Assembly: GCA_022768065.1 (NCBI GenBank) | Contig: JALELS010000014.1 | Span: 104,448-168,447 of the forward strand | Direction: 5' to 3' | DNA length: 64,000 nt | DNA from: Ruminococcus sp. | GTDB taxonomy: Bacteria; Bacillota; Clostridia; Oscillospirales; Acutalibacteraceae | In this document: positions 1-64,000 of the stretch, piece after piece | How the letters are laid out: each line of letters opens with the position of its first letter | Numbering within the stretch: the stretch's first letter is position 1 | Notes under the pieces: generated by a model | Databases searched by the model: none | What the model was told of the DNA's origin: nothing | The model's input: the letters and a program-made list of their open reading frames with translations, nothing else | Translations under genes and position numbers: made by a program

Positions 1-1132
1 CGACAAGGATATAAACTTCGTCGGAGACCAAAACTTTTTTTGCTGTCTCTTCCGAGAACGGGATTCCCGAGCCGTCTTTGCACACTTCTATTTCGCCGCC
101 CGCCGAGCTGAATTTCACATCGACCTTATGAACGTCAATATCCGCTCCGCTGTAACCGAGTGCGCAGAGAATTCTGCCCCAGTTTGCGTCCGCTCCGAAC
201 ATAGCCGCCTTAACAAGAGACGAGCATATAACCGATTTTGCGCATATTTTTGCCGTCTTTTGGTCTGCGGCACCCGAAACTATACATTCGACAAGCTTTG
301 TTGCGCCCTCGCCGTCTTTTGCCATAAGCTTTACGAGTTTTTCGCAAATTGCCGCAAGCGCACAAGTAAAGGCTTTGTAATCTTCGTTTTCAGAGGTTAT
401 TCTCTCGTTGCCGCAAAGCCCCGACGCCAAAACAGCCACGGTATCGTTGGTTGATGTGTCGCCGTCTACGGAGAGCATATTAAAGCTATCCTTTACAACT
501 TCGAGAAGTGATTTTTTAAGCATTTCCGCCGAAATGTCTGCATCCGTTGTGATAAATGCGAGCATCGTTGCCATATTCGGGTGAATCATACCGCTGCCCT
601 TGGAAACAGCGCCTATACGGCATTTTTTACCGCCGAGAGAAAACTCGCAGGCAAATTCTTTTTTTACGGTGTCCGTGGTCATTATCGCATTTGCCGCAGA
701 ATCCGAGCCGTCCTTATTAAGGCCGGAAACGAGCTTCGGCATACCGTTTTTGATGGGCTCAAGGTCTATAGGCTGACCTATAACTCCGGTAGAGGCTACC
801 ACAATGTCGCTTTTTGAAATGCCGAGTGCGTCTGCGGTTATTTTGCACATTTCCTCCGCTTTTTCAACTCCGTCGGCATTGCAGGTATTGGCTATACCGC
901 TGTTGCAGACAATTGCACGCGCCTTACCGTCGCTTATATTTTCGCGTGTGACCGTTATGGGCGCTCCGCATACAAGGTTTTGTGTATAAACAGCCGCCGC
1001 GTCACATTCCTTTTCGCAGAAAATAAGCGCGAGGTCCTTTTTCTCCTTATTTTTACGGATTCCGCAATGAATTCCGTTTGCGGTAAATCCTTTCGGTGCG
1101 GCAACACCGCCGCCGATAAAACTTAATTCCAT
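1..1132 (-). CDS. argJ: ArgJ bifunctional glutamate N-acetyltransferase/ornithine acetyltransferase (3' end beyond window edge)
   Basis: My translation of the reverse strand from ATG at 1132: MELSFIGGGVAAPKGFTANGIHCGIRKNKEKKDLALIF...ASTGVIGQPIDLEPI...GSGMIHPNMATMLAFITTDA...SVDGDTSTNDT; runs off the left edge, which is why it is absent from the ORF track. Confidence 0.95.
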   Translation of the reverse strand, partial: MELSFIGGGVAAPKGFTANGIHCGIRKNKEKKDLALIFCEKECDAAAVYTQNLVCGAPITVTRENISDGKARAIVCNSGIANTCNADGVEKAEEMCKITADALGISKSDIVVASTGVIGQPIDLEPIKNGMPKLVSGLNKDGSDSAANAIMTTDTVKKEFACEFSLGGKKCRIGAVSKGSGMIHPNMATMLAFITTDADISAEMLKKSLLEVVKDSFNMLSVDGDTSTNDTVAVLASGLCGNERITSENEDYKAFTCALAAICEKLVKLMAKDGEGATKLVECIVSGAADQKTAKICAKSVICSSLVKAAMFGADANWGRILCALGYSGADIDVHKVDVKFSSAGGEIEVCKDGSGIPFSEETAKKVLVSDEVYILV

Positions 1133-1160
1133 TACAATTTACCTTTCGTTTTTATGATAA

Positions 1161-2093
1161 TTACAGTTCGAGGCCGTATTCCGGCGGCAAACCCATAACA
1201 AGATTCATACATTCAAGAGCCGCTCCGGACGCGCCCTTGCCGAGATTGTCGTAAAGAGCCATAAGAAGAAGTCTGTCGTCATTTCCGGCTACGGTGATAT
1301 CCATACTGTCAAGCTCCGCCTTTGAATTTGACGCGACAAAGCCGCCGTTATCAAAAGACTCTTTATATTTAACTATGTCAGAATTATATTTTGAGCGGTA
1401 AATAGATTTAACGTCATCTGCGGTCTTCCCGTCTTTGAGATCTGTTTTAAACACGGGAACCGTAACGAGCATACCGCTGAAATAATCGCAAACATACGGG
1501 CAAAAGATCGGCGTAACTGACAGACCCGAAATTTTACGCATTTCTTTGAGGTGCTTATGCTCCTGATTTAAAGCGTATTCACGGGGAGCAAAAAGCTCCT
1601 GTGCTTTTTCGTCACTTTCATACATAGCGATACCTTTTTTGCCGGCTCCGCTGTAACCCGAAACGGCGTGACAGATAAATCCATGATCGGGTGAAATAAT
1701 ACCCTCGTCCAAAAGAGGCTTTACAAGCGCTATAAATCCGCTCGCATAACAGCCCGGCGACGCTATACGCTTTGAAGAAGCCACGGTTTCAAATCCGTCT
1801 TTGAAAATTTCGGGGAAGCCGTAAGCCCACCCCTCGCTTGTACGGTGAGCGGTTGAGGTATCTATAATAACCGTGTTGTCATTTGTAACAAGCTCTGCCG
1901 CCTCGGTTGCCGCGGCGTCCGGAAGACAGAGAAAAGCTATATCGGCACTGTTGAGAGCTTCTTTTCTCGAATCCACGTCCTTGCGAAGTTCCTCGGGAAG
2001 AGTTAAAAGCTCAATATCGTCTCTTTTTTTCAGGCGGTCGAATATTTTAAGACCCGTAGTACCCTGACTGCCGTCTATAAATACTTTTTTCAT
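1161..2093 (-). CDS. argC: N-acetyl-gamma-glutamyl-phosphate reductase (short, type 2-like form)
   Basis: MKKVFIDGSQGTTGLKIFDRL...ASPGCYASGFIALVKPL...AVSGYSGAGKKG; next to argJ. Confidence 0.93.
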   Translation of the reverse strand: MKKVFIDGSQGTTGLKIFDRLKKRDDIELLTLPEELRKDVDSRKEALNSADIAFLCLPDAAATEAAELVTNDNTVIIDTSTAHRTSEGWAYGFPEIFKDGFETVASSKRIASPGCYASGFIALVKPLLDEGIISPDHGFICHAVSGYSGAGKKGIAMYESDEKAQELFAPREYALNQEHKHLKEMRKISGLSVTPIFCPYVCDYFSGMLVTVPVFKTDLKDGKTADDVKSIYRSKYNSDIVKYKESFDNGGFVASNSKAELDSMDITVAGNDDRLLLMALYDNLGKGASGAALECMNLVMGLPPEYGLEL

Positions 2094-2249
2094 AATCACC
2101 ATAGCCTTTCAAGCAACAAACAGTTCATTAAAAATCACCCTATATTCTATGGAGCCTTAACAGGCGCAACCGGTGATTTCCGCCGTCTCAAAATTATGCC
2201 GCAGGCAAATTTTGAGGGCAATATAATTTAAAAAGTGTAACTTTTCACA

Positions 2250-3632
2250 CTATTTGTCTTGTTCTTTCAATATTTTTTCTATTCTCTTTGCCTCTTTCAG
2301 CACGTTCTGCGGTGCCGGTCCGCCGAGTGAAGTCCTGCCGTTTACACACTTGTCGAGATTTATGGCGTCATAAACGCCGTCATCAAACAAATCGCATATC
2401 TTTTTGTACTCTTCAAGAGGCAATGTCTCAAGCGTAAGACCCTTTTTAATGCAGAGAGCCACTATTTCACCTGTGGCCTTATATGCGTCACGGAACGGCA
2501 ATCCCTTGCCGACGAGATAATCGGCACAGTCGGTAGCGTTGATAAATCCGCCTGCCGCGGCTTTACGCATATTTTCGGGAAGAGCCGTCATTGTGTCAAG
2601 CATTGGGATAAATGTGGTAAGGCAGATTTTAACGGTGTCAAAGGCGTCAAATATGGCTTCCTTATCCTCCTGCATATCCTTGTTATAAGCGAGCGGCAAG
2701 CCTTTCATCATTGTCAGAAGCGTCATAAGATCGCCGAAAACACGACCGGTTTTGCCGCGGATAAGCTCGGTTATGTCTGGATTTTTCTTTTGCGGCATTA
2801 TTGACGAGCCGGTTGAAAAAGCGTCGTCAAGCTCAACGAATTTGAACTCCCACGAGCACCAGAGGATTATCTCCTCGGAAAAACGCGAAAGATGAACCAT
2901 AAGTATTGACAAAGCGGAGGCAAGCTCCATACAAAAGTCCCTGTCCGATACGCCGTCAAGCGAATTGAGCATAGGTCCCGTAAAACCGAGCGCCTCGGCT
3001 GTCATTTCACGGTCGGTATTATATGTTGTTCCGGCAAGCGCACATGAGCCGAGCGGGCAGTAATTCATTCTTCTCTGCGCGTCGGCAATACGTTCGCGGT
3101 CGCGCAGAAGCATTTCGGCATACGCCAAAAGATGATGCCCGAATGTTATGGGCTGGGCGCGCTGCATATGAGTGTAGCCGGGCATAACGGCGTCTGCATA
3201 CTTTTCAGCCTTTTCGCAGAGTACCCTTATAAGATCGGTGACAAGCGAATAAACGCTGTCGCACTCGCGGCGCAAATACAGCCTTACGTCAAGAGCTACC
3301 TGGTCGTTTCTGCTGCGAGCGGTATGAAGTCTTTTACCTGCCGAGCCTACGCGCTTTGTGAGTTCGCCCTCAACAAAGGTATGTATATCCTCTGCATTCG
3401 GGTCTATTTCCAACGTGCCGTTTTCGATTTCCGCCTTAATAGCTTTTAATCCGTCAACAATTTTTGAAAGGTCTTCCGCCGATATGATATTTTGCGCGCA
3501 AAGCATAGTCGCGTGTGCAATACTGCCGTCTATATCGTCCTTATACATTCTGCTGTCAAACGCTATTGACGAATTAAAATCGTTGGTTTTTGGGTCTAAA
3601 GCCTTTTGAAATCTACCCTGCCAAAGCTGCAT
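2250..3632 (-). CDS. argH: Argininosuccinate lyase
   Basis: MQLWQGRFQKALDPKTNDFNSSI...GSSIMPQKKNPDITELIRGKTGRVFG fumarase/lyase signature. Confidence 0.97.
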   Translation of the reverse strand: MQLWQGRFQKALDPKTNDFNSSIAFDSRMYKDDIDGSIAHATMLCAQNIISAEDLSKIVDGLKAIKAEIENGTLEIDPNAEDIHTFVEGELTKRVGSAGKRLHTARSRNDQVALDVRLYLRRECDSVYSLVTDLIRVLCEKAEKYADAVMPGYTHMQRAQPITFGHHLLAYAEMLLRDRERIADAQRRMNYCPLGSCALAGTTYNTDREMTAEALGFTGPMLNSLDGVSDRDFCMELASALSILMVHLSRFSEEIILWCSWEFKFVELDDAFSTGSSIMPQKKNPDITELIRGKTGRVFGDLMTLLTMMKGLPLAYNKDMQEDKEAIFDAFDTVKICLTTFIPMLDTMTALPENMRKAAAGGFINATDCADYLVGKGLPFRDAYKATGEIVALCIKKGLTLETLPLEEYKKICDLFDDGVYDAINLDKCVNGRTSLGGPAPQNVLKEAKRIEKILKEQDK

Positions 3633-3740
3633 TTTTCTACTCCTATCAAATACCACACAGCGACAAGAGACATAAATATCTCTTGTCGCACGGGGTAGTG
3701 CTAAGCACTGTTGTTTATTTTTTCAAGCGGTTTACAATGA

Positions 3741-4979
3741 TTATTTGTTATCTCTCTTTGCGTCAAGTAACGCTTTTACCTTTGTGGGAAGCCCGAAGAG
3801 GTTGATAAATCCGGTAGCGTCGGTCTGATCATATGCGCCGCCGTCGTCGCCGAACGATGCAACATTTTCATCATAGAGAGTGTACGGTGAAGTTATGCCT
3901 GCGTTTATAACGTTGCCCTTATAGAGCTTAAGCTTAACGTCGCCGGTTACGGTCTGCTGAGTGTTGTCAACAAAAGCCGCAAGAGCTTCGCGAAGAGGTG
4001 AGAACCATTTGCCGTTGTATACGAGCTCGCCGTACTTCTGGGCAACAAGCTTTTTATAGTGAGATGTGTCGCGGTCAAGGGTTATCATTTCAAGAAGTTC
4101 ATGAGCCTTATAGAGGATTGTTCCGCCGGGAGTCTCATAAACGCCGCGTGATTTCATACCGACAAGACGGTTCTCGACTATGTCAAGAAGTCCTATACCG
4201 TTTGCACCGCCGAGAGCGTTGAGCTTTTCAACAAGGGAAACAGCGTCAAGTTCTTCGCCGTCAACCGCTGTGGGAACGCCCTTTTCAAAATGGATTGTAA
4301 CATATGTAGGCTCATCGGGAGCTTTTTCGGGAGAAACTCCGAGCTCAAGGAAGCCGTCTTTATTATACTGCGGCTCGTTTGCCGGATTTTCAAGGTCAAG
4401 TCCCTCATGAGAGAGATGCCATACGTTTTTATCTTTTGAGTAATTGGTTTCACGGTTGATTTTAAGCGGAATCTGATGAGCCTCGGCGTAGTCTATTTCT
4501 TCATCACGTGATTTGATGTCCCATTCACGCCAGGGAGCTATAATCTCCATCTCGGGAGCGAGCGCTTTAAGAGCAAGCTCAAAACGAACCTGATCGTTGC
4601 CTTTACCCGTGCAGCCGTGGCAAATAGCGTCAGCGCCCTCTTTTTTGGCTATATCGGCAAGGCCCTTTGCGATGCAGGGACGAGCATGCGATGTGCCGAG
4701 AAGATACTCTTCATACTCGGCGCCAGCTTTAAGGCAAGGCCAGATATAGTTTTCGATATAATCCTTTTTAAGGTCGAGAACATAGAGCTTTGAAGCGCCT
4801 GTCTTGAGAGCTTTCTCTTCGAGGCCGTCGAGCTCGGTACCCTGACCTACGTCGCCGGAAACCGCTATAACTTCGCAGTTATTGTAATTTTCTTTAAGCC
4901 ACGGAATGATGATTGAAGTATCAAGTCCGCCGGAATAAGCGAGTACGACTTTTTTGATGTCTTTTTTATCCTTTTTCAT
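3741..4979 (-). CDS. argG: Argininosuccinate synthase
   Basis: [25 protein letters not shown]-loop; [13 protein letters not shown]. Confidence 0.97.
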
Positions 4980-5031
4980 AAATGTTACCTCCGAGCATCG
5001 GCAAAAGCCTTTGATTTTTGATTACGAAGAG

Positions 5032-5059
5032 ATTATACACCAATTACATTTAAAATCAA
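5032..5059 (-). promoter_or_regulatory. Putative sigma-A promoter of argG (TTGATT-N16-TATAAT)
   Basis: Reverse strand TTGATTTTAAATGTAATTGGTGTATAAT. Confidence 0.6.
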
Positions 5060-5067
5060 GTGTTTTT

Positions 5068-5126
5068 TGCATAAATATTCAAGTTTTATGTATATTTGTG
5101 CGATATAACGACATAAATATACATTA
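5068..5126 (-). promoter_or_regulatory. Putative ArgR (ARG box) cluster upstream of argG
   Basis: Reverse strand TTGAATATTTATGCAA, CACAAATATACATAAAA and ATGTATATTTATGTCG resemble the ArgR consensus TGAATwwwwATTCA and lie just upstream of the argG promoter. Confidence 0.5.
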
Positions 5127-5171
5127 TCCGCCCTGTTTTATGCAACATTTAACCCAATTTATGAATTTTTA

Positions 5172-5213
5172 TGCAAAAACTAAAGCCGAGCGAGAAATTT
5201 CGCCCGGCTCAGC
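5172..5213 (-). terminator. Rho-independent terminator after metallophosphoesterase gene
   Basis: Reverse strand GAGCCGGGCGAAATTTCTCGCTCGGC followed by TTTAGTTTTT. Confidence 0.65.
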
Positions 5214-5215
5214 CG

Positions 5216-6433
5216 TTATTTTTGGTTATTTTTAAGCGCCTTTTTCTTCTTGGACTTTTTAACTCCGAGTGTTATAAACGCTGCTGCCAAAACAATTACC
5301 ACCGCACCGGCAGTAAAAGCCGCAACCTTGATATTATGCGTATATTGACCCTCGTAATATCTCGCCTTGTTTGAGCTTTTATCGCCGACAAGGTCCTTAT
5401 AATACATCATATAAGTGCTGTAATCGAGAGTGTTTTCGTCAATATCTATAACGCGTGTACCGTGGAGCGGTCCGTCACCGTAAATATAAAATCCGACGCC
5501 GCTCGTATGCACCATATCGATGCCCTCGTATGTACCCGAAAAGTCATTATTATGGTCATGGCCGAAAAATGCCGCTTTAATATCACCCTGCTGTTTCCAA
5601 GCGTCAAATTCGCCGCCGTTTACCTTTGCGGGGCACGGTCCCTCGTCAAGGTGACCGCTTGCAATGTCCGTATTGAGCACATAATATTTGCCGTCTTTTT
5701 GCACGGCGCCGTCGGTACCCTTCGGGACTTCCTTTAAAAGCTCATATATTTCGGGAACGGGTATATGCTGGAAAAGGAGCGACGGCATGGGCACTCCGCC
5801 GTTTTCAGCCTTTAAGGCGTCACTCGTTTTTTTGTACCAATCAAGCTGATCCTCTTCGACGTGAGCATAACCGCCGTTTTCTTTATCATATGTACCGGAA
5901 TCTATAAACCAAAGATTAAAGACGTTCTTTGTACCGTCCGAGCTTTTTATAGGAAGATTGTAGTTACCGCACCCGGTCATATCTTCACCTGCCGAAGCGA
6001 GGCAACCGGGCAAAGACTTATAGACATCCATCTGAAATTCTTTAGAAACTTTACCCTCGTCATCGTGATTCCCGTATACTATGGCAAAAGGGATATTCCG
6101 CGATGTAACAGGCTCCATAATCTGCCTGATTGCCTTTTCAACGCGCTTTTTGCTCTTATAGAGCACGGGCGACGGTCCGTGGATATTATCGCCGGTAAAC
6201 ACGATAAGGTCGGGATTTGCTTCTTCAATAGAAGCGTTCATAAGTTCAATTGTCTCTTCACACGGATTTACAACATCCTGCGGATCGGCAATTATAAGTA
6301 TACGAAATTTTCCGTCTTTGAATTTAAGCGTAGTGTCATCCCCCGTTTCGGCAAAACTCTGAATTGCAAAGCACGGCGAAATCACCGAAAAGCAAAGAAT
6401 TACCGATAAAATAATGTTTAATACCTTTTTCAT
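5216..6433 (-). CDS. Secreted, C-terminally membrane-anchored calcineurin-like metallophosphoesterase
   Basis: Signal peptide MKKVLNIILSVILCFSVISPCFA; IADPQD...FTGDNIH...YGNHDD...FGHDHNND motifs; C-terminal TM plus KKSKKKK. Confidence 0.85.
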   Translation of the reverse strand: MKKVLNIILSVILCFSVISPCFAIQSFAETGDDTTLKFKDGKFRILIIADPQDVVNPCEETIELMNASIEEANPDLIVFTGDNIHGPSPVLYKSKKRVEKAIRQIMEPVTSRNIPFAIVYGNHDDEGKVSKEFQMDVYKSLPGCLASAGEDMTGCGNYNLPIKSSDGTKNVFNLWFIDSGTYDKENGGYAHVEEDQLDWYKKTSDALKAENGGVPMPSLLFQHIPVPEIYELLKEVPKGTDGAVQKDGKYYVLNTDIASGHLDEGPCPAKVNGGEFDAWKQQGDIKAAFFGHDHNNDFSGTYEGIDMVHTSGVGFYIYGDGPLHGTRVIDIDENTLDYSTYMMYYKDLVGDKSSNKARYYEGQYTHNIKVAAFTAGAVVIVLAAAFITLGVKKSKKKKALKNNQK

Positions 6434-6700
6434 ATTTTCCTCCCAATGCCTGTACCATCTTTGATACATTCTCCTGCAAAAACAAATAACGCCGCCGCAG
6501 AAATTATTACGGCAAAACAGTATATAAAATAATATGCCGTTTTGAACAATAAAATCAGCGAAGGCTTTTAATTTTTGTCTAACTATTCTAACATTGAGAG
6601 AATTTTAATTCAACAGAAAAAGTTCACAATAAAGCGGTACTTTTTTCGACAGATTGAGCACCGAAAAGCGCGCCCCCGTCTTAATACCGTTATTGTACAC

Positions 6701-7438
6701 TTAAGTTTCGCCTTTTTTCAGAGATTTTATATACTCTGTATCCTTTTTTGAAAGTTTAGCCGACGAGAGAAGTTCGGGGCGCTTCAAAAGCGTTGTTTCA
6801 AGCGCTTTTTCGTGACGCCACTTATCAATATTTGCGTGGTGCCCCGATAAAAGTATATCGGGAACCTTTACCCCGTGCCATTCATACGGTCTTGTATACT
6901 GCGGATATTCCAAAAGTCCGTTGTAATGACTTTCAAGCTCCTTTGCCTCGTCATTCGGCAGGACGTTATCAATCATACGCGAAATACTGTCGGCAAGTAC
7001 AAGTGCAGGCAGTTCACCGCCGGTCAGAACATAATCGCCTATTGAAATCTCTTCATCGACTATCTCGTCGAGGATTCTCTGATCCACACCCTCATAATGA
7101 CCGCAAAGCAGCACAATATGGTCTGTAAGGGCGAGTTCCTTTACTCTCTGCTGAGTCAAAGTTTTGCCCTGCGGCGACATATATATGAGATGCGGCTTTT
7201 TTTCTTCGTCGCCGTAAAGGCTCTTATAGCAGTCATATATGGGCTGAGGGCCCATCAGCATACCCATTCCGCCGCCGTACGGCGCGTCATCTACGCGGTT
7301 GTGTTTATCAAGTGTAAAGTCCCTTATGTTTACACAGTTTATCTCTACATATCCGTTTTTTCGTGCTCTGCCTATAATACTTTCGGACAGCACCGACTCG
7401 CACATTTCGGGGAAAAGCGTCATTATATCTATTTTCAT
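6701..7438 (-). CDS. trmD: tRNA (guanine37-N1)-methyltransferase
   Basis: MKIDIMTLFPEMCESVLSESIIGRA...YEGVDQRILDEIVDEEISIGDYVLTGGELPA. Confidence 0.96.
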   Translation of the reverse strand: MKIDIMTLFPEMCESVLSESIIGRARKNGYVEINCVNIRDFTLDKHNRVDDAPYGGGMGMLMGPQPIYDCYKSLYGDEEKKPHLIYMSPQGKTLTQQRVKELALTDHIVLLCGHYEGVDQRILDEIVDEEISIGDYVLTGGELPALVLADSISRMIDNVLPNDEAKELESHYNGLLEYPQYTRPYEWHGVKVPDILLSGHHANIDKWRHEKALETTLLKRPELLSSAKLSKKDTEYIKSLKKGET

Positions 7439-7977
7439 TCTCCGTCCTCCCTTATAACGCACTCGTCCGAGAAAAGCCCCTTGAGCGGACGGAGATACAC
7501 TTTTTCGTTTTCGACATCAAGCTTAACTACCACTAAGGGAATTACGGGAACCAACGTCTCTTTTCCGTTTTTATCTTTTACCGACCAAACGTCGTTTGCA
7601 ACGCCCTTAATAACATCGGTAACGGTTCCGTACAGGATATCGGTATTATCCGCGTCGTACACGGAGCAGCCGATTACGTCCCCAACGAACGCTTTACCGC
7701 TGTCAAGTGAAACATCTTTACGGTCAAAATACAATATTTTGCCGCGATAACGCTCGGCATCCTCAATACTGAGTACACCCTGCAGCTTTAACAGCGCTAT
7801 ATTTTTATGAGGGCGCACGGAAACAACGCCGACCGCCTGCCTGCCGTCGGCATTAAGATACAATGTTTTGATTTTTTTCAGGAAGTCTGCGCCGTCGCAC
7901 CATACGTCAAAGCGCATTTCGCCCCTGACGCCGTGCATACCTACCACTTTGCCTGCCTCAAGAAATTGTTTTAACAT
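7435..7977 (-). CDS. rimM: Ribosome maturation factor RimM
   Basis: EAGKVVGMHGVRGEMRFDV...LIPVIPLVVVKLDVENEKVYLRPLKGL; overlaps trmD. Confidence 0.92.
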   Translation of the reverse strand: MLKQFLEAGKVVGMHGVRGEMRFDVWCDGADFLKKIKTLYLNADGRQAVGVVSVRPHKNIALLKLQGVLSIEDAERYRGKILYFDRKDVSLDSGKAFVGDVIGCSVYDADNTDILYGTVTDVIKGVANDVWSVKDKNGKETLVPVIPLVVVKLDVENEKVYLRPLKGLFSDECVIREDGE

Positions 7978-8055
7978 AAATTCACCGATTACCGTTTTAA
8001 AACGGCACTAAATAAAATGAGTACAAGAGGAAACTCCCCCTGTACTCGTTTACTG

Positions 8056-8289
8056 TCAGTCGATCTCAACCTGAACTCTTGTGCCGTCTTTTGTGGCGCG
8101 AGCCTTAACAACGGTTCTGATAGCCTTGGCTATTCTGCCCTGCTTGCCTATAACTCTGCCCATATCATTTTCGGCAACGTGAAGGTGATATACCGTAACG
8201 CCTCTGTCATCAGGCTCATCTGCCGTAACGGAAACCGAAGCCGGATCATCAACGAGTCCCTTAGCGATCTGTTCGAGAAGTTCTTTCAA
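8056..8289 (-). CDS. khpA: KH-domain RNA-binding protein KhpA (YlqC)
   Basis: MKELLEQIAKGLVDDPASV...ENDMGRVIGKQGRIAKAIRTVVKA; GxxG KH motif, between rimM and rpsP. Confidence 0.9.
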   Translation of the reverse strand: MKELLEQIAKGLVDDPASVSVTADEPDDRGVTVYHLHVAENDMGRVIGKQGRIAKAIRTVVKARATKDGTRVQVEID

Positions 8290-8304
8290 CTAAAAGACCT
8301 CCTA

Positions 8305-8550
8305 TTATTTAATGATTCCGCTCTGCTTTAATACAGATTTAGCGGTCTCTGTGGGCTGAGCGCCGTTTTTGAGCCACTGCTCTGCCTTTTCAGCGTCAAT
8401 CTTGATCTCTGCCGGAGACTTCATAGGATCAAAAGTACCTATCTCTTCGATAAATCTGCCGTCACGCGGAGCTCTTGAATCTGCAACAACTACACGATAG
8501 AAAGGAGCCTTTTTAGCGCCTACACGACGAAGTCTGATTTTTACTGCCAT
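8305..8550 (-). CDS. rpsP: 30S ribosomal protein S16
   Basis: [38 protein letters not shown]. Confidence 0.97.
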
Positions 8551-8618
8551 TGTTTTTTCCTCCAAGTATATAATAATTAAATTTATAAACTACACTTATA
8601 AAGTGCGATTAACAAAAA

Positions 8619-9959
8619 TTACATTCCGTATTTGCCGAAGTTGCCCATCTTGCTGAAGCGGCGGCGTGCGGATTTTGAATTGAACTGCTTAAACAGCTTT
8701 TGCATATCGCGGTACTGCTTTAAAAGCTTATTGACATCCTCAACCTGCATACCGCATCCGGCGGCAATTCTGCGCTTACGCGACGGATTTATTATGTCGG
8801 GGTTTGCGCGCTCCTTATATGTCATTGAATAGATTATTGCCTGAACGCGGTCAAACTGACTTTCATCTACGTCCATATCTTTTATCTTACTGCCGACACC
8901 GGGGAGCATACCGAGCAAATCTTTCATAGAGCCCATTTTGCGCACCTGCTGGAGCTGTGACAGAAGATCGTTTAAATCGAACTTGTTTTTTCTGAGCTTT
9001 TTTTCGAGTTCGGCGGCTTTCTTTTCGTCAAGAGCCATTTCGGCTTTTTCGATAAGCGAAAGCATATCGCCCATTCCGAGAATTCGAGAAGCCATACGGT
9101 CGGGGTGGAAACAGTCAAGCTCCGTGAGCTTTTCGCCCATACCGACAAACTTTATGGGTTTGCCCGTAACCGCTCTCGCAGAGAGCGCCGCGCCGCCTCT
9201 TGTATCACCGTCAAGCTTTGTAAGCACCATACCGTCGATACCGAGCGCATCATCAAATGCGCTTGCCACCGTAACGGCGTCCTGACCGGTCATAGCGTCC
9301 ACAACGAGAAGAATCTCGTGGGGGTGAACCTCGGCTTTTATGTTTTTAAGCTCGTTCATCAGCGTTTCGTCTATATGCAGACGACCTGCCGTATCTATAA
9401 AAACGTAGTCATAGCCCTTATCTTTGGCAAGTGAAACTGCGTCTTTTGCAATTTTAACCGGGTCGCCCTGACCCTCTTCAAACACGGGTACTCCCGCCTG
9501 CTCGCCGACTACCTGCAACTGCTTTATAGCTGCGGGACGGTACACGTCGCACGCTACAAGCAGCGGCCTGTGACCTTCGTTTTTGAGCTTTAATGCGATT
9601 TTTGCACAATGGGTCGTTTTACCTGAGCCCTGCAGACCGCACATCATAATTACCGTCGGTCCGTGTGAAGCGTATGCGAGCTTTGAGCCTGTTCCGCCCA
9701 TCAGCTCGGTCAACTCCTCGTTGACAATTTTTATAACCATCTGAGCCGGTGTAAGGCTCTCTAAAACGTGCGAGCCTATTGCGCGCTCGGTAACTTTATT
9801 TGTAAAGTCCTTTGCGACCTTATAGTTAACGTCCGCTTCAAGAAGAGCGAGACGAACTTCACGCATAGCCTCTTTAACGTCGCTCTCGGTAAGGTTGCCT
9901 TTGCTGCGAAGCCTTTTAAAAGCGGCTTCAAGTCTGTCTGATAATCCTTCAAATGCCAT
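8619..9959 (-). CDS. ffh: Signal recognition particle protein Ffh (SRP54)
   Basis: GLQGSGKTTHCAKIA, DTAGRLH, TKLDGDTRGGAALS and C-terminal M domain. Confidence 0.97.
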   Translation of the reverse strand: MAFEGLSDRLEAAFKRLRSKGNLTESDVKEAMREVRLALLEADVNYKVAKDFTNKVTERAIGSHVLESLTPAQMVIKIVNEELTELMGGTGSKLAYASHGPTVIMMCGLQGSGKTTHCAKIALKLKNEGHRPLLVACDVYRPAAIKQLQVVGEQAGVPVFEEGQGDPVKIAKDAVSLAKDKGYDYVFIDTAGRLHIDETLMNELKNIKAEVHPHEILLVVDAMTGQDAVTVASAFDDALGIDGMVLTKLDGDTRGGAALSARAVTGKPIKFVGMGEKLTELDCFHPDRMASRILGMGDMLSLIEKAEMALDEKKAAELEKKLRKNKFDLNDLLSQLQQVRKMGSMKDLLGMLPGVGSKIKDMDVDESQFDRVQAIIYSMTYKERANPDIINPSRKRRIAAGCGMQVEDVNKLLKQYRDMQKLFKQFNSKSARRRFSKMGNFGKYGM

Positions 9960-9975
9960 AAACTTACCTCTGTAA

Positions 9976-10338
9976 TTACTCTATGATAGACAAAGCAAGA
10001 GATTTTATCTTTACCGTAGTGTCGTTTATCTCACGGGAAAGCCCGTGATTTAAGTTATAATCGCTGATTTCCTCGGCACAGCCTATAATATCGTCAAGAG
10101 TGGACTTAATGCCGTTCCATTTTTTAACAAAGCCGAGTCTTGACTCCATCTCGTAGAGCTGACTTTCGGCACGTTTTATCGCATCGCGCACACCCTGACG
10201 GGTTATGCCCTCATTCTCGGCAATTTCGGCAAGAGAAAGATCGTCGTTATAATAAAGATTGATAAAATCACGCTGTTTCGCAGTAAGCATATCGCCGTAG
10301 AAATCAAGCAGAATCGTTATTTCAACATTGTTTGCCAA
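9976..10338 (-). CDS. ylxM: YlxM family helix-turn-helix protein
   Basis: LLDFYGDMLTAKQRDFINLYYNDDLSLAEIAENEGITRQGVRDAIKRAE; adjacent to ffh. Confidence 0.92.
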   Translation of the reverse strand: MANNVEITILLDFYGDMLTAKQRDFINLYYNDDLSLAEIAENEGITRQGVRDAIKRAESQLYEMESRLGFVKKWNGIKSTLDDIIGCAEEISDYNLNHGLSREINDTTVKIKSLALSIIE

Positions 10339-10354
10339 AACTACCTCTCCTTTA

Positions 10355-10393
10355 AAGTAAAAGTCCCTGTAAAGTCGGTAACTTTACAAGGAC
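10355..10393 (-). terminator. Hairpin/terminator between the dockerin gene and ylxM
   Basis: GTCCTTGTAAAGT-TACCG-ACTTTACAGGGAC followed by TTTTACTTT on the reverse strand. Confidence 0.5.
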
Positions 10394-10432
10394 ATATTAT
10401 ACTAAATAAATCTGTGATTGTCAAGAAAAAGT

Positions 10433-10996
10433 TTAGTTCTTCTTGGTTGTTCCGCCGCCCCAGTCAATGACGGCGTTCTTTGAAGGATCCCAATTGGGAT
10501 CGGTGGTTGCAGGCGCCGTTGTAGGCTTTGCAGTAGGCTCGGTAGGCTTCGTAACGGGTTCGGTGGGTTTAGTTACAGGCTCCGTGGGCTTCGTAACCGG
10601 CTCGGTGGGTTTAGTTACGGGCTCGGTGGACTTCGTAGTATTTTCCGTTGTCGATTCCGTTGTTTCTTCGGTTGTCGGCTCCGAAACGGACGAAGTCTCT
10701 TTTGCCGTAGTCTCGGCATCGGGAACTTTGAGCCCTGCCGCTATACGCAAAATATAGACGGCGTCGCACGAATCGACTTTGCCGTCGCCGTTTAGATCGG
10801 CTCTTTTGATTTCATTTTCCGCAAGTTTTGTAAGGCCTGCGTCATATTTCATAACAAGCAGAGCGTCTGCCGAATCGACCTTACCGTCGCCGTTCACATC
10901 TCCGCGAGTTTTGCCGTCGCCTGCAGCGTAAACCATTACCGCCGCGATTGACAGAAGCATTACCGCCGCAGATAAAATGCTGAATAACCTTTTCAT
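10433..10996 (-). CDS. Secreted protein with N-terminal type I dockerin, TKPTEPV-repeat linker and AVIDW tail
   Basis: Signal peptide; DVNGDGKVDSADALLVMKYDAGL / DLNGDGKVDSCDAVYILRIAAGL dockerin repeats; 7-aa TKPTEPV repeats; ends NAVIDWGGGTTKKN. Confidence 0.85.
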   Translation of the reverse strand: MKRLFSILSAAVMLLSIAAVMVYAAGDGKTRGDVNGDGKVDSADALLVMKYDAGLTKLAENEIKRADLNGDGKVDSCDAVYILRIAAGLKVPDAETTAKETSSVSEPTTEETTESTTENTTKSTEPVTKPTEPVTKPTEPVTKPTEPVTKPTEPTAKPTTAPATTDPNWDPSKNAVIDWGGGTTKKN

Positions 10997-11013
10997 TTTA
11001 GCTCCTTCGCCGA

Positions 11014-11418
11014 TTATCGGGCGCTCCAATCAATAACTGCGGCATTGCTTTCGTCCGCCGGATCGCCGGTTCCTATTTTTACGGTGCTGCCCGCTTTTTT
11101 TGTAGTGGAATCATTCTTCTTTGTGGGCTTATCTTCGCCGTTCGGCTCGGTCTCGGCAGCTTGCTCGGAGGTTTTGGTTATAAGATCGTCGTAGAACTCA
11201 ACCGAACCGTCCTTGCCGGTGGTTACGGGAATAAGCTCGCCGTTTATGTTTGTGACGAATTTTTCACCCGATTCGTCGGTTGTGTATTCAATAGATGTTG
11301 TTTCGGATTGTGCGGCGGTCGTATCGTCTTTTTCCCAATCCCTCTTTTTTCCGCAGGAAATAAACACTACCGCAATCATAAGTATTAAAAGTGAAGCGGC
11401 GATAATTTTCTTGTTCAT
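11014..11418 (-). CDS. Small putative lipoprotein ending in AVIDW tail
   Basis: MNKKIIAASLLILMIAVVFISC lipobox-like; low-complexity Thr/Lys; ends ESNAAVIDWSAR. Confidence 0.7.
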   Translation of the reverse strand: MNKKIIAASLLILMIAVVFISCGKKRDWEKDDTTAAQSETTSIEYTTDESGEKFVTNINGELIPVTTGKDGSVEFYDDLITKTSEQAAETEPNGEDKPTKKNDSTTKKAGSTVKIGTGDPADESNAAVIDWSAR

Positions 11419-11509
11419 ATTTTTTCTCCTTTGCCGTTTGCTGACAATAATTTTATCACAAACGTATTATCTTTGCAACACGGTCGGTAATAAACATACA
11501 GCGCGTCCG

Positions 11510-13885
11510 TTATTTTAATTCGGCTATGGTGACGCCCTCTTCGCCCTCACCGTATACGCCGGTTCTGTACGATTTTATGTTCGGATGATCTTTTAGGTGC
11601 TGCTGTATGGCTCTTCTGAGCGTACCCGTTCCCTTGCCGTGAATTATGGTAAGCTCATTAAGACCCGAGCGAAGCACTCCGTCAATAAACATATCGAGGT
11701 CGGCTATGGCCTCTTCAACCGATTCGCCGCGCAAATCCACACTCGATTTACCGCTCGGCAAGGATTTTTCCTTTACAGAACGGTAAAGGCTTTGCTGTTT
11801 CGGCTTTTTCTTGGCGGATAAAAGACGAAGATCGGCAATTTTGACTTTCATCTTCATAACTCCGGCTTTAACTTCGGCGTTCCCGTTTTTATCAAGCGAT
11901 ACAACTTCGCCCTCGGTGCCGAGCGTTTTAACAAATACATTGTCGCCCTGCTTTAAAGGTCTCGGTAAAACATAATCGCCGTCGTCGCCGTCGAAGTCGT
12001 TTTTCTCGTAGGTCATATCGTCTATTGTGTTAAGATGCTGCTTTAAAGCCGCTTTTGCCTTGCGCGCCATTTCGGAGGCGTTTTTCTCTTTTGATTGCTC
12101 GCGTTTCAGGCGGTCAATTTCCATCATAAGCGAAGCCGCGGCACGTTTTGCGTTTTCAAGTATGCGTTTTGCCTCGTTCTGCGCCATAAGGACTTCTTTT
12201 TCGCCCTTTTGCTTTGCCGAAGACAGCTCGTTTTCGGCTTTTCGTTTTATCTCGTCTATCTCGTCCTGCATCTCGGCGGTTTTTTCTTTTTCTTTTTCCA
12301 TTTCGAGACGCGTTTTCTGAAGCGTATCAACGACATCTTCAAATCGGGTATTTTCTTCCGATATCAGTTTCGTCGCCTCATCTATCACCTCGTCCGACAA
12401 GCCGAGCTTTTTGGAGATTGCAAACGCATTTGAGCGCCCGGGTATACCGGTTATCAATTTATACGTAGGCTTTAAAGTATCTACCGAAAACTCGCACGAC
12501 GCATTTTCGACTCTGTTTGTGCGAAGCGCATACTCTTTCAGTTCGGAATAGTGGGTTGTGGCAGCTATCTTGACGCCCTTTCGGCGGAGATCCTCAAGCA
12601 CGGCTACCGCTAACGCCGCACCCTCTACGGGGTCGGTGCCTGCGCCCAGCTCATCAATCAAAACGAGTGAATTTTCGTCGGTATGATTGCTGATATATAC
12701 AATTGCTGTCATATGCGCCGAAAAGGTGGAAAGCGACTGCTCAATGCTCTGCTCTTCGCCTATGTCGGCAAATACGTTTTTAAACACGGCTATGCTGCTG
12801 TTGTCGTTTGCCGGTATAAAAAGTCCGCACTCCGCCATCAGAGTTAACAGACCTATGGTCTTTATCGACACGGTTTTGCCGCCCGTATTGGGGCCGGTTA
12901 TAACAAGCGAATCGTATTTATCGCCGAGCGACACGTCAATTGGCACGGCTTTTTTGGGGTCAAGCAACGGATGGCGCGCTTTTTTAAGCTCAATAACGCC
13001 GCGCGAATTTATTATCGGCATTGTGGCTTTCATCTTATATGCAAGCTGGGCCTTTGAGAAAATCAGGTTCAGCTCCGCCGCAGCTTCGCAGCTCATTTTT
13101 ATTGTATCCGCAAAGCTTCCTGCCTCCTCAGACAGCTCGGCAAGTATTTTTTCTATCTCATCACGCTCGCGGCTTTCAAGTACCTTTATCTGATTGTTTG
13201 CCTCGATTACAGCCGCCGGCTCTATAAAGACCGTAGCACCGCTGCCCGATGTATCGTGAACCATACCGGAAACCTCGCTTCGGTGCTCGGCTTTTACGGG
13301 AACTACAAACCTGCCGTTTCGCTGTGTGACTATGGCGTCCTGCAAGCTTGATTTGTATCTCGGTGAATGTATCATACTGTCAAGCTTGTCGCGTATTTTG
13401 GACTCTTCAAGCCTTTTGTGCCTGCGTATATCTTTGAGCGTGGGCGAAGCATTGTCTGACATTTCGGTATCGGACAAAACAGCATTGTTTATTTTATCCT
13501 CAAGATATTTATTTGTATACAGCGAATTAAAAAGGTCGTCAATTGCGGTATCCATACCGGCGCTTTTTGAACGCCATTCGGTTATACCGCGTATTACGCG
13601 CAAATCACATGAAATATCCAAAAGCTCGCGCATAGACAGCGTACCGCCCGACGATGCACGGCTCAACTGATTATTGACGTTTATAAGCCCGCCGAACGAG
13701 GGCGCGCCGAATTTGGCTATGAGTATATGAGCCGCCTCCGTTTCGGAAAGCCGCTTTTGCACCTCAAAAAAATCGCCGCTCGGCTGCAGCGACAACGCCG
13801 CAAGCCTTGCCTCCTCGCAGGAGGTCATTTCCGAAAGAGAAGAAAGTATTTTCGGAAGTTCAAGAGATACGTGGTTTTTATCCAT
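11510..13885 (-). CDS. mutS2: MutS2 (with C-terminal Smr domain)
   Basis: ITGPNTGGKTVSIKTIGLL Walker A; LVLIDELGAGTDPVEGAALAVAVLE; C-term VDLRGESVEEAI...IIHGKGTGTLRRAI. Confidence 0.96.
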   Translation of the reverse strand: MDKNHVSLELPKILSSLSEMTSCEEARLAALSLQPSGDFFEVQKRLSETEAAHILIAKFGAPSFGGLINVNNQLSRASSGGTLSMRELLDISCDLRVIRGITEWRSKSAGMDTAIDDLFNSLYTNKYLEDKINNAVLSDTEMSDNASPTLKDIRRHKRLEESKIRDKLDSMIHSPRYKSSLQDAIVTQRNGRFVVPVKAEHRSEVSGMVHDTSGSGATVFIEPAAVIEANNQIKVLESRERDEIEKILAELSEEAGSFADTIKMSCEAAAELNLIFSKAQLAYKMKATMPIINSRGVIELKKARHPLLDPKKAVPIDVSLGDKYDSLVITGPNTGGKTVSIKTIGLLTLMAECGLFIPANDNSSIAVFKNVFADIGEEQSIEQSLSTFSAHMTAIVYISNHTDENSLVLIDELGAGTDPVEGAALAVAVLEDLRRKGVKIAATTHYSELKEYALRTNRVENASCEFSVDTLKPTYKLITGIPGRSNAFAISKKLGLSDEVIDEATKLISEENTRFEDVVDTLQKTRLEMEKEKEKTAEMQDEIDEIKRKAENELSSAKQKGEKEVLMAQNEAKRILENAKRAAASLMMEIDRLKREQSKEKNASEMARKAKAALKQHLNTIDDMTYEKNDFDGDDGDYVLPRPLKQGDNVFVKTLGTEGEVVSLDKNGNAEVKAGVMKMKVKIADLRLLSAKKKPKQQSLYRSVKEKSLPSGKSSVDLRGESVEEAIADLDMFIDGVLRSGLNELTIIHGKGTGTLRRAIQQHLKDHPNIKSYRTGVYGEGEEGVTIAELK

Positions 13886-13887
13886 AA

Positions 13888-14628
13888 TTAGTCCTTTACA
13901 GAATAATAAAAGTCAAGTGTTTTAAACGGTCTGTCCACCTTTGAAGCGAGGTATTTCTCGGTAATATAGCCGAGATCCTCACTCGCCTCCGGCGACAGCT
14001 TAAAATTGTACAATATATCTATTTTGGCAAAAATTATATGCCGCATGGCGCTGACAACGCCTATCTCAAGCGGAAAAAGAGCAGTCTCGTCGGCACAGTT
14101 GTCGCAGTAAAGCAGACCCCTTTCCATATCAAAATACATTATCGGCGTTTCAAAGGCGCCGCACTTTTCACAGGCGATAAGGTTCGGCATATATCCGGCA
14201 AGAGAAACGAGCCTTAATTCGGTTATTGCCTTTAACAAAAGCGGCGGCCTTTTTCCGTTCGCCAAAAAATACAATGAATTCAGCACTACGCGCAAAAAAT
14301 CAGTTGCATCGTCTTCTTTCGGCGACAGTTCAAAGGCTATATCGCAAAAATACTGTGCAAGCGACAGTTTTTCGATGTCGTTGCGCAATCCGAAAAAGCT
14401 CTCTATACTCTCGGCTTCATCTATTATGTAGCTGTCCTTTGACTTATAAAAAGACAGTTTGGAATAGCACAAAAGCCCCGTTGCCGACTGCTTTTTGCTG
14501 TTCAGCTTTTTGGCGCCGCGCACAAAGGCGCGTATTACTCCGAGGCTGTCGGTCAGCACCGTTACAAGCTTGTCATTTTCGCCTATATTTTGTTCTTTCA
14601 GTATAAGTCCCTTTGCGTTCACGCCCAT
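13888..14628 (-). CDS. recO: DNA repair protein RecO
   Basis: KGLILKEQNIGENDKLVTVLT...RAFVRGAKK; CEKCG...YCDNC zinc motif; adjacent to era. Confidence 0.93.
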   Translation of the reverse strand: MGVNAKGLILKEQNIGENDKLVTVLTDSLGVIRAFVRGAKKLNSKKQSATGLLCYSKLSFYKSKDSYIIDEAESIESFFGLRNDIEKLSLAQYFCDIAFELSPKEDDATDFLRVVLNSLYFLANGKRPPLLLKAITELRLVSLAGYMPNLIACEKCGAFETPIMYFDMERGLLYCDNCADETALFPLEIGVVSAMRHIIFAKIDILYNFKLSPEASEDLGYITEKYLASKVDRPFKTLDFYYSVKD

Positions 14629-14743
14629 CGCGTTTACCCTTTTCGGCTGTACAGCCGACGCTGTTTTGCCAGTTGCGGTACAAAAGATAATCCTCTATTT
14701 TGCCGCTTTTTGCAAACATGTCCCAGTAAATACCGTTATCCAT
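14573..14743 (-). CDS. yqzL: YqzL-family small protein (56 aa, below ORF-track cutoff)
   Basis: Reverse-strand translation MDNGIYWDMFAKSGKIEDYLLYRNWQNSVGCTAEKGKRDGRERKGTYTERTKYRRK*; W..F..SG.I..YLLY pattern in the conserved recO-era interval. Confidence 0.7.
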   Translation of the reverse strand: MDNGIYWDMFAKSGKIEDYLLYRNWQNSVGCTAEKGKRDGRERKGTYTERTKYRRK

Positions 14744-14806
14744 AAAAACACCGCCTCGGGAAAACTTACATATTTAAATTTTCCGTATGCGGCGGTATTA
14801 TAACTG

Positions 14807-15706
14807 TCAATCAAGACCAAAATTGTGTATAAGACCCTCTCTGTTTCGCCAGTCCTCTTTGACTTTGACCCAACATCTGAGATTAACTTTTATGCCGAAG
14901 AATTTTTCCATATCTTCACGGGCATATGTTGATATTTTTTTCAGCATATTTCCGCCCTTGCCGATAATTATACCCTTATGAGATTCACGCTCGCAGTAAA
15001 TTGTGGCTTCAACGTCCATAATATCGCCCGTTTCGCGCTCGCGCATAAGCTCTATTGCGACTGCCACACCGTGCGGAATTTCCTTATCAAGCAGACGAAG
15101 CATTTTTTCGCGTATCATTTCTGCCGCAAGAACTCTCTCCGGCTGATCGGTCAGCGTATCGTCGGGGAAAAAGTGCGGACTTTTTTCGGCGTGCTTTTTA
15201 AGCTCCGAAAGCAAAACGTCCATACCCTCGCCCGTTTTTGCGCTTACGGGGACAACCGCTTCAAAATCGTACTGTGCCGAAAGCGAGGCAATTTTTGTGA
15301 TAAGCTCCTCTTTTCGGCTTATCATATCTATTTTATTGATTGCGGCAATAACGGGCATTTTGGCAGAGCGGAATTTTTTTATAAGCTCCGTTTCCGCGGC
15401 GTTGAGTTCTTTATCGGTCGCATCGACGACAAAGAGGCATTCTTCGACGCCCGAAATACTGTCGTTTACCGCCTCGACCATATATTCGCCGAGCTTGTCT
15501 TTGGGCTTAAAAAAGCCCGGAGTATCGGTAAAAACGAGCTGCACGTTATCGTCGGTAGTCAAGACACCCATTATTTTTGTACGGGTGGTTTGAGGTTTAC
15601 CCGATACTATGGCTATTTTACTGCCTATAAGGCGGTTGAGTATCGAAGATTTGCCGACGTTTGCCTTGCCGACTATGGCTGCAAAAGCTGATTTTGATTC
15701 GTTCAT
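14807..15706 (-). CDS. era: GTPase Era
   Basis: IVGKANVGKSSILNRLIGSKIAIVSGKPQTTRTKIMGV; KH domain GKGGNMLKKI. Confidence 0.97.
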   Translation of the reverse strand: MNESKSAFAAIVGKANVGKSSILNRLIGSKIAIVSGKPQTTRTKIMGVLTTDDNVQLVFTDTPGFFKPKDKLGEYMVEAVNDSISGVEECLFVVDATDKELNAAETELIKKFRSAKMPVIAAINKIDMISRKEELITKIASLSAQYDFEAVVPVSAKTGEGMDVLLSELKKHAEKSPHFFPDDTLTDQPERVLAAEMIREKMLRLLDKEIPHGVAVAIELMRERETGDIMDVEATIYCERESHKGIIIGKGGNMLKKISTYAREDMEKFFGIKVNLRCWVKVKEDWRNREGLIHNFGLD

Positions 15707-16206
15707 TTTTTCTCCTTATCCGCTCTGTCGGAAGATTTTTTCTTCATTTGCGGAAAACCTTTGAATATAAACGCGAAAGCGACAACAAGGCTTAAAAGGA
15801 ACAGCACGAAATAAAGTATATGCCCCTTAAAATAGCCGTAGAGCCCAAAAAAAGCCTCCGGCTGCCACATTATCATAATTCCCGTTAGGACAGCAAATAT
15901 TGCCGATACCAAAACGGCTCCTGCCGCGGTATCTTTTGCGGCTTTGCCGTTATCGGTCCATTGGGTGCTTGCCAAATCGACCGTTCTTTCAACGGCGGTA
16001 TTGACAAGTTCCAATGACACAACAAGTGCGTTTGCGAGAAATAATATCGCAAACTGAGTTCTTGTGATTTTAAAAAAGTCGGTCATCAGCAAAAAAGAAT
16101 ACATATATATCATACAGACAAAATGTATTCTCATATTGCGCTCGTGTTTAAGTGCGTAAAATATTCCGCGGAAAGCATAGCCGAAGCTTTTTAAAAGCCC
16201 GCGCAT
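15703..16206 (-). CDS. dgkA: Diacylglycerol/undecaprenol kinase family protein
   Basis: GFRG..YALKHERNMRIHF; VVSLELVNTAVERTVDLAS...AKDTAAGAVLVSA. Confidence 0.9.
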   Translation of the reverse strand: MRGLLKSFGYAFRGIFYALKHERNMRIHFVCMIYMYSFLLMTDFFKITRTQFAILFLANALVVSLELVNTAVERTVDLASTQWTDNGKAAKDTAAGAVLVSAIFAVLTGIMIMWQPEAFFGLYGYFKGHILYFVLFLLSLVVAFAFIFKGFPQMKKKSSDRADKEKK

Positions 16207-16724
16207 CAGATTTTATCCTCACTCTGGTCTATATAATAGCTGCCGTTGCGTTTAAGACCGAGCTGTGTTAAAACAGTCTCCTCTTTTTCGCGCATATGTA
16301 CCGCCTCAAGTCCGCCGTTTACATGGTCGTAACCGAGAAGGTGCAGGAGCGAATGAACAGTCAGAAACGCAATTTCTCTCTGAAGAGAGTGACCGTATTC
16401 CTCAGCCTGAGCTACTGCGTGCTCAATGGATATTACTATATCGCCGAGCATTTTTGCACCGGTGTCGTGGTTTATATCGTAAACGCCGTTTTCACCGAGC
16501 GGAAAAGACAAAACGTCTGTTGACGCGTCGATATTGCGGTGCTTTTTATTGAGCTCTCTTATCTCGGCGTCGTCCACAAAAGATACGCTGATTTCGGCAG
16601 AGCCTTCGAATTTTTCCATTGCGAGTACCGCATTGCAGCAGCGACGGACGAGCATACGCACACCCGTGGGTATTTTTACCGCTTTCTGTTTGTTTGAGAT
16701 GATTACCTTAATTTTGTCTGTCAT
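16206..16724 (-). CDS. ybeY: Endoribonuclease YbeY
   Basis: NKKHRNIDASTDVLSFPL...HSLLHLLGYDH zinc motif. Confidence 0.95.
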   Translation of the reverse strand: MTDKIKVIISNKQKAVKIPTGVRMLVRRCCNAVLAMEKFEGSAEISVSFVDDAEIRELNKKHRNIDASTDVLSFPLGENGVYDINHDTGAKMLGDIVISIEHAVAQAEEYGHSLQREIAFLTVHSLLHLLGYDHVNGGLEAVHMREKEETVLTQLGLKRNGSYYIDQSEDKI

Positions 16725-17680
16725 TTTCTTTTCTCCTCATTTTTCTCATATGCTTTGATTATATCCTGCACTAACTTGTGCCTTACTACGTCCTTTTCCG
16801 TGAACGTATTTATTGAAATATCCGGAACATTTCTGAGTATTCTCATAGCGTCGGTAAGCCCTGACCTCTTACCGTCCGGAAGGTCTATCTGAGTAACGTC
16901 GCCGGTAACTACCATTTTTGAATTGAAACCGAGACGGGTCAAAAACATTTTCATTTGCTCGCGTGTGGTATTTTGCGCTTCGTCAAGTATTATAAAACTG
17001 TCGTCAAGAGTTCTGCCGCGCATATAGGCGAGCGGCGCCACCTCAATAGAGCCGCGTTCCTGATAACGCGCAAACGACTCCGCACCGAGCATATCAAAAA
17101 GCGCGTCATACAGCGGACGCAGGTACGGGTCTACTTTTTGCTGTAAATCACCCGGCAAAAATCCAAGCTTTTCGCCTGCTTCAACCGCAGGGCGGGTTAA
17201 GATAATACGGTTTACTTCTTTTGCGCGGAAAGCCGTAACCGCCATAGCCACGGCAAGATACGTTTTGCCGGTGCCTGCGGGACCCGCGCCCAAAACTATC
17301 GTATTTTTGCGTATTGCTTCAACATATTTTTTCTGCCCCAATGTCTTGGGCTTTACGGGTTTGCCCTTAGAGGTTATGCAGACGCAATCGCCCGATAAGG
17401 ACATAAGCTTGTCCTCTTCGCCGTCCTTAACGAGCGATATAACGTAACGCACGTTTTGGTCGGAAAGAGATTCGCCCTTATTTATAAGAGCCAAAAGGCG
17501 TTCTATGGCGGTTGTGGCCTTAGCCACATTTTCCGCCTCGCCGCTTATTTTAAGGTCGGAGCCACGGTTTAAAACCGTGACCGAAAACTCGTTTTCGATA
17601 AGTTTTATATTCTCGTCAAAGCTGCCGAATAAGCTTACGGCATTTTCCATACGGTCAATGCTGAGAACCTGCTCAAACAC
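16721..17680 (-). CDS. phoH: PhoH family protein
   Basis: GPAGTGKTYLAVAMAV; ILTRPAVEAGEKLGFLPGDLQQKVDPYLRPLYDAL; DEAQNTT. Confidence 0.95.
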   Translation of the reverse strand: MFEQVLSIDRMENAVSLFGSFDENIKLIENEFSVTVLNRGSDLKISGEAENVAKATTAIERLLALINKGESLSDQNVRYVISLVKDGEEDKLMSLSGDCVCITSKGKPVKPKTLGQKKYVEAIRKNTIVLGAGPAGTGKTYLAVAMAVTAFRAKEVNRIILTRPAVEAGEKLGFLPGDLQQKVDPYLRPLYDALFDMLGAESFARYQERGSIEVAPLAYMRGRTLDDSFIILDEAQNTTREQMKMFLTRLGFNSKMVVTGDVTQIDLPDGKRSGLTDAMRILRNVPDISINTFTEKDVVRHKLVQDIIKAYEKNEEKRK

Positions 17681-17749
17681 TAAAAAACCACCTTAGATAA
17701 TTTTCTGTCGATATTGAATATATAGTATCACAATTTTTGTGATTAGTCA

Positions 17750-18910
17750 CTAATTTTTTTCAACAAAAATCTCGCTCTCTACGCCTATTTGTTTTTCACA
17801 TTTGTATGTTCCGCCGATTTTCGCGCCGTTTTTTTGGATATCGGAAGAAATAACCTTTGTCCCTGAAATTTCTTTTCTGCAAAGGTCGGTATATTTCTTC
17901 GCCGACAAAAGTTCCTTGTATTTTTCGTCGTCTACGGTAAATTCCTTATTGTACTCGGTTGACCTCTCTCTTATAATCCCTATCGGTAAAACGACCTTGC
18001 CGTTTGCCGCATAACTCTCCGCCGCATACATGCAGTCATACTCGGGCAAAGTTCCGAGCGGTATTCTGATTTTGAAAAAGCACAGCGTATACCTTATCTT
18101 TTCACGCGATGCCGTGCAAAATTCCGAATTTTCAAAATCCGACGAAATGTTTTTTTCGACTTCCGCGTAAACATTGCCCGCCGCATGGACAAGCGTCTCG
18201 GTTTTGTCGAGATTTGTCTTTACCCCGGATATAAGAAGATCGCCTTTTAACACAGCCGACCCCGTTTTTATTTCCTCCTGCCCCGAATACAGCTGCACCT
18301 TAGTCACTACTCCGTCCTCCGACGCCACTATATTGCACGGAGTTTCGGTGTCCTCAATTTTCGGCGCAGGCACGCTTTCACGCACCTCCACGGACGCATT
18401 CGAGCCGTTCAGATTAACGGCGGCAAACGACAAATCGCCGTCAAATATTTTTAAGGCTTCGTCTGAGATTTCTTTTGCGTTTATATCTCGGCGCTTTGCC
18501 CCCGGTTTTACCCCGAGCTCGGAAAACACGCTCAGAATTTGCTCGTCGGATATGGTTTCGTTTCCGCTGACGGATACGGTCCATATCATAGTCGATAAAT
18601 ACGACACGGTGATTATCGCTGCCGCCACGCCTATGACAAGGCCGATTCGCTTTCGCTGTTTGAAATTAAAAAACGGCAGACCTGTTTTTTTGACTATTTT
18701 CGGCTTTACTCCGGAACGCCTGACCGCCTCACGGATATTTTTATAGTCACGAAGCGTCGTTTTGGCATAGAGTTTGTCTTTTACACGTTTCACATCCCAT
18801 AATCTGACGCGGTAAACGGAGCACAAATTTATAAAACGTTCCGGAAAACCGCCCTCCGCGCAAAATTCGACATATCCGAAAAGGAATCTCAAAAAACGTA
18901 TCAAAAGCAT
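17750..18910 (-). CDS. yqfD: Sporulation protein YqfD
   Basis: MLLIRFLRFLFGYVEFCAEGGFPERFINLC...; upstream of phoH. Confidence 0.9.
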   Translation of the reverse strand: MLLIRFLRFLFGYVEFCAEGGFPERFINLCSVYRVRLWDVKRVKDKLYAKTTLRDYKNIREAVRRSGVKPKIVKKTGLPFFNFKQRKRIGLVIGVAAAIITVSYLSTMIWTVSVSGNETISDEQILSVFSELGVKPGAKRRDINAKEISDEALKIFDGDLSFAAVNLNGSNASVEVRESVPAPKIEDTETPCNIVASEDGVVTKVQLYSGQEEIKTGSAVLKGDLLISGVKTNLDKTETLVHAAGNVYAEVEKNISSDFENSEFCTASREKIRYTLCFFKIRIPLGTLPEYDCMYAAESYAANGKVVLPIGIIRERSTEYNKEFTVDDEKYKELLSAKKYTDLCRKEISGTKVISSDIQKNGAKIGGTYKCEKQIGVESEIFVEKN

Positions 18911-18918
18911 AGTATCAC

Positions 18919-19209
18919 TTATCCCGTAAATTCGATTGAAATTATGCTGCCCTTTATTACCGACTGTTCGTCGGAATACGAGCAAAGCGTGAGATCGCTG
19001 CCGCGAAAAGTCACGGTAAGAGAACCCGCATTTAAGGAAATTTTGTCGTCGTCATACTCGGATATGCCGAGACAACCGTCTATAACCGCCTCGCGATTTC
19101 CCTCAAACTCTATATGCGGTACCGACGGGCTCAAAATTTTAGGCATATCAAGAGCGTTTGCTATTTTTTGTTCGGGCACTTTTTTTCGTTGTTTTCTTTT
19201 TGCGGTCAA
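18919..19209 (-). CDS. yqfC: Sporulation protein YqfC
   Basis: ALDMPKILSPSVPHIEFEGNREAVIDGCLGISEYDDDKISLNAGSLTVTFRGSDL. Confidence 0.88.
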   Translation of the reverse strand: MTAKRKQRKKVPEQKIANALDMPKILSPSVPHIEFEGNREAVIDGCLGISEYDDDKISLNAGSLTVTFRGSDLTLCSYSDEQSVIKGSIISIEFTG

Positions 19210-19314
19210 AATTCACCCCTCCGAAAAGACATTTTGTGTTTGTTTCTTGCCTTTTTAAGTTCATATATAAATATGCCTTTTCATATATTTAAATTACGGA
19301 AAAGGGTGAAAAGA

Positions 19315-20379
19315 ATGGATAAAAAGCAATATCGAAAATATATCGTTCCCGTTATACTGACTGCCTTTGTGTGCCTGTTTTTGTTTACAAAGCCCGAAGT
19401 ATGCTCCGAGGGCGTCAGGAGCGGAATACTTTTGGCGGCGGAAACGGTTGTGCCGTCGCTGTTCCCTTTTATGGCGGTGGCATCCTTTCTTTTGCGCTCG
19501 GGACTAGGCGAAGCCATGGGAAAACCGTTTGATAAGGTATGCGAAAAGCTGTTTTCGCTTCCCGGAGTTTTGGCTCCGGTTATTATTATGTCGCAGATAG
19601 GCGGATTTCCCATAGGCACCAAAATGACATATGAATTGCTCAGAAAAAATGCGATAACCGAAAACGAGGCGCAAAGAGCCTGCCTTTTTTGCATAAACGC
19701 GGGTCCCGCCTTTGTGATAGGAACGGTCGGCTCTGAAATGCTCGGAAGCGTCAAAGCGGGCATACTGCTATACATATCCACCGTTTCCGCGTCGTTTTTC
19801 ACAGGTGTTTTTTCAATGGCTCTGCGTGACAAATCGGCGGTACAAAAGAAAAAAGGCGAAACGCCGTTTGCTCTTCATGACCCTGTAAATTCTTTTGTAT
19901 ATTCCGTGAGCGACGCCACAAACGAAGTGATAAAAATATGCGCCTGGGTGGTTATTTTTAAAACCGTGTGCGACGTTTTGTCTACCTTGCCCGTTCCGTC
20001 CGGAGCAGCGTTGTTCTTTGAATTTATACTCGAAGTCACCAACGGCTGCCGCGCCGCCGCAGGCAAGGTTCCGATACCTGCCGTAGTGGCAATAATATCA
20101 TTCGGCGGTCTGTCGGTACATTGTCAAATAATGTCGTATCTCAGATACACAAAACTCAAAATGCGTTATTTTTATACGGCAAGAGCGGTATGCGCGTCTT
20201 TTTCGGCGATAATATGTATGGAACTGTTAAAAGTCTTTCCGTGTGAGGTTTCGGTATTTGCAACCGACAGCACCGTAACTCCGACGGCCTATTCGGTTTC
20301 CGTGCCTGCACTTGCGGCGCTGCTTATAATGAGCGCACTGCTCATCTTTGAGGTTGATTCGGATAAAAAAATATGTTAG
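19315..20379 (+). CDS. ylbJ: YlbJ-like sporulation integral membrane protein
   Basis: LLAAETVVPSLFPFMAVASFLL...SQIGGFPIGTKMTYELLRKN...CINAGPAFVIGTVG; multiple TM segments; start placed at ATG 19315. Confidence 0.85.
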   Translation: MDKKQYRKYIVPVILTAFVCLFLFTKPEVCSEGVRSGILLAAETVVPSLFPFMAVASFLLRSGLGEAMGKPFDKVCEKLFSLPGVLAPVIIMSQIGGFPIGTKMTYELLRKNAITENEAQRACLFCINAGPAFVIGTVGSEMLGSVKAGILLYISTVSASFFTGVFSMALRDKSAVQKKKGETPFALHDPVNSFVYSVSDATNEVIKICAWVVIFKTVCDVLSTLPVPSGAALFFEFILEVTNGCRAAAGKVPIPAVVAIISFGGLSVHCQIMSYLRYTKLKMRYFYTARAVCASFSAIICMELLKVFPCEVSVFATDSTVTPTAYSVSVPALAALLIMSALLIFEVDSDKKIC

Positions 20380-20413
20380 CATAGTGTTATACTGTTTAAT
20401 CGGGGTGAAACGG

Positions 20414-20629
20414 ATGAAAGACAAAATGCTCGGCGGAGATATTTCTCCGAAATGCGAATACTGTGAATTTTCAACACCTACAAAAGACGGCGATACGGTG
20501 CTATGCCCCAAAAAGGGCGTTGTATCAAAGGATTGGTGCTGTAAAAAATACAAGTATGATATTTTTAAACGCGAGCCGAAATTACACCCGACAGCGCCCG
20601 AATTCTCAAAAAGCGATTTTGAAATTTAA
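20414..20629 (+). CDS. Small Cys-rich conserved hypothetical protein
   Basis: MKDKMLGGDISPKCEYCEFSTPTKDGDTVLCPKKGVVSKDWCCKKYKYDIFKREPK; CxxC...C...CC. Confidence 0.75.
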   Translation: MKDKMLGGDISPKCEYCEFSTPTKDGDTVLCPKKGVVSKDWCCKKYKYDIFKREPKLHPTAPEFSKSDFEI

Positions 20630-20634
20630 CGCAA

Positions 20635-20679
20635 AAGCCGTCCGAGAGACAAAAACAGTTCTCGGGCGGCTCTTTTTTC
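20635..20679 (+). terminator. Rho-independent terminator
   Basis: agccgtccgagaga...ttctcgggcggct followed by cttttttc. Confidence 0.75.
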
Positions 20680-20709
20680 GGTAAAAAAAGCGAATATATG
20701 TTTAAGAGA

Positions 20710-20737
20710 TTGAAAAAGCAGGCAAAAGTGATATACT
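20710..20737 (+). promoter_or_regulatory. Putative sigma-A promoter for ABC exporter operon
   Basis: TTGAAA-N16-TATACT with extended -10 TGA. Confidence 0.5.
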
Positions 20738-20765
20738 ATTATAATCACATTTTAAAGGAAAAACT

Positions 20766-22493
20766 ATGAAAAAGTATTACGCACTTTACAAAAAGCAATT
20801 TATTTTAGGTCCGGCGTTTAAACTCGCCGAGGCAATACTTGAGCTTTTGGTTCCGCTCGTTATGGCAAGGATAATCGACGTGGGAATCAAAAACGGCGAC
20901 ATACCCTACATTATAAAAATGGGACTTTTGATGATAGGGCTCGGCATAATGGGTCTTTTGTGCGCCATAGTATGTCAATACAGCGCCGCCGTTGCCCAGC
21001 AGGGAGTGGGCACGGAAATCAGAAACGATATGTTTAAAAAAATAAACTCCCTTGCGCAAAGCGATATTGACGCCTTTTCTTCGTCATCGCTTATAACGAG
21101 AATTACAAACGATGTAAACCAGATACAGTCGGGCGTTGCAATGTTTATACGCCTTATGTTCCGCTCGCCGTTTTTAATAGCCGGTTCGCTTATTATGGCG
21201 ATGAAGCTTGACCTTAAAATGTCGATAATCTTCTTTGTCGCCGGTCTTTTTGTAAGTCTTATTATGTACTATGTTTTGACTAAGAGCCTGCCGCTTTACA
21301 AGGTTATACAAAAGGTGCTTGATAAGGTCTCGCTCGTTGTCAAGGAAAATCTTTCCGGCGTCAGAGTTATACGCGCATTTTCAAAAAGCAATCACGAAAA
21401 AGAACGCTTCGCCGAAAAGAATGACGAGCTGACTAAGATAAACTTCCGCGTGGGCAGCCTTTCGGCGCTTTTAAATCCCATGACATTTGCGGTAATGAAT
21501 CTTGCAATAGTTGTTCTGCTGTATTTCGGCGGTAAAAACGTATATTCGGGCGAGCTTTCGCAAGGAAAAATAATAGCCCTTATAAGCTATATGACCCAGA
21601 TACTTCTTTCGATAATCGTATTTGCAAACGTCATAGTCGTATTTACAAAGGCTCTTGCAAGCGTTCAGCGCGTCAAAGAGGTGTTAGACGCCGAGCCGAG
21701 CATAAAAGATGACGACGCGGCATATCAAAGCGGTGACGAATCCGCTCCGGCAGTCGAATTCACCGATGTCAGCTATGCGTTCCCGAAATCCGACGAAAAC
21801 GCCCTGTCGAACATCAGTTTTACAGCCGAGAAGGGCGAAACCGTGGGAATCATAGGCGGTACGGGCGCAGGCAAAAGTACGCTCGTAAATCTGATACCGC
21901 GCTTCAGCGACGTTAAAAGCGGCAGCGTTAAGGTATTCGGTCACGATGTAAGGAATTGTAAATTCGGGTATTTAAGGCACACCATACACGTTGTACCGCA
22001 AAAGAGCAATCTTTTTTCGGGTACAATAAAGGACAACCTGCTGATGGGCGACCGCTCCGCCGATGACAGGGACATTGACTTTGCGCTTAAGGTTTCGCAA
22101 AGTGCGGAATTTGTATCAAAGCTAAAGGACGGCACGGACACTTTAATCGAGGAAAAGAGCAAAAACCTGTCGGGAGGTCAAAAGCAACGCCTTTGCATAG
22201 CAAGGGCAATAATGGGTCACCCGCGCATATTGATTTTTGACGATTCATCAAGCGCGCTTGACTTCGCCACAGACGCGGCTCTGAGAAAAGCTCTGAAAGA
22301 AAACTTAAAGGACACAACGGTATTTTTGGTATCGCAGCGCGTTAACACGGTAAAGAACGCCGATAAAATACTTGTTCTTGACGACGGCGAGCTTGTGGCA
22401 ATCGGCACGCACAAGGAGCTCTACAAAACAAACGAAGTATACCGCGACATCTGTCTGTCACAGCTTTCGGAAAAGGAGGTTGCCTCCGTATGA
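20766..22493 (+). CDS. ABC transporter permease/ATPase (heterodimeric exporter, degenerate-site subunit)
   Basis: N-terminal TM domain; GGTGAGKST; LSGGQKQRLCIARAI; Walker B ILIFDD (Asp at catalytic Glu position). Confidence 0.93.
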   Translation: MKKYYALYKKQFILGPAFKLAEAILELLVPLVMARIIDVGIKNGDIPYIIKMGLLMIGLGIMGLLCAIVCQYSAAVAQQGVGTEIRNDMFKKINSLAQSDIDAFSSSSLITRITNDVNQIQSGVAMFIRLMFRSPFLIAGSLIMAMKLDLKMSIIFFVAGLFVSLIMYYVLTKSLPLYKVIQKVLDKVSLVVKENLSGVRVIRAFSKSNHEKERFAEKNDELTKINFRVGSLSALLNPMTFAVMNLAIVVLLYFGGKNVYSGELSQGKIIALISYMTQILLSIIVFANVIVVFTKALASVQRVKEVLDAEPSIKDDDAAYQSGDESAPAVEFTDVSYAFPKSDENALSNISFTAEKGETVGIIGGTGAGKSTLVNLIPRFSDVKSGSVKVFGHDVRNCKFGYLRHTIHVVPQKSNLFSGTIKDNLLMGDRSADDRDIDFALKVSQSAEFVSKLKDGTDTLIEEKSKNLSGGQKQRLCIARAIMGHPRILIFDDSSSALDFATDAALRKALKENLKDTTVFLVSQRVNTVKNADKILVLDDGELVAIGTHKELYKTNEVYRDICLSQLSEKEVASV

Positions 22494-24217
22494 AAAACAC
22501 AAAACGTCTCATAAAATATATAAGCCCTTTTAAATCCAATCTCTTTGGTGCGATTTTTTCCGCATTTGTCGGCATAGCGCTGTCGCTTATGGTGCCCATT
22601 CTCATCGGTAAAGGCGTAGACTGCATAACTGCTAAGGGCGACGTCGATTTCGCAAGACTTTTTAAGGTCGGCACGGTTCTCGCGGTATGCATTGTTGTTT
22701 CGGCGCTTTTCCAATGGATAATGACGTACAATTCAAATAAGCTCTCCTTTAAAACCGTTCAAAAAATGAGAACCGAGGTCTTTGAAAAGCTTACAAAGGT
22801 ACCGCTTTCATATATTGACTCCACGGCACACGGCGACATAATAAACACCGTTGTCACCGACATAGATATTGTCTCCACCGGTCTTTTGCAGGGCTTTACC
22901 CAGATATTCTCCGGCGTTGTGACAATACTCGGTACGCTCATATTTATGTTCACGATAAACTGGTATATTACGCTCGCGGTTGTGGTACTGACTCCCCTTT
23001 CGTTTTTTGTCGCTTCGTTTATAGCAAAGCACGCACACAAAAATTACGTAAAGCAGGCAAAATACCGCGGTGAAATAACCGGATTTGCCGCCGAGATGAT
23101 AGAGGGAGCCGATATAGTAACGGCATTCAACGGCGAAGAGGACGCTTACCGTCATTTTTACGAGATAAACGAAAAGCTCAAAAAAGTCGGAACAACCGCT
23201 CATTTTTATGCGGCGCTCACCAACCCCTGTACGAGATTTGTAAACGCTATGATATATGCCGTGGTTGCCGTTCTCGGCTCGATACTCACGGTAAAGGGCG
23301 GTATTTCGGTAGGTAAGCTTTCTTCTTTCCTCACCTACTGCACACAGTACACAAAGCCGTTCAACGAAATATCAAGCGTTGTAGCCGAATTTCAGAATGC
23401 ACTTGCAAGCGCCGAGCGCGTATTCAACCTGCTCGACTGCAAGGACGAACCGTCGGATGAGGGCGCTAAGGAACTTAAACCCGGTGACGGCACGGTTGAA
23501 TTTAACGATGTTTCGTTCTCATACAATAAAAATAAACCGTTTATAGAGGGACTTAATATAAAGGCGGACAGCGGCAAAACAATAGCCATAGTAGGTCCCA
23601 CAGGCTGCGGCAAGACAACACTCATAAACCTTTTAATGAGATTCTACGATGTCACAGGCGGCGAAATCGACGTAGACAGCGTAAATATCGAGTCGGTAAC
23701 GCGGGACTCGCTTCGTTCCGGATTCGGAATGGTTCTTCAGGACACATGGCTGTTTTCGGGTACAGTATTTGACAATATCGCTTACGGAAAACCCGACGCC
23801 ACACGCGAGGAGGTAATCGCCGCGGCAAAGGCGGCTCACGCGCACAGCTTTATAAAAAGGCTTGAAAACGGCTATGACACGTTTATTTCGGAGAGCGGAG
23901 ATAACCTCTCGGAAGGTCAAAAGCAGCTTTTGTGCATAGCTCGCGTAATGCTTACAAAGCCGCCTATGCTCATCTTAGACGAAGCTACAAGCTCTATCGA
24001 TACAAGAACCGAGGTCAGAATACAAAAAGCGTTTGCCCTTTTGATGGAGGGCAGAACAACATTTATCGTTGCGCACCGCCTCTCCACCATAAAAAATGCC
24101 GATGTAATTCTTGTAATGCGTGACGGAAAAATAATCGAGCGCGGACGTCACGATGAGCTGATTGAGCAAAACGGATTTTATAGAAAGCTCTATAACAGCC
24201 AGTTTGCCGTATATTAA
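22490..24217 (+). CDS. ABC transporter permease/ATPase (heterodimeric exporter, canonical-site subunit)
   Basis: TM domain; GPTGCGKTT; LSEGQKQLLCIARV; Walker B MLILDEATSSID; 4-nt overlap with upstream gene. Confidence 0.93.
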   Translation: MKNTKRLIKYISPFKSNLFGAIFSAFVGIALSLMVPILIGKGVDCITAKGDVDFARLFKVGTVLAVCIVVSALFQWIMTYNSNKLSFKTVQKMRTEVFEKLTKVPLSYIDSTAHGDIINTVVTDIDIVSTGLLQGFTQIFSGVVTILGTLIFMFTINWYITLAVVVLTPLSFFVASFIAKHAHKNYVKQAKYRGEITGFAAEMIEGADIVTAFNGEEDAYRHFYEINEKLKKVGTTAHFYAALTNPCTRFVNAMIYAVVAVLGSILTVKGGISVGKLSSFLTYCTQYTKPFNEISSVVAEFQNALASAERVFNLLDCKDEPSDEGAKELKPGDGTVEFNDVSFSYNKNKPFIEGLNIKADSGKTIAIVGPTGCGKTTLINLLMRFYDVTGGEIDVDSVNIESVTRDSLRSGFGMVLQDTWLFSGTVFDNIAYGKPDATREEVIAAAKAAHAHSFIKRLENGYDTFISESGDNLSEGQKQLLCIARVMLTKPPMLILDEATSSIDTRTEVRIQKAFALLMEGRTTFIVAHRLSTIKNADVILVMRDGKIIERGRHDELIEQNGFYRKLYNSQFAVY

Positions 24218-24234
24218 ATCCCGCTAAAAACACA

Positions 24235-24288
24235 AAAAAGCTCCGCAGTTAAGGTCACAGACCAAAACTGCGGAGTTTATTTTTTTGT
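24235..24288. terminator. Bidirectional terminator between convergent genes
   Basis: aaaaaagctccgcagtt...aactgcggagtttattttttt. Confidence 0.7.
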
Positions 24289-24915
24289 TTACTTGCCGAG
24301 TTTAATTTTCACAAAATCCTCTATGTACTTTGCGGTCTTATCAAAGCCCGCCGACGAACTGTTTATGCACAGGTCGTAGTTTTTAAAGCTGTCCCACTCA
24401 CGGCAGGTATAGTAGCGATAATAGTCGCTGCGATGGGCATCTATCTTTTTGATTTTTCTCTCCGCCTCTTTGTCGCTGAGCGAAGGCTCCAAAACCTTGA
24501 CATTCTTAATGCAGTCGTCCATTGGCGCCCAAATAAACACCTTTACGACGTGCGGCATATCGCGGAGTATGTAATCGGCGCATCTGCCGACTATTATGCA
24601 CGAACCTTTTTCGGCGAGGTCCTTAATTATTTTTGCCTGATAGTTGAATATGTTTTTATTTGAGACAAACGCGCTGCTCTCGGGGGGGATAAGTTCACCC
24701 GTGTAACGGTCGCTTGCCGGAGCGAAAATGCTCTTTTTCACAGACTCATCGTTTTGACCGAACAGCTTTACGTTTATTCCGCTCTCTTCGGAAGCCATAT
24801 AAACAAGATCGCGGTCATAGAAAGGAACGGAAAGGTCTTTTGACAGCATTTTGCCTATTGTTCTGCCGCCGCTTCCGTAACCTCTTGCGATAGTAATTAC
24901 AAAGTTTTCGTTCAT
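24289..24915 (-). CDS. Cytidylate kinase-like family protein
   Basis: FVITIARGYGSGGRTIGKMLSKDLSVPFYDRDLV...CIIVGRCADYILRD...INSSSAGFDKTAKYI. Confidence 0.88.
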   Translation of the reverse strand: MNENFVITIARGYGSGGRTIGKMLSKDLSVPFYDRDLVYMASEESGINVKLFGQNDESVKKSIFAPASDRYTGELIPPESSAFVSNKNIFNYQAKIIKDLAEKGSCIIVGRCADYILRDMPHVVKVFIWAPMDDCIKNVKVLEPSLSDKEAERKIKKIDAHRSDYYRYYTCREWDSFKNYDLCINSSSAGFDKTAKYIEDFVKIKLGK

Positions 24916-24944
24916 AAGATCACCGAACCTCTCAAAACGATATA

Positions 24945-25655
24945 TTATTCGCCGAGATAAGCTTTCTTTACCGACTCGTCGTTTATAAGGTCTTTTGCGT
25001 CACCCGAAAGGGTTATGTTACCTGTTTCGAGCACGTACGCCCTGTCGGCAATCGAAAGGGCTTTCTTGGCGTTTTGCTCAACCAAAAGAACGGTTGTGCC
25101 GCTCTCATTGATCACCTTTATTATATCAAAGATTTCCGAAACAAGCAACGGGGAAAGTCCCATTGACGGCTCATCCATCAAAATAATTCTCGGCTTTGAC
25201 ATGAGTGCTCTGCCCATTGCAAGCATTTGCTGCTCGCCGCCCGACAGAGTACCTGCGACCTGATTTTTACGCTCTTCAAGTCGCGGAAAACGCTCATAAA
25301 CCATTTTAAGGGTTGAAGCTATTTCGGATTTATCCTTGCGTGTATATGCTCCGAGTTTCAAGTTTTCGAGTACCGAAAGCTGCTGAAAAATACGTCTGCC
25401 CTCCGGTACGTGAGCCATACCCATGGAAACTATCTTGTGCGGCGGAGTTTTTGTAAGCTCTTTGCCGTCAAATACAATAGAACCTTTTTTAGCCTGAATA
25501 AGACCGGTAATAGTGTGAAGAATGGTTGTTTTTCCTGCGCCGTTAGCTCCGATAAGGGCTATAATTTCGCCCTCGTTTACATCAAAGGAAACACCTTTAA
25601 TAGCCTTTATAACACCGTAATTTACTTCAAGATCCTTAATTTCAAGTAATGCCAT
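24945..25655 (-). CDS. livF: Branched-chain amino acid ABC transporter ATPase LivF
   Basis: GANGAGKTTILHTITGL; LSGGEQQMLAMGRALMSKPRIILMDEPSMGLSP. Confidence 0.95.
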   Translation of the reverse strand: MALLEIKDLEVNYGVIKAIKGVSFDVNEGEIIALIGANGAGKTTILHTITGLIQAKKGSIVFDGKELTKTPPHKIVSMGMAHVPEGRRIFQQLSVLENLKLGAYTRKDKSEIASTLKMVYERFPRLEERKNQVAGTLSGGEQQMLAMGRALMSKPRIILMDEPSMGLSPLLVSEIFDIIKVINESGTTVLLVEQNAKKALSIADRAYVLETGNITLSGDAKDLINDESVKKAYLGE

Positions 25656-25667
25656 AGCTGCTCCTCC

Positions 25668-26426
25668 TTATTCGCCGAGATACGCCGTGATAACTTCGGG
25701 ATTATTGAGCACATCGGACGTTTTGCCCTGACACAGAACATGACCGAAGTTAAGAACCGTAAGCTCCTCGCATATGCCGGAAACAAGCTTCATATCGTGC
25801 TCTATAAGAAGTATTGTCATATCAAATTCATCGCGGACAAAGCGTATGGTCTCCATAAGCTCCTCGGTCTCGTTGGGATTCATTCCCGCTGCCGGCTCGT
25901 CAAGAAGCAAAAGCTTCGGCTCGGTTGCGAGAGCACGGGCTATTTCAAGCTTGCGCTGCTTGCCGTACGGAAGATTTGACGAAAGGTAAGAAGCCTCTTT
26001 ATCAAGGTCGAAAACCTTTAAAAGCTCCATGGCCTTTTCGTCCATTGCGCGCTCTTTTTTGAAGTATGACGGAAGCTTGAAAATACCTGCCGCCGTACTG
26101 TACTTATAATGATTGTGAAGCCCTACCTTAACATTATCAAGAACCGACATCTGACCGAAAAGACGGATATTTTGGAAGGTTCTTGCAACGCCTGCCTTGC
26201 ATATATCAATGGTCTTTTTGCCCGTTATAACGGTGCCGTCGAGAGTAGCCTGACCCTCGGTAGGCTTATATACGCCCGTAAGAAGGTTGAATATGGTCGT
26301 TTTGCCTGCGCCGTTCGGCCCTATAAGACCGTAAAGCTCGCCTTTTTCTATTTCTATATTAAAGTCATCGACTGCTTTAAGTCCGCCGAAGGTTATGCTT
26401 AAATTCTTAGCTTCGAGCAATGCCAT
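25668..26426 (-). CDS. livG: Branched-chain amino acid ABC transporter ATPase LivG
   Basis: GPNGAGKTTIFNLLTGVYKPTEG; GKQRKLEIARALATEPKLLLLDEPAAGMNP. Confidence 0.95.
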   Translation of the reverse strand: MALLEAKNLSITFGGLKAVDDFNIEIEKGELYGLIGPNGAGKTTIFNLLTGVYKPTEGQATLDGTVITGKKTIDICKAGVARTFQNIRLFGQMSVLDNVKVGLHNHYKYSTAAGIFKLPSYFKKERAMDEKAMELLKVFDLDKEASYLSSNLPYGKQRKLEIARALATEPKLLLLDEPAAGMNPNETEELMETIRFVRDEFDMTILLIEHDMKLVSGICEELTVLNFGHVLCQGKTSDVLNNPEVITAYLGE

Positions 26427-26428
26427 AA

Positions 26429-27520
26429 TTACTGCGCCTCCTTTTCGGTCTTACCGTTTTTCTTTTTGAAGAGCTTTTTTATTGAATGAGTCTCCCAAAA
26501 AGCGATTGCCTTGGGGCTTGAAGTCATTATCATCATAACAATAAGTACTATCGCATATATGAGCATTCTGTAATCGCGAAGTCCGCGGAGTACCTCAGGC
26601 AGAGCCGTAAGCACACACGCCGCGATTATTGAACCGCGGATATTGCCTATTCCGCCGAGAACTACAAATACAAGTATCATTATTGACATATTGTAGCCGA
26701 AATTCTTTGATGTTGCGGCAAGCACGTTGAGGTTATGCGAATACAAAACGCCTGCTATGCCTGCGAAGAATGCGGAAAGCGAAAAAGCGATAAGCTTATA
26801 TTTTGTCACGCTTATACCTACCGATTCGGCAGCTATGCGGTTATCGCGCAGAGACATTACCGCTCTGCCGGCACGTGAATGAATAAAGTTGAGAATTACA
26901 AACAGCGTGATAAGAAGAAGAACTATACCTATAACAAATGTTGAATCGTTGGGGGTTCCGGTTATTCCGAGCGGTCCGTTTATAAGAACCGTACCGTCCG
27001 CCTCAAGATTTAAAGACGACTGGCTTGTAAAAGAAGCGTGGATACCGTGGCTGTCATAACCTACATAAATTGTTCCGAGTATGTTCTTGATTATCTCGCC
27101 GAACGCAAGCGTTACTATTGCAAGATAATCTCCCTTTAATCTTAAAACCGGTATACCTATAAGCACACCGAATATTGCAGCGCAAAGTCCGCCGACAAGT
27201 ATGGCGAGCGGGAAACGAATCCATGCGCTTGTAAGAGTATTTTGCGTAACTACCGAGAAAATCGAGCTTGCGTATGCGCCTACACACATAAATCCGGCGT
27301 GGCCGAGCGAAAGCTCACCGAGGTAGCCTACCACCAGGTTCAGCGAAACGGCAAGTATGGAATACATACACAGAGGAACCAAAAGGCCTCTTAAAAGGCT
27401 TGTTATATTTCCCGTGGACTTGAGTATTTCGACCACAGCAAACGCGACTAAAACCATAGCATAGGTTATAAGGTCGCTTCGGGTACTTTTTTTAATGAGT
27501 TTTGATTTTGTTGATGCCAT
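26429..27520 (-). CDS. livM: Branched-chain amino acid ABC transporter permease LivM
   Basis: SLNLVVGYLGELSLGHAGFMCVGAY...AFGEIIKNI; LivM family. Confidence 0.94.
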   Translation of the reverse strand: MASTKSKLIKKSTRSDLITYAMVLVAFAVVEILKSTGNITSLLRGLLVPLCMYSILAVSLNLVVGYLGELSLGHAGFMCVGAYASSIFSVVTQNTLTSAWIRFPLAILVGGLCAAIFGVLIGIPVLRLKGDYLAIVTLAFGEIIKNILGTIYVGYDSHGIHASFTSQSSLNLEADGTVLINGPLGITGTPNDSTFVIGIVLLLITLFVILNFIHSRAGRAVMSLRDNRIAAESVGISVTKYKLIAFSLSAFFAGIAGVLYSHNLNVLAATSKNFGYNMSIMILVFVVLGGIGNIRGSIIAACVLTALPEVLRGLRDYRMLIYAIVLIVMMIMTSSPKAIAFWETHSIKKLFKKKNGKTEKEAQ

Positions 27521-27533
27521 TTTTGTACCCTCC

Positions 27534-28430
27534 TTAAACCTTTTCAATGTATTTCTTACCGAGGATACCCGTCGGCTTAACGAGAAGAACTATTATAAGA
27601 ACCGCGAACACGATAGCGTCTGCCATCTGCGACGAAATGTAAGAGCGGCTGAGTATTTCTATAACGCCTATAAGCACACCGCCTATTACCGCGCCCGGAA
27701 TAGAACCGATGCCGCCGAGAACGGCAGCTACGAAAGCTTTGATGCCGGGCATGGCGCCTGTCTGCGATGAAAGCGTGGGATAAGCCGAGCACAAAAGCAC
27801 GCCTGCAACGGCTGCCAGACCCGAACCTATTGCGAACGTAAGAGAAATAGTCGCGTTTACATTTACACCCATAAGCTGAGCCGCTCCCTTATCCTCGGAT
27901 ACGGCGAGCATTGCACGGCCGGGCTTTGTCTTATTTACAAAGAGAGTGAGCGAAACCATTATTATGAGCGAAACTATTATGGTTACTATGGTTTCGGCGC
28001 TTATTGTTATTTTGCCGCCGGCAAGTGTGAGCGCCGGAAGATTTACAATAGAGGTAAAGCTCTTCGCCTGCGAGCCGAAAATCAAAAGTGCCATATTCTG
28101 AAGAAAGTAGCTGACACCTATTGCGGTTATAAGAACGGCAAGAGGAGAAGCGCCTCTTAACGGCTTATAGGCAAATCTTTCTATTGCCATACCGAGCAAG
28201 GTACACGCCGCCATAGATATAACGAGTGCGAGATAAGGATTTACACCGGCGTATGAGGTCAACGCAAATACTATGTATGCACCGACCATTATTACATCGC
28301 CGTGTGCAAAGTTAAGCATTTTGGCGATACCGTAAACCATGGTGTAGCCGAGCGCTATTACGGCATATATACTGCCGAGACTGACGCCGTTTATAAGGTT
28401 TGTTATAAAAGTCAATTTACTGCACCCCAA
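27534..28430 (-). CDS. livH: Branched-chain amino acid ABC transporter permease LivH
   Basis: LINGVSLGSIYAVIALGYTMVYGIAKMLNFAHGDVIMVGAY. Confidence 0.95.
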   Translation of the reverse strand: MGCSKLTFITNLINGVSLGSIYAVIALGYTMVYGIAKMLNFAHGDVIMVGAYIVFALTSYAGVNPYLALVISMAACTLLGMAIERFAYKPLRGASPLAVLITAIGVSYFLQNMALLIFGSQAKSFTSIVNLPALTLAGGKITISAETIVTIIVSLIIMVSLTLFVNKTKPGRAMLAVSEDKGAAQLMGVNVNATISLTFAIGSGLAAVAGVLLCSAYPTLSSQTGAMPGIKAFVAAVLGGIGSIPGAVIGGVLIGVIEILSRSYISSQMADAIVFAVLIIVLLVKPTGILGKKYIEKV

Positions 28431-28570
28431 ACTAAAAATGTTTCTTGTTTAAAATACAAATAGTATAACATATCCTCTTTGCCATTACAACGAGAAAAAT
28501 ATGCAAAAATGAATAATCAGGCGGCGCGCTTTTCATTATATTTCACCCAATTAAAGCGATAATGCAGGAA

Positions 28571-28604
28571 ACAAAAAGGGTCGGCAGCCGTAAGCTGCCG
28601 ACCC
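28571..28604 (-). terminator. Rho-independent terminator/attenuator after livK
   Basis: gggtcggcagc-cgtaa-gctgccgaccc; T-rich on reverse-strand 3' side. Confidence 0.7.
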
Positions 28605-28628
28605 GTATTCAGCCTTTAACCGAGGAAA

Positions 28629-29807
28629 TCAGTCCATCGGCTGATATTCGCCGTTTTCAATCTTAACCGCTTTCGGCTCTTTGTTTACTTCGCCTGTTGC
28701 TTTCCAGGTCATACCTGAACCTGTTACACCGTCAACGGTGATTTCGGTCATAGCGCCCTTGAGAGCATCGCAGATAGCGGAAACACTCATGTCGCCTGTA
28801 ACGCCTGCTTTTTCGGCAGCAGCCTTTACAATGTAAACAGCGTCATATGCGTCTGCTGCGAACTGGTTAAGAGTGGACGGGTCAAACTTTGCATTGTAAG
28901 CAGCAACGAACTTCTTGGTTGTCTCATCCGTAGCGTTAGCCGCAAACGGGGTAAGAAGCATTACGTTTTCTGCAAGAGACTTGTCAAAGTTTTCGATGTT
29001 AAGAAGTCCGTCAAGACCGTCGCAACCGAAGAACTTAGCTGTGATGCCTGCATTCTTAGCCTGAGAAAGGATAAGAGAAGCTTCCTGATAGTAAATCGGA
29101 AGGAATATAAGCTCGGCGCCCAAAGCCTTAATCTTTGAAAGCTGTGAAGAGAAGTCCTGCTTGCTGTCGCTTGTAAATGCCTCGGAATCAACAAGGTCAA
29201 GACCTTTTACTGCTGCCTCAGCCTTGAAGTTATCGTAAATACCCGAAGAATAAGCGTCGGAGCTGTTATAGATAACAGCAACCTTTGTAGCAAGACCCTT
29301 GCTTGCAATATAGTCTGCGGAAGCAGTACCCTGGTTGGGGTCTGTGAAGCAAACCTGGAAGCAGTTGTCGTTTGCAATTACCTTAGCTGCCGAAGCAGAA
29401 GGTGTAATCTGGAACATATTGTCTGCCTTAGTCTGGCTGATAACGGAAAGGCAAGCGCCTGTGGTAACCGTGCCTATAAATACCTGCATACCGTTATCTT
29501 TAAGGGTGTTGTATGCGTTTACTGATTTCTCGGCATCGGCTTCGTCGTCCTCCATCTGGAACTCAAGCTTCATACCGTTTACGCCGCCTGCAGCGTTAAT
29601 TTCGTCAACAGCAAGCTGTATACCGTTTTTAACGGCAATACCGTAAGCTGCCGCGTCACCTGTGAGCGGTCCGCTGGAACCTATTTTAAGGGTTTTACCG
29701 TCTGAAGAGCTGCTGCCGGTTCCCTTACTGCCGCAAGCCGTAAAGCAAGCTGCAAGGAAAGTCAAAGCAAGAACTGCTGCCAGAACTTTTTTCAATGACA
29801 TTTTCAT
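28629..29807 (-). CDS. livK: Branched-chain amino acid ABC transporter substrate-binding lipoprotein
   Basis: MKMSLKKVLAAVLALTFLAACFTACGSKG lipobox; KIGSSGPLTGDAAAYGIAVKNGIQLAVDEINAAGGVNG. Confidence 0.93.
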   Translation of the reverse strand: MKMSLKKVLAAVLALTFLAACFTACGSKGTGSSSSDGKTLKIGSSGPLTGDAAAYGIAVKNGIQLAVDEINAAGGVNGMKLEFQMEDDEADAEKSVNAYNTLKDNGMQVFIGTVTTGACLSVISQTKADNMFQITPSASAAKVIANDNCFQVCFTDPNQGTASADYIASKGLATKVAVIYNSSDAYSSGIYDNFKAEAAVKGLDLVDSEAFTSDSKQDFSSQLSKIKALGAELIFLPIYYQEASLILSQAKNAGITAKFFGCDGLDGLLNIENFDKSLAENVMLLTPFAANATDETTKKFVAAYNAKFDPSTLNQFAADAYDAVYIVKAAAEKAGVTGDMSVSAICDALKGAMTEITVDGVTGSGMTWKATGEVNKEPKAVKIENGEYQPMD

Positions 29808-29880
29808 AAAATGACCTCCTGTAGCTAATTTTGCAAGATTTAAAAGCCAATCCTGCAATAAATCATTTATGATGAAAAAT

Positions 29881-29909
29881 ATCTTACACGCAAAATTAGG
29901 TTTTGTCAA
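29881..29909 (-). promoter_or_regulatory. Putative sigma-A promoter of livK operon (TTGACA-N17-TAAGAT)
   Basis: Reverse strand TTGACAAAACCTAATTTTGCGTGTAAGAT. Confidence 0.65.
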
Positions 29910-29991
29910 TAAATTATAGAAATTTAGCCGCGAAAAGGTGACGAAGTTGCACAAATAAGTTGTTTTCTTTTTGTGCACTTTTAAAAAGTCG

Positions 29992-30019
29992 TTGATTTTC
30001 TCGTTTTTTATGCTAAAAT
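29992..30019 (+). promoter_or_regulatory. Putative extended -10 promoter for azlCD
   Basis: TTGATT-N16-TAAAAT preceded by TGC. Confidence 0.55.
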
Positions 30020-30024
30020 CTATA

Positions 30025-30053
30025 CAGCGTTACCCCTAAAGGCAGTAACGCTG
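30025..30053 (+). promoter_or_regulatory. 5' leader stem-loop of azlC
   Basis: CAGCGTTAC...GTAACGCTG, 9-bp perfect stem beginning at the predicted TSS. Confidence 0.5.
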
Positions 30054-30064
30054 TTATTTGGGAG

Positions 30065-30778
30065 ATGTTAATTTTGGAAAAACATAAAAAGGCATTACGG
30101 GCGGCATTCCCCGTCACGCTTCCGATACTTGCCGGATTTTTATTTCTCGGAACGGCATACGGCATACTTATGGTAACGAGCGGTTTTTCGCCGATTCTTG
30201 CCATACTTATGAGCCTTTTGGTTTTTGCCGGTTCAATGCAATATGTAGCCGTAAACCTGCTTTTGGGCGCTTTTAATCCGCTTAGCGCCTTTTTGCTTGC
30301 ATTTACGGTAAACGCCCGTCACCTTTTTTACGGAATATCCATGCTCGACAGACTGAAAAAAACGGGCCGTGCGAAACCTATTATTATTTTCACGATGTGT
30401 GACGAAACATTTTCGGTTCTCTGCGGCACAACACCGCCGGACGATGTAGATGACACTCTTTTTATGTTGTTTGTTTCGCTGCTGGATTATTTCTATTGGG
30501 CGGCAGGTACGGCTCTCGGCGCGCTCGCAGGAAGCTTTATTACATTTAATACCGAGGGATTGGATTTTGCGCTCACGGCGCTGTTTATTGTTATATTCGT
30601 AAATCAATGGAAAGAGAGCAAAAACCACATTCCGACTCTGCTCGGACTTTTTGCAAGCATAATCTGTCTTATTGTCTTCGGTTCGCAAAACTTCCTGATA
30701 CCGTCAATGGTACTTATTACGGTATCGTTATTTGCCTACAAGCCTTTATACAATAAAAAGGAGGCGGTTAAGCAATGA
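30065..30778 (+). CDS. azlC: AzlC family branched-chain amino acid exporter subunit
   Basis: AAFPVTLPILAGFLFLGTAYGILMVTSGFSPILAILMSLLVFAGSMQYVAV; translation may start at TTG 30074 given RBS spacing. Confidence 0.93.
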   Translation: MLILEKHKKALRAAFPVTLPILAGFLFLGTAYGILMVTSGFSPILAILMSLLVFAGSMQYVAVNLLLGAFNPLSAFLLAFTVNARHLFYGISMLDRLKKTGRAKPIIIFTMCDETFSVLCGTTPPDDVDDTLFMLFVSLLDYFYWAAGTALGALAGSFITFNTEGLDFALTALFIVIFVNQWKESKNHIPTLLGLFASIICLIVFGSQNFLIPSMVLITVSLFAYKPLYNKKEAVKQ

Positions 30779-31104
30779 CGCAAAAGCAGATAATTATAAC
30801 CGTACTCGCAATTATGGCGGCTACGATGCTTACAAGATTTTTGCCCGTAATTCTGTTCGGCAAGAGCAAAACCACTCCGAAATTTATAGAATATCTCGGC
30901 AAAACCCTCCCCTATGCCGCCATAGCGCTGCTTGTTGTATATTGCTATAAGGGACTCTCTTTTTCGGCGCCTAAGGATTATTTGCCGATGCTGGTAGCCG
31001 GTGCCGCAACGATGGTTCTGCACTTTTTAAAAGGAAACACATTTTTAAGTATCGGCGTCGGAACTGCAATTTATATGCTGCTCGTGCAGGTCGTTTTCAA
31101 ATAG
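30775..31104 (+). CDS. azlD: AzlD family branched-chain amino acid exporter subunit
   Basis: ~109-aa TM protein (MAATMLTRFLPVILFGKSK) overlapping azlC stop. Confidence 0.9.
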   Translation: MTQKQIIITVLAIMAATMLTRFLPVILFGKSKTTPKFIEYLGKTLPYAAIALLVVYCYKGLSFSAPKDYLPMLVAGAATMVLHFLKGNTFLSIGVGTAIYMLLVQVVFK

Positions 31105-31151
31105 TCGGCCGGAATATCGAAAAATACCGACACATTCAAAGATGCCGTTAT

Positions 31152-31195
31152 AAAAAGCAAGGAGCCATGGGAAAATACCCACGGCTCTTTGCTTT
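31152..31195. terminator. Bidirectional terminator
   Basis: aaagcaaggagccatggg-aaaata-cccacggctctttgcttt. Confidence 0.7.
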
Positions 31196-31219
31196 AAGAC
31201 TTTATATAAACATGGAAGA

Positions 31220-31462
31220 TTACGCCACGTGGAAGCTGCCTCTCTCGGCACCTTTTCTGCCGCCGTCAACAAGCTTGAATTCACGGTTTTTACGCATCTG
31301 CTCAATGCGCTTTTTTCTCTTGTATCTGCGATAATTGACAACTATAATCATTTTAACCTTTTGCTCAAAGGCGATGAACTTATCCTCCTTATAAAATCCG
31401 TATATAAGAAAGATAATAACTGCGAGCTCTATCATAGAAGAAATGGCTGTGAATGCTGACAT
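31220..31462 (-). CDS. Small single-TM protein with basic tail, unknown function
   Basis: MSAFTAISSMIELAVIIFLIYGFYKEDKF...YRRYKRKKRIEQMRKNREF; preceded by good RBS (GGAGG) and sigma-A promoter. Confidence 0.7.
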   Translation of the reverse strand: MSAFTAISSMIELAVIIFLIYGFYKEDKFIAFEQKVKMIIVVNYRRYKRKKRIEQMRKNREFKLVDGGRKGAERGSFHVA

Positions 31463-31514
31463 ATTCAGGACCTCCGGTTATTCAGAACATTTGTTTGTTT
31501 TTCATTACACCCTT

Positions 31515-31542
31515 ATTATACCAACAATTTATGTTTTGTCAA
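31515..31542 (-). promoter_or_regulatory. Sigma-A promoter (TTGACA-N16-TATAAT) for the 31220-31462 gene
   Basis: Reverse strand TTGACAAAACATAAATTGTTGGTATAAT. Confidence 0.7.
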
Positions 31543-31792
31543 TACAAATGTTCGGATTTTTTCGGTATGTAAGTCCCAAAAGTAGGACATTTGCATGGCA
31601 AAACTGTTACTTTTTTCTTTGCAAATGTATAATACCACAATATATAGTGTTAGTCAACACTTCAGACACAACTTATGCTATTTATACATAAAACGACCAA
31701 ATAATTGTTTGTTCGGTATTTATTATAAATAATATTTATGGTACAATAATACGGTCAGATATATGCAATTACAGTAAGGAACGGTAAAAGAA

Positions 31793-33064
31793 ATGTTCGT
31801 AGATATAGCTAAGATAAATATTAAAGCAGGCAACGGCGGCAACGGCGCGGTTGCTTTTCACAGAGAAAAATATGTTGCGGCAGGCGGCCCGGACGGCGGC
31901 GACGGCGGCAGAGGCGGAAACATAGTCTTTCAGGTAGACGACAGCTTGGCGACGCTGTCGGACTTCAGATATAAAAGAAAATACAAGGCTCCGAACGGCG
32001 AGGACGGCAGAGGCGCAAGACAAAACGGCAAAAAAGGACAGGACCTTATAATCCGTGTTCCGCGCGGTACGGTTATACGCGAAGTGACAAGCGGAACAAT
32101 TATGGCGGATATGTCAACCGATGAACCGTTTATAGCGGCAAAGGGCGGCAAAGGCGGATGGGGAAATTCTCATTTTGCCACATCGACCCGTCAAACTCCG
32201 CGCTTTGCAAAAAGCGGCGCTCCGGGCGAGGAATGGGATATTTCGCTTGAGCTGAAGCTCATTGCCGATGTCGGTCTTATAGGCTTTCCGAACGTCGGAA
32301 AATCCTCGCTTTTGTCCGTAGTGAGCGAAGCAAAGCCAATTATAGGCGATTATCACTTCACAACTATAATACCCGTTCTCGGTGTTGTTACCATGGGTCC
32401 CGAGCAGAGCTTTGTAATGGCTGATATTCCGGGGCTTATTGAGGGCGCCGCGGACGGCGTGGGTCTCGGTCACGAATTTTTAAAGCATATAGAGCGTTGC
32501 CGTATGCTGGTGCACGTAGTCGACGTTGCCGGCAGCGAGGGAAGAGACCCGAAAGAGGATTTTGAAAAAATAAACGAAGAGCTCGTAAAATTCAATCCAG
32601 AGCTCGCCAAATGCCCGCAGATAGTGGCAGGAAACAAAATAGATCTTGCAACCGACGAGCAGCTTGAGGATTTCAAGAACTTCGTTGAGAAAAAGGGTCT
32701 GCCCTACTTCCCGATAGTAGCGCCGATAAAATACGGCACAAAAGAGCTTATAAATGCGGTTGCCGAAAAGCTCTCTACCCTGCCGCCCGTAAAAAAATAC
32801 GAGGCGGAGGAAATACCGCTTTCGGTACTTGAAAGCAAAAAGAACGACGGCTTTAAGGTCACCGTAAACGACGGAGTATATTCTGTTGAGGCGGATTGGC
32901 TTTACAGGATACTTTCAAAGACCGACCTTGACGACTACGCGTCGCTCCAATATTTCCAAACGGTTCTTAAATCAAGCGGAATAATCGACGAACTGGTAAA
33001 ACAGGGAATTCAGGAGGGCGACACCGTTTCGATTTATGACCTTGAATTTGATTATGTACCGTAA
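31793..33064 (+). CDS. obg: GTPase ObgE/CgtA
   Basis: MFVDIAKINIKAGNGGNGAVAFHREKYVAAGGPDGGDGGRGGNIVF; GFPNVGKSSLLS; C-terminal OCT domain. Confidence 0.97.
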   Translation: MFVDIAKINIKAGNGGNGAVAFHREKYVAAGGPDGGDGGRGGNIVFQVDDSLATLSDFRYKRKYKAPNGEDGRGARQNGKKGQDLIIRVPRGTVIREVTSGTIMADMSTDEPFIAAKGGKGGWGNSHFATSTRQTPRFAKSGAPGEEWDISLELKLIADVGLIGFPNVGKSSLLSVVSEAKPIIGDYHFTTIIPVLGVVTMGPEQSFVMADIPGLIEGAADGVGLGHEFLKHIERCRMLVHVVDVAGSEGRDPKEDFEKINEELVKFNPELAKCPQIVAGNKIDLATDEQLEDFKNFVEKKGLPYFPIVAPIKYGTKELINAVAEKLSTLPPVKKYEAEEIPLSVLESKKNDGFKVTVNDGVYSVEADWLYRILSKTDLDDYASLQYFQTVLKSSGIIDELVKQGIQEGDTVSIYDLEFDYVP

Positions 33065-33090
33065 AACAACGGTATAAAAGGGGTATAAAA

Positions 33091-34623
33091 ATGTTTGCTA
33101 AAATCATAAGCGTCGGGCTTTTCGGTATGGAAGCCTATATGACGGGAGTTGAAGCCGATATTTCGGGCGGCATGCCGCGCTTTGACGTTGTAGGACTTCC
33201 CGATACGGCAGTCAGCGAGAGCCGCGAAAGAGTCCGCTCCGCCATTAAAAATAACGGATTTGACTTTCCGCCGTCACGCATTACAATAAATCTCGCACCG
33301 GCGGACATAAAAAAAGAGGGGCCGATTTACGACCTGCCCATTCTTATAGCAATACTTAAATCCACGGGGCAGCTATCCTGCGATACCGACAGCTCGGCTT
33401 TTTTGGGAGAGCTGTCGTTAAACGGCGAGGTGCGCAGAATTAACGGCGTTTTGCCGATGGTTATTAAAGCACAGCGTTGCGGTGTTAAGGAAATATATAT
33501 TCCCGCTCCGAACGCTGCCGAGGGCGCTGTTGTGCGCGGCATAACCGTATATCCCGTAAGGAACATCGGGCAGTTGCTGTCACATCTCACGGGCGGAGAA
33601 AAAATAACACCCGTTTCCGAATCCGATTTCAAATCTTACAGCCTACCCGATAATCTGCCGGATTTCTCCGACGTCAAGGGTCAGCACGAAGCTAAAAGAG
33701 CCTTAGAAGTTGCCGCCGCAGGCGGACACAATGTTATGATGATAGGGCCTCCGGGCTCGGGTAAGAGTATGCTCGCAAAACGCATACCGTCAATCTTGCC
33801 CGATATGACATTTGAAGAATCGCTTGAAACAACCAACATATACTCGGTAGCGGGAGTTTTGCCCAAGGGAATATCCCTTATAAAAGCGCGTCCTTTCCGC
33901 TCGCCGCACCACACCGTCTCCCCTGCCGGACTTTCCGGAGGCGGCACGGTACCGCGCCCGGGTGAAATATCCTTAGCGCATAACGGCGTACTGTTTCTTG
34001 ACGAGTTACCCGAATTTTCGAGAACGTCAATGGAGGTTTTACGTCAGCCGATAGAGGACGGTAAAATAACAATAGCGCGCGTTGCCGCAACATTTTCATA
34101 TCCTTGCAGCGTTATGCTTGTATGCGCCATGAACCCGTGTCCGTGCGGTTACTTCGGACATCCGACAAGAAAATGCACCTGTCCGAAGGGCGCGCCGCAA
34201 AAATATCTGTCAAGGGTATCGGGTCCTCTGCTTGACAGGCTTGACATACATATTGAGGTTCCGCCGGTTGATTTTGACGCCCTCTCGCAAAAGGAAGGCT
34301 CCGAAGAATGCTCTTCCGAAATTAAGACAAGAGTCAACAAGGCAAGAGAAATTCAGCGCCGCCGCTTTAAGGGGACAAGCGTCACCTGCAACGCTAAAAT
34401 GGATTCTGCACTCACAAGAAAATACTGTATTATGACCACGGCAGCGGCCAACATACTGCGGCTCTCATTCGACAAATTGGGTCTTTCGGCAAGAGCCTAT
34501 GACAAGGTGCTGAGAGTGGCAAGAACAATAGCCGACCTTGACGGCAGCGACGTGATAGACACCAAGCATATAGCCGAGGCGGTACAATACAGAAGTCTCG
34601 ACCGAAAATTCTGGAAGGAATAA
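33091..34623 (+). CDS. YifB/ComM family Mg-chelatase-like AAA ATPase
   Basis: PRFDVVGLPDTAVSESRERVRSAIKNNGFDFPPSRITINLAPADIKKEG; GPPGSGKSMLAKRIPSILP; AMNPCPCGYFGH. Confidence 0.95.
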   Translation: MFAKIISVGLFGMEAYMTGVEADISGGMPRFDVVGLPDTAVSESRERVRSAIKNNGFDFPPSRITINLAPADIKKEGPIYDLPILIAILKSTGQLSCDTDSSAFLGELSLNGEVRRINGVLPMVIKAQRCGVKEIYIPAPNAAEGAVVRGITVYPVRNIGQLLSHLTGGEKITPVSESDFKSYSLPDNLPDFSDVKGQHEAKRALEVAAAGGHNVMMIGPPGSGKSMLAKRIPSILPDMTFEESLETTNIYSVAGVLPKGISLIKARPFRSPHHTVSPAGLSGGGTVPRPGEISLAHNGVLFLDELPEFSRTSMEVLRQPIEDGKITIARVAATFSYPCSVMLVCAMNPCPCGYFGHPTRKCTCPKGAPQKYLSRVSGPLLDRLDIHIEVPPVDFDALSQKEGSEECSSEIKTRVNKAREIQRRRFKGTSVTCNAKMDSALTRKYCIMTTAAANILRLSFDKLGLSARAYDKVLRVARTIADLDGSDVIDTKHIAEAVQYRSLDRKFWKE

Positions 34624-34639
34624 ATAAACGCAATACAAA

Positions 34640-34680
34640 ACGGCTGTAAGGGCAAATCTTACAGCCGTTAATTTTATTGT
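34640..34680 (+). terminator. Terminator after YifB/ComM gene
   Basis: acggctgtaag-ggcaaat-cttacagccgt then T-rich. Confidence 0.65.
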
Positions 34681-34686
34681 TCTTTT

Positions 34687-35571
34687 TTATATTCCGTCGT
34701 AATAGCCTTTGTCGATAAGCTCGCCTATCGAAGCTACAACAGCCGGCTTATCCTCCTTATACGTTACGCCGTACCACTTATCCTCGGCGACGAGAACATT
34801 AACCTTTTTGGTTCCGCTCTCGATAAGAGAAGATACGACGGACGGGAGATAATACTCGGATTTCGGCACATTCAGCTTTTCCTTAAGAAAAGCAACAAAC
34901 CCATCCTCTATGTATTTGAATACGTCGGGACGAAATCCCCAAAGGTTCATGGAAACGACCGTATCCGGCGACAACGCATTCCAAGTCTTGCCGTCATCTT
35001 CGGTAAATGAGCAATCGCTGCGAATCTTTGTATATTCGGTGACGCTCTCCAAAGCATTATTATCTGTAACACAAACGCCTCTTGAAACGGTACCGTTTTC
35101 CGTAAGCGTATTCTTGAGTCTGAAGCCGACCATACAATAATCCCTTGAGGCCGATGACAGCTCGTCGTAAATCTTCTTAAATGCGCTTCTGCCGTAATAA
35201 TCATCGGCATTTACAACCGCAAACGGCTCTTTTACAACATTTTTGCAGCAGAGAATCGCATGAGCGGTTCCCCACGGCTTTTGACGGTCTGCAGGGCAGG
35301 TAAAGCCCTCCGGAAGAACATCCGTCTCCTGAAAAACATACTCTACTTTAACCTTTTTTTCTATACGCGAGCCGACGATACGTTTAAAATCATCCTCGAT
35401 TGCGTGTTTTATAACAAAAACAACCTTATTAAAGCCTGCCTTTACCGCATCGTAAACCGAAAAATCAAGAATTACCTCTCCGTTTTTCCCTATCGGCTCA
35501 AGCTGCTTTAATCCGCCGAAACGACTGCCCATACCGGCAGCCATAACAACCAAAGTTATGTCCTTACCCAT
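34687..35571 (-). CDS. Sugar nucleotidyltransferase family protein
   Basis: MGKDITLVVMAAGMGSRFGGLKQLEPIGKNGEVILDFSVYDA; NADDYYG. Confidence 0.85.
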   Translation of the reverse strand: MGKDITLVVMAAGMGSRFGGLKQLEPIGKNGEVILDFSVYDAVKAGFNKVVFVIKHAIEDDFKRIVGSRIEKKVKVEYVFQETDVLPEGFTCPADRQKPWGTAHAILCCKNVVKEPFAVVNADDYYGRSAFKKIYDELSSASRDYCMVGFRLKNTLTENGTVSRGVCVTDNNALESVTEYTKIRSDCSFTEDDGKTWNALSPDTVVSMNLWGFRPDVFKYIEDGFVAFLKEKLNVPKSEYYLPSVVSSLIESGTKKVNVLVAEDKWYGVTYKEDKPAVVASIGELIDKGYYDGI

Positions 35572-35602
35572 TGTTTTTCTCCTTTAGCCCCATTGGCTTG
35601 TT

Positions 35603-37183
35603 TTATTTATTATTTGCCTTTTTTTCGGTTTGCTCGGCTATTGCTTCGTCCTTTTCAGCCTCTTTTTCGGCTTCCTTCGCCTCTTTTTCGGCTTTCTGTG
35701 CCGCCTTTTCGGCTTTATCAGTCTTAATTTCTTCCGCTGCCTTACGAGCCTTTTCGGCTTTTGCCTTTGCCTCTGCCGCTTTGGCTTTTGCTTTTTCGGC
35801 TTCTTTACGGGCTTTTTCGGATTCCTTGCGTGCCTTTTCCTCGGCATCGCGTTTTGCTTTTTCTGCCTTGGCTATGGCGTCTATTTTGGCTTTTTCAGCC
35901 TCACGGCGTGCCTTTTCAGCCTTTTCTGCGGCGTCACGCTCGGCTTTTTCGGCATCCTTACGCGCTTTTTCAGCCTCTTTTTTTACCTTTTCTTCGGCTT
36001 TTTTCGCCTTTTCGGCAGCGTCGCGCTCTGCCTTTTCGGCGTCCTTACGCGCTTTCTCGGCTTTTTCTGCGGCGTCACGCTCTGCCTTTTCGGCATCTTT
36101 GCGCGCCTTTTCGGCGTCTTTGCGAGCTTTTTCGGCAGCCTTTTCCGCCTCTTTGCGAGCTTTTTCACGTTCCTTGCTCTGCTCGTACTTGGCTTCACGC
36201 TGTTCACGCTCAACCTTTATTTCAGCCATATGCTCCTCGCTGATACCGGTGCTGCGCCAAGTATGGATTATCTCGGGAGCTGCAAATATCTCGTCAAGAC
36301 GTTTGATGAACGGAACTATCTCGCCGAAATCAAGCGCTCTGTGGTCAAAAGCAATACAAAGCGGCATAACCTGGCGAATGGCAATTTCCTTTTCACCTGC
36401 TTCGTTTGCAACGACTACGGGCTTATCCTGAACGGCACCTACCGCTATGGCGCAAACCTGCGGCGGTACAATTTCAAGCAGGCAGGTTTCGCCGCGCTGC
36501 GCACGGTAAACCGAACCTATATTTGAAACGGTTATGGTGCCCTGCTCTATATCGTGCTTTGTAAGTCTGTCCTTTTCGGGGATTTTATAGTAATTGCTCT
36601 TTTCCTTGCCGCTGAGGGTCTTTACCTTGTGCTTGCCGGTCTTTGAACCGATAAGACGGTACAGAGTCTGCTTGATTTTGCCCTGCTTTAAAGCGGTAAG
36701 AGTATTATCGAGTGAAACGTCAAACATAACTTCGTCAAGATTGGTGTTCGCAACGCGGCGGTTTACGTCCGCAATATACGCTACCATCTCATCAAGATTT
36801 TTATTTTCAAAGTTATGAAGGTTTATTGTCATCATCTCGCCGTTCGGCAGAACCATAGGCATTGAAATGTCAATATTTTCAAAGGTATGTATTTCGCCTC
36901 TGACGAGCTTGCGGTCAAACTCAATATGAGAATTCATAATCGGGTCGGCTTTGAGTCCCTCAACTATTATTTTGAGCATAAGGGTGTTTAAAGTGACCTT
37001 TTTTTCGGGCGGACAGTCTTCATTCAGCCTTTTATATTCTATCATAAATTCGGTAACGTCCGGCTCGTAGTTGTATGTAACGTGCGGAACATTCGCCCAC
37101 GACTCGGTCGTCATATTTGCGACTATCTTGCGCTGTATACCGAAATGTATGGTATTGGTTTTTTTCATCTTATTTTTTGCCAT
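35603..37183 (-). CDS. 2-oxoacid dehydrogenase acyltransferase (E2) catalytic-domain-like protein with C-terminal Lys/Ala/Glu helical repeat region
   Basis: N-terminal ~310 aa CAT-like fold features: TLNTLMLKIIVEGLKADPIMNSHIE...GTITVSNIGSVYRAQRGETCLLEIVPPQVCAIAVGAV...IAFDHRALDFGE; then ~200 aa KAEKARKDAEKAERDAAEKA repeats; no lipoyl or E3-binding domain. Confidence 0.8.
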   Translation of the reverse strand: MAKNKMKKTNTIHFGIQRKIVANMTTESWANVPHVTYNYEPDVTEFMIEYKRLNEDCPPEKKVTLNTLMLKIIVEGLKADPIMNSHIEFDRKLVRGEIHTFENIDISMPMVLPNGEMMTINLHNFENKNLDEMVAYIADVNRRVANTNLDEVMFDVSLDNTLTALKQGKIKQTLYRLIGSKTGKHKVKTLSGKEKSNYYKIPEKDRLTKHDIEQGTITVSNIGSVYRAQRGETCLLEIVPPQVCAIAVGAVQDKPVVVANEAGEKEIAIRQVMPLCIAFDHRALDFGEIVPFIKRLDEIFAAPEIIHTWRSTGISEEHMAEIKVEREQREAKYEQSKEREKARKEAEKAAEKARKDAEKARKDAEKAERDAAEKAEKARKDAEKAERDAAEKAKKAEEKVKKEAEKARKDAEKAERDAAEKAEKARREAEKAKIDAIAKAEKAKRDAEEKARKESEKARKEAEKAKAKAAEAKAKAEKARKAAEEIKTDKAEKAAQKAEKEAKEAEKEAEKDEAIAEQTEKKANNK

Positions 37184-37349
37184 AAGTATTCCTCCATACA
37201 AAACTTTACCTAAATAGTATAATACAAATCATTTTAGAAATAAACTTTTTTTGCGAAAAATTCACATTTTACATAATATGTCAAGTTACTAAACAGATGT
37301 TGATAAATGTAAAAGCACTCTTTGTGTACTTCTCACAAAAAATTGCAGA

Positions 37350-37378
37350 TTGAATTTGTATTTATATTGGAGTATAAT
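37350..37378 (+). promoter_or_regulatory. Sigma-A promoter (TTGAAT-N17-TATAAT)
   Basis: ttgaatttgtatttatattggagtataat upstream of the DUF2804 gene. Confidence 0.65.
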
Positions 37379-37406
37379 AATATAAAATTTATAAAGCGAG
37401 GAGATT

Positions 37407-38453
37407 TTGGATAAAATGAACAAACAGACCGAAATAAAAGAAAGCACCGTCCTTCTTATGCCGGACGGGAACCTTGCAAGACCCGGCTATTGTAAGCACA
37501 ACCTTTTCAGATATAATCCCGAAATGATAAAACGTGAAAATACCATGCGCCTTAAGGAATGGGATTATTACCAGATAAGCGACGGAAATATAATGATACA
37601 GCTCAATTTCTTTAATATATCGCTTGCCACCTGTGCCACTTTCGGACTTGTTAACCTCAAGACCGGCAGAAAAATAAGCGGTATGGCAACTGAGCTTTTC
37701 ACGCCGCACAAAAACCGACTCAGCAAAAACGGCGACGTTCCGAACTATACCGAATATAAGCGCGGAGGGACAAAGCTTATATTTGACGTTCGCGAAACGG
37801 AGAGACGCCTCTATTTTGAAGGCACGGCTTCAGGCAAAAAGGTTAAATTCGACGTTACTTGCTATAAGCTTCCCGAGCACGAAAGCATAACAATAGCGAC
37901 CCCGTTTAAGGAGCAGGGGTGCTTCTTCCTTACTCAAAAGCTCAACTGCCTTGCAACCGAGGGCACCGTTGTTGCCGGGAACGAGAAATACACATTTACA
38001 AAGGATAAAACCTTTACGGTTCTTGACTGGGGGCGCGGTGTGTGGCCGCACACGAATACATGGTACTGGGGAAACGGCAGCACTTATCTTGACGGCAAGC
38101 TCTTCGGATTCGAGCTTACATGGGGCTTCGGCGACGAGTCAAATGCAACCGAAACAGCTATATTCTATGACGGCAAATGCCATAAAATAGGCGCAGTGCA
38201 TCTTGAAAAAGACCCTGAAGATGGCGCCGGATGGATGAATGAATGGCATTTTATTTCGGAGGACGGCAGACTTGATTTGACTATGAAGCCGTACTACGAC
38301 CACTATACAAACCTGCTTCCGCTCAATCTGTTCGGTATGAAAACGCATCAGGTTCACGGACTTTGGAGCGGCAAGGCGGTCCTTGACGACGGCACGGAGC
38401 TTCACATAAAGGATATGTACGCATTCTGCGAAAAGGTTCATAACAAGTTCTGA
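37407..38453 (+). CDS. DUF2804 family protein
   Basis: KEWDYYQISDGNIMIQLNFFNISLATCATFGLVNLKTG...VLDWGRGVWPHTNTWYWGNGS...GFELTWGFGDESNATE; gtg/ttg-type start. Confidence 0.82.
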   Translation: MDKMNKQTEIKESTVLLMPDGNLARPGYCKHNLFRYNPEMIKRENTMRLKEWDYYQISDGNIMIQLNFFNISLATCATFGLVNLKTGRKISGMATELFTPHKNRLSKNGDVPNYTEYKRGGTKLIFDVRETERRLYFEGTASGKKVKFDVTCYKLPEHESITIATPFKEQGCFFLTQKLNCLATEGTVVAGNEKYTFTKDKTFTVLDWGRGVWPHTNTWYWGNGSTYLDGKLFGFELTWGFGDESNATETAIFYDGKCHKIGAVHLEKDPEDGAGWMNEWHFISEDGRLDLTMKPYYDHYTNLLPLNLFGMKTHQVHGLWSGKAVLDDGTELHIKDMYAFCEKVHNKF

Positions 38454-38479
38454 TAAAATAATCGGTTCTTTACGATGCA

Positions 38480-38516
38480 AAAAAACGCTTATTCCTATAA
38501 TGGAATAAGCGTTTTT
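38480..38516. terminator. Bidirectional terminator
   Basis: aaaaaacgcttattcc-tataat-ggaataagcgttttt. Confidence 0.75.
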
Positions 38517-38545
38517 CGTTTGCTTTGTTTTTTGCGGATTACAGA

Positions 38546-41500
38546 TTATGCATTGGCATTATATTTGCCTGCAATAACAAGGTCAAGTACGGAGGCGTCG
38601 GAAAGATCGACAACACCGTCCCCGTTGAGGTCCGCAGCGGCAAGCTGATCATCGGTAAGAGTTATAATACCGAGTGAATAATATACAATGAGGTCGTAGT
38701 CTGTTCTGTCGGCTACGCCGTCGTCATTTACATCGCCGAACGGACGTATTTTTACCTGTACGTTGAATTCACTCTTATCGCTGACAAGACCCGAACCGCT
38801 GACAGCACGGAATTTATAATTGTATGTTCCGTTGCCGTTTGTGGTGAGAGTGCTGCCCTCAATATTTGTCCACTCTCCTCCGTTAAGCGAATACTGATAT
38901 TTAACGCCCGACGAAGCCGAAGAGCTGAGAGTAAATGTCACATCCTGCCTTACAAGCGAACCGGAAGCCACATTTTCTTCACCGCAAGCCGCCGTTACCG
39001 TAACGTCCGTCGGAACGCTCTTATCAATCATAACGTCTATGCCGTCCGAAATATCGCTCTCAATACCCGCTTTATTAACGGCTTTGAATTTATAAGTCTT
39101 ATTGCAGTTTTCGGCGATATTGAGAACGCTGCCGTTCATCTCTTTAAAGCCCGAACCGTCGTCATAGTAATATGTAACGCCTGTATTGCTTGTGGCCGAG
39201 AGAACTATTGTAACATCGCCGCTTGTCCACTCGCCTGTTTTACCGTAAGAAGATACGGTAAGCACGGGTTTATCGCCGTCGATATTTGTAACCGTAAATA
39301 TCTTTGTTGCAACTCTGCCGTTTTTGCCTACTACGGTAAATACGTATGTACCGTTCTGTGACACGGTGTAAGAGTCTTCATTGGTTATATCCTGACCGTT
39401 GCAGGTAACCTCGCGAAGTCCCGACTCGCCGACCTCGGTGCTTATATTTATCTTATAGGGATTAGGAGTTACATCGGTAACCTCGGGGGTAAGAGTTATT
39501 TCGGGAACTTTGGCGTCGATCATAACGTGGTAGCTGTCCGACGGATAGCTCTCGGTGCCTGCGTTATTTACGGCTTTAAATCTGTAAACGGCGTTTGTTG
39601 TATCGGTTATCTCAATGCTCGTGCCGCTGTCGATAAGAGTCCAGCCGTTTCCGTTGTCATAATAATAGTTAATACCGGAAAGAGAAGCTTCCTCGGTAGA
39701 GAAGTTGAATGTAACGCCTTCACCCGTCCATCTGCCGAAGGTACCCTCGAACGAGACGCGGATAACAGGCACCTGACGGTCTATCTTAACCGTAAACGCG
39801 GTGACGTTGCTCTCAAGAGCTGCATAGCTCTCGGCCTTAAATTCGTATTTATGCTCACCTGTTTCGGTTGCGGTAAAGGTATTGCCCGAAAGCTCCTGCC
39901 ATTCGCCGCCGTCAATGCGGTAATAATATTTGTAAATTCCCGAATAAGCCTCGGAGGAAAGAGTTATATTTACATCTGTTGCACTCCAAGCACCCTCTTG
40001 ATATTCCTTATCACCGCCGTATACAGCGGAAACAGTAACATCGGTGGGAGCCGTACCGTCTATAACCACGCCGTCCGAACGAAGTATCGCGGAAACATTG
40101 CCTGCCTTATCGGTAGCTCTTGCCTCTACAAAGCCCTTGAAATCGGGGTCTTTAGCCGGTTTGTTTTCGCTGTCGTAGACGCTCCAGTCGGAGCCGGTCG
40201 GCTGACCGTTTTCATCTACAAAGCGATATTCAATTTTGTCTATTCCCGATACGCCCTCATCCGACGCATCAACGGTAATTTCAACAGTCTTGTTAAAGAA
40301 TCTGCATAAAGTGTCCGCCTTGCTGAAGAAGCTTCCGGAAACCTCTCTTGCGACACCGCCTATGTCCTTATGTAAAACGGTTATGCTGTTTACGGTGGGA
40401 GCAATTTTATCGATATTGTTTATAACGATGCTTTCTTCTGCCGTAAGGCCGTTACCCGCAGTTACAACTACGTTGTAGGTTCCGTTCTCAGCAACGGTAA
40501 ACGAATCATGAGAAGCGGTTATATCCTCACCGTTTAATGTAACGGAGGCTATTCCCGAAGCGCCTACATTAAGACTTCCTATTGTAACATCATAGCCCTT
40601 ATTTGTAAGCTCGGTTACGGCGGGAGTAAGAGTGAACGAAGGCTCTATATCATCACGCATAACGGTGTAGCCCTCTGTGTAATCGCTCTCAATGCCCTTT
40701 GAATTTACAGCCTTAAAATAATATGTATCGCTGCTGTTCACATTTACGGTAAGCGTGTTGCCTTCCAATGGTGCTTCTACGCCTGCGGAATCGGTTTTAA
40801 AGTAATACTTAACTCCGTCAAGCTCGTGAGTCGATGAAAGAGTAAAGGTTACGTCCTTGCTTGTCCAGCCGCCGTTATAATCGCCTTTATCAACGCTGAC
40901 AACGGGTTTACCGTATACAATTACGGGGAATGTAGCCGAAGCGCTGCGCCCCGCATGTGTGTATGTAACGGTTATATTCTGCTCTACGTCGTAAAGCTCC
41001 GGGTCAAATGACGATGTGTCGACCGTATAATCGGTGACGTATTCGGACTCGGCGTTGCTGTAATTCGCCTTGACTTTAAGTCCCGAAAGGTCAAGGGTTT
41101 TGTCACCCTCAAGGTAATCTTTTTTCGGATTTTCAAGCTCTATTGAAGTTACCGCTTTAGAGCGAACCGTTATCGGGAATATTGCGTGGTATGTTTTACC
41201 AGCTCTTACCACGTTTACTATAATATACTGCTCGGAATCGAGTATCGAAGTATTTACCGTGCTTACCGTGTAATCGGTTACCGGTACGGAAAGCTGATCG
41301 TCGGTATAGGCGTTTGCCGCCTCTTCGCCGTAATATTCGGCAATATCAGCACGGTTATATGTAAGCTTAACCTCCATACCCGTGAGGTCAAGCTCTGTGT
41401 TGCCCTCTATATAATCGGTCTTAGTGGGAGCGGTGAACGCTATGCTCTGCGGCTCTACCTCAACTACGGTGATATCCTTTTGGGTCTCGACATATGCGCC

Positions 41501-43573
41501 GTCAACCTTTGTAACGCCGTTTCTGCCGAATGCGTGAAGTGTTGTCTCACCTGCCGAAATACCCGTAACAACACCGTTTGAATCAACGGAAGCGAACTCA
41601 TTTTTCTGGTTTACGTCGCCGATATTCCAGTCCGAAACCCAGGGAGCCGATCCGTCATCTTTATTAAGACCCCAACGCTGCTTGTCAACCGAAATTCTCT
41701 CGGGAGAGAATGTAGCGGTGTAGGTAACCGGGAAATCCTTAATTACATAGTCGTTTCCGGTTATTGTAACGCCTGTGAGGTGTCTTATGGAATTACCGCG
41801 TACAGTTATCTCTACGGATTTTGAAACGCTGCCTATGGTTGCGGTTATCGTAACCTTTTTGTTGTTCCAAATAGCCGTTCCGCCCGAATCAAGACCTTTT
41901 ACAAGACCGTTTGCATCGACCGTGGCTATTGACGGGTCGGATGAAGTCCAAACGACTGTTCCGAGGAGTGCTTTGTCATAATCCGACGGCGCTATGTTTG
42001 CAATTGCAAGCTGTGTGGTCTTGCTCTCGTTAACGGTAGTGCTTCCGCTGATACTGAAGTCGGTTATAGCTTTACCCGCGGTTACCGTAAGAGAATCCTC
42101 AACGGTTTTATCGTTAAGAGTTGCCCTTACGTGAATTTCGCTTATACCGCTTGACTTCGGTGTGAATACACCGTCCGATGTGAGCGTAGCGAGCTTTGTC
42201 TCGGCGGGAGCCGAAGAAGAAGCCCAAATTATCTCGTTTGTATCGGGATCTGTAAGACCCCACTCACTTTTAACCGACGAGTTGGTATTAAGCCTTGACG
42301 GTAATACGTTTGCCTTGTAAGTGGTTGACGTATCATTCGGTACGGCGCTGTTTCCCTCAATTTCAACGGAGGAAATAGTGCCGACTACGCCGGCTCTTGT
42401 TACCTTTATCGTGACGTTTTTGGAAACGCCGCCCGCGGTTGCTGTAAGAGTTGTGGATTTGCTGTATTCGATAAGTCCGTCACCGCCGTCAAGGCCGGTA
42501 ACCGTACCGGACGCGTCAACTACGGCAATAGATTTATCTGCTATTTCCCATGTAAGGTCGCCTGCATAAGCGCCTGCGGGAACAACATTTGTTATTGCGA
42601 GCTGAGTTGTAGAGCCTTCGCCTACGGATACGGTTGAATCGGTTACGGTTTTTGTACCGCTTATAATATCAAAGGATTCTACGGGAAGATCTTTCTGTTC
42701 AACTACATTAAATGTGATGGTATCAACAAAAGCTACATTGCTCGCATCATATGCCCTGACCGTTACCGAACCTGCCGCAGTAAATGTGACAAGACCCGTA
42801 TCGGAAACCGTTGCGCGCTTACCCGAGCTTGTGTCAAAAATGCTTCCGCCCATTTCCCATTTAACGGAATGTTTAAGTCTTACGGGAGTTACCGCACCGT
42901 AAAGCTGAACTGTTTTGCCTACGGCAACGGTAATGGGAACGCTCTTTTTATTGGTTATGTGCGTACCGGTGGGAAGAACGTTTGCGACAACGCTCTTTTG
43001 AACCTTAACCTTAATGGTGTCGCTTGCAAGCTTTGCGCCGTTTGCATCATATATGGTAGCCGTTATCTCTACATTCATATTGGCAAGGGCTGTGGCAAGA
43101 CTGTCTGCAAGAGTATCGCCTGCAATACCTCTGACGATGGAGACTATCATATCGTCATTCATACTGTCAAGATCAACGCCGGAGCTTTCAAGCTGTTTCA
43201 TAATCTCGTCTGCCATTTTGTCGCCTACGAGAGGAAGCACACGCACGTTTTCATCAAGCCAAAGCTGAATTATCGCCGTTTTTGACGAATCATACGCCGT
43301 GACCTTTCCGTTATCGTCAACATCGGCAAGAAGAGGTAAGTTACTCACCCACGTTACCGTAGTACCCTCCGGTAAGTCGCCGGTAGTTGTGTACTTGAGC
43401 TGAAGAGTTTTGTACTCCGTGAGCTGCTGAATGTCTGTGATGTCATTTCCGCTCTCATCCGTTATGTTAAGCGTAACTCCTGCCGCGTAGCTCACAAGAG
43501 CCGACGGTATCAGAGTAAGTAACATAAGGACAGACAGTATGACGCTCAAAAGCTTGGTTAATGTTTTTTGCAT
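38546..43573 (-). CDS. 1675-aa secreted multi-Ig-like (Big_2-like and FN3/Ig-like repeats) protein with C-terminal dockerin
   Basis: Signal peptide; repeated Ig-like units (TTQLAITNVVP...DLTWEIADKSIAVVDASGTVTGLD; repeated GGWTSKDVTFTLSS...YYF...YYFKAVNSKGIES); C-term GDVNDDGVADRTDYDLIVYYSLG...ADLNGDGVVDLSDASVLDLVIAGKYN. Confidence 0.88.
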   Translation of the reverse strand: MQKTLTKLLSVILSVLMLLTLIPSALVSYAAGVTLNITDESGNDITDIQQLTEYKTLQLKYTTTGDLPEGTTVTWVSNLPLLADVDDNGKVTAYDSSKTAIIQLWLDENVRVLPLVGDKMADEIMKQLESSGVDLDSMNDDMIVSIVRGIAGDTLADSLATALANMNVEITATIYDANGAKLASDTIKVKVQKSVVANVLPTGTHITNKKSVPITVAVGKTVQLYGAVTPVRLKHSVKWEMGGSIFDTSSGKRATVSDTGLVTFTAAGSVTVRAYDASNVAFVDTITFNVVEQKDLPVESFDIISGTKTVTDSTVSVGEGSTTQLAITNVVPAGAYAGDLTWEIADKSIAVVDASGTVTGLDGGDGLIEYSKSTTLTATAGGVSKNVTIKVTRAGVVGTISSVEIEGNSAVPNDTSTTYKANVLPSRLNTNSSVKSEWGLTDPDTNEIIWASSSAPAETKLATLTSDGVFTPKSSGISEIHVRATLNDKTVEDSLTVTAGKAITDFSISGSTTVNESKTTQLAIANIAPSDYDKALLGTVVWTSSDPSIATVDANGLVKGLDSGGTAIWNNKKVTITATIGSVSKSVEITVRGNSIRHLTGVTITGNDYVIKDFPVTYTATFSPERISVDKQRWGLNKDDGSAPWVSDWNIGDVNQKNEFASVDSNGVVTGISAGETTLHAFGRNGVTKVDGAYVETQKDITVVEVEPQSIAFTAPTKTDYIEGNTELDLTGMEVKLTYNRADIAEYYGEEAANAYTDDQLSVPVTDYTVSTVNTSILDSEQYIIVNVVRAGKTYHAIFPITVRSKAVTSIELENPKKDYLEGDKTLDLSGLKVKANYSNAESEYVTDYTVDTSSFDPELYDVEQNITVTYTHAGRSASATFPVIVYGKPVVSVDKGDYNGGWTSKDVTFTLSSTHELDGVKYYFKTDSAGVEAPLEGNTLTVNVNSSDTYYFKAVNSKGIESDYTEGYTVMRDDIEPSFTLTPAVTELTNKGYDVTIGSLNVGASGIASVTLNGEDITASHDSFTVAENGTYNVVVTAGNGLTAEESIVINNIDKIAPTVNSITVLHKDIGGVAREVSGSFFSKADTLCRFFNKTVEITVDASDEGVSGIDKIEYRFVDENGQPTGSDWSVYDSENKPAKDPDFKGFVEARATDKAGNVSAILRSDGVVIDGTAPTDVTVSAVYGGDKEYQEGAWSATDVNITLSSEAYSGIYKYYYRIDGGEWQELSGNTFTATETGEHKYEFKAESYAALESNVTAFTVKIDRQVPVIRVSFEGTFGRWTGEGVTFNFSTEEASLSGINYYYDNGNGWTLIDSGTSIEITDTTNAVYRFKAVNNAGTESYPSDSYHVMIDAKVPEITLTPEVTDVTPNPYKINISTEVGESGLREVTCNGQDITNEDSYTVSQNGTYVFTVVGKNGRVATKIFTVTNIDGDKPVLTVSSYGKTGEWTSGDVTIVLSATSNTGVTYYYDDGSGFKEMNGSVLNIAENCNKTYKFKAVNKAGIESDISDGIDVMIDKSVPTDVTVTAACGEENVASGSLVRQDVTFTLSSSASSGVKYQYSLNGGEWTNIEGSTLTTNGNGTYNYKFRAVSGSGLVSDKSEFNVQVKIRPFGDVNDDGVADRTDYDLIVYYSLGIITLTDDQLAAADLNGDGVVDLSDASVLDLVIAGKYNANA

Positions 43574-43710
43574 ACAGATCTTCCTTTCCCTAAGAAGCTG
43601 CCTTTATGTGAAAATAATAACAAATTCTACATATTTTTTCAATGCACACATTATTACAAATAGTATTATAAGTGCGTTTATGTTTTGGTTATTATTTAAG
43701 GCAAACAAAA

Positions 43711-43743
43711 AAAAAGCACGGAATTATACACTCCGCGCTTTTT
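43711..43743 (-). terminator. Terminator after prfB
   Basis: Reverse strand AGCGCGGA-GTGTATAAT-TCCGTGCT-TTTTTTT. Confidence 0.65.
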
Positions 43744-43789
43744 TGTCCGATTTACTGGACCGCATTACCGCCCTGCTTCGGTAAAGCGA

Positions 43790-44908
43790 TTATTCCTCCA
43801 GCTTTTTCTGAGACTGCATTTTGAGATATGCATTTATAAACCCGTCAATATCGCCGTCCATTACCGCATTGATATTACCCATTTCATATCCTGTGCGGTT
43901 ATCCTTAACAAGGGTGTACGGCATAAACACATAAGAGCGTATCTGGTTGCCCCAGCCTATCTCTTTTTGGTCGCCCTTAATATCCGAAATTTTGTCAAGA
44001 TGCTCACGCTCTTTAATTTCGAGGAGCTTGGATTTTAACATTCGCATGGCAACCTCGCGGTTTTGATGCTGACTTCTTTCGACCTGGCATGCAACTACGA
44101 TTCCGGTGGGAATATGAGTAAGTCTTACCGCCGATGAAGTCTTATTTACCTTTTGACCGCCCGCACCGCTTGAACGGTAAACGTCCATTTTAATGTCCTC
44201 TGGAGCTATTTCAACTTCGACCGTATCGTCTATTTCGGGCATTACCTCGACGGAGGCAAACGAAGTATGACGTCTGCCTGCGGCGTCAAACGGCGAAACC
44301 CTTACAAGGCGGTGTATTCCCGTCTCGCTTTTCATAAATCCGTAGGCATTTTCGCCCTCTATGAGGATACTTGCCGATTTAAGCCCTGCCTCGTCGCCGT
44401 CAAGGAAGTCAAGCGTTGTGACTTTAAATCCGTGGCGCTCGCCCCAGCGGCAGTACATTCTGAAAAGCATCTGTGCCCAATCCTGCGCCTCTGTTCCGCC
44501 TGCACCGGCGTGGAACGTAAGAATTGCATTTTTGGCATCATATTCGCCGCTCAAAAGAGTTGTAAGAGTCATGGTATCAAGGTCTTTTTCAAACTTTTCG
44601 ACACTCTCGGTACACTCTTCGAGCATACCCTCGTCCTCTTCCTCATTTGAAAGCTCTATCATAACAAGTGCGTCGTCATAATCCTGCCGAAGCTTTTCGT
44701 AAGAAGCTACTTTGTTTTTCAGATTGCTTGTGCGCTGAACAACCTTTTGAGAATTGGCTATATCATCCCAAAAGCCGTCAACGGTCTGCTCTTTTTCAAG
44801 CTGCGCTATCTCCTCTTTCATCTTATCAAGACCCAGAGCCTCGGAAAGATCGTTTAACGCCTTTTCGTGGTTTATAAGTCGCAGTCTCAATTCTTCGTAT
44901 TGAAGCAT
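43790..44908 (-). CDS. prfB: Peptide chain release factor 2 (uninterrupted frame)
   Basis: TFHAGAGGTEAQDWAQMLFRMY; VDVYRSSGAGGQKVNKTSSAVRLTHIPTGIVVACQVERSQHQN. Confidence 0.95.
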   Translation of the reverse strand: MLQYEELRLRLINHEKALNDLSEALGLDKMKEEIAQLEKEQTVDGFWDDIANSQKVVQRTSNLKNKVASYEKLRQDYDDALVMIELSNEEEDEGMLEECTESVEKFEKDLDTMTLTTLLSGEYDAKNAILTFHAGAGGTEAQDWAQMLFRMYCRWGERHGFKVTTLDFLDGDEAGLKSASILIEGENAYGFMKSETGIHRLVRVSPFDAAGRRHTSFASVEVMPEIDDTVEVEIAPEDIKMDVYRSSGAGGQKVNKTSSAVRLTHIPTGIVVACQVERSQHQNREVAMRMLKSKLLEIKEREHLDKISDIKGDQKEIGWGNQIRSYVFMPYTLVKDNRTGYEMGNINAVMDGDIDGFINAYLKMQSQKKLEE

Positions 44909-44975
44909 AAATAAAATTCCTTTACTTATATATTTTTATGTATTTACAAAGTTGTAATTCAAAATTTCTCAACGG

Positions 44976-45893
44976 CTATTTAATATCGGCTATATCATAA
45001 GGCGTTTTTTGATACACAAAATAATTAAGCCAATTTTGGAAAAGCAAGCTTGCTGCGCCGCGCCAGGTATCCACCGGTGTTTTTTTGATGTCGTTATCGG
45101 GGAAATAATTGTGCGGCATCTTTATATCAAGACCCTTTTTCAAATCGCGGAAGTACTCGCGTGCCAAGGTGTCGCTGTCGTATTCGCAATGGCCCGAACA
45201 GTAAAAATTACGGCACGCCATATCCGAAACAAGATGTACTCCGGCTTCCTCGGAATAAGACAAAATCTGAAGATCCTTTACTCTTATTATATCCTCTTTT
45301 CTGTTTTCCGTATGACGTGAATGAGGAACATAAAATACGTCCGAAAATCCGCGCAAAAGCGGGTGATACAAATCGAGCGGTTGGTGGCGGAATACGCCGA
45401 AAACCTTTTCGGGAAGCAGGTGTTTCGGAATACCGTAATTATAGTAAAGCGCCGCCTGCGCTCCCCAACATATATTAAACGTGGAATACACGTTTGTTTT
45501 CGCCCAGTCAAATATTTTGCAGAGCTCGTCCCAATAATCGACCTCTTCAAAATCCATCATTTCAACGGGCGCGCCGGTAACTATCATACCGTCAAATTTT
45601 TCGTCTTTGACATCGTCGTAGGTTTTATAGAATTTGAGCATATGCTCCCTTGACACATTTTTTGAAATATGACTTTTTACCTGCAACAAATCTATTTCAA
45701 GCTGCAGCGGAGAATTACTGAGAAGCCTTAAAAGCTGAGTTTCGGTCTCAATTTTTGTAGGCATTAAATTAAGTATTATAATTTTAAGCGGACGAATGTC
45801 CTGTTTGACGGCTCTGTCCTCCGTCATAACAAATATATTTTCAAGTTCCAGGCTATGATGTGCCGGAAGCTGATTATCTATTTTTATGGGCAT
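44976..45893 (-). CDS. metA: Homoserine O-acyltransferase MetA (predicted O-acetyltransferase)
   Basis: [23 protein letters not shown]...[28 protein letters not shown]...[17 protein letters not shown]...[12 protein letters not shown]. Confidence 0.93.
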
Positions 45894-45999
45894 ACAGCCA
45901 CCCTCTTTCAGGAAGACGAACTTCGGGCACATACCCAAATTAAGTTCTGACAAAGTATTATATCATAACACATCGTCGTTTGCAATGCCGATACACATA

Positions 46000-46030
46000 A
46001 AAATACCCCGACCGACGGTCGGGGTATTTT
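46000..46030. terminator. Bidirectional terminator closing the surface-protein operon
   Basis: aaaataccccgacc-gacg-gtcggggtatttt. Confidence 0.8.
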
Positions 46031-46054
46031 AAACTTATTTATTGCCGTTTATAA

Positions 46055-47263
46055 TCAGCAAACGGGTTTTGTGTTTTCCTCTTCCTCGTCGTCCTTGCGT
46101 TTTTTACGAAGAATTATGAAGAATATAAGTGACAATCCACAAAGGAAAACAGCAGCTGCGGCGAGCGGATTTTCACGGATAAGTTCACCGGTTTTGGATA
46201 TTACCGGGTTATTCATTATCGGGTTGCCGCTGTCGCTCGGTTTGGTTACCGGAACTTCGCTTGTCGGCTCCTCTACGGGTGTGCCGGGAACAATAGTAAT
46301 AGTACCGTCGTCGTTAACGACAAAGTCGAGCCATAAGGTCTTGGTGCCCTTCGGAACAACTGCAATCTGCGAGCCGTCATCAAGTTTAATAACGGTTGTT
46401 TCTGTTGCCGTATCACTTACGCTTACCGAGAAAGTAGTCTTGCCGGCTACTTCACCGTTTTCGTCGGTGATTGTTACAACATGGAAACCGTCTTTAATAA
46501 CGTCAACGCTGTATGCACCGTCTTTTCCTGCCTCAGCCTTGATTTCGCCGAGGTCAATGTCGAGCTTAGCGCCCGGGAAAAGGTTTTTACCGCGATACAC
46601 ATTACCTCTCATACCCATACGAACACAAGGATCTTCGTGATCTCCGCCGGGATTTGTTGTACCCGAAGGATTGGTTGTACCCGAAGGATTGGTTGTGCCC
46701 GAAGGATTGGTAGTACCTGAAGGATTAGTTGTGCCTGAAGGATTGGTAGTACCCGAGGGATCGGTTGTACCTGAGGGATCTGTAGGAGCGGTCGGCTCTG
46801 TGGGTCTTGTGGGATCCGTAGGAGCTGTCGGCTCAGTGGGATTTGTAGGCTCGGTAGGTTCTGTGGGATTTGTAGTCGGTTCCGTGGGTCCGAAGCATTT
46901 TTTAAATGTGAACACAATGTTCATATCGGTGGTAACCGAGTCAAATCTCAGCATACCGTACTGCAATTTATCGGTATAATCCTTGCCGTTTACCGTGACA
47001 CGTTTTATATGGCTGTCAAGTTTTGCGACAGCGCCGAGAGAAAGCGAATCGAAACGGTTAACGGTGAACTTAGCACCGCTTGCAATAAGGTTGCCGTCTT
47101 TAAGGACATAACCTCCGTCGTTATACGTTACGGTAATTTCATGGGTACTCGGTACAACGGTTTTAAGCTGTGATTTGCCGATTTCACCTGCTTCGGCGAA
47201 AACGCAGAACTGCATGGCGAATATAAGGAAAACCGACAGCAGTACGCTGCAAACCTTTTTCAT
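46055..47263 (-). CDS. Secreted, C-terminally membrane-anchored surface protein with PTEPT and SGTTNP repeats
   Basis: Signal peptide MKKVCSVLLSVFLIFAMQFCVFA; TEPT/TDPT and SGTTNP repeats; C-terminal ISKTGE...hydrophobic...KKRKDDEEEE. Confidence 0.82.
   Translation of the reverse strand: MKKVCSVLLSVFLIFAMQFCVFAEAGEIGKSQLKTVVPSTHEITVTYNDGGYVLKDGNLIASGAKFTVNRFDSLSLGAVAKLDSHIKRVTVNGKDYTDKLQYGMLRFDSVTTDMNIVFTFKKCFGPTEPTTNPTEPTEPTNPTEPTAPTDPTRPTEPTAPTDPSGTTDPSGTTNPSGTTNPSGTTNPSGTTNPSGTTNPSGTTNPGGDHEDPCVRMGMRGNVYRGKNLFPGAKLDIDLGEIKAEAGKDGAYSVDVIKDGFHVVTITDENGEVAGKTTFSVSVSDTATETTVIKLDDGSQIAVVPKGTKTLWLDFVVNDDGTITIVPGTPVEEPTSEVPVTKPSDSGNPIMNNPVISKTGELIRENPLAAAAVFLCGLSLIFFIILRKKRKDDEEEENTKPVC
46650..46790. 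repeat. 18-bp tandem repeat (about 7 units, encodes SGTTNP)
   Basis: Units of ggattggttgtacccgaa with small variations. Confidence 0.8.
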
Positions 47264-47308
47264 GAAACCACCTCCTTATAAATTCTTAAAATTTAAATCT
47301 GACAGAAA

Positions 47309-47788
47309 TTATGCACCAACGTAAGCTACGGTGTAAGTCATAGTGCCTACATACTCAGCTATGGGAGCGTTGAAGTCAGCGATTGTAACGGTTGTTGCAG
47401 ACTTAACAGCGTCGTTAAGCTCGTGATATTCAGCGAGTTCGCCGTTTGCTACGGTGAAGGTGAGGAACTTATCTGTGCCGGCATTGGTCATTTTGCCTGC
47501 GTCGTTAGCTGCAGCGGTAACTGTAAGCTTAGCGCCGAGTTTAAGCTGAGAATCAACGGTGTAAGAAGCGTCCTGAGCTGTGGTGTCATTCCAAGCAACT
47601 ACGATTTCTGCAGGAATGGTAACGGTGTATGTTTCGGGATCCTGATCGTCCTTATCGGTTGTCTTTGTCTTAACCTGAACATCAGCGGTCTTGGGGTCTG
47701 AATCCTTTGTTATGGTTGCTGCGAATGAGGGAACAGCTATGGCTGCTATCATCATAACAGCAAGAAGAATAGATACTATCTTTTTCAT
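47309..47788 (-). CDS. Small secreted beta-rich protein, paralog 7 of tandem array
   Basis: Signal peptide ...PSFAA; YTVTIPAEIVVAWNDTT...APIAEYVGTMTYTVAYVGA. Confidence 0.85.
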   Translation of the reverse strand: MKKIVSILLAVMMIAAIAVPSFAATITKDSDPKTADVQVKTKTTDKDDQDPETYTVTIPAEIVVAWNDTTAQDASYTVDSQLKLGAKLTVTAAANDAGKMTNAGTDKFLTFTVANGELAEYHELNDAVKSATTVTIADFNAPIAEYVGTMTYTVAYVGA

Positions 47789-47831
47789 AATTGTAACTCC
47801 TTAATATACTTACTGTTTAATGTTAAATAAA

Positions 47832-48311
47832 TTATTTGTCAACTACTGCTGCTGTGAAGGTAACGGTAGCATCGCTGTAATCGGTGATGGTAGCGTTCCA
47901 AGCTGCTGCTGCAACGTCAACATTGATGGTGTAATCCTGGTCAACTACCTCGGCAGCAGTCTTAACAGAAGTGTCGCCGCTGAAGGTGTAAGGAATGGTA
48001 TAGCCGTTATCGGTAGCGGGTTTCATTTTGCCGTCGGCAGAAGCAACCGAAACGGAAAGGCGTTTGTCAGTCTTGAGAGTTGACTTAACGTTGTAAGTGA
48101 AAGCTGTGGTCGTAGCGCCCCATTTAACGCTCATTTCAGCAGGATATTCTACTGTGAAATAGCCGTCTGCGGGAACATTTGTTGTATCGGTCTTAACGGT
48201 TGCAGTACCTTTGCCGTCCGCTGTATCCTGAGTGATTGTAGCTGCAAAGGACGGAACGGAAACTGCTGCGAGCATAGCTGCCGCAAGAACTATTGAAAGT
48301 AACTTTTTCAT
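47832..48311 (-). CDS. Small secreted beta-rich protein, paralog 6 of tandem array
   Basis: MKKLLSIVLAAAMLAAVSVPSFAA; FTVEYPAEMSVKWGATTTAFTYNVKSTLK...IPYTFSGDT...YSDATVTFTAAV. Confidence 0.87.
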   Translation of the reverse strand: MKKLLSIVLAAAMLAAVSVPSFAATITQDTADGKGTATVKTDTTNVPADGYFTVEYPAEMSVKWGATTTAFTYNVKSTLKTDKRLSVSVASADGKMKPATDNGYTIPYTFSGDTSVKTAAEVVDQDYTINVDVAAAAWNATITDYSDATVTFTAAVVDK

Positions 48312-48339
48312 AATATAACTCCTTTTCCGGATTTATTGA

Positions 48340-48813
48340 TTAAGCTATCGCTTCAACCGAAGCGGTAAAGGTAAGAGTATCTTCATACTCATCAATGGAA
48401 ACAGATTCCCAATTTTCCTTAGTAATATTGACATTTACCGAATATGCACTGTCGGTAACTGTTTCGTGACCGGTTGTTATGTTTGTATCACCGGCTATGG
48501 TATAAGGAAGAAGTCTGCCGCCGCCTGTATGGAGATTTGCATTGTCCTGAACCACAGTAACGCGAAGGTTATTGCCGCTCACAAGCGTACTCGATACAGT
48601 ATAGCCGATTTCGGTACTTTCGGTGCCCCAATAAATTGTGGTTTCTGCGGGATAAGAAACGGTAAACGAACCGCTTATTCCGCTTCTGTCGGTAACTACG
48701 GAAGAGTTACCGACGCCACCGGAAGTAGACTGGTCTATTGTAGCAGCAAAAGCGGGAACCGATATAGCCAAGAGCATTGCTGCCGCAATGACTATTGAAA
48801 TAAATTTTTTCAT
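48340..48813 (-). CDS. Small secreted beta-rich protein, paralog 5 of tandem array
   Basis: FTVSYPAETTIYWGTESTEIGYTVSSTLVSGNNLRVTV...LPYTIAGDT...YEDTLTFTASVEAIA. Confidence 0.87.
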   Translation of the reverse strand: MKKFISIVIAAAMLLAISVPAFAATIDQSTSGGVGNSSVVTDRSGISGSFTVSYPAETTIYWGTESTEIGYTVSSTLVSGNNLRVTVVQDNANLHTGGGRLLPYTIAGDTNITTGHETVTDSAYSVNVNITKENWESVSIDEYEDTLTFTASVEAIA

Positions 48814-48850
48814 AATTGGTTCTCCTTGTCTTTTAAAGGGACTTCTGCTC

Positions 48851-49357
48851 TTAGATTGTAGCAGGACCTATCGAAACTGTAAGGGTAAGATTGCCCTCAT
48901 ACTCATCAACCGGAACCTTTGCCCAATCGGCTGCAGCAATATTTATTGCAGCGTTAACATCTTCACCTGCAACAACAGCAGATGCTGAAGTGTAAGCTGT
49001 GGTGCCAGCTACGCTGAAGGGAAGAGTGGCGGTGTTGCCGGATGCGTTAGCCTTGAGGTCGGTTGTGCCGGCTTCTTTTTCTACCGTAACATTGAGACGA
49101 TCGTTTGATTTAAGCTGGCATTTTACGTTGTAAGTAAAGTCAGTGCTCTCTGTGCCCCAGTAAATTGTGGTCTCTGCCGGGAAAGTTACTGTGTAAGATG
49201 TAGCCTCGGGACCGTCGGGACCGGTTTTAGTGGAAGTAATAACCTTAGCACGATCCGATGTATGGTCGCTTGTGAGAACTTTGTCTTCTGCAAAAGAAGG
49301 AATCGCCACAGCCAAGAGCATTGCTGCCGCAAGAGCTATTGAAAGTAATTTTTTCAT
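48851..49357 (-). CDS. Small secreted beta-rich protein, paralog 4 of tandem array
   Basis: STKTGPDGPEATSYTVTFPAETTIYWGTESTDFTYNVKCQLKSNDRLNVTV...YEGNLTLTVSIGPATI. Confidence 0.87.
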   Translation of the reverse strand: MKKLLSIALAAAMLLAVAIPSFAEDKVLTSDHTSDRAKVITSTKTGPDGPEATSYTVTFPAETTIYWGTESTDFTYNVKCQLKSNDRLNVTVEKEAGTTDLKANASGNTATLPFSVAGTTAYTSASAVVAGEDVNAAINIAAADWAKVPVDEYEGNLTLTVSIGPATI

Positions 49358-49378
49358 CGTGGTTATCTCCTTTTAAAA

Positions 49379-49873
49379 TCAGTCAGCGTTAACGGTGAAA
49401 GTAAGAGTATCGCTGTATTCACCGACAATAGCGTTGTTCCAAGCGTCTGCGGGAACGGTTACTTTAAGAGCAAGGTCTTTTGCGGGATTGATAACGGGGC
49501 TTGAAGCCTCAAAAGCTGTGTCGCCCGAAAGAGTGTAGCTGAGAGTTTCGTTGCTGTCTTCAGCGAGTTTCATTGAGCCTGTGCCTGCAACGGTGATTTT
49601 GAGCTTCTGACCGTATTTAAGGTGAGACTCAGCAGTAAAGCCGGTAAGGTCGGTCTCTTCGGTGCCCCAGTAAATTGTGGTGTCAGCCGGAATTGTAACG
49701 GTGTATTTAACAGCGTCGTCTTCGGGCGAATCGGGGCCTGTTTTTGTGGAAGTCTTAACAATAGCCGTACCGGTATTGTCAGTCTCCTTGGTTATGGGAT
49801 TAGCTGCGAATGAGGGAACCGAAACTGCTGCGAGCATAGCCGCTGCAAGTGCAATTGAAATAAGTTTTTTCAT
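49379..49873 (-). CDS. Small secreted beta-rich protein, paralog 3 of tandem array
   Basis: STKTGPDSPEDDAVKYTVTIPADTTIYWGTEETDL...LSYTLSGDTAFEASSPVI...YSDTLTFTVNAD. Confidence 0.88.
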   Translation of the reverse strand: MKKLISIALAAAMLAAVSVPSFAANPITKETDNTGTAIVKTSTKTGPDSPEDDAVKYTVTIPADTTIYWGTEETDLTGFTAESHLKYGQKLKITVAGTGSMKLAEDSNETLSYTLSGDTAFEASSPVINPAKDLALKVTVPADAWNNAIVGEYSDTLTFTVNAD

Positions 49874-49896
49874 TGTAATTGTCTCCTTTTCAAAAA

Positions 49897-50406
49897 TTAA
49901 ACTTCAGCGGTGAAGGTAAGAGTGTCGTCGTAAACATCAACAACAGCCTTGTTCCAGTCTTCGCTGTTTATTGTAACCTTGAGGTTCTTGTCAACAGCCG
50001 GAGCTTCCTTGCTGCCGTAAATAACGGGGCTTGAAGCTTTGAATGCCGTGTCACCTGAAAGAGTATAGGGAAGAGTGTAAACTTCGCCTTTGGCGGCATC
50101 GGTCTTCATAGAGCCTGTGCCTGCTACGGTAACTTTGAGTGCCTGACCTCTCTTGAGGTGAGACTCAACAGAGTAAACGAGGTTTGTCTCTTCGGTGCCC
50201 CAGTAAATTTCTGTGTCGGCAGGAATTGTAACGGTGTATTTAACAGCATCATCCTCAGGCGAATCGGGGCCTGTTTTTGTAGATGTCTTAATTATGGTTG
50301 TGCCGGACTGTTCTGTATTTTTGGTTATGGGGTTAGCCGCAAATGCAGGAACCGAAACCGCTGCGAGCATAGCCGCTGCAAGTGCGATTGAAATAAGCTT
50401 TTTCAT
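49897..50406 (-). CDS. Small secreted beta-rich protein, paralog 2 of tandem array
   Basis: STKTGPDSPEDDAVKYTVTIPADTEIYWGTEETNL...LPYTLSGDTAFKASSPVI...YDDTLTFTAEV. Confidence 0.88.
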   Translation of the reverse strand: MKKLISIALAAAMLAAVSVPAFAANPITKNTEQSGTTIIKTSTKTGPDSPEDDAVKYTVTIPADTEIYWGTEETNLVYSVESHLKRGQALKVTVAGTGSMKTDAAKGEVYTLPYTLSGDTAFKASSPVIYGSKEAPAVDKNLKVTINSEDWNKAVVDVYDDTLTFTAEV

Positions 50407-50428
50407 AATTTTATCTCCTTATAAATTA

Positions 50429-50908
50429 TTACGCGTTGGTATATTCTGCCGTAAAGGTAAGAACATCGGTGTGCTCACCCGAAGCGGCTTTTTGCCATTC
50501 AGCCTCTGTGATGTTAACGGAGAGGTCATAAGACTTCATATAATCGCCCGGTAAAAACGCCATTTGCTCTGCGCCTGTAAGCGTGTAGGCGATAGTCTTT
50601 GAGCTGTCCAAAGTGTTGACAAGCTTTGAGCCGTTGAGCGACGAAACAGCCACCTTAACGGTCTTGCCGGGAGACAGCCACATTTTAGTTGCCGTAACCT
50701 TACCTATTGCGTAAGAAGTAGCTTCCCACGGTATTTCGGTATCGGCAGGAATTGTAAGCTCATACTCATCCTGTTTGCCCTCGCCGGTAGAAATCTTTAC
50801 GGAGCCTACGGGGTTCTCTTTGTTCAGCGTAGCCGGAGCCGCGAAAGACGGAACAGTCACGAGCGACAATAAAAGCACTGAGAGCAAAACTGATAATGTT
50901 TTCTTCAT
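50429..50908 (-). CDS. Small secreted beta-rich protein, paralog 1 of tandem array (most diverged)
   Basis: YELTIPADTEIPWEATSYAIGKVTATKMWLSPGKTVKVAV...IAYTLTGAEQM...HTDVLTFTAEYTNA. Confidence 0.85.
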   Translation of the reverse strand: MKKTLSVLLSVLLLSLVTVPSFAAPATLNKENPVGSVKISTGEGKQDEYELTIPADTEIPWEATSYAIGKVTATKMWLSPGKTVKVAVSSLNGSKLVNTLDSSKTIAYTLTGAEQMAFLPGDYMKSYDLSVNITEAEWQKAASGEHTDVLTFTAEYTNA

Positions 50909-50952
50909 AGAACCACCTCCTTATGGTCTTGATAAAGCATTTAATTTGTTAA

Positions 50953-53900
50953 TTAACCTTTAGTGTAATCTACGGTATAAGTAAGTGTAGTCGAATACTC
51001 GGCTATCGGAGCGTCCGTCCAACCGGAAATCGTCAATGACGGTTTTTGAGCAGGAAGCGCTCCCTCATTTTTACCTGTAAATTCTGTGGAAGTAAAGTTC
51101 TGTGAAGTATACGGAAGAGCGTATGTCGATGTTGCTGCATTGGTAAGAGTGTCATTTGCGACAGAAGCGCTGCGTGCTACGGAAACACCAATCTTGCTGC
51201 CCGAATCAAGTGAAGACGTAACCTTATAGGAAACATCAACGGCTTCCGTCTCGCCCCAAGGAACATCTATTTCCGCAGGAATTGTAACCTCAAAGAAGTC
51301 GTCTGCGGCAAAATGAATATTGATAGTTTTTCTGACAGGCTCGTTTGTTGTCTTGTCAACAGCAACCTCACCGGTAGCATTATCGATAAGCTCTATTGTA
51401 ATAACATCTTCACTCGTTACGGTAACGCCCGTGACGGTAAACGTAAAGTTTATTGCCTTGGGAGCTGCCGCCGAAGCGGTATTGTTTTCGATGTCCGCGG
51501 TTGTAGGAGAGTCTTTAAGAGCGCTTGCGTTTTCGGTCTTGTCAATTACGCCCGTCATAGCGACCGCATAATCGTGAACACCGTTCGCAGCGTCTTTAAG
51601 ACCGCCGTTCTGTGAAGTTACACGAAGTGTGTAATTTCCGTCCGGATAATCAACCGCATTGAGAAGATTAAATGTTGCGGTTCCTGTCGGAGCGTCTTTG
51701 TTGAGAGCGATGCTGTCTTTGTCTACTTCCGAAGAGAAGTGTGCAAAGAGACGAAGGGTATCGTTGATACCGTGGAGAGCTTCGTTCTCTGAAGAGCCGA
51801 CAGCGTTACCGTCGTTAAGCTCCTGAATATTATGGAAGCAGTTTATTAATGAATTGTATTCGTCAACCGCTTCGGTTATGGCGTCAAGGTCCTGAATACC
51901 GTTGCTGTCCATAGCACTCTTAACGGTGTTATAAAGAGCCGTGTATTTTTCTTCAAGACGAACAACGCCGCCTTTAACTGTCTTACCGGTGAAGTCATCG
52001 GTGTAAGTCTGAACATTGGCAAGTGCCTTCGGAACAGCGACTGCCGCTCTGCCGTAGCTTGTGTAAGCTGCGGGAAGAGAGCCGTCCTTGTTTCTGAGAA
52101 GAACCTTTGCATAATAATCAAGATCGGAGTATGAGGAGTTGTAGTCTTTAAGAGCGTCTAATGAAAGTTCATTATTCGCGTCCTTAGTAGGTACGAGTTT
52201 CAACTCTTCCGTAAGGTCGGTCTCGGTTCCTTTTACGGAATACATAGCGAGCAGCTTATCGCGAAGTCCGCTGAGACCTATTATATCGGAGCCCGAATCA
52301 CTCTTAAAGCCGTTACTGTATTCCTCAAGAAGTCTCAAGCGTTTTGCAGCCTTATAAGCATTTTCAAGCTTTTGGGCGTCCTCGGTGCCGAGTGCCGTGA
52401 GAGCTTCGTCGGTATAACGCTTATAGGATTTTTCGTACATATCTATTACTTCTTGTACTCCCTCGGCGGTGAGGCCGTAAGCGTCATAGTTTATAACAGC
52501 CTTTGTGCTGTCGTTCGGGTCGGTAATAAATCCGGGATACGGAAGGTCGTAATCGCCTGTTATCGAAGCTCCGGTCGCCTTAGAGGAAAGTGCCTCGATT
52601 TTGGTTTTAAGATCTGCCGGGATTATCTCGGCGTTATCAACGTCTTGCTCGATACCGTTGTTTATGTTCTGGTATTTAACAAGTACATTGTAAGCTCTTG
52701 TAACGGATTTGAGGCCCTTCTGATAATCGGTGAGCTTTGCATAAAGAGCAAGTGCAGCGTTTATCTTTTCGGTACGGGTATTTTTCTTGTACATATCAAT
52801 ATCCGATACCGCAGCTTCAAACTGAGCCGCCGTAAGAGACTTAACCTGCAGGAATTCATCAAATCCGGCGTCGGTTCTGCTGTTAACCTTGTCGCCGTAA
52901 TACGAACCCTGAGCATAGGTAAAGCCGATAGAGTCTATCGTGAAGGACTTACCGTCCATATTCTTGGCGGAAGCCTCCGAAACGGGAGCTACACCTATGG
53001 ATACACGGAAGATGTTGTTAAGTGCTTCGGCTTTTTCATCAAGACGATAGTTTGAAGATGCCGAAAGACCCTGAACACCTCTTCTGAACTGGAAGAGCGG
53101 TATCATGATATAACCCTTATAATTGTTGATGGTCATATCAACATTGCCGTCGCCGTTTGTATCTATACCGTATTCCGATGTATAGTTGTAAATTCTTCTT
53201 GCGCCCTCATTCTGAGCCGTGCACTTCGCCCACTCACCCGTAGTCGGGTTAATGATATAGAAGTAAGCGTTGTCAACGTCGCTGCCGGCGTCAAGCGTAT
53301 AGTCCTCGGCAGCACCGTCATAATAAGAACTGATGTTGAATGCCATGCTGAAGTCGGAAATCTGAGAGAAGTCCGCATAGAAGACAAGAGCCAAACGGTC
53401 TGTCTCGTTTACCTTATCGGACTTATTATAAGTATGAGCAAAATCACCGAGGCTTTCGGAAGACATATTGTTTGTGTTTCGTAAAGTCTCGTAAGTGTTT
53501 GCGTCGGTAAGGTTTTTGGTAACGCTTAAACCGTTGTACCAGCCTTTTTTACTCTCATAGTACTGGCTGTCAATCTTAACGGTAGCACCCTTAGAACCCT
53601 GAGCACCGCCGTTTGTAACGGTTGCCCATGCGGCGTTTTGTCTATACTCGGTAATACCGTTTCTCTGCGGGTCGTTACCGAGAGCACCCGACGGTATAAC
53701 CGTAGGCGTAGCAAGGTCTGTGCTGTGTGCGGAAATTGCCGCAAACGGAACCGTGTACGTCATAAATCCCTTTGTATAGTAGTAGTCGGAGCCGACCGTA
53801 CCTACACTCTTTGAGTTTTCAAACTGCCAAGCACGAGTGCCTGTTTTTAAATTATCAAAAGTAGCAAAGGGAATATACTTATTATTGGTAAGGCTCTGAC

Positions 53901-56238
53901 CTACAACGACCGAGTTATTCGCAAGTTCATTTTCCATATATTCAAAGTACTTGAGAATTTTTTCCTCTTCGGCTCTGCCGAGCATAGTAAGCTGACCTAA
54001 ATTAAGCTTTACATACATATTATATATACGCTTAATCTCTGCCTTTACTTCGTCGCTTACGGAAAGAGTTGTCTCATCGAAGTCGGGGAGCTTTTCAATG
54101 GATTTTGCGAGTGTCGGAATAATATCCTCTGCACCTGAGTTTTCCGAACCGTAAGTACCTGCATCCTGACAATCCTTTTTGGCGTCTTTAAACTTCTGCC
54201 ACGCCTCGGACATACCGAGCTCTGCGGCTTTAGCGTCAAGCTTGTCGTCATCAAGGAATGAAGCGTCTACAGTACCGCTGTTGGCGGCGTTATATTCTTT
54301 AACCGCCTTTTTATAACCTGCAATAAGATCCTCGATATATTTTACTGCGCGGAAGTCACCCCAGTCGGGGCTTTCAATGTACTTATCGCAAGCGTTAAAT
54401 ATAGCGCGCGGAATCTCATTTTCCTGGTCATAATAGTTTTTAACGGGTGAACCTGTGTTTGCGGTTCCGTTAATAGTATTGCTGCTGTACTCTTTACCGT
54501 CGGTACGATAGAAAAGTACGTTATCGAAGAATATGGATTTGCCGACGCTGCCGTCACGTGTTTCGAGAGTTGTCGAAGCCGTGTCATATGTGCAGCCCGT
54601 AAACTTAAAGCCGGCGGACATAAGGTCCTCAATAGCTTTGTAGCCGTTCTCACGGTTTACTACCGGATCTTCGCCTGTGCCGATTTTAGTCTTGTCGATA
54701 TATGCTCTTCTGGGAGTATCGGCTGTTGTTTTGCTGCCGTCCGAAGTAACAATACACGGAGCGAGCATCATACCGCCGTCAATATAATAACGACTTGTCA
54801 AACCTGATCTGTTAACGGTAAAGCCGTAATGCCTTACAAGCAAAGCATTTGATATTGAAGTTCCGGCAGGGTCAACAACTACCGACTGAGACAGCTTAAT
54901 TGTATCTTTGTAATAGCCGTCTGCTCTGTCTGCAGTACCTTGGTAACCGTATATGGGTTTTCCGTTATACTTCGGTTTGCTGACACCAAACTCGGTGTTT
55001 GAATCGGTAACAACAGAGTCGGTTTCGGAGCACATAAACTGAAGCGGTATACGGACATAGCCCTTGAAGTGGTCAAGGTCAACAGTACCGTCGTTAAGCA
55101 TAACCTTTTTCCAACTGCCGTCCTCCTGCTGCAGGAATATATAGGGGTCTTCACCCGTATAGCCTGCTTTGGTGGTACCGACCGTAGAATAGATTATGTC
55201 GCCGTATCTGTCGTATGCGTTTTTATTGCCATAGTCGTTATCGTAGTCCTGAACGAACCACTTATCGTTTGAACGAAGTCGGAACGAAAGACCGGTTACG
55301 CTGACCTGCGAAAAGTCGAGCCAATACCAAATCTCGGTAGCACCCGACGTGTCCCAAGTCTGACGGCTCCACGCGGTATCAAATGTCTGCGGATTGTCCG
55401 GCGTTACAGCCGACTCGATGCGCAAACGATAACCCTTTGTATCAACAGCACCGGCTGTCGGTGAATCCGCACCGACCTGAACCGTAGCACCGCCGTAAGA
55501 AAGATGTCCTCCCGACTGCATAAAGTCGAGCGAGCCTGTAGAACCGCGGGTATTATTATCGCTGTCCGTTCTTTCGCTTGTGCCGTAGTTCGAATAAGTA
55601 CCGTGACCGTCGCCCGAAGTGGCTCTGCCCTCAAACGTAAGAACCTCACGTGCGGCAAGCTCATTGTTTGTAACGGGAGCGTATGCGTCCTTATCATAGA
55701 CGTATACGGGAATATCCGAAACAAACGCGTTGAGAGTTTCAGAGAACCAACCCTCGCTGTCATATGCCGTTACCGACACATTGTAGCGGTGATTTTCCAA
55801 AAGCTTTCCGCCGCTTTCGTCGTAGCCGCTGAGGCCCTCGCCTATTCGTTTTTCGATTGCCTTACTGATTTCGTCTGCCGTAATCTCAGCCGTGTACGGT
55901 GCAGTACCGGTGGGACTAACCATCTTACGCAGCAAAATCGTGCTTGTGTGAACTTCGGTATATGTACCGAGATCAACAAGCTCTAACATATACCCTGACA
56001 CACTCTTGGCTGTTTTGCGGTTGCTTACTTTGGCTGCGGGGAAGCTGACCGTAATTCCGCCGTCATCGCCTAATACTGCCGATAAATCACTCTTGTCGTC
56101 TTCTGCAAAAGTGGGTACCGGATCATATGTGCCGGGGTCCTTTGCCAAGACAAGCGGCAACGATGTGACCAAAAGCACTACGCAAAGCAGCACAGCAGTT
56201 ATGCTTTTTCCGATTTTAATCTTTGAATTTTTTTGCAT
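50953..56238 (-). CDS. ~1760-aa secreted protein with duplicated beta-sandwich-like domains and a C-terminal domain related to the adjacent small secreted proteins
   Basis: Signal peptide; two DFSQ(V/I)S...GYxxIPLxF regions; helical linkers; C-term FEVTIPAEIDVPWGETEAVDVSYKVTSSL...APIAEYSTTLTYTVDYTKG. Confidence 0.85.
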   Translation of the reverse strand: MQKNSKIKIGKSITAVLLCVVLLVTSLPLVLAKDPGTYDPVPTFAEDDKSDLSAVLGDDGGITVSFPAAKVSNRKTAKSVSGYMLELVDLGTYTEVHTSTILLRKMVSPTGTAPYTAEITADEISKAIEKRIGEGLSGYDESGGKLLENHRYNVSVTAYDSEGWFSETLNAFVSDIPVYVYDKDAYAPVTNNELAAREVLTFEGRATSGDGHGTYSNYGTSERTDSDNNTRGSTGSLDFMQSGGHLSYGGATVQVGADSPTAGAVDTKGYRLRIESAVTPDNPQTFDTAWSRQTWDTSGATEIWYWLDFSQVSVTGLSFRLRSNDKWFVQDYDNDYGNKNAYDRYGDIIYSTVGTTKAGYTGEDPYIFLQQEDGSWKKVMLNDGTVDLDHFKGYVRIPLQFMCSETDSVVTDSNTEFGVSKPKYNGKPIYGYQGTADRADGYYKDTIKLSQSVVVDPAGTSISNALLVRHYGFTVNRSGLTSRYYIDGGMMLAPCIVTSDGSKTTADTPRRAYIDKTKIGTGEDPVVNRENGYKAIEDLMSAGFKFTGCTYDTASTTLETRDGSVGKSIFFDNVLFYRTDGKEYSSNTINGTANTGSPVKNYYDQENEIPRAIFNACDKYIESPDWGDFRAVKYIEDLIAGYKKAVKEYNAANSGTVDASFLDDDKLDAKAAELGMSEAWQKFKDAKKDCQDAGTYGSENSGAEDIIPTLAKSIEKLPDFDETTLSVSDEVKAEIKRIYNMYVKLNLGQLTMLGRAEEEKILKYFEYMENELANNSVVVGQSLTNNKYIPFATFDNLKTGTRAWQFENSKSVGTVGSDYYYTKGFMTYTVPFAAISAHSTDLATPTVIPSGALGNDPQRNGITEYRQNAAWATVTNGGAQGSKGATVKIDSQYYESKKGWYNGLSVTKNLTDANTYETLRNTNNMSSESLGDFAHTYNKSDKVNETDRLALVFYADFSQISDFSMAFNISSYYDGAAEDYTLDAGSDVDNAYFYIINPTTGEWAKCTAQNEGARRIYNYTSEYGIDTNGDGNVDMTINNYKGYIMIPLFQFRRGVQGLSASSNYRLDEKAEALNNIFRVSIGVAPVSEASAKNMDGKSFTIDSIGFTYAQGSYYGDKVNSRTDAGFDEFLQVKSLTAAQFEAAVSDIDMYKKNTRTEKINAALALYAKLTDYQKGLKSVTRAYNVLVKYQNINNGIEQDVDNAEIIPADLKTKIEALSSKATGASITGDYDLPYPGFITDPNDSTKAVINYDAYGLTAEGVQEVIDMYEKSYKRYTDEALTALGTEDAQKLENAYKAAKRLRLLEEYSNGFKSDSGSDIIGLSGLRDKLLAMYSVKGTETDLTEELKLVPTKDANNELSLDALKDYNSSYSDLDYYAKVLLRNKDGSLPAAYTSYGRAAVAVPKALANVQTYTDDFTGKTVKGGVVRLEEKYTALYNTVKSAMDSNGIQDLDAITEAVDEYNSLINCFHNIQELNDGNAVGSSENEALHGINDTLRLFAHFSSEVDKDSIALNKDAPTGTATFNLLNAVDYPDGNYTLRVTSQNGGLKDAANGVHDYAVAMTGVIDKTENASALKDSPTTADIENNTASAAAPKAINFTFTVTGVTVTSEDVITIELIDNATGEVAVDKTTNEPVRKTINIHFAADDFFEVTIPAEIDVPWGETEAVDVSYKVTSSLDSGSKIGVSVARSASVANDTLTNAATSTYALPYTSQNFTSTEFTGKNEGALPAQKPSLTISGWTDAPIAEYSTTLTYTVDYTKG

Positions 56239-56285
56239 AAACTGCAACTCCTTTCCTCAAAATCTGTATTTTGAAATATAGTTTC

Positions 56286-57083
56286 TTACGAAACCACGAT
56301 GGTCGTTTTTAAATCCATATTGTTAAGCTTACGCTGTTCTTTATCAAAGCTGTAAGTTTTAACATGGATTACGGCAGGATATGTTCCCGCCGCAAGTTCA
56401 CGGTTAAGCGTGAAATGCGATATTGAATAGCCTGGCGGCAAAAGGTTTGAAGTATATATAACCTCGCCCGAATTTGAAAGCTCTATTTCAATAACAAAGT
56501 AACAGGGATTTTCCTCGGGATTTGAGAATACAAAATCCTGCTCTTTGGTGTTTGCCGCCAAAGTAAGCTCCGGAATACCGTTTACCTTTATCTGCCTGCC
56601 CTTTGTATTTGTTTTGTCGGGAATAGAAAGCTCGCCCTCGCCGAGAACCGCGTTCTGGTCAATTACGCCTGCTGGAGCTGTGGTTTCTCCGCTGCCGCCG
56701 CCTGTCGGTATAACGGCTTTTAAAAGGAATATAAGCCCTATTATAAGAGCCGCTATCAAAAGCGCAAACAAAAGCCAGAGCAAAAGTCTGTCGCGGACTA
56801 TCGCGATAAATTTGTCTGCCTCTACCTCTATGTAACCTACTACCGCCGAATGAGGCATTTTCGTTGCGGCGTATACTTTTTCGCTGTTTCCGTCATCAGA
56901 CAGCAAGTTGCCGATTTCGCGTTTGCCCTTGCCTATTTGGCCTACAACCATATATCCGCCGGACGGATAACGCGACTCAATTTCTTTCTTTTTAAAATAA
57001 GGCACGGTAAAGCCGCTGTGGCTGTTTTTGTAAACACCCTCGCCGACGGCCCCCGCAAGATGCCGGAACGTAAGATCTGCCAA
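56286..57083 (-). CDS. Membrane protein with single internal TM and C-terminal beta-sandwich-like domain, unknown function
   Basis: RLLLWLLFALLIAALIIGLIFLLKAVIP TM; NPEENPCYFVIEIELSNSGEVIYTSNLLPPGYSISHFTLNRELAAGTYPAVIHV; first gene of the surface-protein operon. Confidence 0.8.
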   Translation of the reverse strand: MADLTFRHLAGAVGEGVYKNSHSGFTVPYFKKKEIESRYPSGGYMVVGQIGKGKREIGNLLSDDGNSEKVYAATKMPHSAVVGYIEVEADKFIAIVRDRLLLWLLFALLIAALIIGLIFLLKAVIPTGGGSGETTAPAGVIDQNAVLGEGELSIPDKTNTKGRQIKVNGIPELTLAANTKEQDFVFSNPEENPCYFVIEIELSNSGEVIYTSNLLPPGYSISHFTLNRELAAGTYPAVIHVKTYSFDKEQRKLNNMDLKTTIVVS

Positions 57084-57212
57084 ATATAAAACCTCCGATA
57101 AGTGGATTGAGAAATACTATATATAATAGTATACGAAAAATTCGCTTCACGGCGTTTCTGACTTCGCACCGCTTTGTAAAGCAAGTGCCGACGCCGTTTT
57201 TACAGCAAATAT

Positions 57213-57264
57213 AGGCATACTATTACACCGTATATTTATACTTAAATATACACTAAAAATGCCT
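57213..57264. promoter_or_regulatory. Nested inverted repeat upstream of surface-protein operon
   Basis: aggcat-N11-gtatattta-tact-taaatatac-N7-atgcct. Confidence 0.4.
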
Positions 57265-57534
57265 TTGTGTAAAGAGATTTCGGCAAATTTTCGGACGCAT
57301 TTTAAATAGAGTTTAGACCAAATGTTAACAAATTATGAACACAGTTTGTTATTCTTTTGTCATTTTGGTGTCGAATTGTGTCAAGTGTCCGATTTTTTGT
57401 CGATAACCCGCGTTTTATACTGTAAAAAATAGGCAAAATTCATAAAATTCGACAAACTTTTTCTACAGTCAAACACCGCACCGAAAGGCAATTTTATGCA
57501 AGCCGGCAGCACCCCGACAAACCGTTTCGGAGCG

Positions 57535-57574
57535 CAAAAAGGGACTGCAAAAAGTTGTTTTTTACAGTCCCTTT
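57535..57574 (-). terminator. Terminator after hemW
   Basis: aaagggactg...cagtcccttt with T-run on the reverse-strand side. Confidence 0.65.
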
Positions 57575-57612
57575 GACAAAAGTATATTATTGGTTTTTAA
57601 ATTAAAACCCGA

Positions 57613-58716
57613 TTAAAGAATTATTTCGGAAATTACGGAGTTAGACAGTAAAAATCCGCGTCTTGTGAGACGGATTTTGTTGTTTTCGCACTCGCAAAGC
57701 CCGTATTTTTCGTATTGCCGTGCATTTTCAAGCATTTTTTGCGGTATATGGCGGTGAAAACGGGCAAAAAATCTCTCGTCGCAAAGCCCCTCGCAAAGTC
57801 TTAAAGCGAGCATACAAAATTCCTCTTCGTCGCCGCCGTCGCCCTCGCTTAAGCGCTCGTTGCCGCTTATGAAATATTCAATATCACGCGGATAATATGT
57901 GCGTTTGCCTAACATATAGGAATGTGCCGCGGCGCCTATGCCGAGATACTCTTCATCGTGCCAATATTTGAGATTGTGACGGCTCTCAAAGCCGGGAACC
58001 GCGAAATTTGATATTTCATACTGCATAATACCGTGTTTTTCAAGGTATTCGCACATAAAAAGATACATATCGGCAGTATCGTCATCGGACGGAAACGGCA
58101 GTTTTTCTCTCATACGAAAAAAAGGCGTGTTTTCCTCTATTTTGAGAATATAGCAGCTGAGATGCGGCACTCCCGAAGAAATGCAGAAATCGAGAGTATT
58201 TTTAAGGCTCTCTTCGGTCTGCCCCGGCACGCCGAGCATAACGTCAAGCGAAATATTATTTATTCCTGCCCTTTTTGCCCGCAAAACGGCGCTTTGAACC
58301 TCATTTTTGTCGGCTCGCCTGCCTAAAATTCGGCGTTCGGCGTCATTTGCCGACTGAAGCCCTACGGAAAGCCTGTTTACTTTACACTCGCTCATTTTTT
58401 CAAAAAATTCGTCACCGAGCGAATACGGGTTACACTCTACCGTTATTTCCGCATCATCGGTCAAAAACGTTGATTTTGCGCCGTTTATAATTTGGCAAAG
58501 ATAATCGGGAGCCAAAACCGACGGGGTTCCGCCACCAATGTAAAGTGTATCGGCTTTACACATTAGCTGTTCCGAATTGTTCCGAAGTTCACGCAAAACA
58601 GCCGAAACATACCTGCTTTTTGTGTCGTCGTCGGCGCGAAACGAATAAAAATCGCAATACGGGCACTTCGACTTGCAAAACGGAATGTGAATATACAGAC
58701 CTATATTATTCATCAT
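57613..58716 (-). CDS. hemW: HemW-like radical SAM protein (coproporphyrinogen III oxidase-like)
   Basis: [22 protein letters not shown] CxxxCxx[11 protein letters not shown]; next to lepA. Confidence 0.93.
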
Positions 58717-60517
58717 CTAATTTAAGCACAGCCATAAACGCCTCTTGCGGAACTTCTACCGTACCGAACTTGCGCATACGCTTTTTGCCCTCTTTTTGTT
58801 TTTCAAGGAGCTTCTTTTTACGCGTTATATCGCCGCCGTAGCATTTGGCAAGGACGTCTTTACGCATGGCTTTTACGGTTTCGCGCGCTATTACCTTGCC
58901 GCCTATGGCTATCTGAATGGGAATTTCAAACATCTGACGCGGAATATTATCTTTGAGCTTTTCGGCAATTTTGCGCGCTCTCGGGTACGCCTTGTCGGCG
59001 TGGATTATAAACGAGAGTGCGTCTATCATATCGCCGTTCAGGAGAACATCAAGTTTTACAAGACTTGACTTCTGATAGCCGCAAAGCTCATAGTCAAACG
59101 AGGCATAGCCGCGTGTACGCGATTTTAAGACGTCAAAGAAATCATAGATTATTTCATTAAGCGGAAGTATATATTTTAAATCCACCCTGTCGGCGTCAAG
59201 ATACGTCATTTCTTTATACTCGCCGCGTCTGTCCTGGCAAAGATCCATTATAGCGCCTACGTACTCTTTCGGAGAGAAAATATGCGCCTCTACCATAGGC
59301 TCTTCCGCAAAATCAATCGTTGCGGGGTCGGGGTAGTTACTGGGATTGTCAATTTCGACTACGGTTCCGTCGGTAAGATGTATTTTATAGATAACCGAGG
59401 GAATTGTTGTTACAAGGTCGAGATCGTATTCACGCTCAAGGCGTTCCTGTATGATTTCGAGGTGCAAAAGCCCCAAGAAGCCGCACCTGAAGCCGAATCC
59501 GAGAGCGCTTGACGTCTCGGGTTCAAAAGAGAGCGAGGCGTCGTTAAGCTGTAATTTGGCGAGAGCGTCGCGAAGAGCCTCGTAATCCGCTCCGTCCGCC
59601 GGATAAATTCCGCAGAAAACCATCGGATTTACCTTGCGGTAGCCTGCAAGCGGCTCGGCAGCCGGATTTTCGGCAAGAGTTACGGTATCGCCTACGCGCG
59701 CGTCACCGACGGTTTTAATGGAGGCGGTGATATATCCGACTTCGCCCGAGGATAACTGCTTTGCCGGTTCTAAGCTCTTGGCGCGCATATACCCCGTTTC
59801 AACTATAGTAAATTCGGCGCCCGTAGCCATAAGTCGCATTGTCTGACCCGGTTTTACCACGCCGTCCACTATTCTGACATAAACTATAACGCCGCGGTAA
59901 CTGTCGTATACAGAGTCAAATACAAGCGCCCTGAGCGGTTTTGAATCGTTATCGTCGGGAGGCGGTATAAGATTTACAATCTCCTCAAGCACTGCGGGCA
60001 CATTCTCGCCCGTTTTTGCCGAGATTCGCGGCGAATCCATACACGGTATGCCTATAACGTCCTCCACTTCTTTCGCAACGCGCTCCGGCTCTGCGGCAGG
60101 AAGGTCGATTTTATTTATTACCGGCACTATTTCAAGGTCATGGTCAAGCGCAAGATAGGTATTTGCAAGAGTTTGCGCCTCTATGCCCTGCGACGCGTCA
60201 ACTATCAGCACGGCTCCCTCGCACGCCGCAAGGGAACGCGACACCTCATAGTTAAAATCGACATGACCGGGAGTGTCTATTAAGTTCAGCTCATACTTTT
60301 TGCCGTCGGCAGCCTTGTAATCAAGCTTTACGGCGCGCGCCTTAATGGTTATGCCGCGCTCGCGCTCAATATCCATATTGTCAAGAAGCTGAGCTTCCAT
60401 ATCGCGTTTCGCTACGGAGTCCGTAAGCTCCAGCAGACGGTCGGCAAGCGTACTCTTGCCGTGGTCGATATGAGCAATTATGCAAAAGTTTCTGATATAG
60501 TCCTTTTTACCTGACAT
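58706..60517 (-). CDS. lepA: Elongation factor 4 (LepA)
   Basis: [36 protein letters not shown]-terminal [35 protein letters not shown]. Confidence 0.97.
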
Positions 60518-60595
60518 AAATTTCCTCTTTTGACTTTTTAAATCCCGTATATTATATCAAATTCGGAGATAAATGTGAATACCGAACACCGAAAA

Positions 60596-62014
60596 TCATT
60601 TTTCACGGTCATAGTATGACAACATCGGCTTTATTTTTTTGCCGCCTATCACTCTCTGCTCGTAGTTTTTGGTTATTTTAAACACTGTTCCCGACAAAAG
60701 CAGCACACCAATAAGGTTCGGCAGAGCCATAAGCCCGTTAAACGTATCGGAGAGGTCCCATACAAGCTGAACGCTTGACACAGAGCCTAAAAACGTCATT
60801 GCGAGAAATATTATTTTGTAAACCGCCGTCAGCTTTTTGCCGCCTATATATTCCGCGGCGCGCGAACCGTACACCGACCAGCCGAGTATGGTTGAAAACG
60901 CAAACATAACTATGCCGACGGACACTATATATGCGCCCCATTTGCCGAGTACGCTCTCAAAGGCATATATTGTTATATTAACGCCCTCGAGTCCGCTTTG
61001 CAGGTTTGCCCCGGTAGTCAGTATTACGAGCGCTGTAAGGGTGCATATAACAATAGTGTCAAAGAACACCTGGAATATGCCCCACATACCCTGGGTTACG
61101 GGTTCTTTGGCGTCCGAGGAGGAGTGCACCATTACGGACGAGCCGAGCCCTGCCTCGTTTGAAAACACCCCGCGTGCCACGCCGAAACGCATGGCTCTGG
61201 AAATCCCGTAACCCATAACGCCGCCTCCGACGGAACGCATACTGAACGCCCCCGAAAATATCTCGCCGAAAGCGTCGCCGATACGGCGGAAGTTTACCGT
61301 TATTATTATAAGAGCCCCTATTATGTAAAACGCCGCCATAAAAGGCACAAATTTTTCTGTAACGGTGACTATTCTTTTAAGTCCGCCGAGGATTATAACG
61401 GCTATAAGAACACAAACGACTGTTCCCGTGACAACGCCCGGTATATTAAATGAACCTTTAAGCGCTGTGGATATTCCGTTGACCTGGGCTACCGAGCCTA
61501 TTCCGAACGACGCAAACAGGCAAAAGACCGAAAATACGACCGCAAGCCACTTTTGACCGAGTCCCTTTTCGATATAATACATGGGGCCGCCCGCCCACTC
61601 GCCTTTTTCGTTTTTTCGGCGAAAATATATGCCGAGCACATTTTCGGAGAAGCTCGTCATCATACCGAGCAGAGCCGAAATCCACATCCAAAATACCGCG
61701 CCCGCTCCGCCGGAGGCAATCGCGGTAGCCACACCTACAATATTGCCCGTGCCCACCGTTGCGGCAAGTGCCGTTGCAAGCGCCTGAAACTGTGATATTG
61801 CTTTTTCGTCCTTTGTTTTTGTTACTTCTCGGTCTTTAAAAATGGCGGCTATCGTATTTTTTATCGTATGGTGAAAACGCCGTATCTGAAAAAATCCCGT
61901 ACCGCACGTGAGATAAAGACCGGTAAGCAGCATCAAAATAAGCATAGGCGGACCCCAGACAATGCTGTTTACCTTACTGTTGATATTCTGAATGAATCCG
62001 ACAAAATTTTGCAT
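60596..62014 (-). CDS. AGCS family sodium:alanine/glycine symporter
   Basis: TGTGNIVGVATAIASGGAGAVFWMWISALLGM; VFSNEAGLGSSVMVH. Confidence 0.94.
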   Translation of the reverse strand: MQNFVGFIQNINSKVNSIVWGPPMLILMLLTGLYLTCGTGFFQIRRFHHTIKNTIAAIFKDREVTKTKDEKAISQFQALATALAATVGTGNIVGVATAIASGGAGAVFWMWISALLGMMTSFSENVLGIYFRRKNEKGEWAGGPMYYIEKGLGQKWLAVVFSVFCLFASFGIGSVAQVNGISTALKGSFNIPGVVTGTVVCVLIAVIILGGLKRIVTVTEKFVPFMAAFYIIGALIIITVNFRRIGDAFGEIFSGAFSMRSVGGGVMGYGISRAMRFGVARGVFSNEAGLGSSVMVHSSSDAKEPVTQGMWGIFQVFFDTIVICTLTALVILTTGANLQSGLEGVNITIYAFESVLGKWGAYIVSVGIVMFAFSTILGWSVYGSRAAEYIGGKKLTAVYKIIFLAMTFLGSVSSVQLVWDLSDTFNGLMALPNLIGVLLLSGTVFKITKNYEQRVIGGKKIKPMLSYYDREK

Positions 62015-62101
62015 AGTACCTCCGTATAAAATTTTATGAGGGCATAAGAAAACAGGGCAAAAGCAGCCTCTTTTAATAGTATTGCTTTACGCCCCGATTT
62101 A

Positions 62102-62893
62102 TTAAGAATAAAGCTTTCCGACTATGATATTCACAAGCGAAACCGGCAATGCCTTTGAAAGCGCCAAGAACAGATGATATTTAGCGCCTTTTGTGGACAA
62201 AAGCCTCGGCCGTGTTTTGGTTGCCGCGGTATACACCGCGTCGGCTATCGCGTCGGGCGACATACCGTTTTGTTCGTCGCGCTCCATACCGGCAACCGCT
62301 CTTTTAAGCGTCTCGCCGTAAAACTCGTTACCCGCGGTGTTTTTCTCTCTTGCCGCGGTAAATCCGGTTTTAACGTCGCCGGGCATTACGGCGCAAACCT
62401 TTATGTTAAACGGCCTCAACTCGTTTGCAAGCGCCAGAGTAAGCGAATTCACAGCCGCCTTTGATGCCGAATAAAAAGCCTGAAACGGTATGGCGAGCGG
62501 CGCTGCGAGTGAACTGAGATTGACTATTCTTCCGCCGCCTTGAAGTCTCATATATTTAATTACGTTTTTGGAGCAAATGAAGCAGCCGAAGAAATTGACG
62601 TCGAACTGTTTTTTTGCATCTGACAGCTCCGTAAATTCAACCGCTCCCGAGATGCCGAAGCCGGCATTATTTACAAGTATATCAATTCTTCCGCTGTCGT
62701 TATATATTTCTTTGAACGCCTCGGAAACCGAGTGCTCATCCGTAACGTCGCACGAAATATGCTTAATGCCGACCGTTTGAATTTTCGGCTCGCGGCGGCT
62801 CAGCTCATACACCCTGTATCCGTTTTCGAGAAACTTGCGGCAGCAGGAAAGCCCAATTCCGCTCGAACCGCCCGTAACAACTGCAGTTTTCAT
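62102..62893 (-). CDS. Short-chain dehydrogenase/reductase family protein
   Basis: MKTAVVTGGSSGIGLSCCRKFLENGYRVYELSRR; NNAGFG; YSASKAAV. Confidence 0.92.
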   Translation of the reverse strand: MKTAVVTGGSSGIGLSCCRKFLENGYRVYELSRREPKIQTVGIKHISCDVTDEHSVSEAFKEIYNDSGRIDILVNNAGFGISGAVEFTELSDAKKQFDVNFFGCFICSKNVIKYMRLQGGGRIVNLSSLAAPLAIPFQAFYSASKAAVNSLTLALANELRPFNIKVCAVMPGDVKTGFTAAREKNTAGNEFYGETLKRAVAGMERDEQNGMSPDAIADAVYTAATKTRPRLLSTKGAKYHLFLALSKALPVSLVNIIVGKLYS

Positions 62894-63039
62894 CAATCTC
62901 ATCTCCGTTAAAGCAGGCAAAAGCGCAAAAGACGCCGCCCGTAAAATATAAAAGAATTTTATCACAGAGAAAACACTTTCGCAACTAAATAGTTAAAAAA
63001 TATCCGCAAACCCTGTATGTATTGCCGTATGCAGAATTA

Positions 63040-63651
63040 TCATTGTATTGCTTTGAAAACCCCGATTTTCTTAACGGTATTTACGGTCGCCCCAATAATC
63101 GGGCCCGAAAGCAAAACAGTTGCTATTGTGCAAATCCCGAATTTTCCGCCGAGTAAAACGCCTGTAACAACCATTAAAACATCAAGTGCCATTCTGACAA
63201 TTTTTATTTCCCAATTGTTTTTTTCGGCAAGCGAAAATGTGACCGCTTCATATGAGCCTCTGCCGAAATCCGCGGCGGAATAAAGCCCTGTTCCGAATGA
63301 AAATAACACAATTCCGAGTAGCATTAAAACAAAATTGACCGCTTTAATATCGGTATAATGCTGAACTTTTGTAAACACATCCACAAAAAAGCTGTAAATG
63401 ATTTGATAAAGAACCGTTCCCACATTGATTTGCTTTCGGTCATAGAAAAGCGCAAATATAATCATCACAACGGCTACAACAAACGACGATGTACCGATTG
63501 TCATACCCGTTACATTTGTGAGCCCCTGCCACAATATCGCAAGGGTTGCGCCGCCAAACCCTGCGCCTATTGCAAGGGTAATTCCGTAGGCGGAAATGAT
63601 TGAGCCCACAATAACTATAAGTGTTTTGATTAAATATTTTTTGAATTTCAC
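63040..63651 (-). CDS. YczE/YyaS/YitT-type membrane protein
   Basis: 203-aa multi-TM protein; YGITLAIGAGFGGATLAILWQGLTNVTGMTIGTSSFVVAVVMI; GTGLYSAADFGRGSYEAVTF. Confidence 0.8.
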   Translation of the reverse strand: MKFKKYLIKTLIVIVGSIISAYGITLAIGAGFGGATLAILWQGLTNVTGMTIGTSSFVVAVVMIIFALFYDRKQINVGTVLYQIIYSFFVDVFTKVQHYTDIKAVNFVLMLLGIVLFSFGTGLYSAADFGRGSYEAVTFSLAEKNNWEIKIVRMALDVLMVVTGVLLGGKFGICTIATVLLSGPIIGATVNTVKKIGVFKAIQ

Positions 63652-63663
63652 TTTTTCACCTCC

Positions 63664-63717
63664 AAAAAAAGACTACAAACCCTGCTGTTGTGTTCAGAAA
63701 CAGCAAAATTTATAGTC
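63664..63717 (-). terminator. Terminator-like hairpin in the leader of the YczE-type gene
   Basis: Reverse strand GACTATAAA-TTT-TGCTGTT-TCTGAACAC-AACAGCA-GGG-TTTGTAGTC-TTTTTTT immediately before GGAGGTG. Confidence 0.6.
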
Positions 63718-63741
63718 TCAGTCAGCCCGGACAGCTTTATT

Positions 63742-63818
63742 TTATTTTATATTTATAAATGCGAGGCCCGCAATACAGATTACAATACCTAAAACCTTAT
63801 TCCAAATGCTTAATTTGA
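63742..63818 (-). pseudogene. 3'-terminal remnant of an EamA/DMT-type transporter gene
   Basis: Reverse-strand VKLSIWNKVLGIVICIAGLAFINIK*, in-frame TAA immediately upstream, no start codon. Confidence 0.5.
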
Positions 63819-63850
63819 CTTACGGTAGGTGCCCACCCAAAATAATTATA

Positions 63851-64000
63851 TCACATTAAAACGGTTTTGTCGGTAATTCTGCCGAATCCGTCATAAGAAT
63901 AGCCAATTTTTTCCTTGCCGTTCCACGTAACGCCGTATATTTGGTCGGGCATTTCACCGACACTTAAATTACCGTAACGATAACCGATGGTTTGCTCACC
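63851..64000 (-). CDS. C-terminus of a YD-repeat/RHS-like protein (5' part beyond window edge)
   Basis: Reverse-strand GEQTIGYRYGNLSVGEMPDQIYGVTWNGKEKIGYSYDGFGRITDKTVLM*; YSYDGFGRIT is a YD-repeat. Confidence 0.6.
   Translation of the reverse strand, partial: GEQTIGYRYGNLSVGEMPDQIYGVTWNGKEKIGYSYDGFGRITDKTVLM

Follow-up and report, generated by a model that had tools for sequence, protein, structure and literature searches.

Clusters of the csc/WxL kind, for which our comparison is drawn from PMC1534035 and PMC9772566, combine four types of gene, all of them coding for surface proteins: a small WxL protein, a large WxL protein, the WxLIP and an LPXTG mini-protein (CscA-D). The csc/WxL proteins are proposed to attach to peptidoglycan via a common C-terminal domain (PMC9772566, PMC10599100), and in an AlphaFold2 prediction a hairpin of the WxLIP completes the WxL sandwich (PMC10599100). 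In Siezen 2006 (PMC1534035) csc genes were absent from clostridia. Three further systems are relevant for comparison: the chaperone-usher pili (Fim, Pap, Csu), the TasA/TapA fibres of Bacillus subtilis, in which beta-sandwiches are strand-exchanged, and the sortase-polymerised pili of the SpaA type. Here we describe an operon from a Ruminococcus genome that shares features with each of these systems.

The window analysed is a stretch of 64,000 nucleotides of Ruminococcus sp. (contig JALELS010000014.1, positions 104,448 to 168,447), from an assembly (GCA_022768065.1) of 1.92 Mb in 32 contigs. On its minus strand lie, in this order, the genes for a membrane protein (TM265, 56286-57083), a large secreted protein of 1764 aa with a signal peptide (BIG, 50953-56247; TTG start, with an ATG at codon 4), seven small subunits and a C-terminally anchored protein (P402, 46055-47263). 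The small genes run from S7, which adjoins the BIG gene (50429-50908), through S6 (49897-50406), S5 (49379-49873, its product 72% identical to S6), S4 (48851-49357), S3 (48340-48813) and S2 (47832-48311) to S1, which adjoins the P402 gene (47309-47788). Intergenic gaps within this array measure 21-45 bases, about 530 bases lie ahead of TM265, and a perfect inverted repeat of 14 pairs, identified by pattern match, is situated just 3' of P402 (46000-46030), where it probably marks the operon end. Because of the gene order, the short gaps, the long gap before and the repeat after, we read TM265 to P402 as one operon. From translations read by eye, we take the upstream flanking genes to be hemW and lepA and the downstream ones metA and prfB. 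The window also holds, near the operon (38546-43573), a secreted protein of 1675 aa that contains Ig-like repeats and, C-terminally, a dockerin-like segment (DVNDDGVADRTDYDLI...DLNGDGVVDLSD). A further secreted protein, of 198 aa (10433-11029), has a dockerin-like repeat (GDVNGDGKVDSADALLVMK) together with a PTEPVTKPTEPV tail.

An earlier note on this DNA, which covered BIG and the small proteins only, had claimed that the C-terminal domain of BIG is the same domain as that of its small secreted neighbours; TM265 and P402 were brought into the analysis here. The claim was borne out by BLASTP and HMM comparison for seven of seven small proteins, and at the level of sequence the likeness is one of homology, not chance. 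The check that the note had proposed, an HMM comparison of residues ~1640-1764 with the small proteins, gave a significant match: a profile built from the seven small proteins only found the shared domain, hereafter the S domain, in BIG residues 1638-1762 (50962-51336, minus strand) with 59.5 bits and E 2e-19. In BLASTP searches with the whole of BIG, S1 was the best of the seven (43% identity over 112 aa, E 3e-14) and the other six followed at E 1e-4 to 1e-7, with S7 at 1e-4. The C-terminal sequence quoted earlier is present at the end of the 1764-aa reading frame, with FFEVTIPAEI from residue 1651. The placing of the domain at 50953-51320 needs small corrections: it reaches about 15 bases past 51320 and starts one strand earlier, with KTINIHFAADD N-terminal to the quoted segment. 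No Pfam or NCBIfam domain was found in BIG, the S domain belongs by sequence to no family in Pfam, NCBIfam or PDB, and sequence searches of the same three resources with the small proteins and TM265 gave no match above the cut-off. The Pfam family matched by most S members was SCPU, weakly and by 3 of 55 (E 0.13). No description of the S-domain family was found in the open-access literature.

The order TM265, BIG, S genes, P402 is kept in about 18 loci with differing flanking contexts, as seen in neighbourhoods from relatives that include Candidatus Fimenecus excrementavium and Ruminococcaceae UBA3329 and UBA7217. Large homologues of BIG, 1362-1877 aa in length, occur in 17 further loci (one is cut by a contig end), and in all 18 large proteins, the BIG of the window included, the small-protein profile ends 1-6 residues before the C-terminus. 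Within the genus, 28 of 40 genomes have S-domain profile matches, about 21 of the 40 have at least five, and operons carry up to about ten small copies. TM265 homologues adjoin the large gene in relatives wherever the contig extends far enough, and of 20 loci sampled across the order, 17 have an S-domain gene next to the TM265-family gene, mostly 7-76 bases downstream of it. The TM265 family was found in 39 of 297 genomes of the order, in 7 others of the 300 genomes of a phylum-wide sample (at least two of which match its N-terminal part only), on the Ruminococcus albus plasmid pRUMAL01, in Listeria monocytogenes and in Enterococcus. The Listeria and Enterococcus clusters combine the membrane protein, at least one small secreted version of the S domain and a small sortase-signal protein with a surface protein of the BspA/LRR type that has a version of the domain at its end. 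These large proteins of Bacilli match the profile weakly (E about 1e-2 to 1e-5), and the match depends in part on aligning them by eye. On these profile and neighbourhood data, gut Clostridia have the S-domain operon as a conserved unit, and more diverged forms of it are present in other Clostridia, Listeria and Enterococcus.

The passengers joined to the S domain vary and include BspA-type LRR, beta-helix-like, RCC1-like and ubiquitin domains. One such protein, RUMAL_RS21475 of the R. albus 7 plasmid pRUMAL01 (locus L098, 12388-13128), consists of a signal peptide, a ubiquitin domain (residues 27-102) that is very similar to the ubiquitin of eukaryotes, and then the S domain, and a similar fusion is found in locus L059 (15490-16188). 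In some relatives (L098 and L111) the S domain stands at the N-terminus of a longer protein, so that a C-terminal cap is not a general rule. A constant S domain under changing passengers is what would be expected of an anchor, and the main rival to the assembly proposed below, which was the other option in the earlier note, is that S is a wall-binding module with which BIG and each small protein separately bind peptidoglycan or a wall polymer, sharing a ligand and forming no polymer. The attachment proposed for the matching csc/WxL clusters, by a common C-terminal domain (PMC9772566, PMC10599100), speaks for it too. It leaves unexplained, however, why so many small copies stand in tandem without any passenger, why they form position-specific clades and why the operon has a separate C-terminally anchored protein, and we consider common anchoring a possible account with clearly less than an even chance.

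The position-specific clades were seen in a tree of 83 S domains, 15 of them from BIG proteins. Fourteen of the 15 BIG domains group together (support 76/98), nine small genes that adjoin BIG form one clade (99/99), to which S7 of the 'first' class belongs, and 8 of 15 'last' genes, S1 among them, fall into one group with two others (97/79). The middle class, S2 to S6 in the window, is divergent and varies in number between genomes. Operon position thus predicts subunit type, as would be expected of an ordered assembly, and the classes are position-specific, as in pilus operons. Divergence and variable number are also what would be seen if the tandem small genes were a reservoir of antigenic or ligand-binding variants on a conserved fold and the BIG domain a fossil of fusion that has no present interaction. 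Against such a reservoir, 18 of 18 large proteins retain the fusion at their very C-terminus, and in Listeria, Enterococcus and other families, too, large proteins carry a particular version of the domain at their end; we think a reservoir very improbable. Homology together with position-specific classes in a conserved operon fits the reading of the domain as capping a polymer, one of those offered in the earlier note, better than coincidence, as judged from sequence comparison.

The mature S6 subunit was modelled with AlphaFold2 from 54 homologues (mean pLDDT 93.0, pTM 0.79). A Foldseek search of the PDB with this model gave many chaperone-usher pilins, whose assembly is by strand exchange, and adhesin pilin domains among the best matches, none of the matches being below E 1e-3; the best pilin was CsuE (E 2.8e-3, TM 0.51), and CfaB, FimG, FimA, PapK, PapA and the PapG pilin domain were also present. 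When the S profile was compared with pilins of E. coli K-12, the result was not significant (probability 2%), a profile of five K-12 Fim pilins gave no match, and an 18-pilin profile matched weakly at the last strand only. As the sequence profiles do not confirm a link to pilins, the likeness is one of fold alone and possibly convergent: the modelled S subunit resembles chaperone-usher pilins at fold level only. Residues 11-20 of the model, immediately ahead of the core, are without strand.

For TM265, AlphaFold2 predicts an N-terminal cytosolic beta domain (1-98), a TM helix (100-124), a disordered linker and an Ig-like ectodomain (~164-265), in a model built from 11 sequences with mean pLDDT 77 and pTM 0.41, the ectodomain mostly at 71-93. 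Fold matches of the ectodomain are mixed Ig folds, including carbohydrate-binding modules, PsaA and the chaperones FimC, DraB and PapD. Compared with the N-domain of PapD/FimC, a likeness first spotted by eye, the ectodomain scored 25.9, where the highest of 30 shuffles reached 16.4, at a probability of 20%. The N-terminal domain (here taken as residues 1-99, 56787-57083) matches stand-alone proteins of ~115 aa in distant genomes of the phylum (G617 and G693, E about 1e-9) and therefore seems to be a domain of its own; it is absent from the Bacilli versions.

P402 consists of a signal peptide, an N-terminal beta domain, a Pro/Thr linker, a second domain, a C-terminal hydrophobic helix and a basic tail, with a degenerate, non-canonical sorting signal (NPVISKTGE). 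C-termini of its family in relatives include IPNTSA, FPNTDA and IPMQTGE, and clear LPxTG-like mini proteins occur in Listeria and Clostridia relatives. Two minimal loci, L117 and L122, contain only a TM gene, one S gene and a mini anchor protein (QGETTFSFTFEEEEESVPVPDTGD and QSATSFSFTLPKEEQTPVPDTAD) whose mature part is little beyond one strand before the sorting signal. Loci of this composition favour a small defined complex, in which BIG, the small proteins and TM265 would be stoichiometric, as proposed for CscA-D, and TM265 would complement S by a strand, with no long polymer; the predicted WxLIP hairpin completing the WxL sandwich (AlphaFold2, PMC10599100) points the same way. Such a complex is hard to square with the number of small genes, which in operons of the genus can reach about ten, and we hold it to be unlikely.

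Mature subunits start with a strand ahead of the core strand YTVTIPA, and the corresponding strand of BIG (KTINIHFAADD) is internal, directly after the preceding domain. N-termini of subunit and anchored protein are similar in locus L060 (STLITTTISPTFTVTVP and ATKISVTVPEYHSVTGE, respectively) and in E. raffinosus (EEQSTELTVEIPSE and QDQSVDLTLTIPAE). In a position test on 26 loci, the anchor N-terminus had its best match within the first 42 residues of the subunit in 20, where 7.4 would be expected; most single-locus shuffle p values are above 0.1, the loci are related and some matches take in leftover signal peptide. In the locus of the window the best P402 match was not within the first 42 subunit residues. 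A WxL cluster on an E. mundtii plasmid has a similar N-terminal likeness (SEGSIGFTGTYE and TTSGQVTFTPNIE), and in csc/WxL clusters (L131, positions 1404-9864, of E. mundtii pLDW-8, L135 and L138) what looks like a common short strand stands at the N-terminus of both the LPXTG mini-protein and the small WxL protein, with the pairs SEGSIGFTG / TTSGQVTFT and YDSNGVTAF / YTSNGAVEF; in L138 the shared strand was not seen in the position test. Such a strand might explain the role of the CscD protein.

The locus resembles csc/WxL clusters in its set of four all-surface gene types: a small protein made of a single domain, a large protein that carries this domain C-terminally, a membrane-anchored Ig-like protein and, with P402 as the candidate, a small sortase-anchored one. 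On the E. mundtii plasmid both systems stand side by side. They differ in the TM helix, N-terminal in TM265 but C-terminal in WxLIP, and in copy number, since operons of this genus have many small copies and a csc cluster typically has two WxL proteins. The WxL motif pair was found in 0 of 55 S sequences, the WxL domain was not among the Pfam matches listed for these proteins and was absent from the whole genome, and profile comparison of S with 11 WxL sequences gave a probability of 4.5%, the shuffle-control maxima being left out, one shuffle having an unexplained outlier score of 132, possibly a parsing fault. Neither DUF916 nor DUF3324 had a Pfam match in TM265, DUF916 was absent from the whole genome and the WxLIP profile comparison was not significant. 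Membership in the WxL family was rejected for want of the motif pair, the WxL domain and a significant profile match. The S operon works most like csc/WxL but lacks its defining domains, and we therefore regard it as a variant of that kind, not a member.

With chaperone-usher pili the operon shares multiple subunits in ordered classes and a large protein ending in the subunit domain, as FimH does, and the fold predicted for its subunits may be the incomplete Ig fold of pilins. It differs in having no two-domain periplasmic chaperone and no significant sequence-profile link from S to pilins, and the usher (PF00577) is absent from the genome, with a positive E. coli control. Like TasA/TapA, it has Gram-positive secreted beta-sandwich subunits, a possible N-terminal donor strand and a possible dedicated strand-giving starter. 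Camelysin/Peptidase_M73 (PF12389) had no Pfam match in the subunits and was absent from the genome (B. subtilis control positive), on which TasA identity was rejected; TasA was also absent from the best 50 fold matches listed for the S6 model. We know of no large capping protein bearing the TasA domain. Sortase-polymerised pili have in common with the locus Gram-positive tandem surface genes and a sorting-signal-like C-terminus on one protein. No LPxTG was found in 55 subunit sequences and no sortase gene was seen in the S operon; as the subunits have no LPXTG, a pilus of this type was rejected. Three sortase matches lie elsewhere in the genome (G000:C23, L065-L067), two of them close together.

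We propose, with a confidence that goes no further than even, that the products of the operon form a csc-like assembly on the cell surface, held together non-covalently by strand complementation, with BIG as terminal cap and the anchored protein as base. The small proteins would be secreted pilin-like beta-sandwich subunits, in which the free N-terminal strand of one probably completes the sandwich of the next, non-covalently; strand exchange, polymerisation and polarity would all belong to this model. BIG would be a display or binding protein fused C-terminally to one subunit. Because its equivalent strand is internal, BIG would accept a strand and give none, and may thus cap the far end, as FimH does. 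The anchored protein would donate the final strand and fix the assembly to the cell; in several relatives its mature N-terminus is similar to the subunit N-strand. The Ig-like ectodomain of TM265 may be an assembly factor, keeping hold of each subunit until it is joined to the next. Signal peptides and anchors are present, and beyond these a surface location is presumed. The strand-complemented assembly is in line with the knowledge on TasA/TapA (PMC9674648, PMC10151520) and with the WxLIP-hairpin prediction (PMC10599100). A more specific version, which we offer tentatively and hold less probable, is an usher-less Gram-positive pilus: donor-strand exchange of pilin-like subunits, a membrane-tethered single-domain PapD-like chaperone, a large binding protein at the tip and a sortase-anchored peptide of nearly a single strand at the wall. 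Its logic, if true, would also explain the unexplained LPXTG mini-proteins (CscD) of csc/WxL clusters.

The operon is a conserved, putative surface-assembly operon of gut Clostridia that has no Pfam or NCBIfam model and no solved relative by sequence, and its interchangeable passengers suggest a general display platform. If strand exchange is true, it would represent, next to TasA, another fibre or display system of Gram-positive bacteria, linked to the csc/WxL clusters, and would suggest a testable function for mini-proteins that, once mature, are essentially a single beta-strand.
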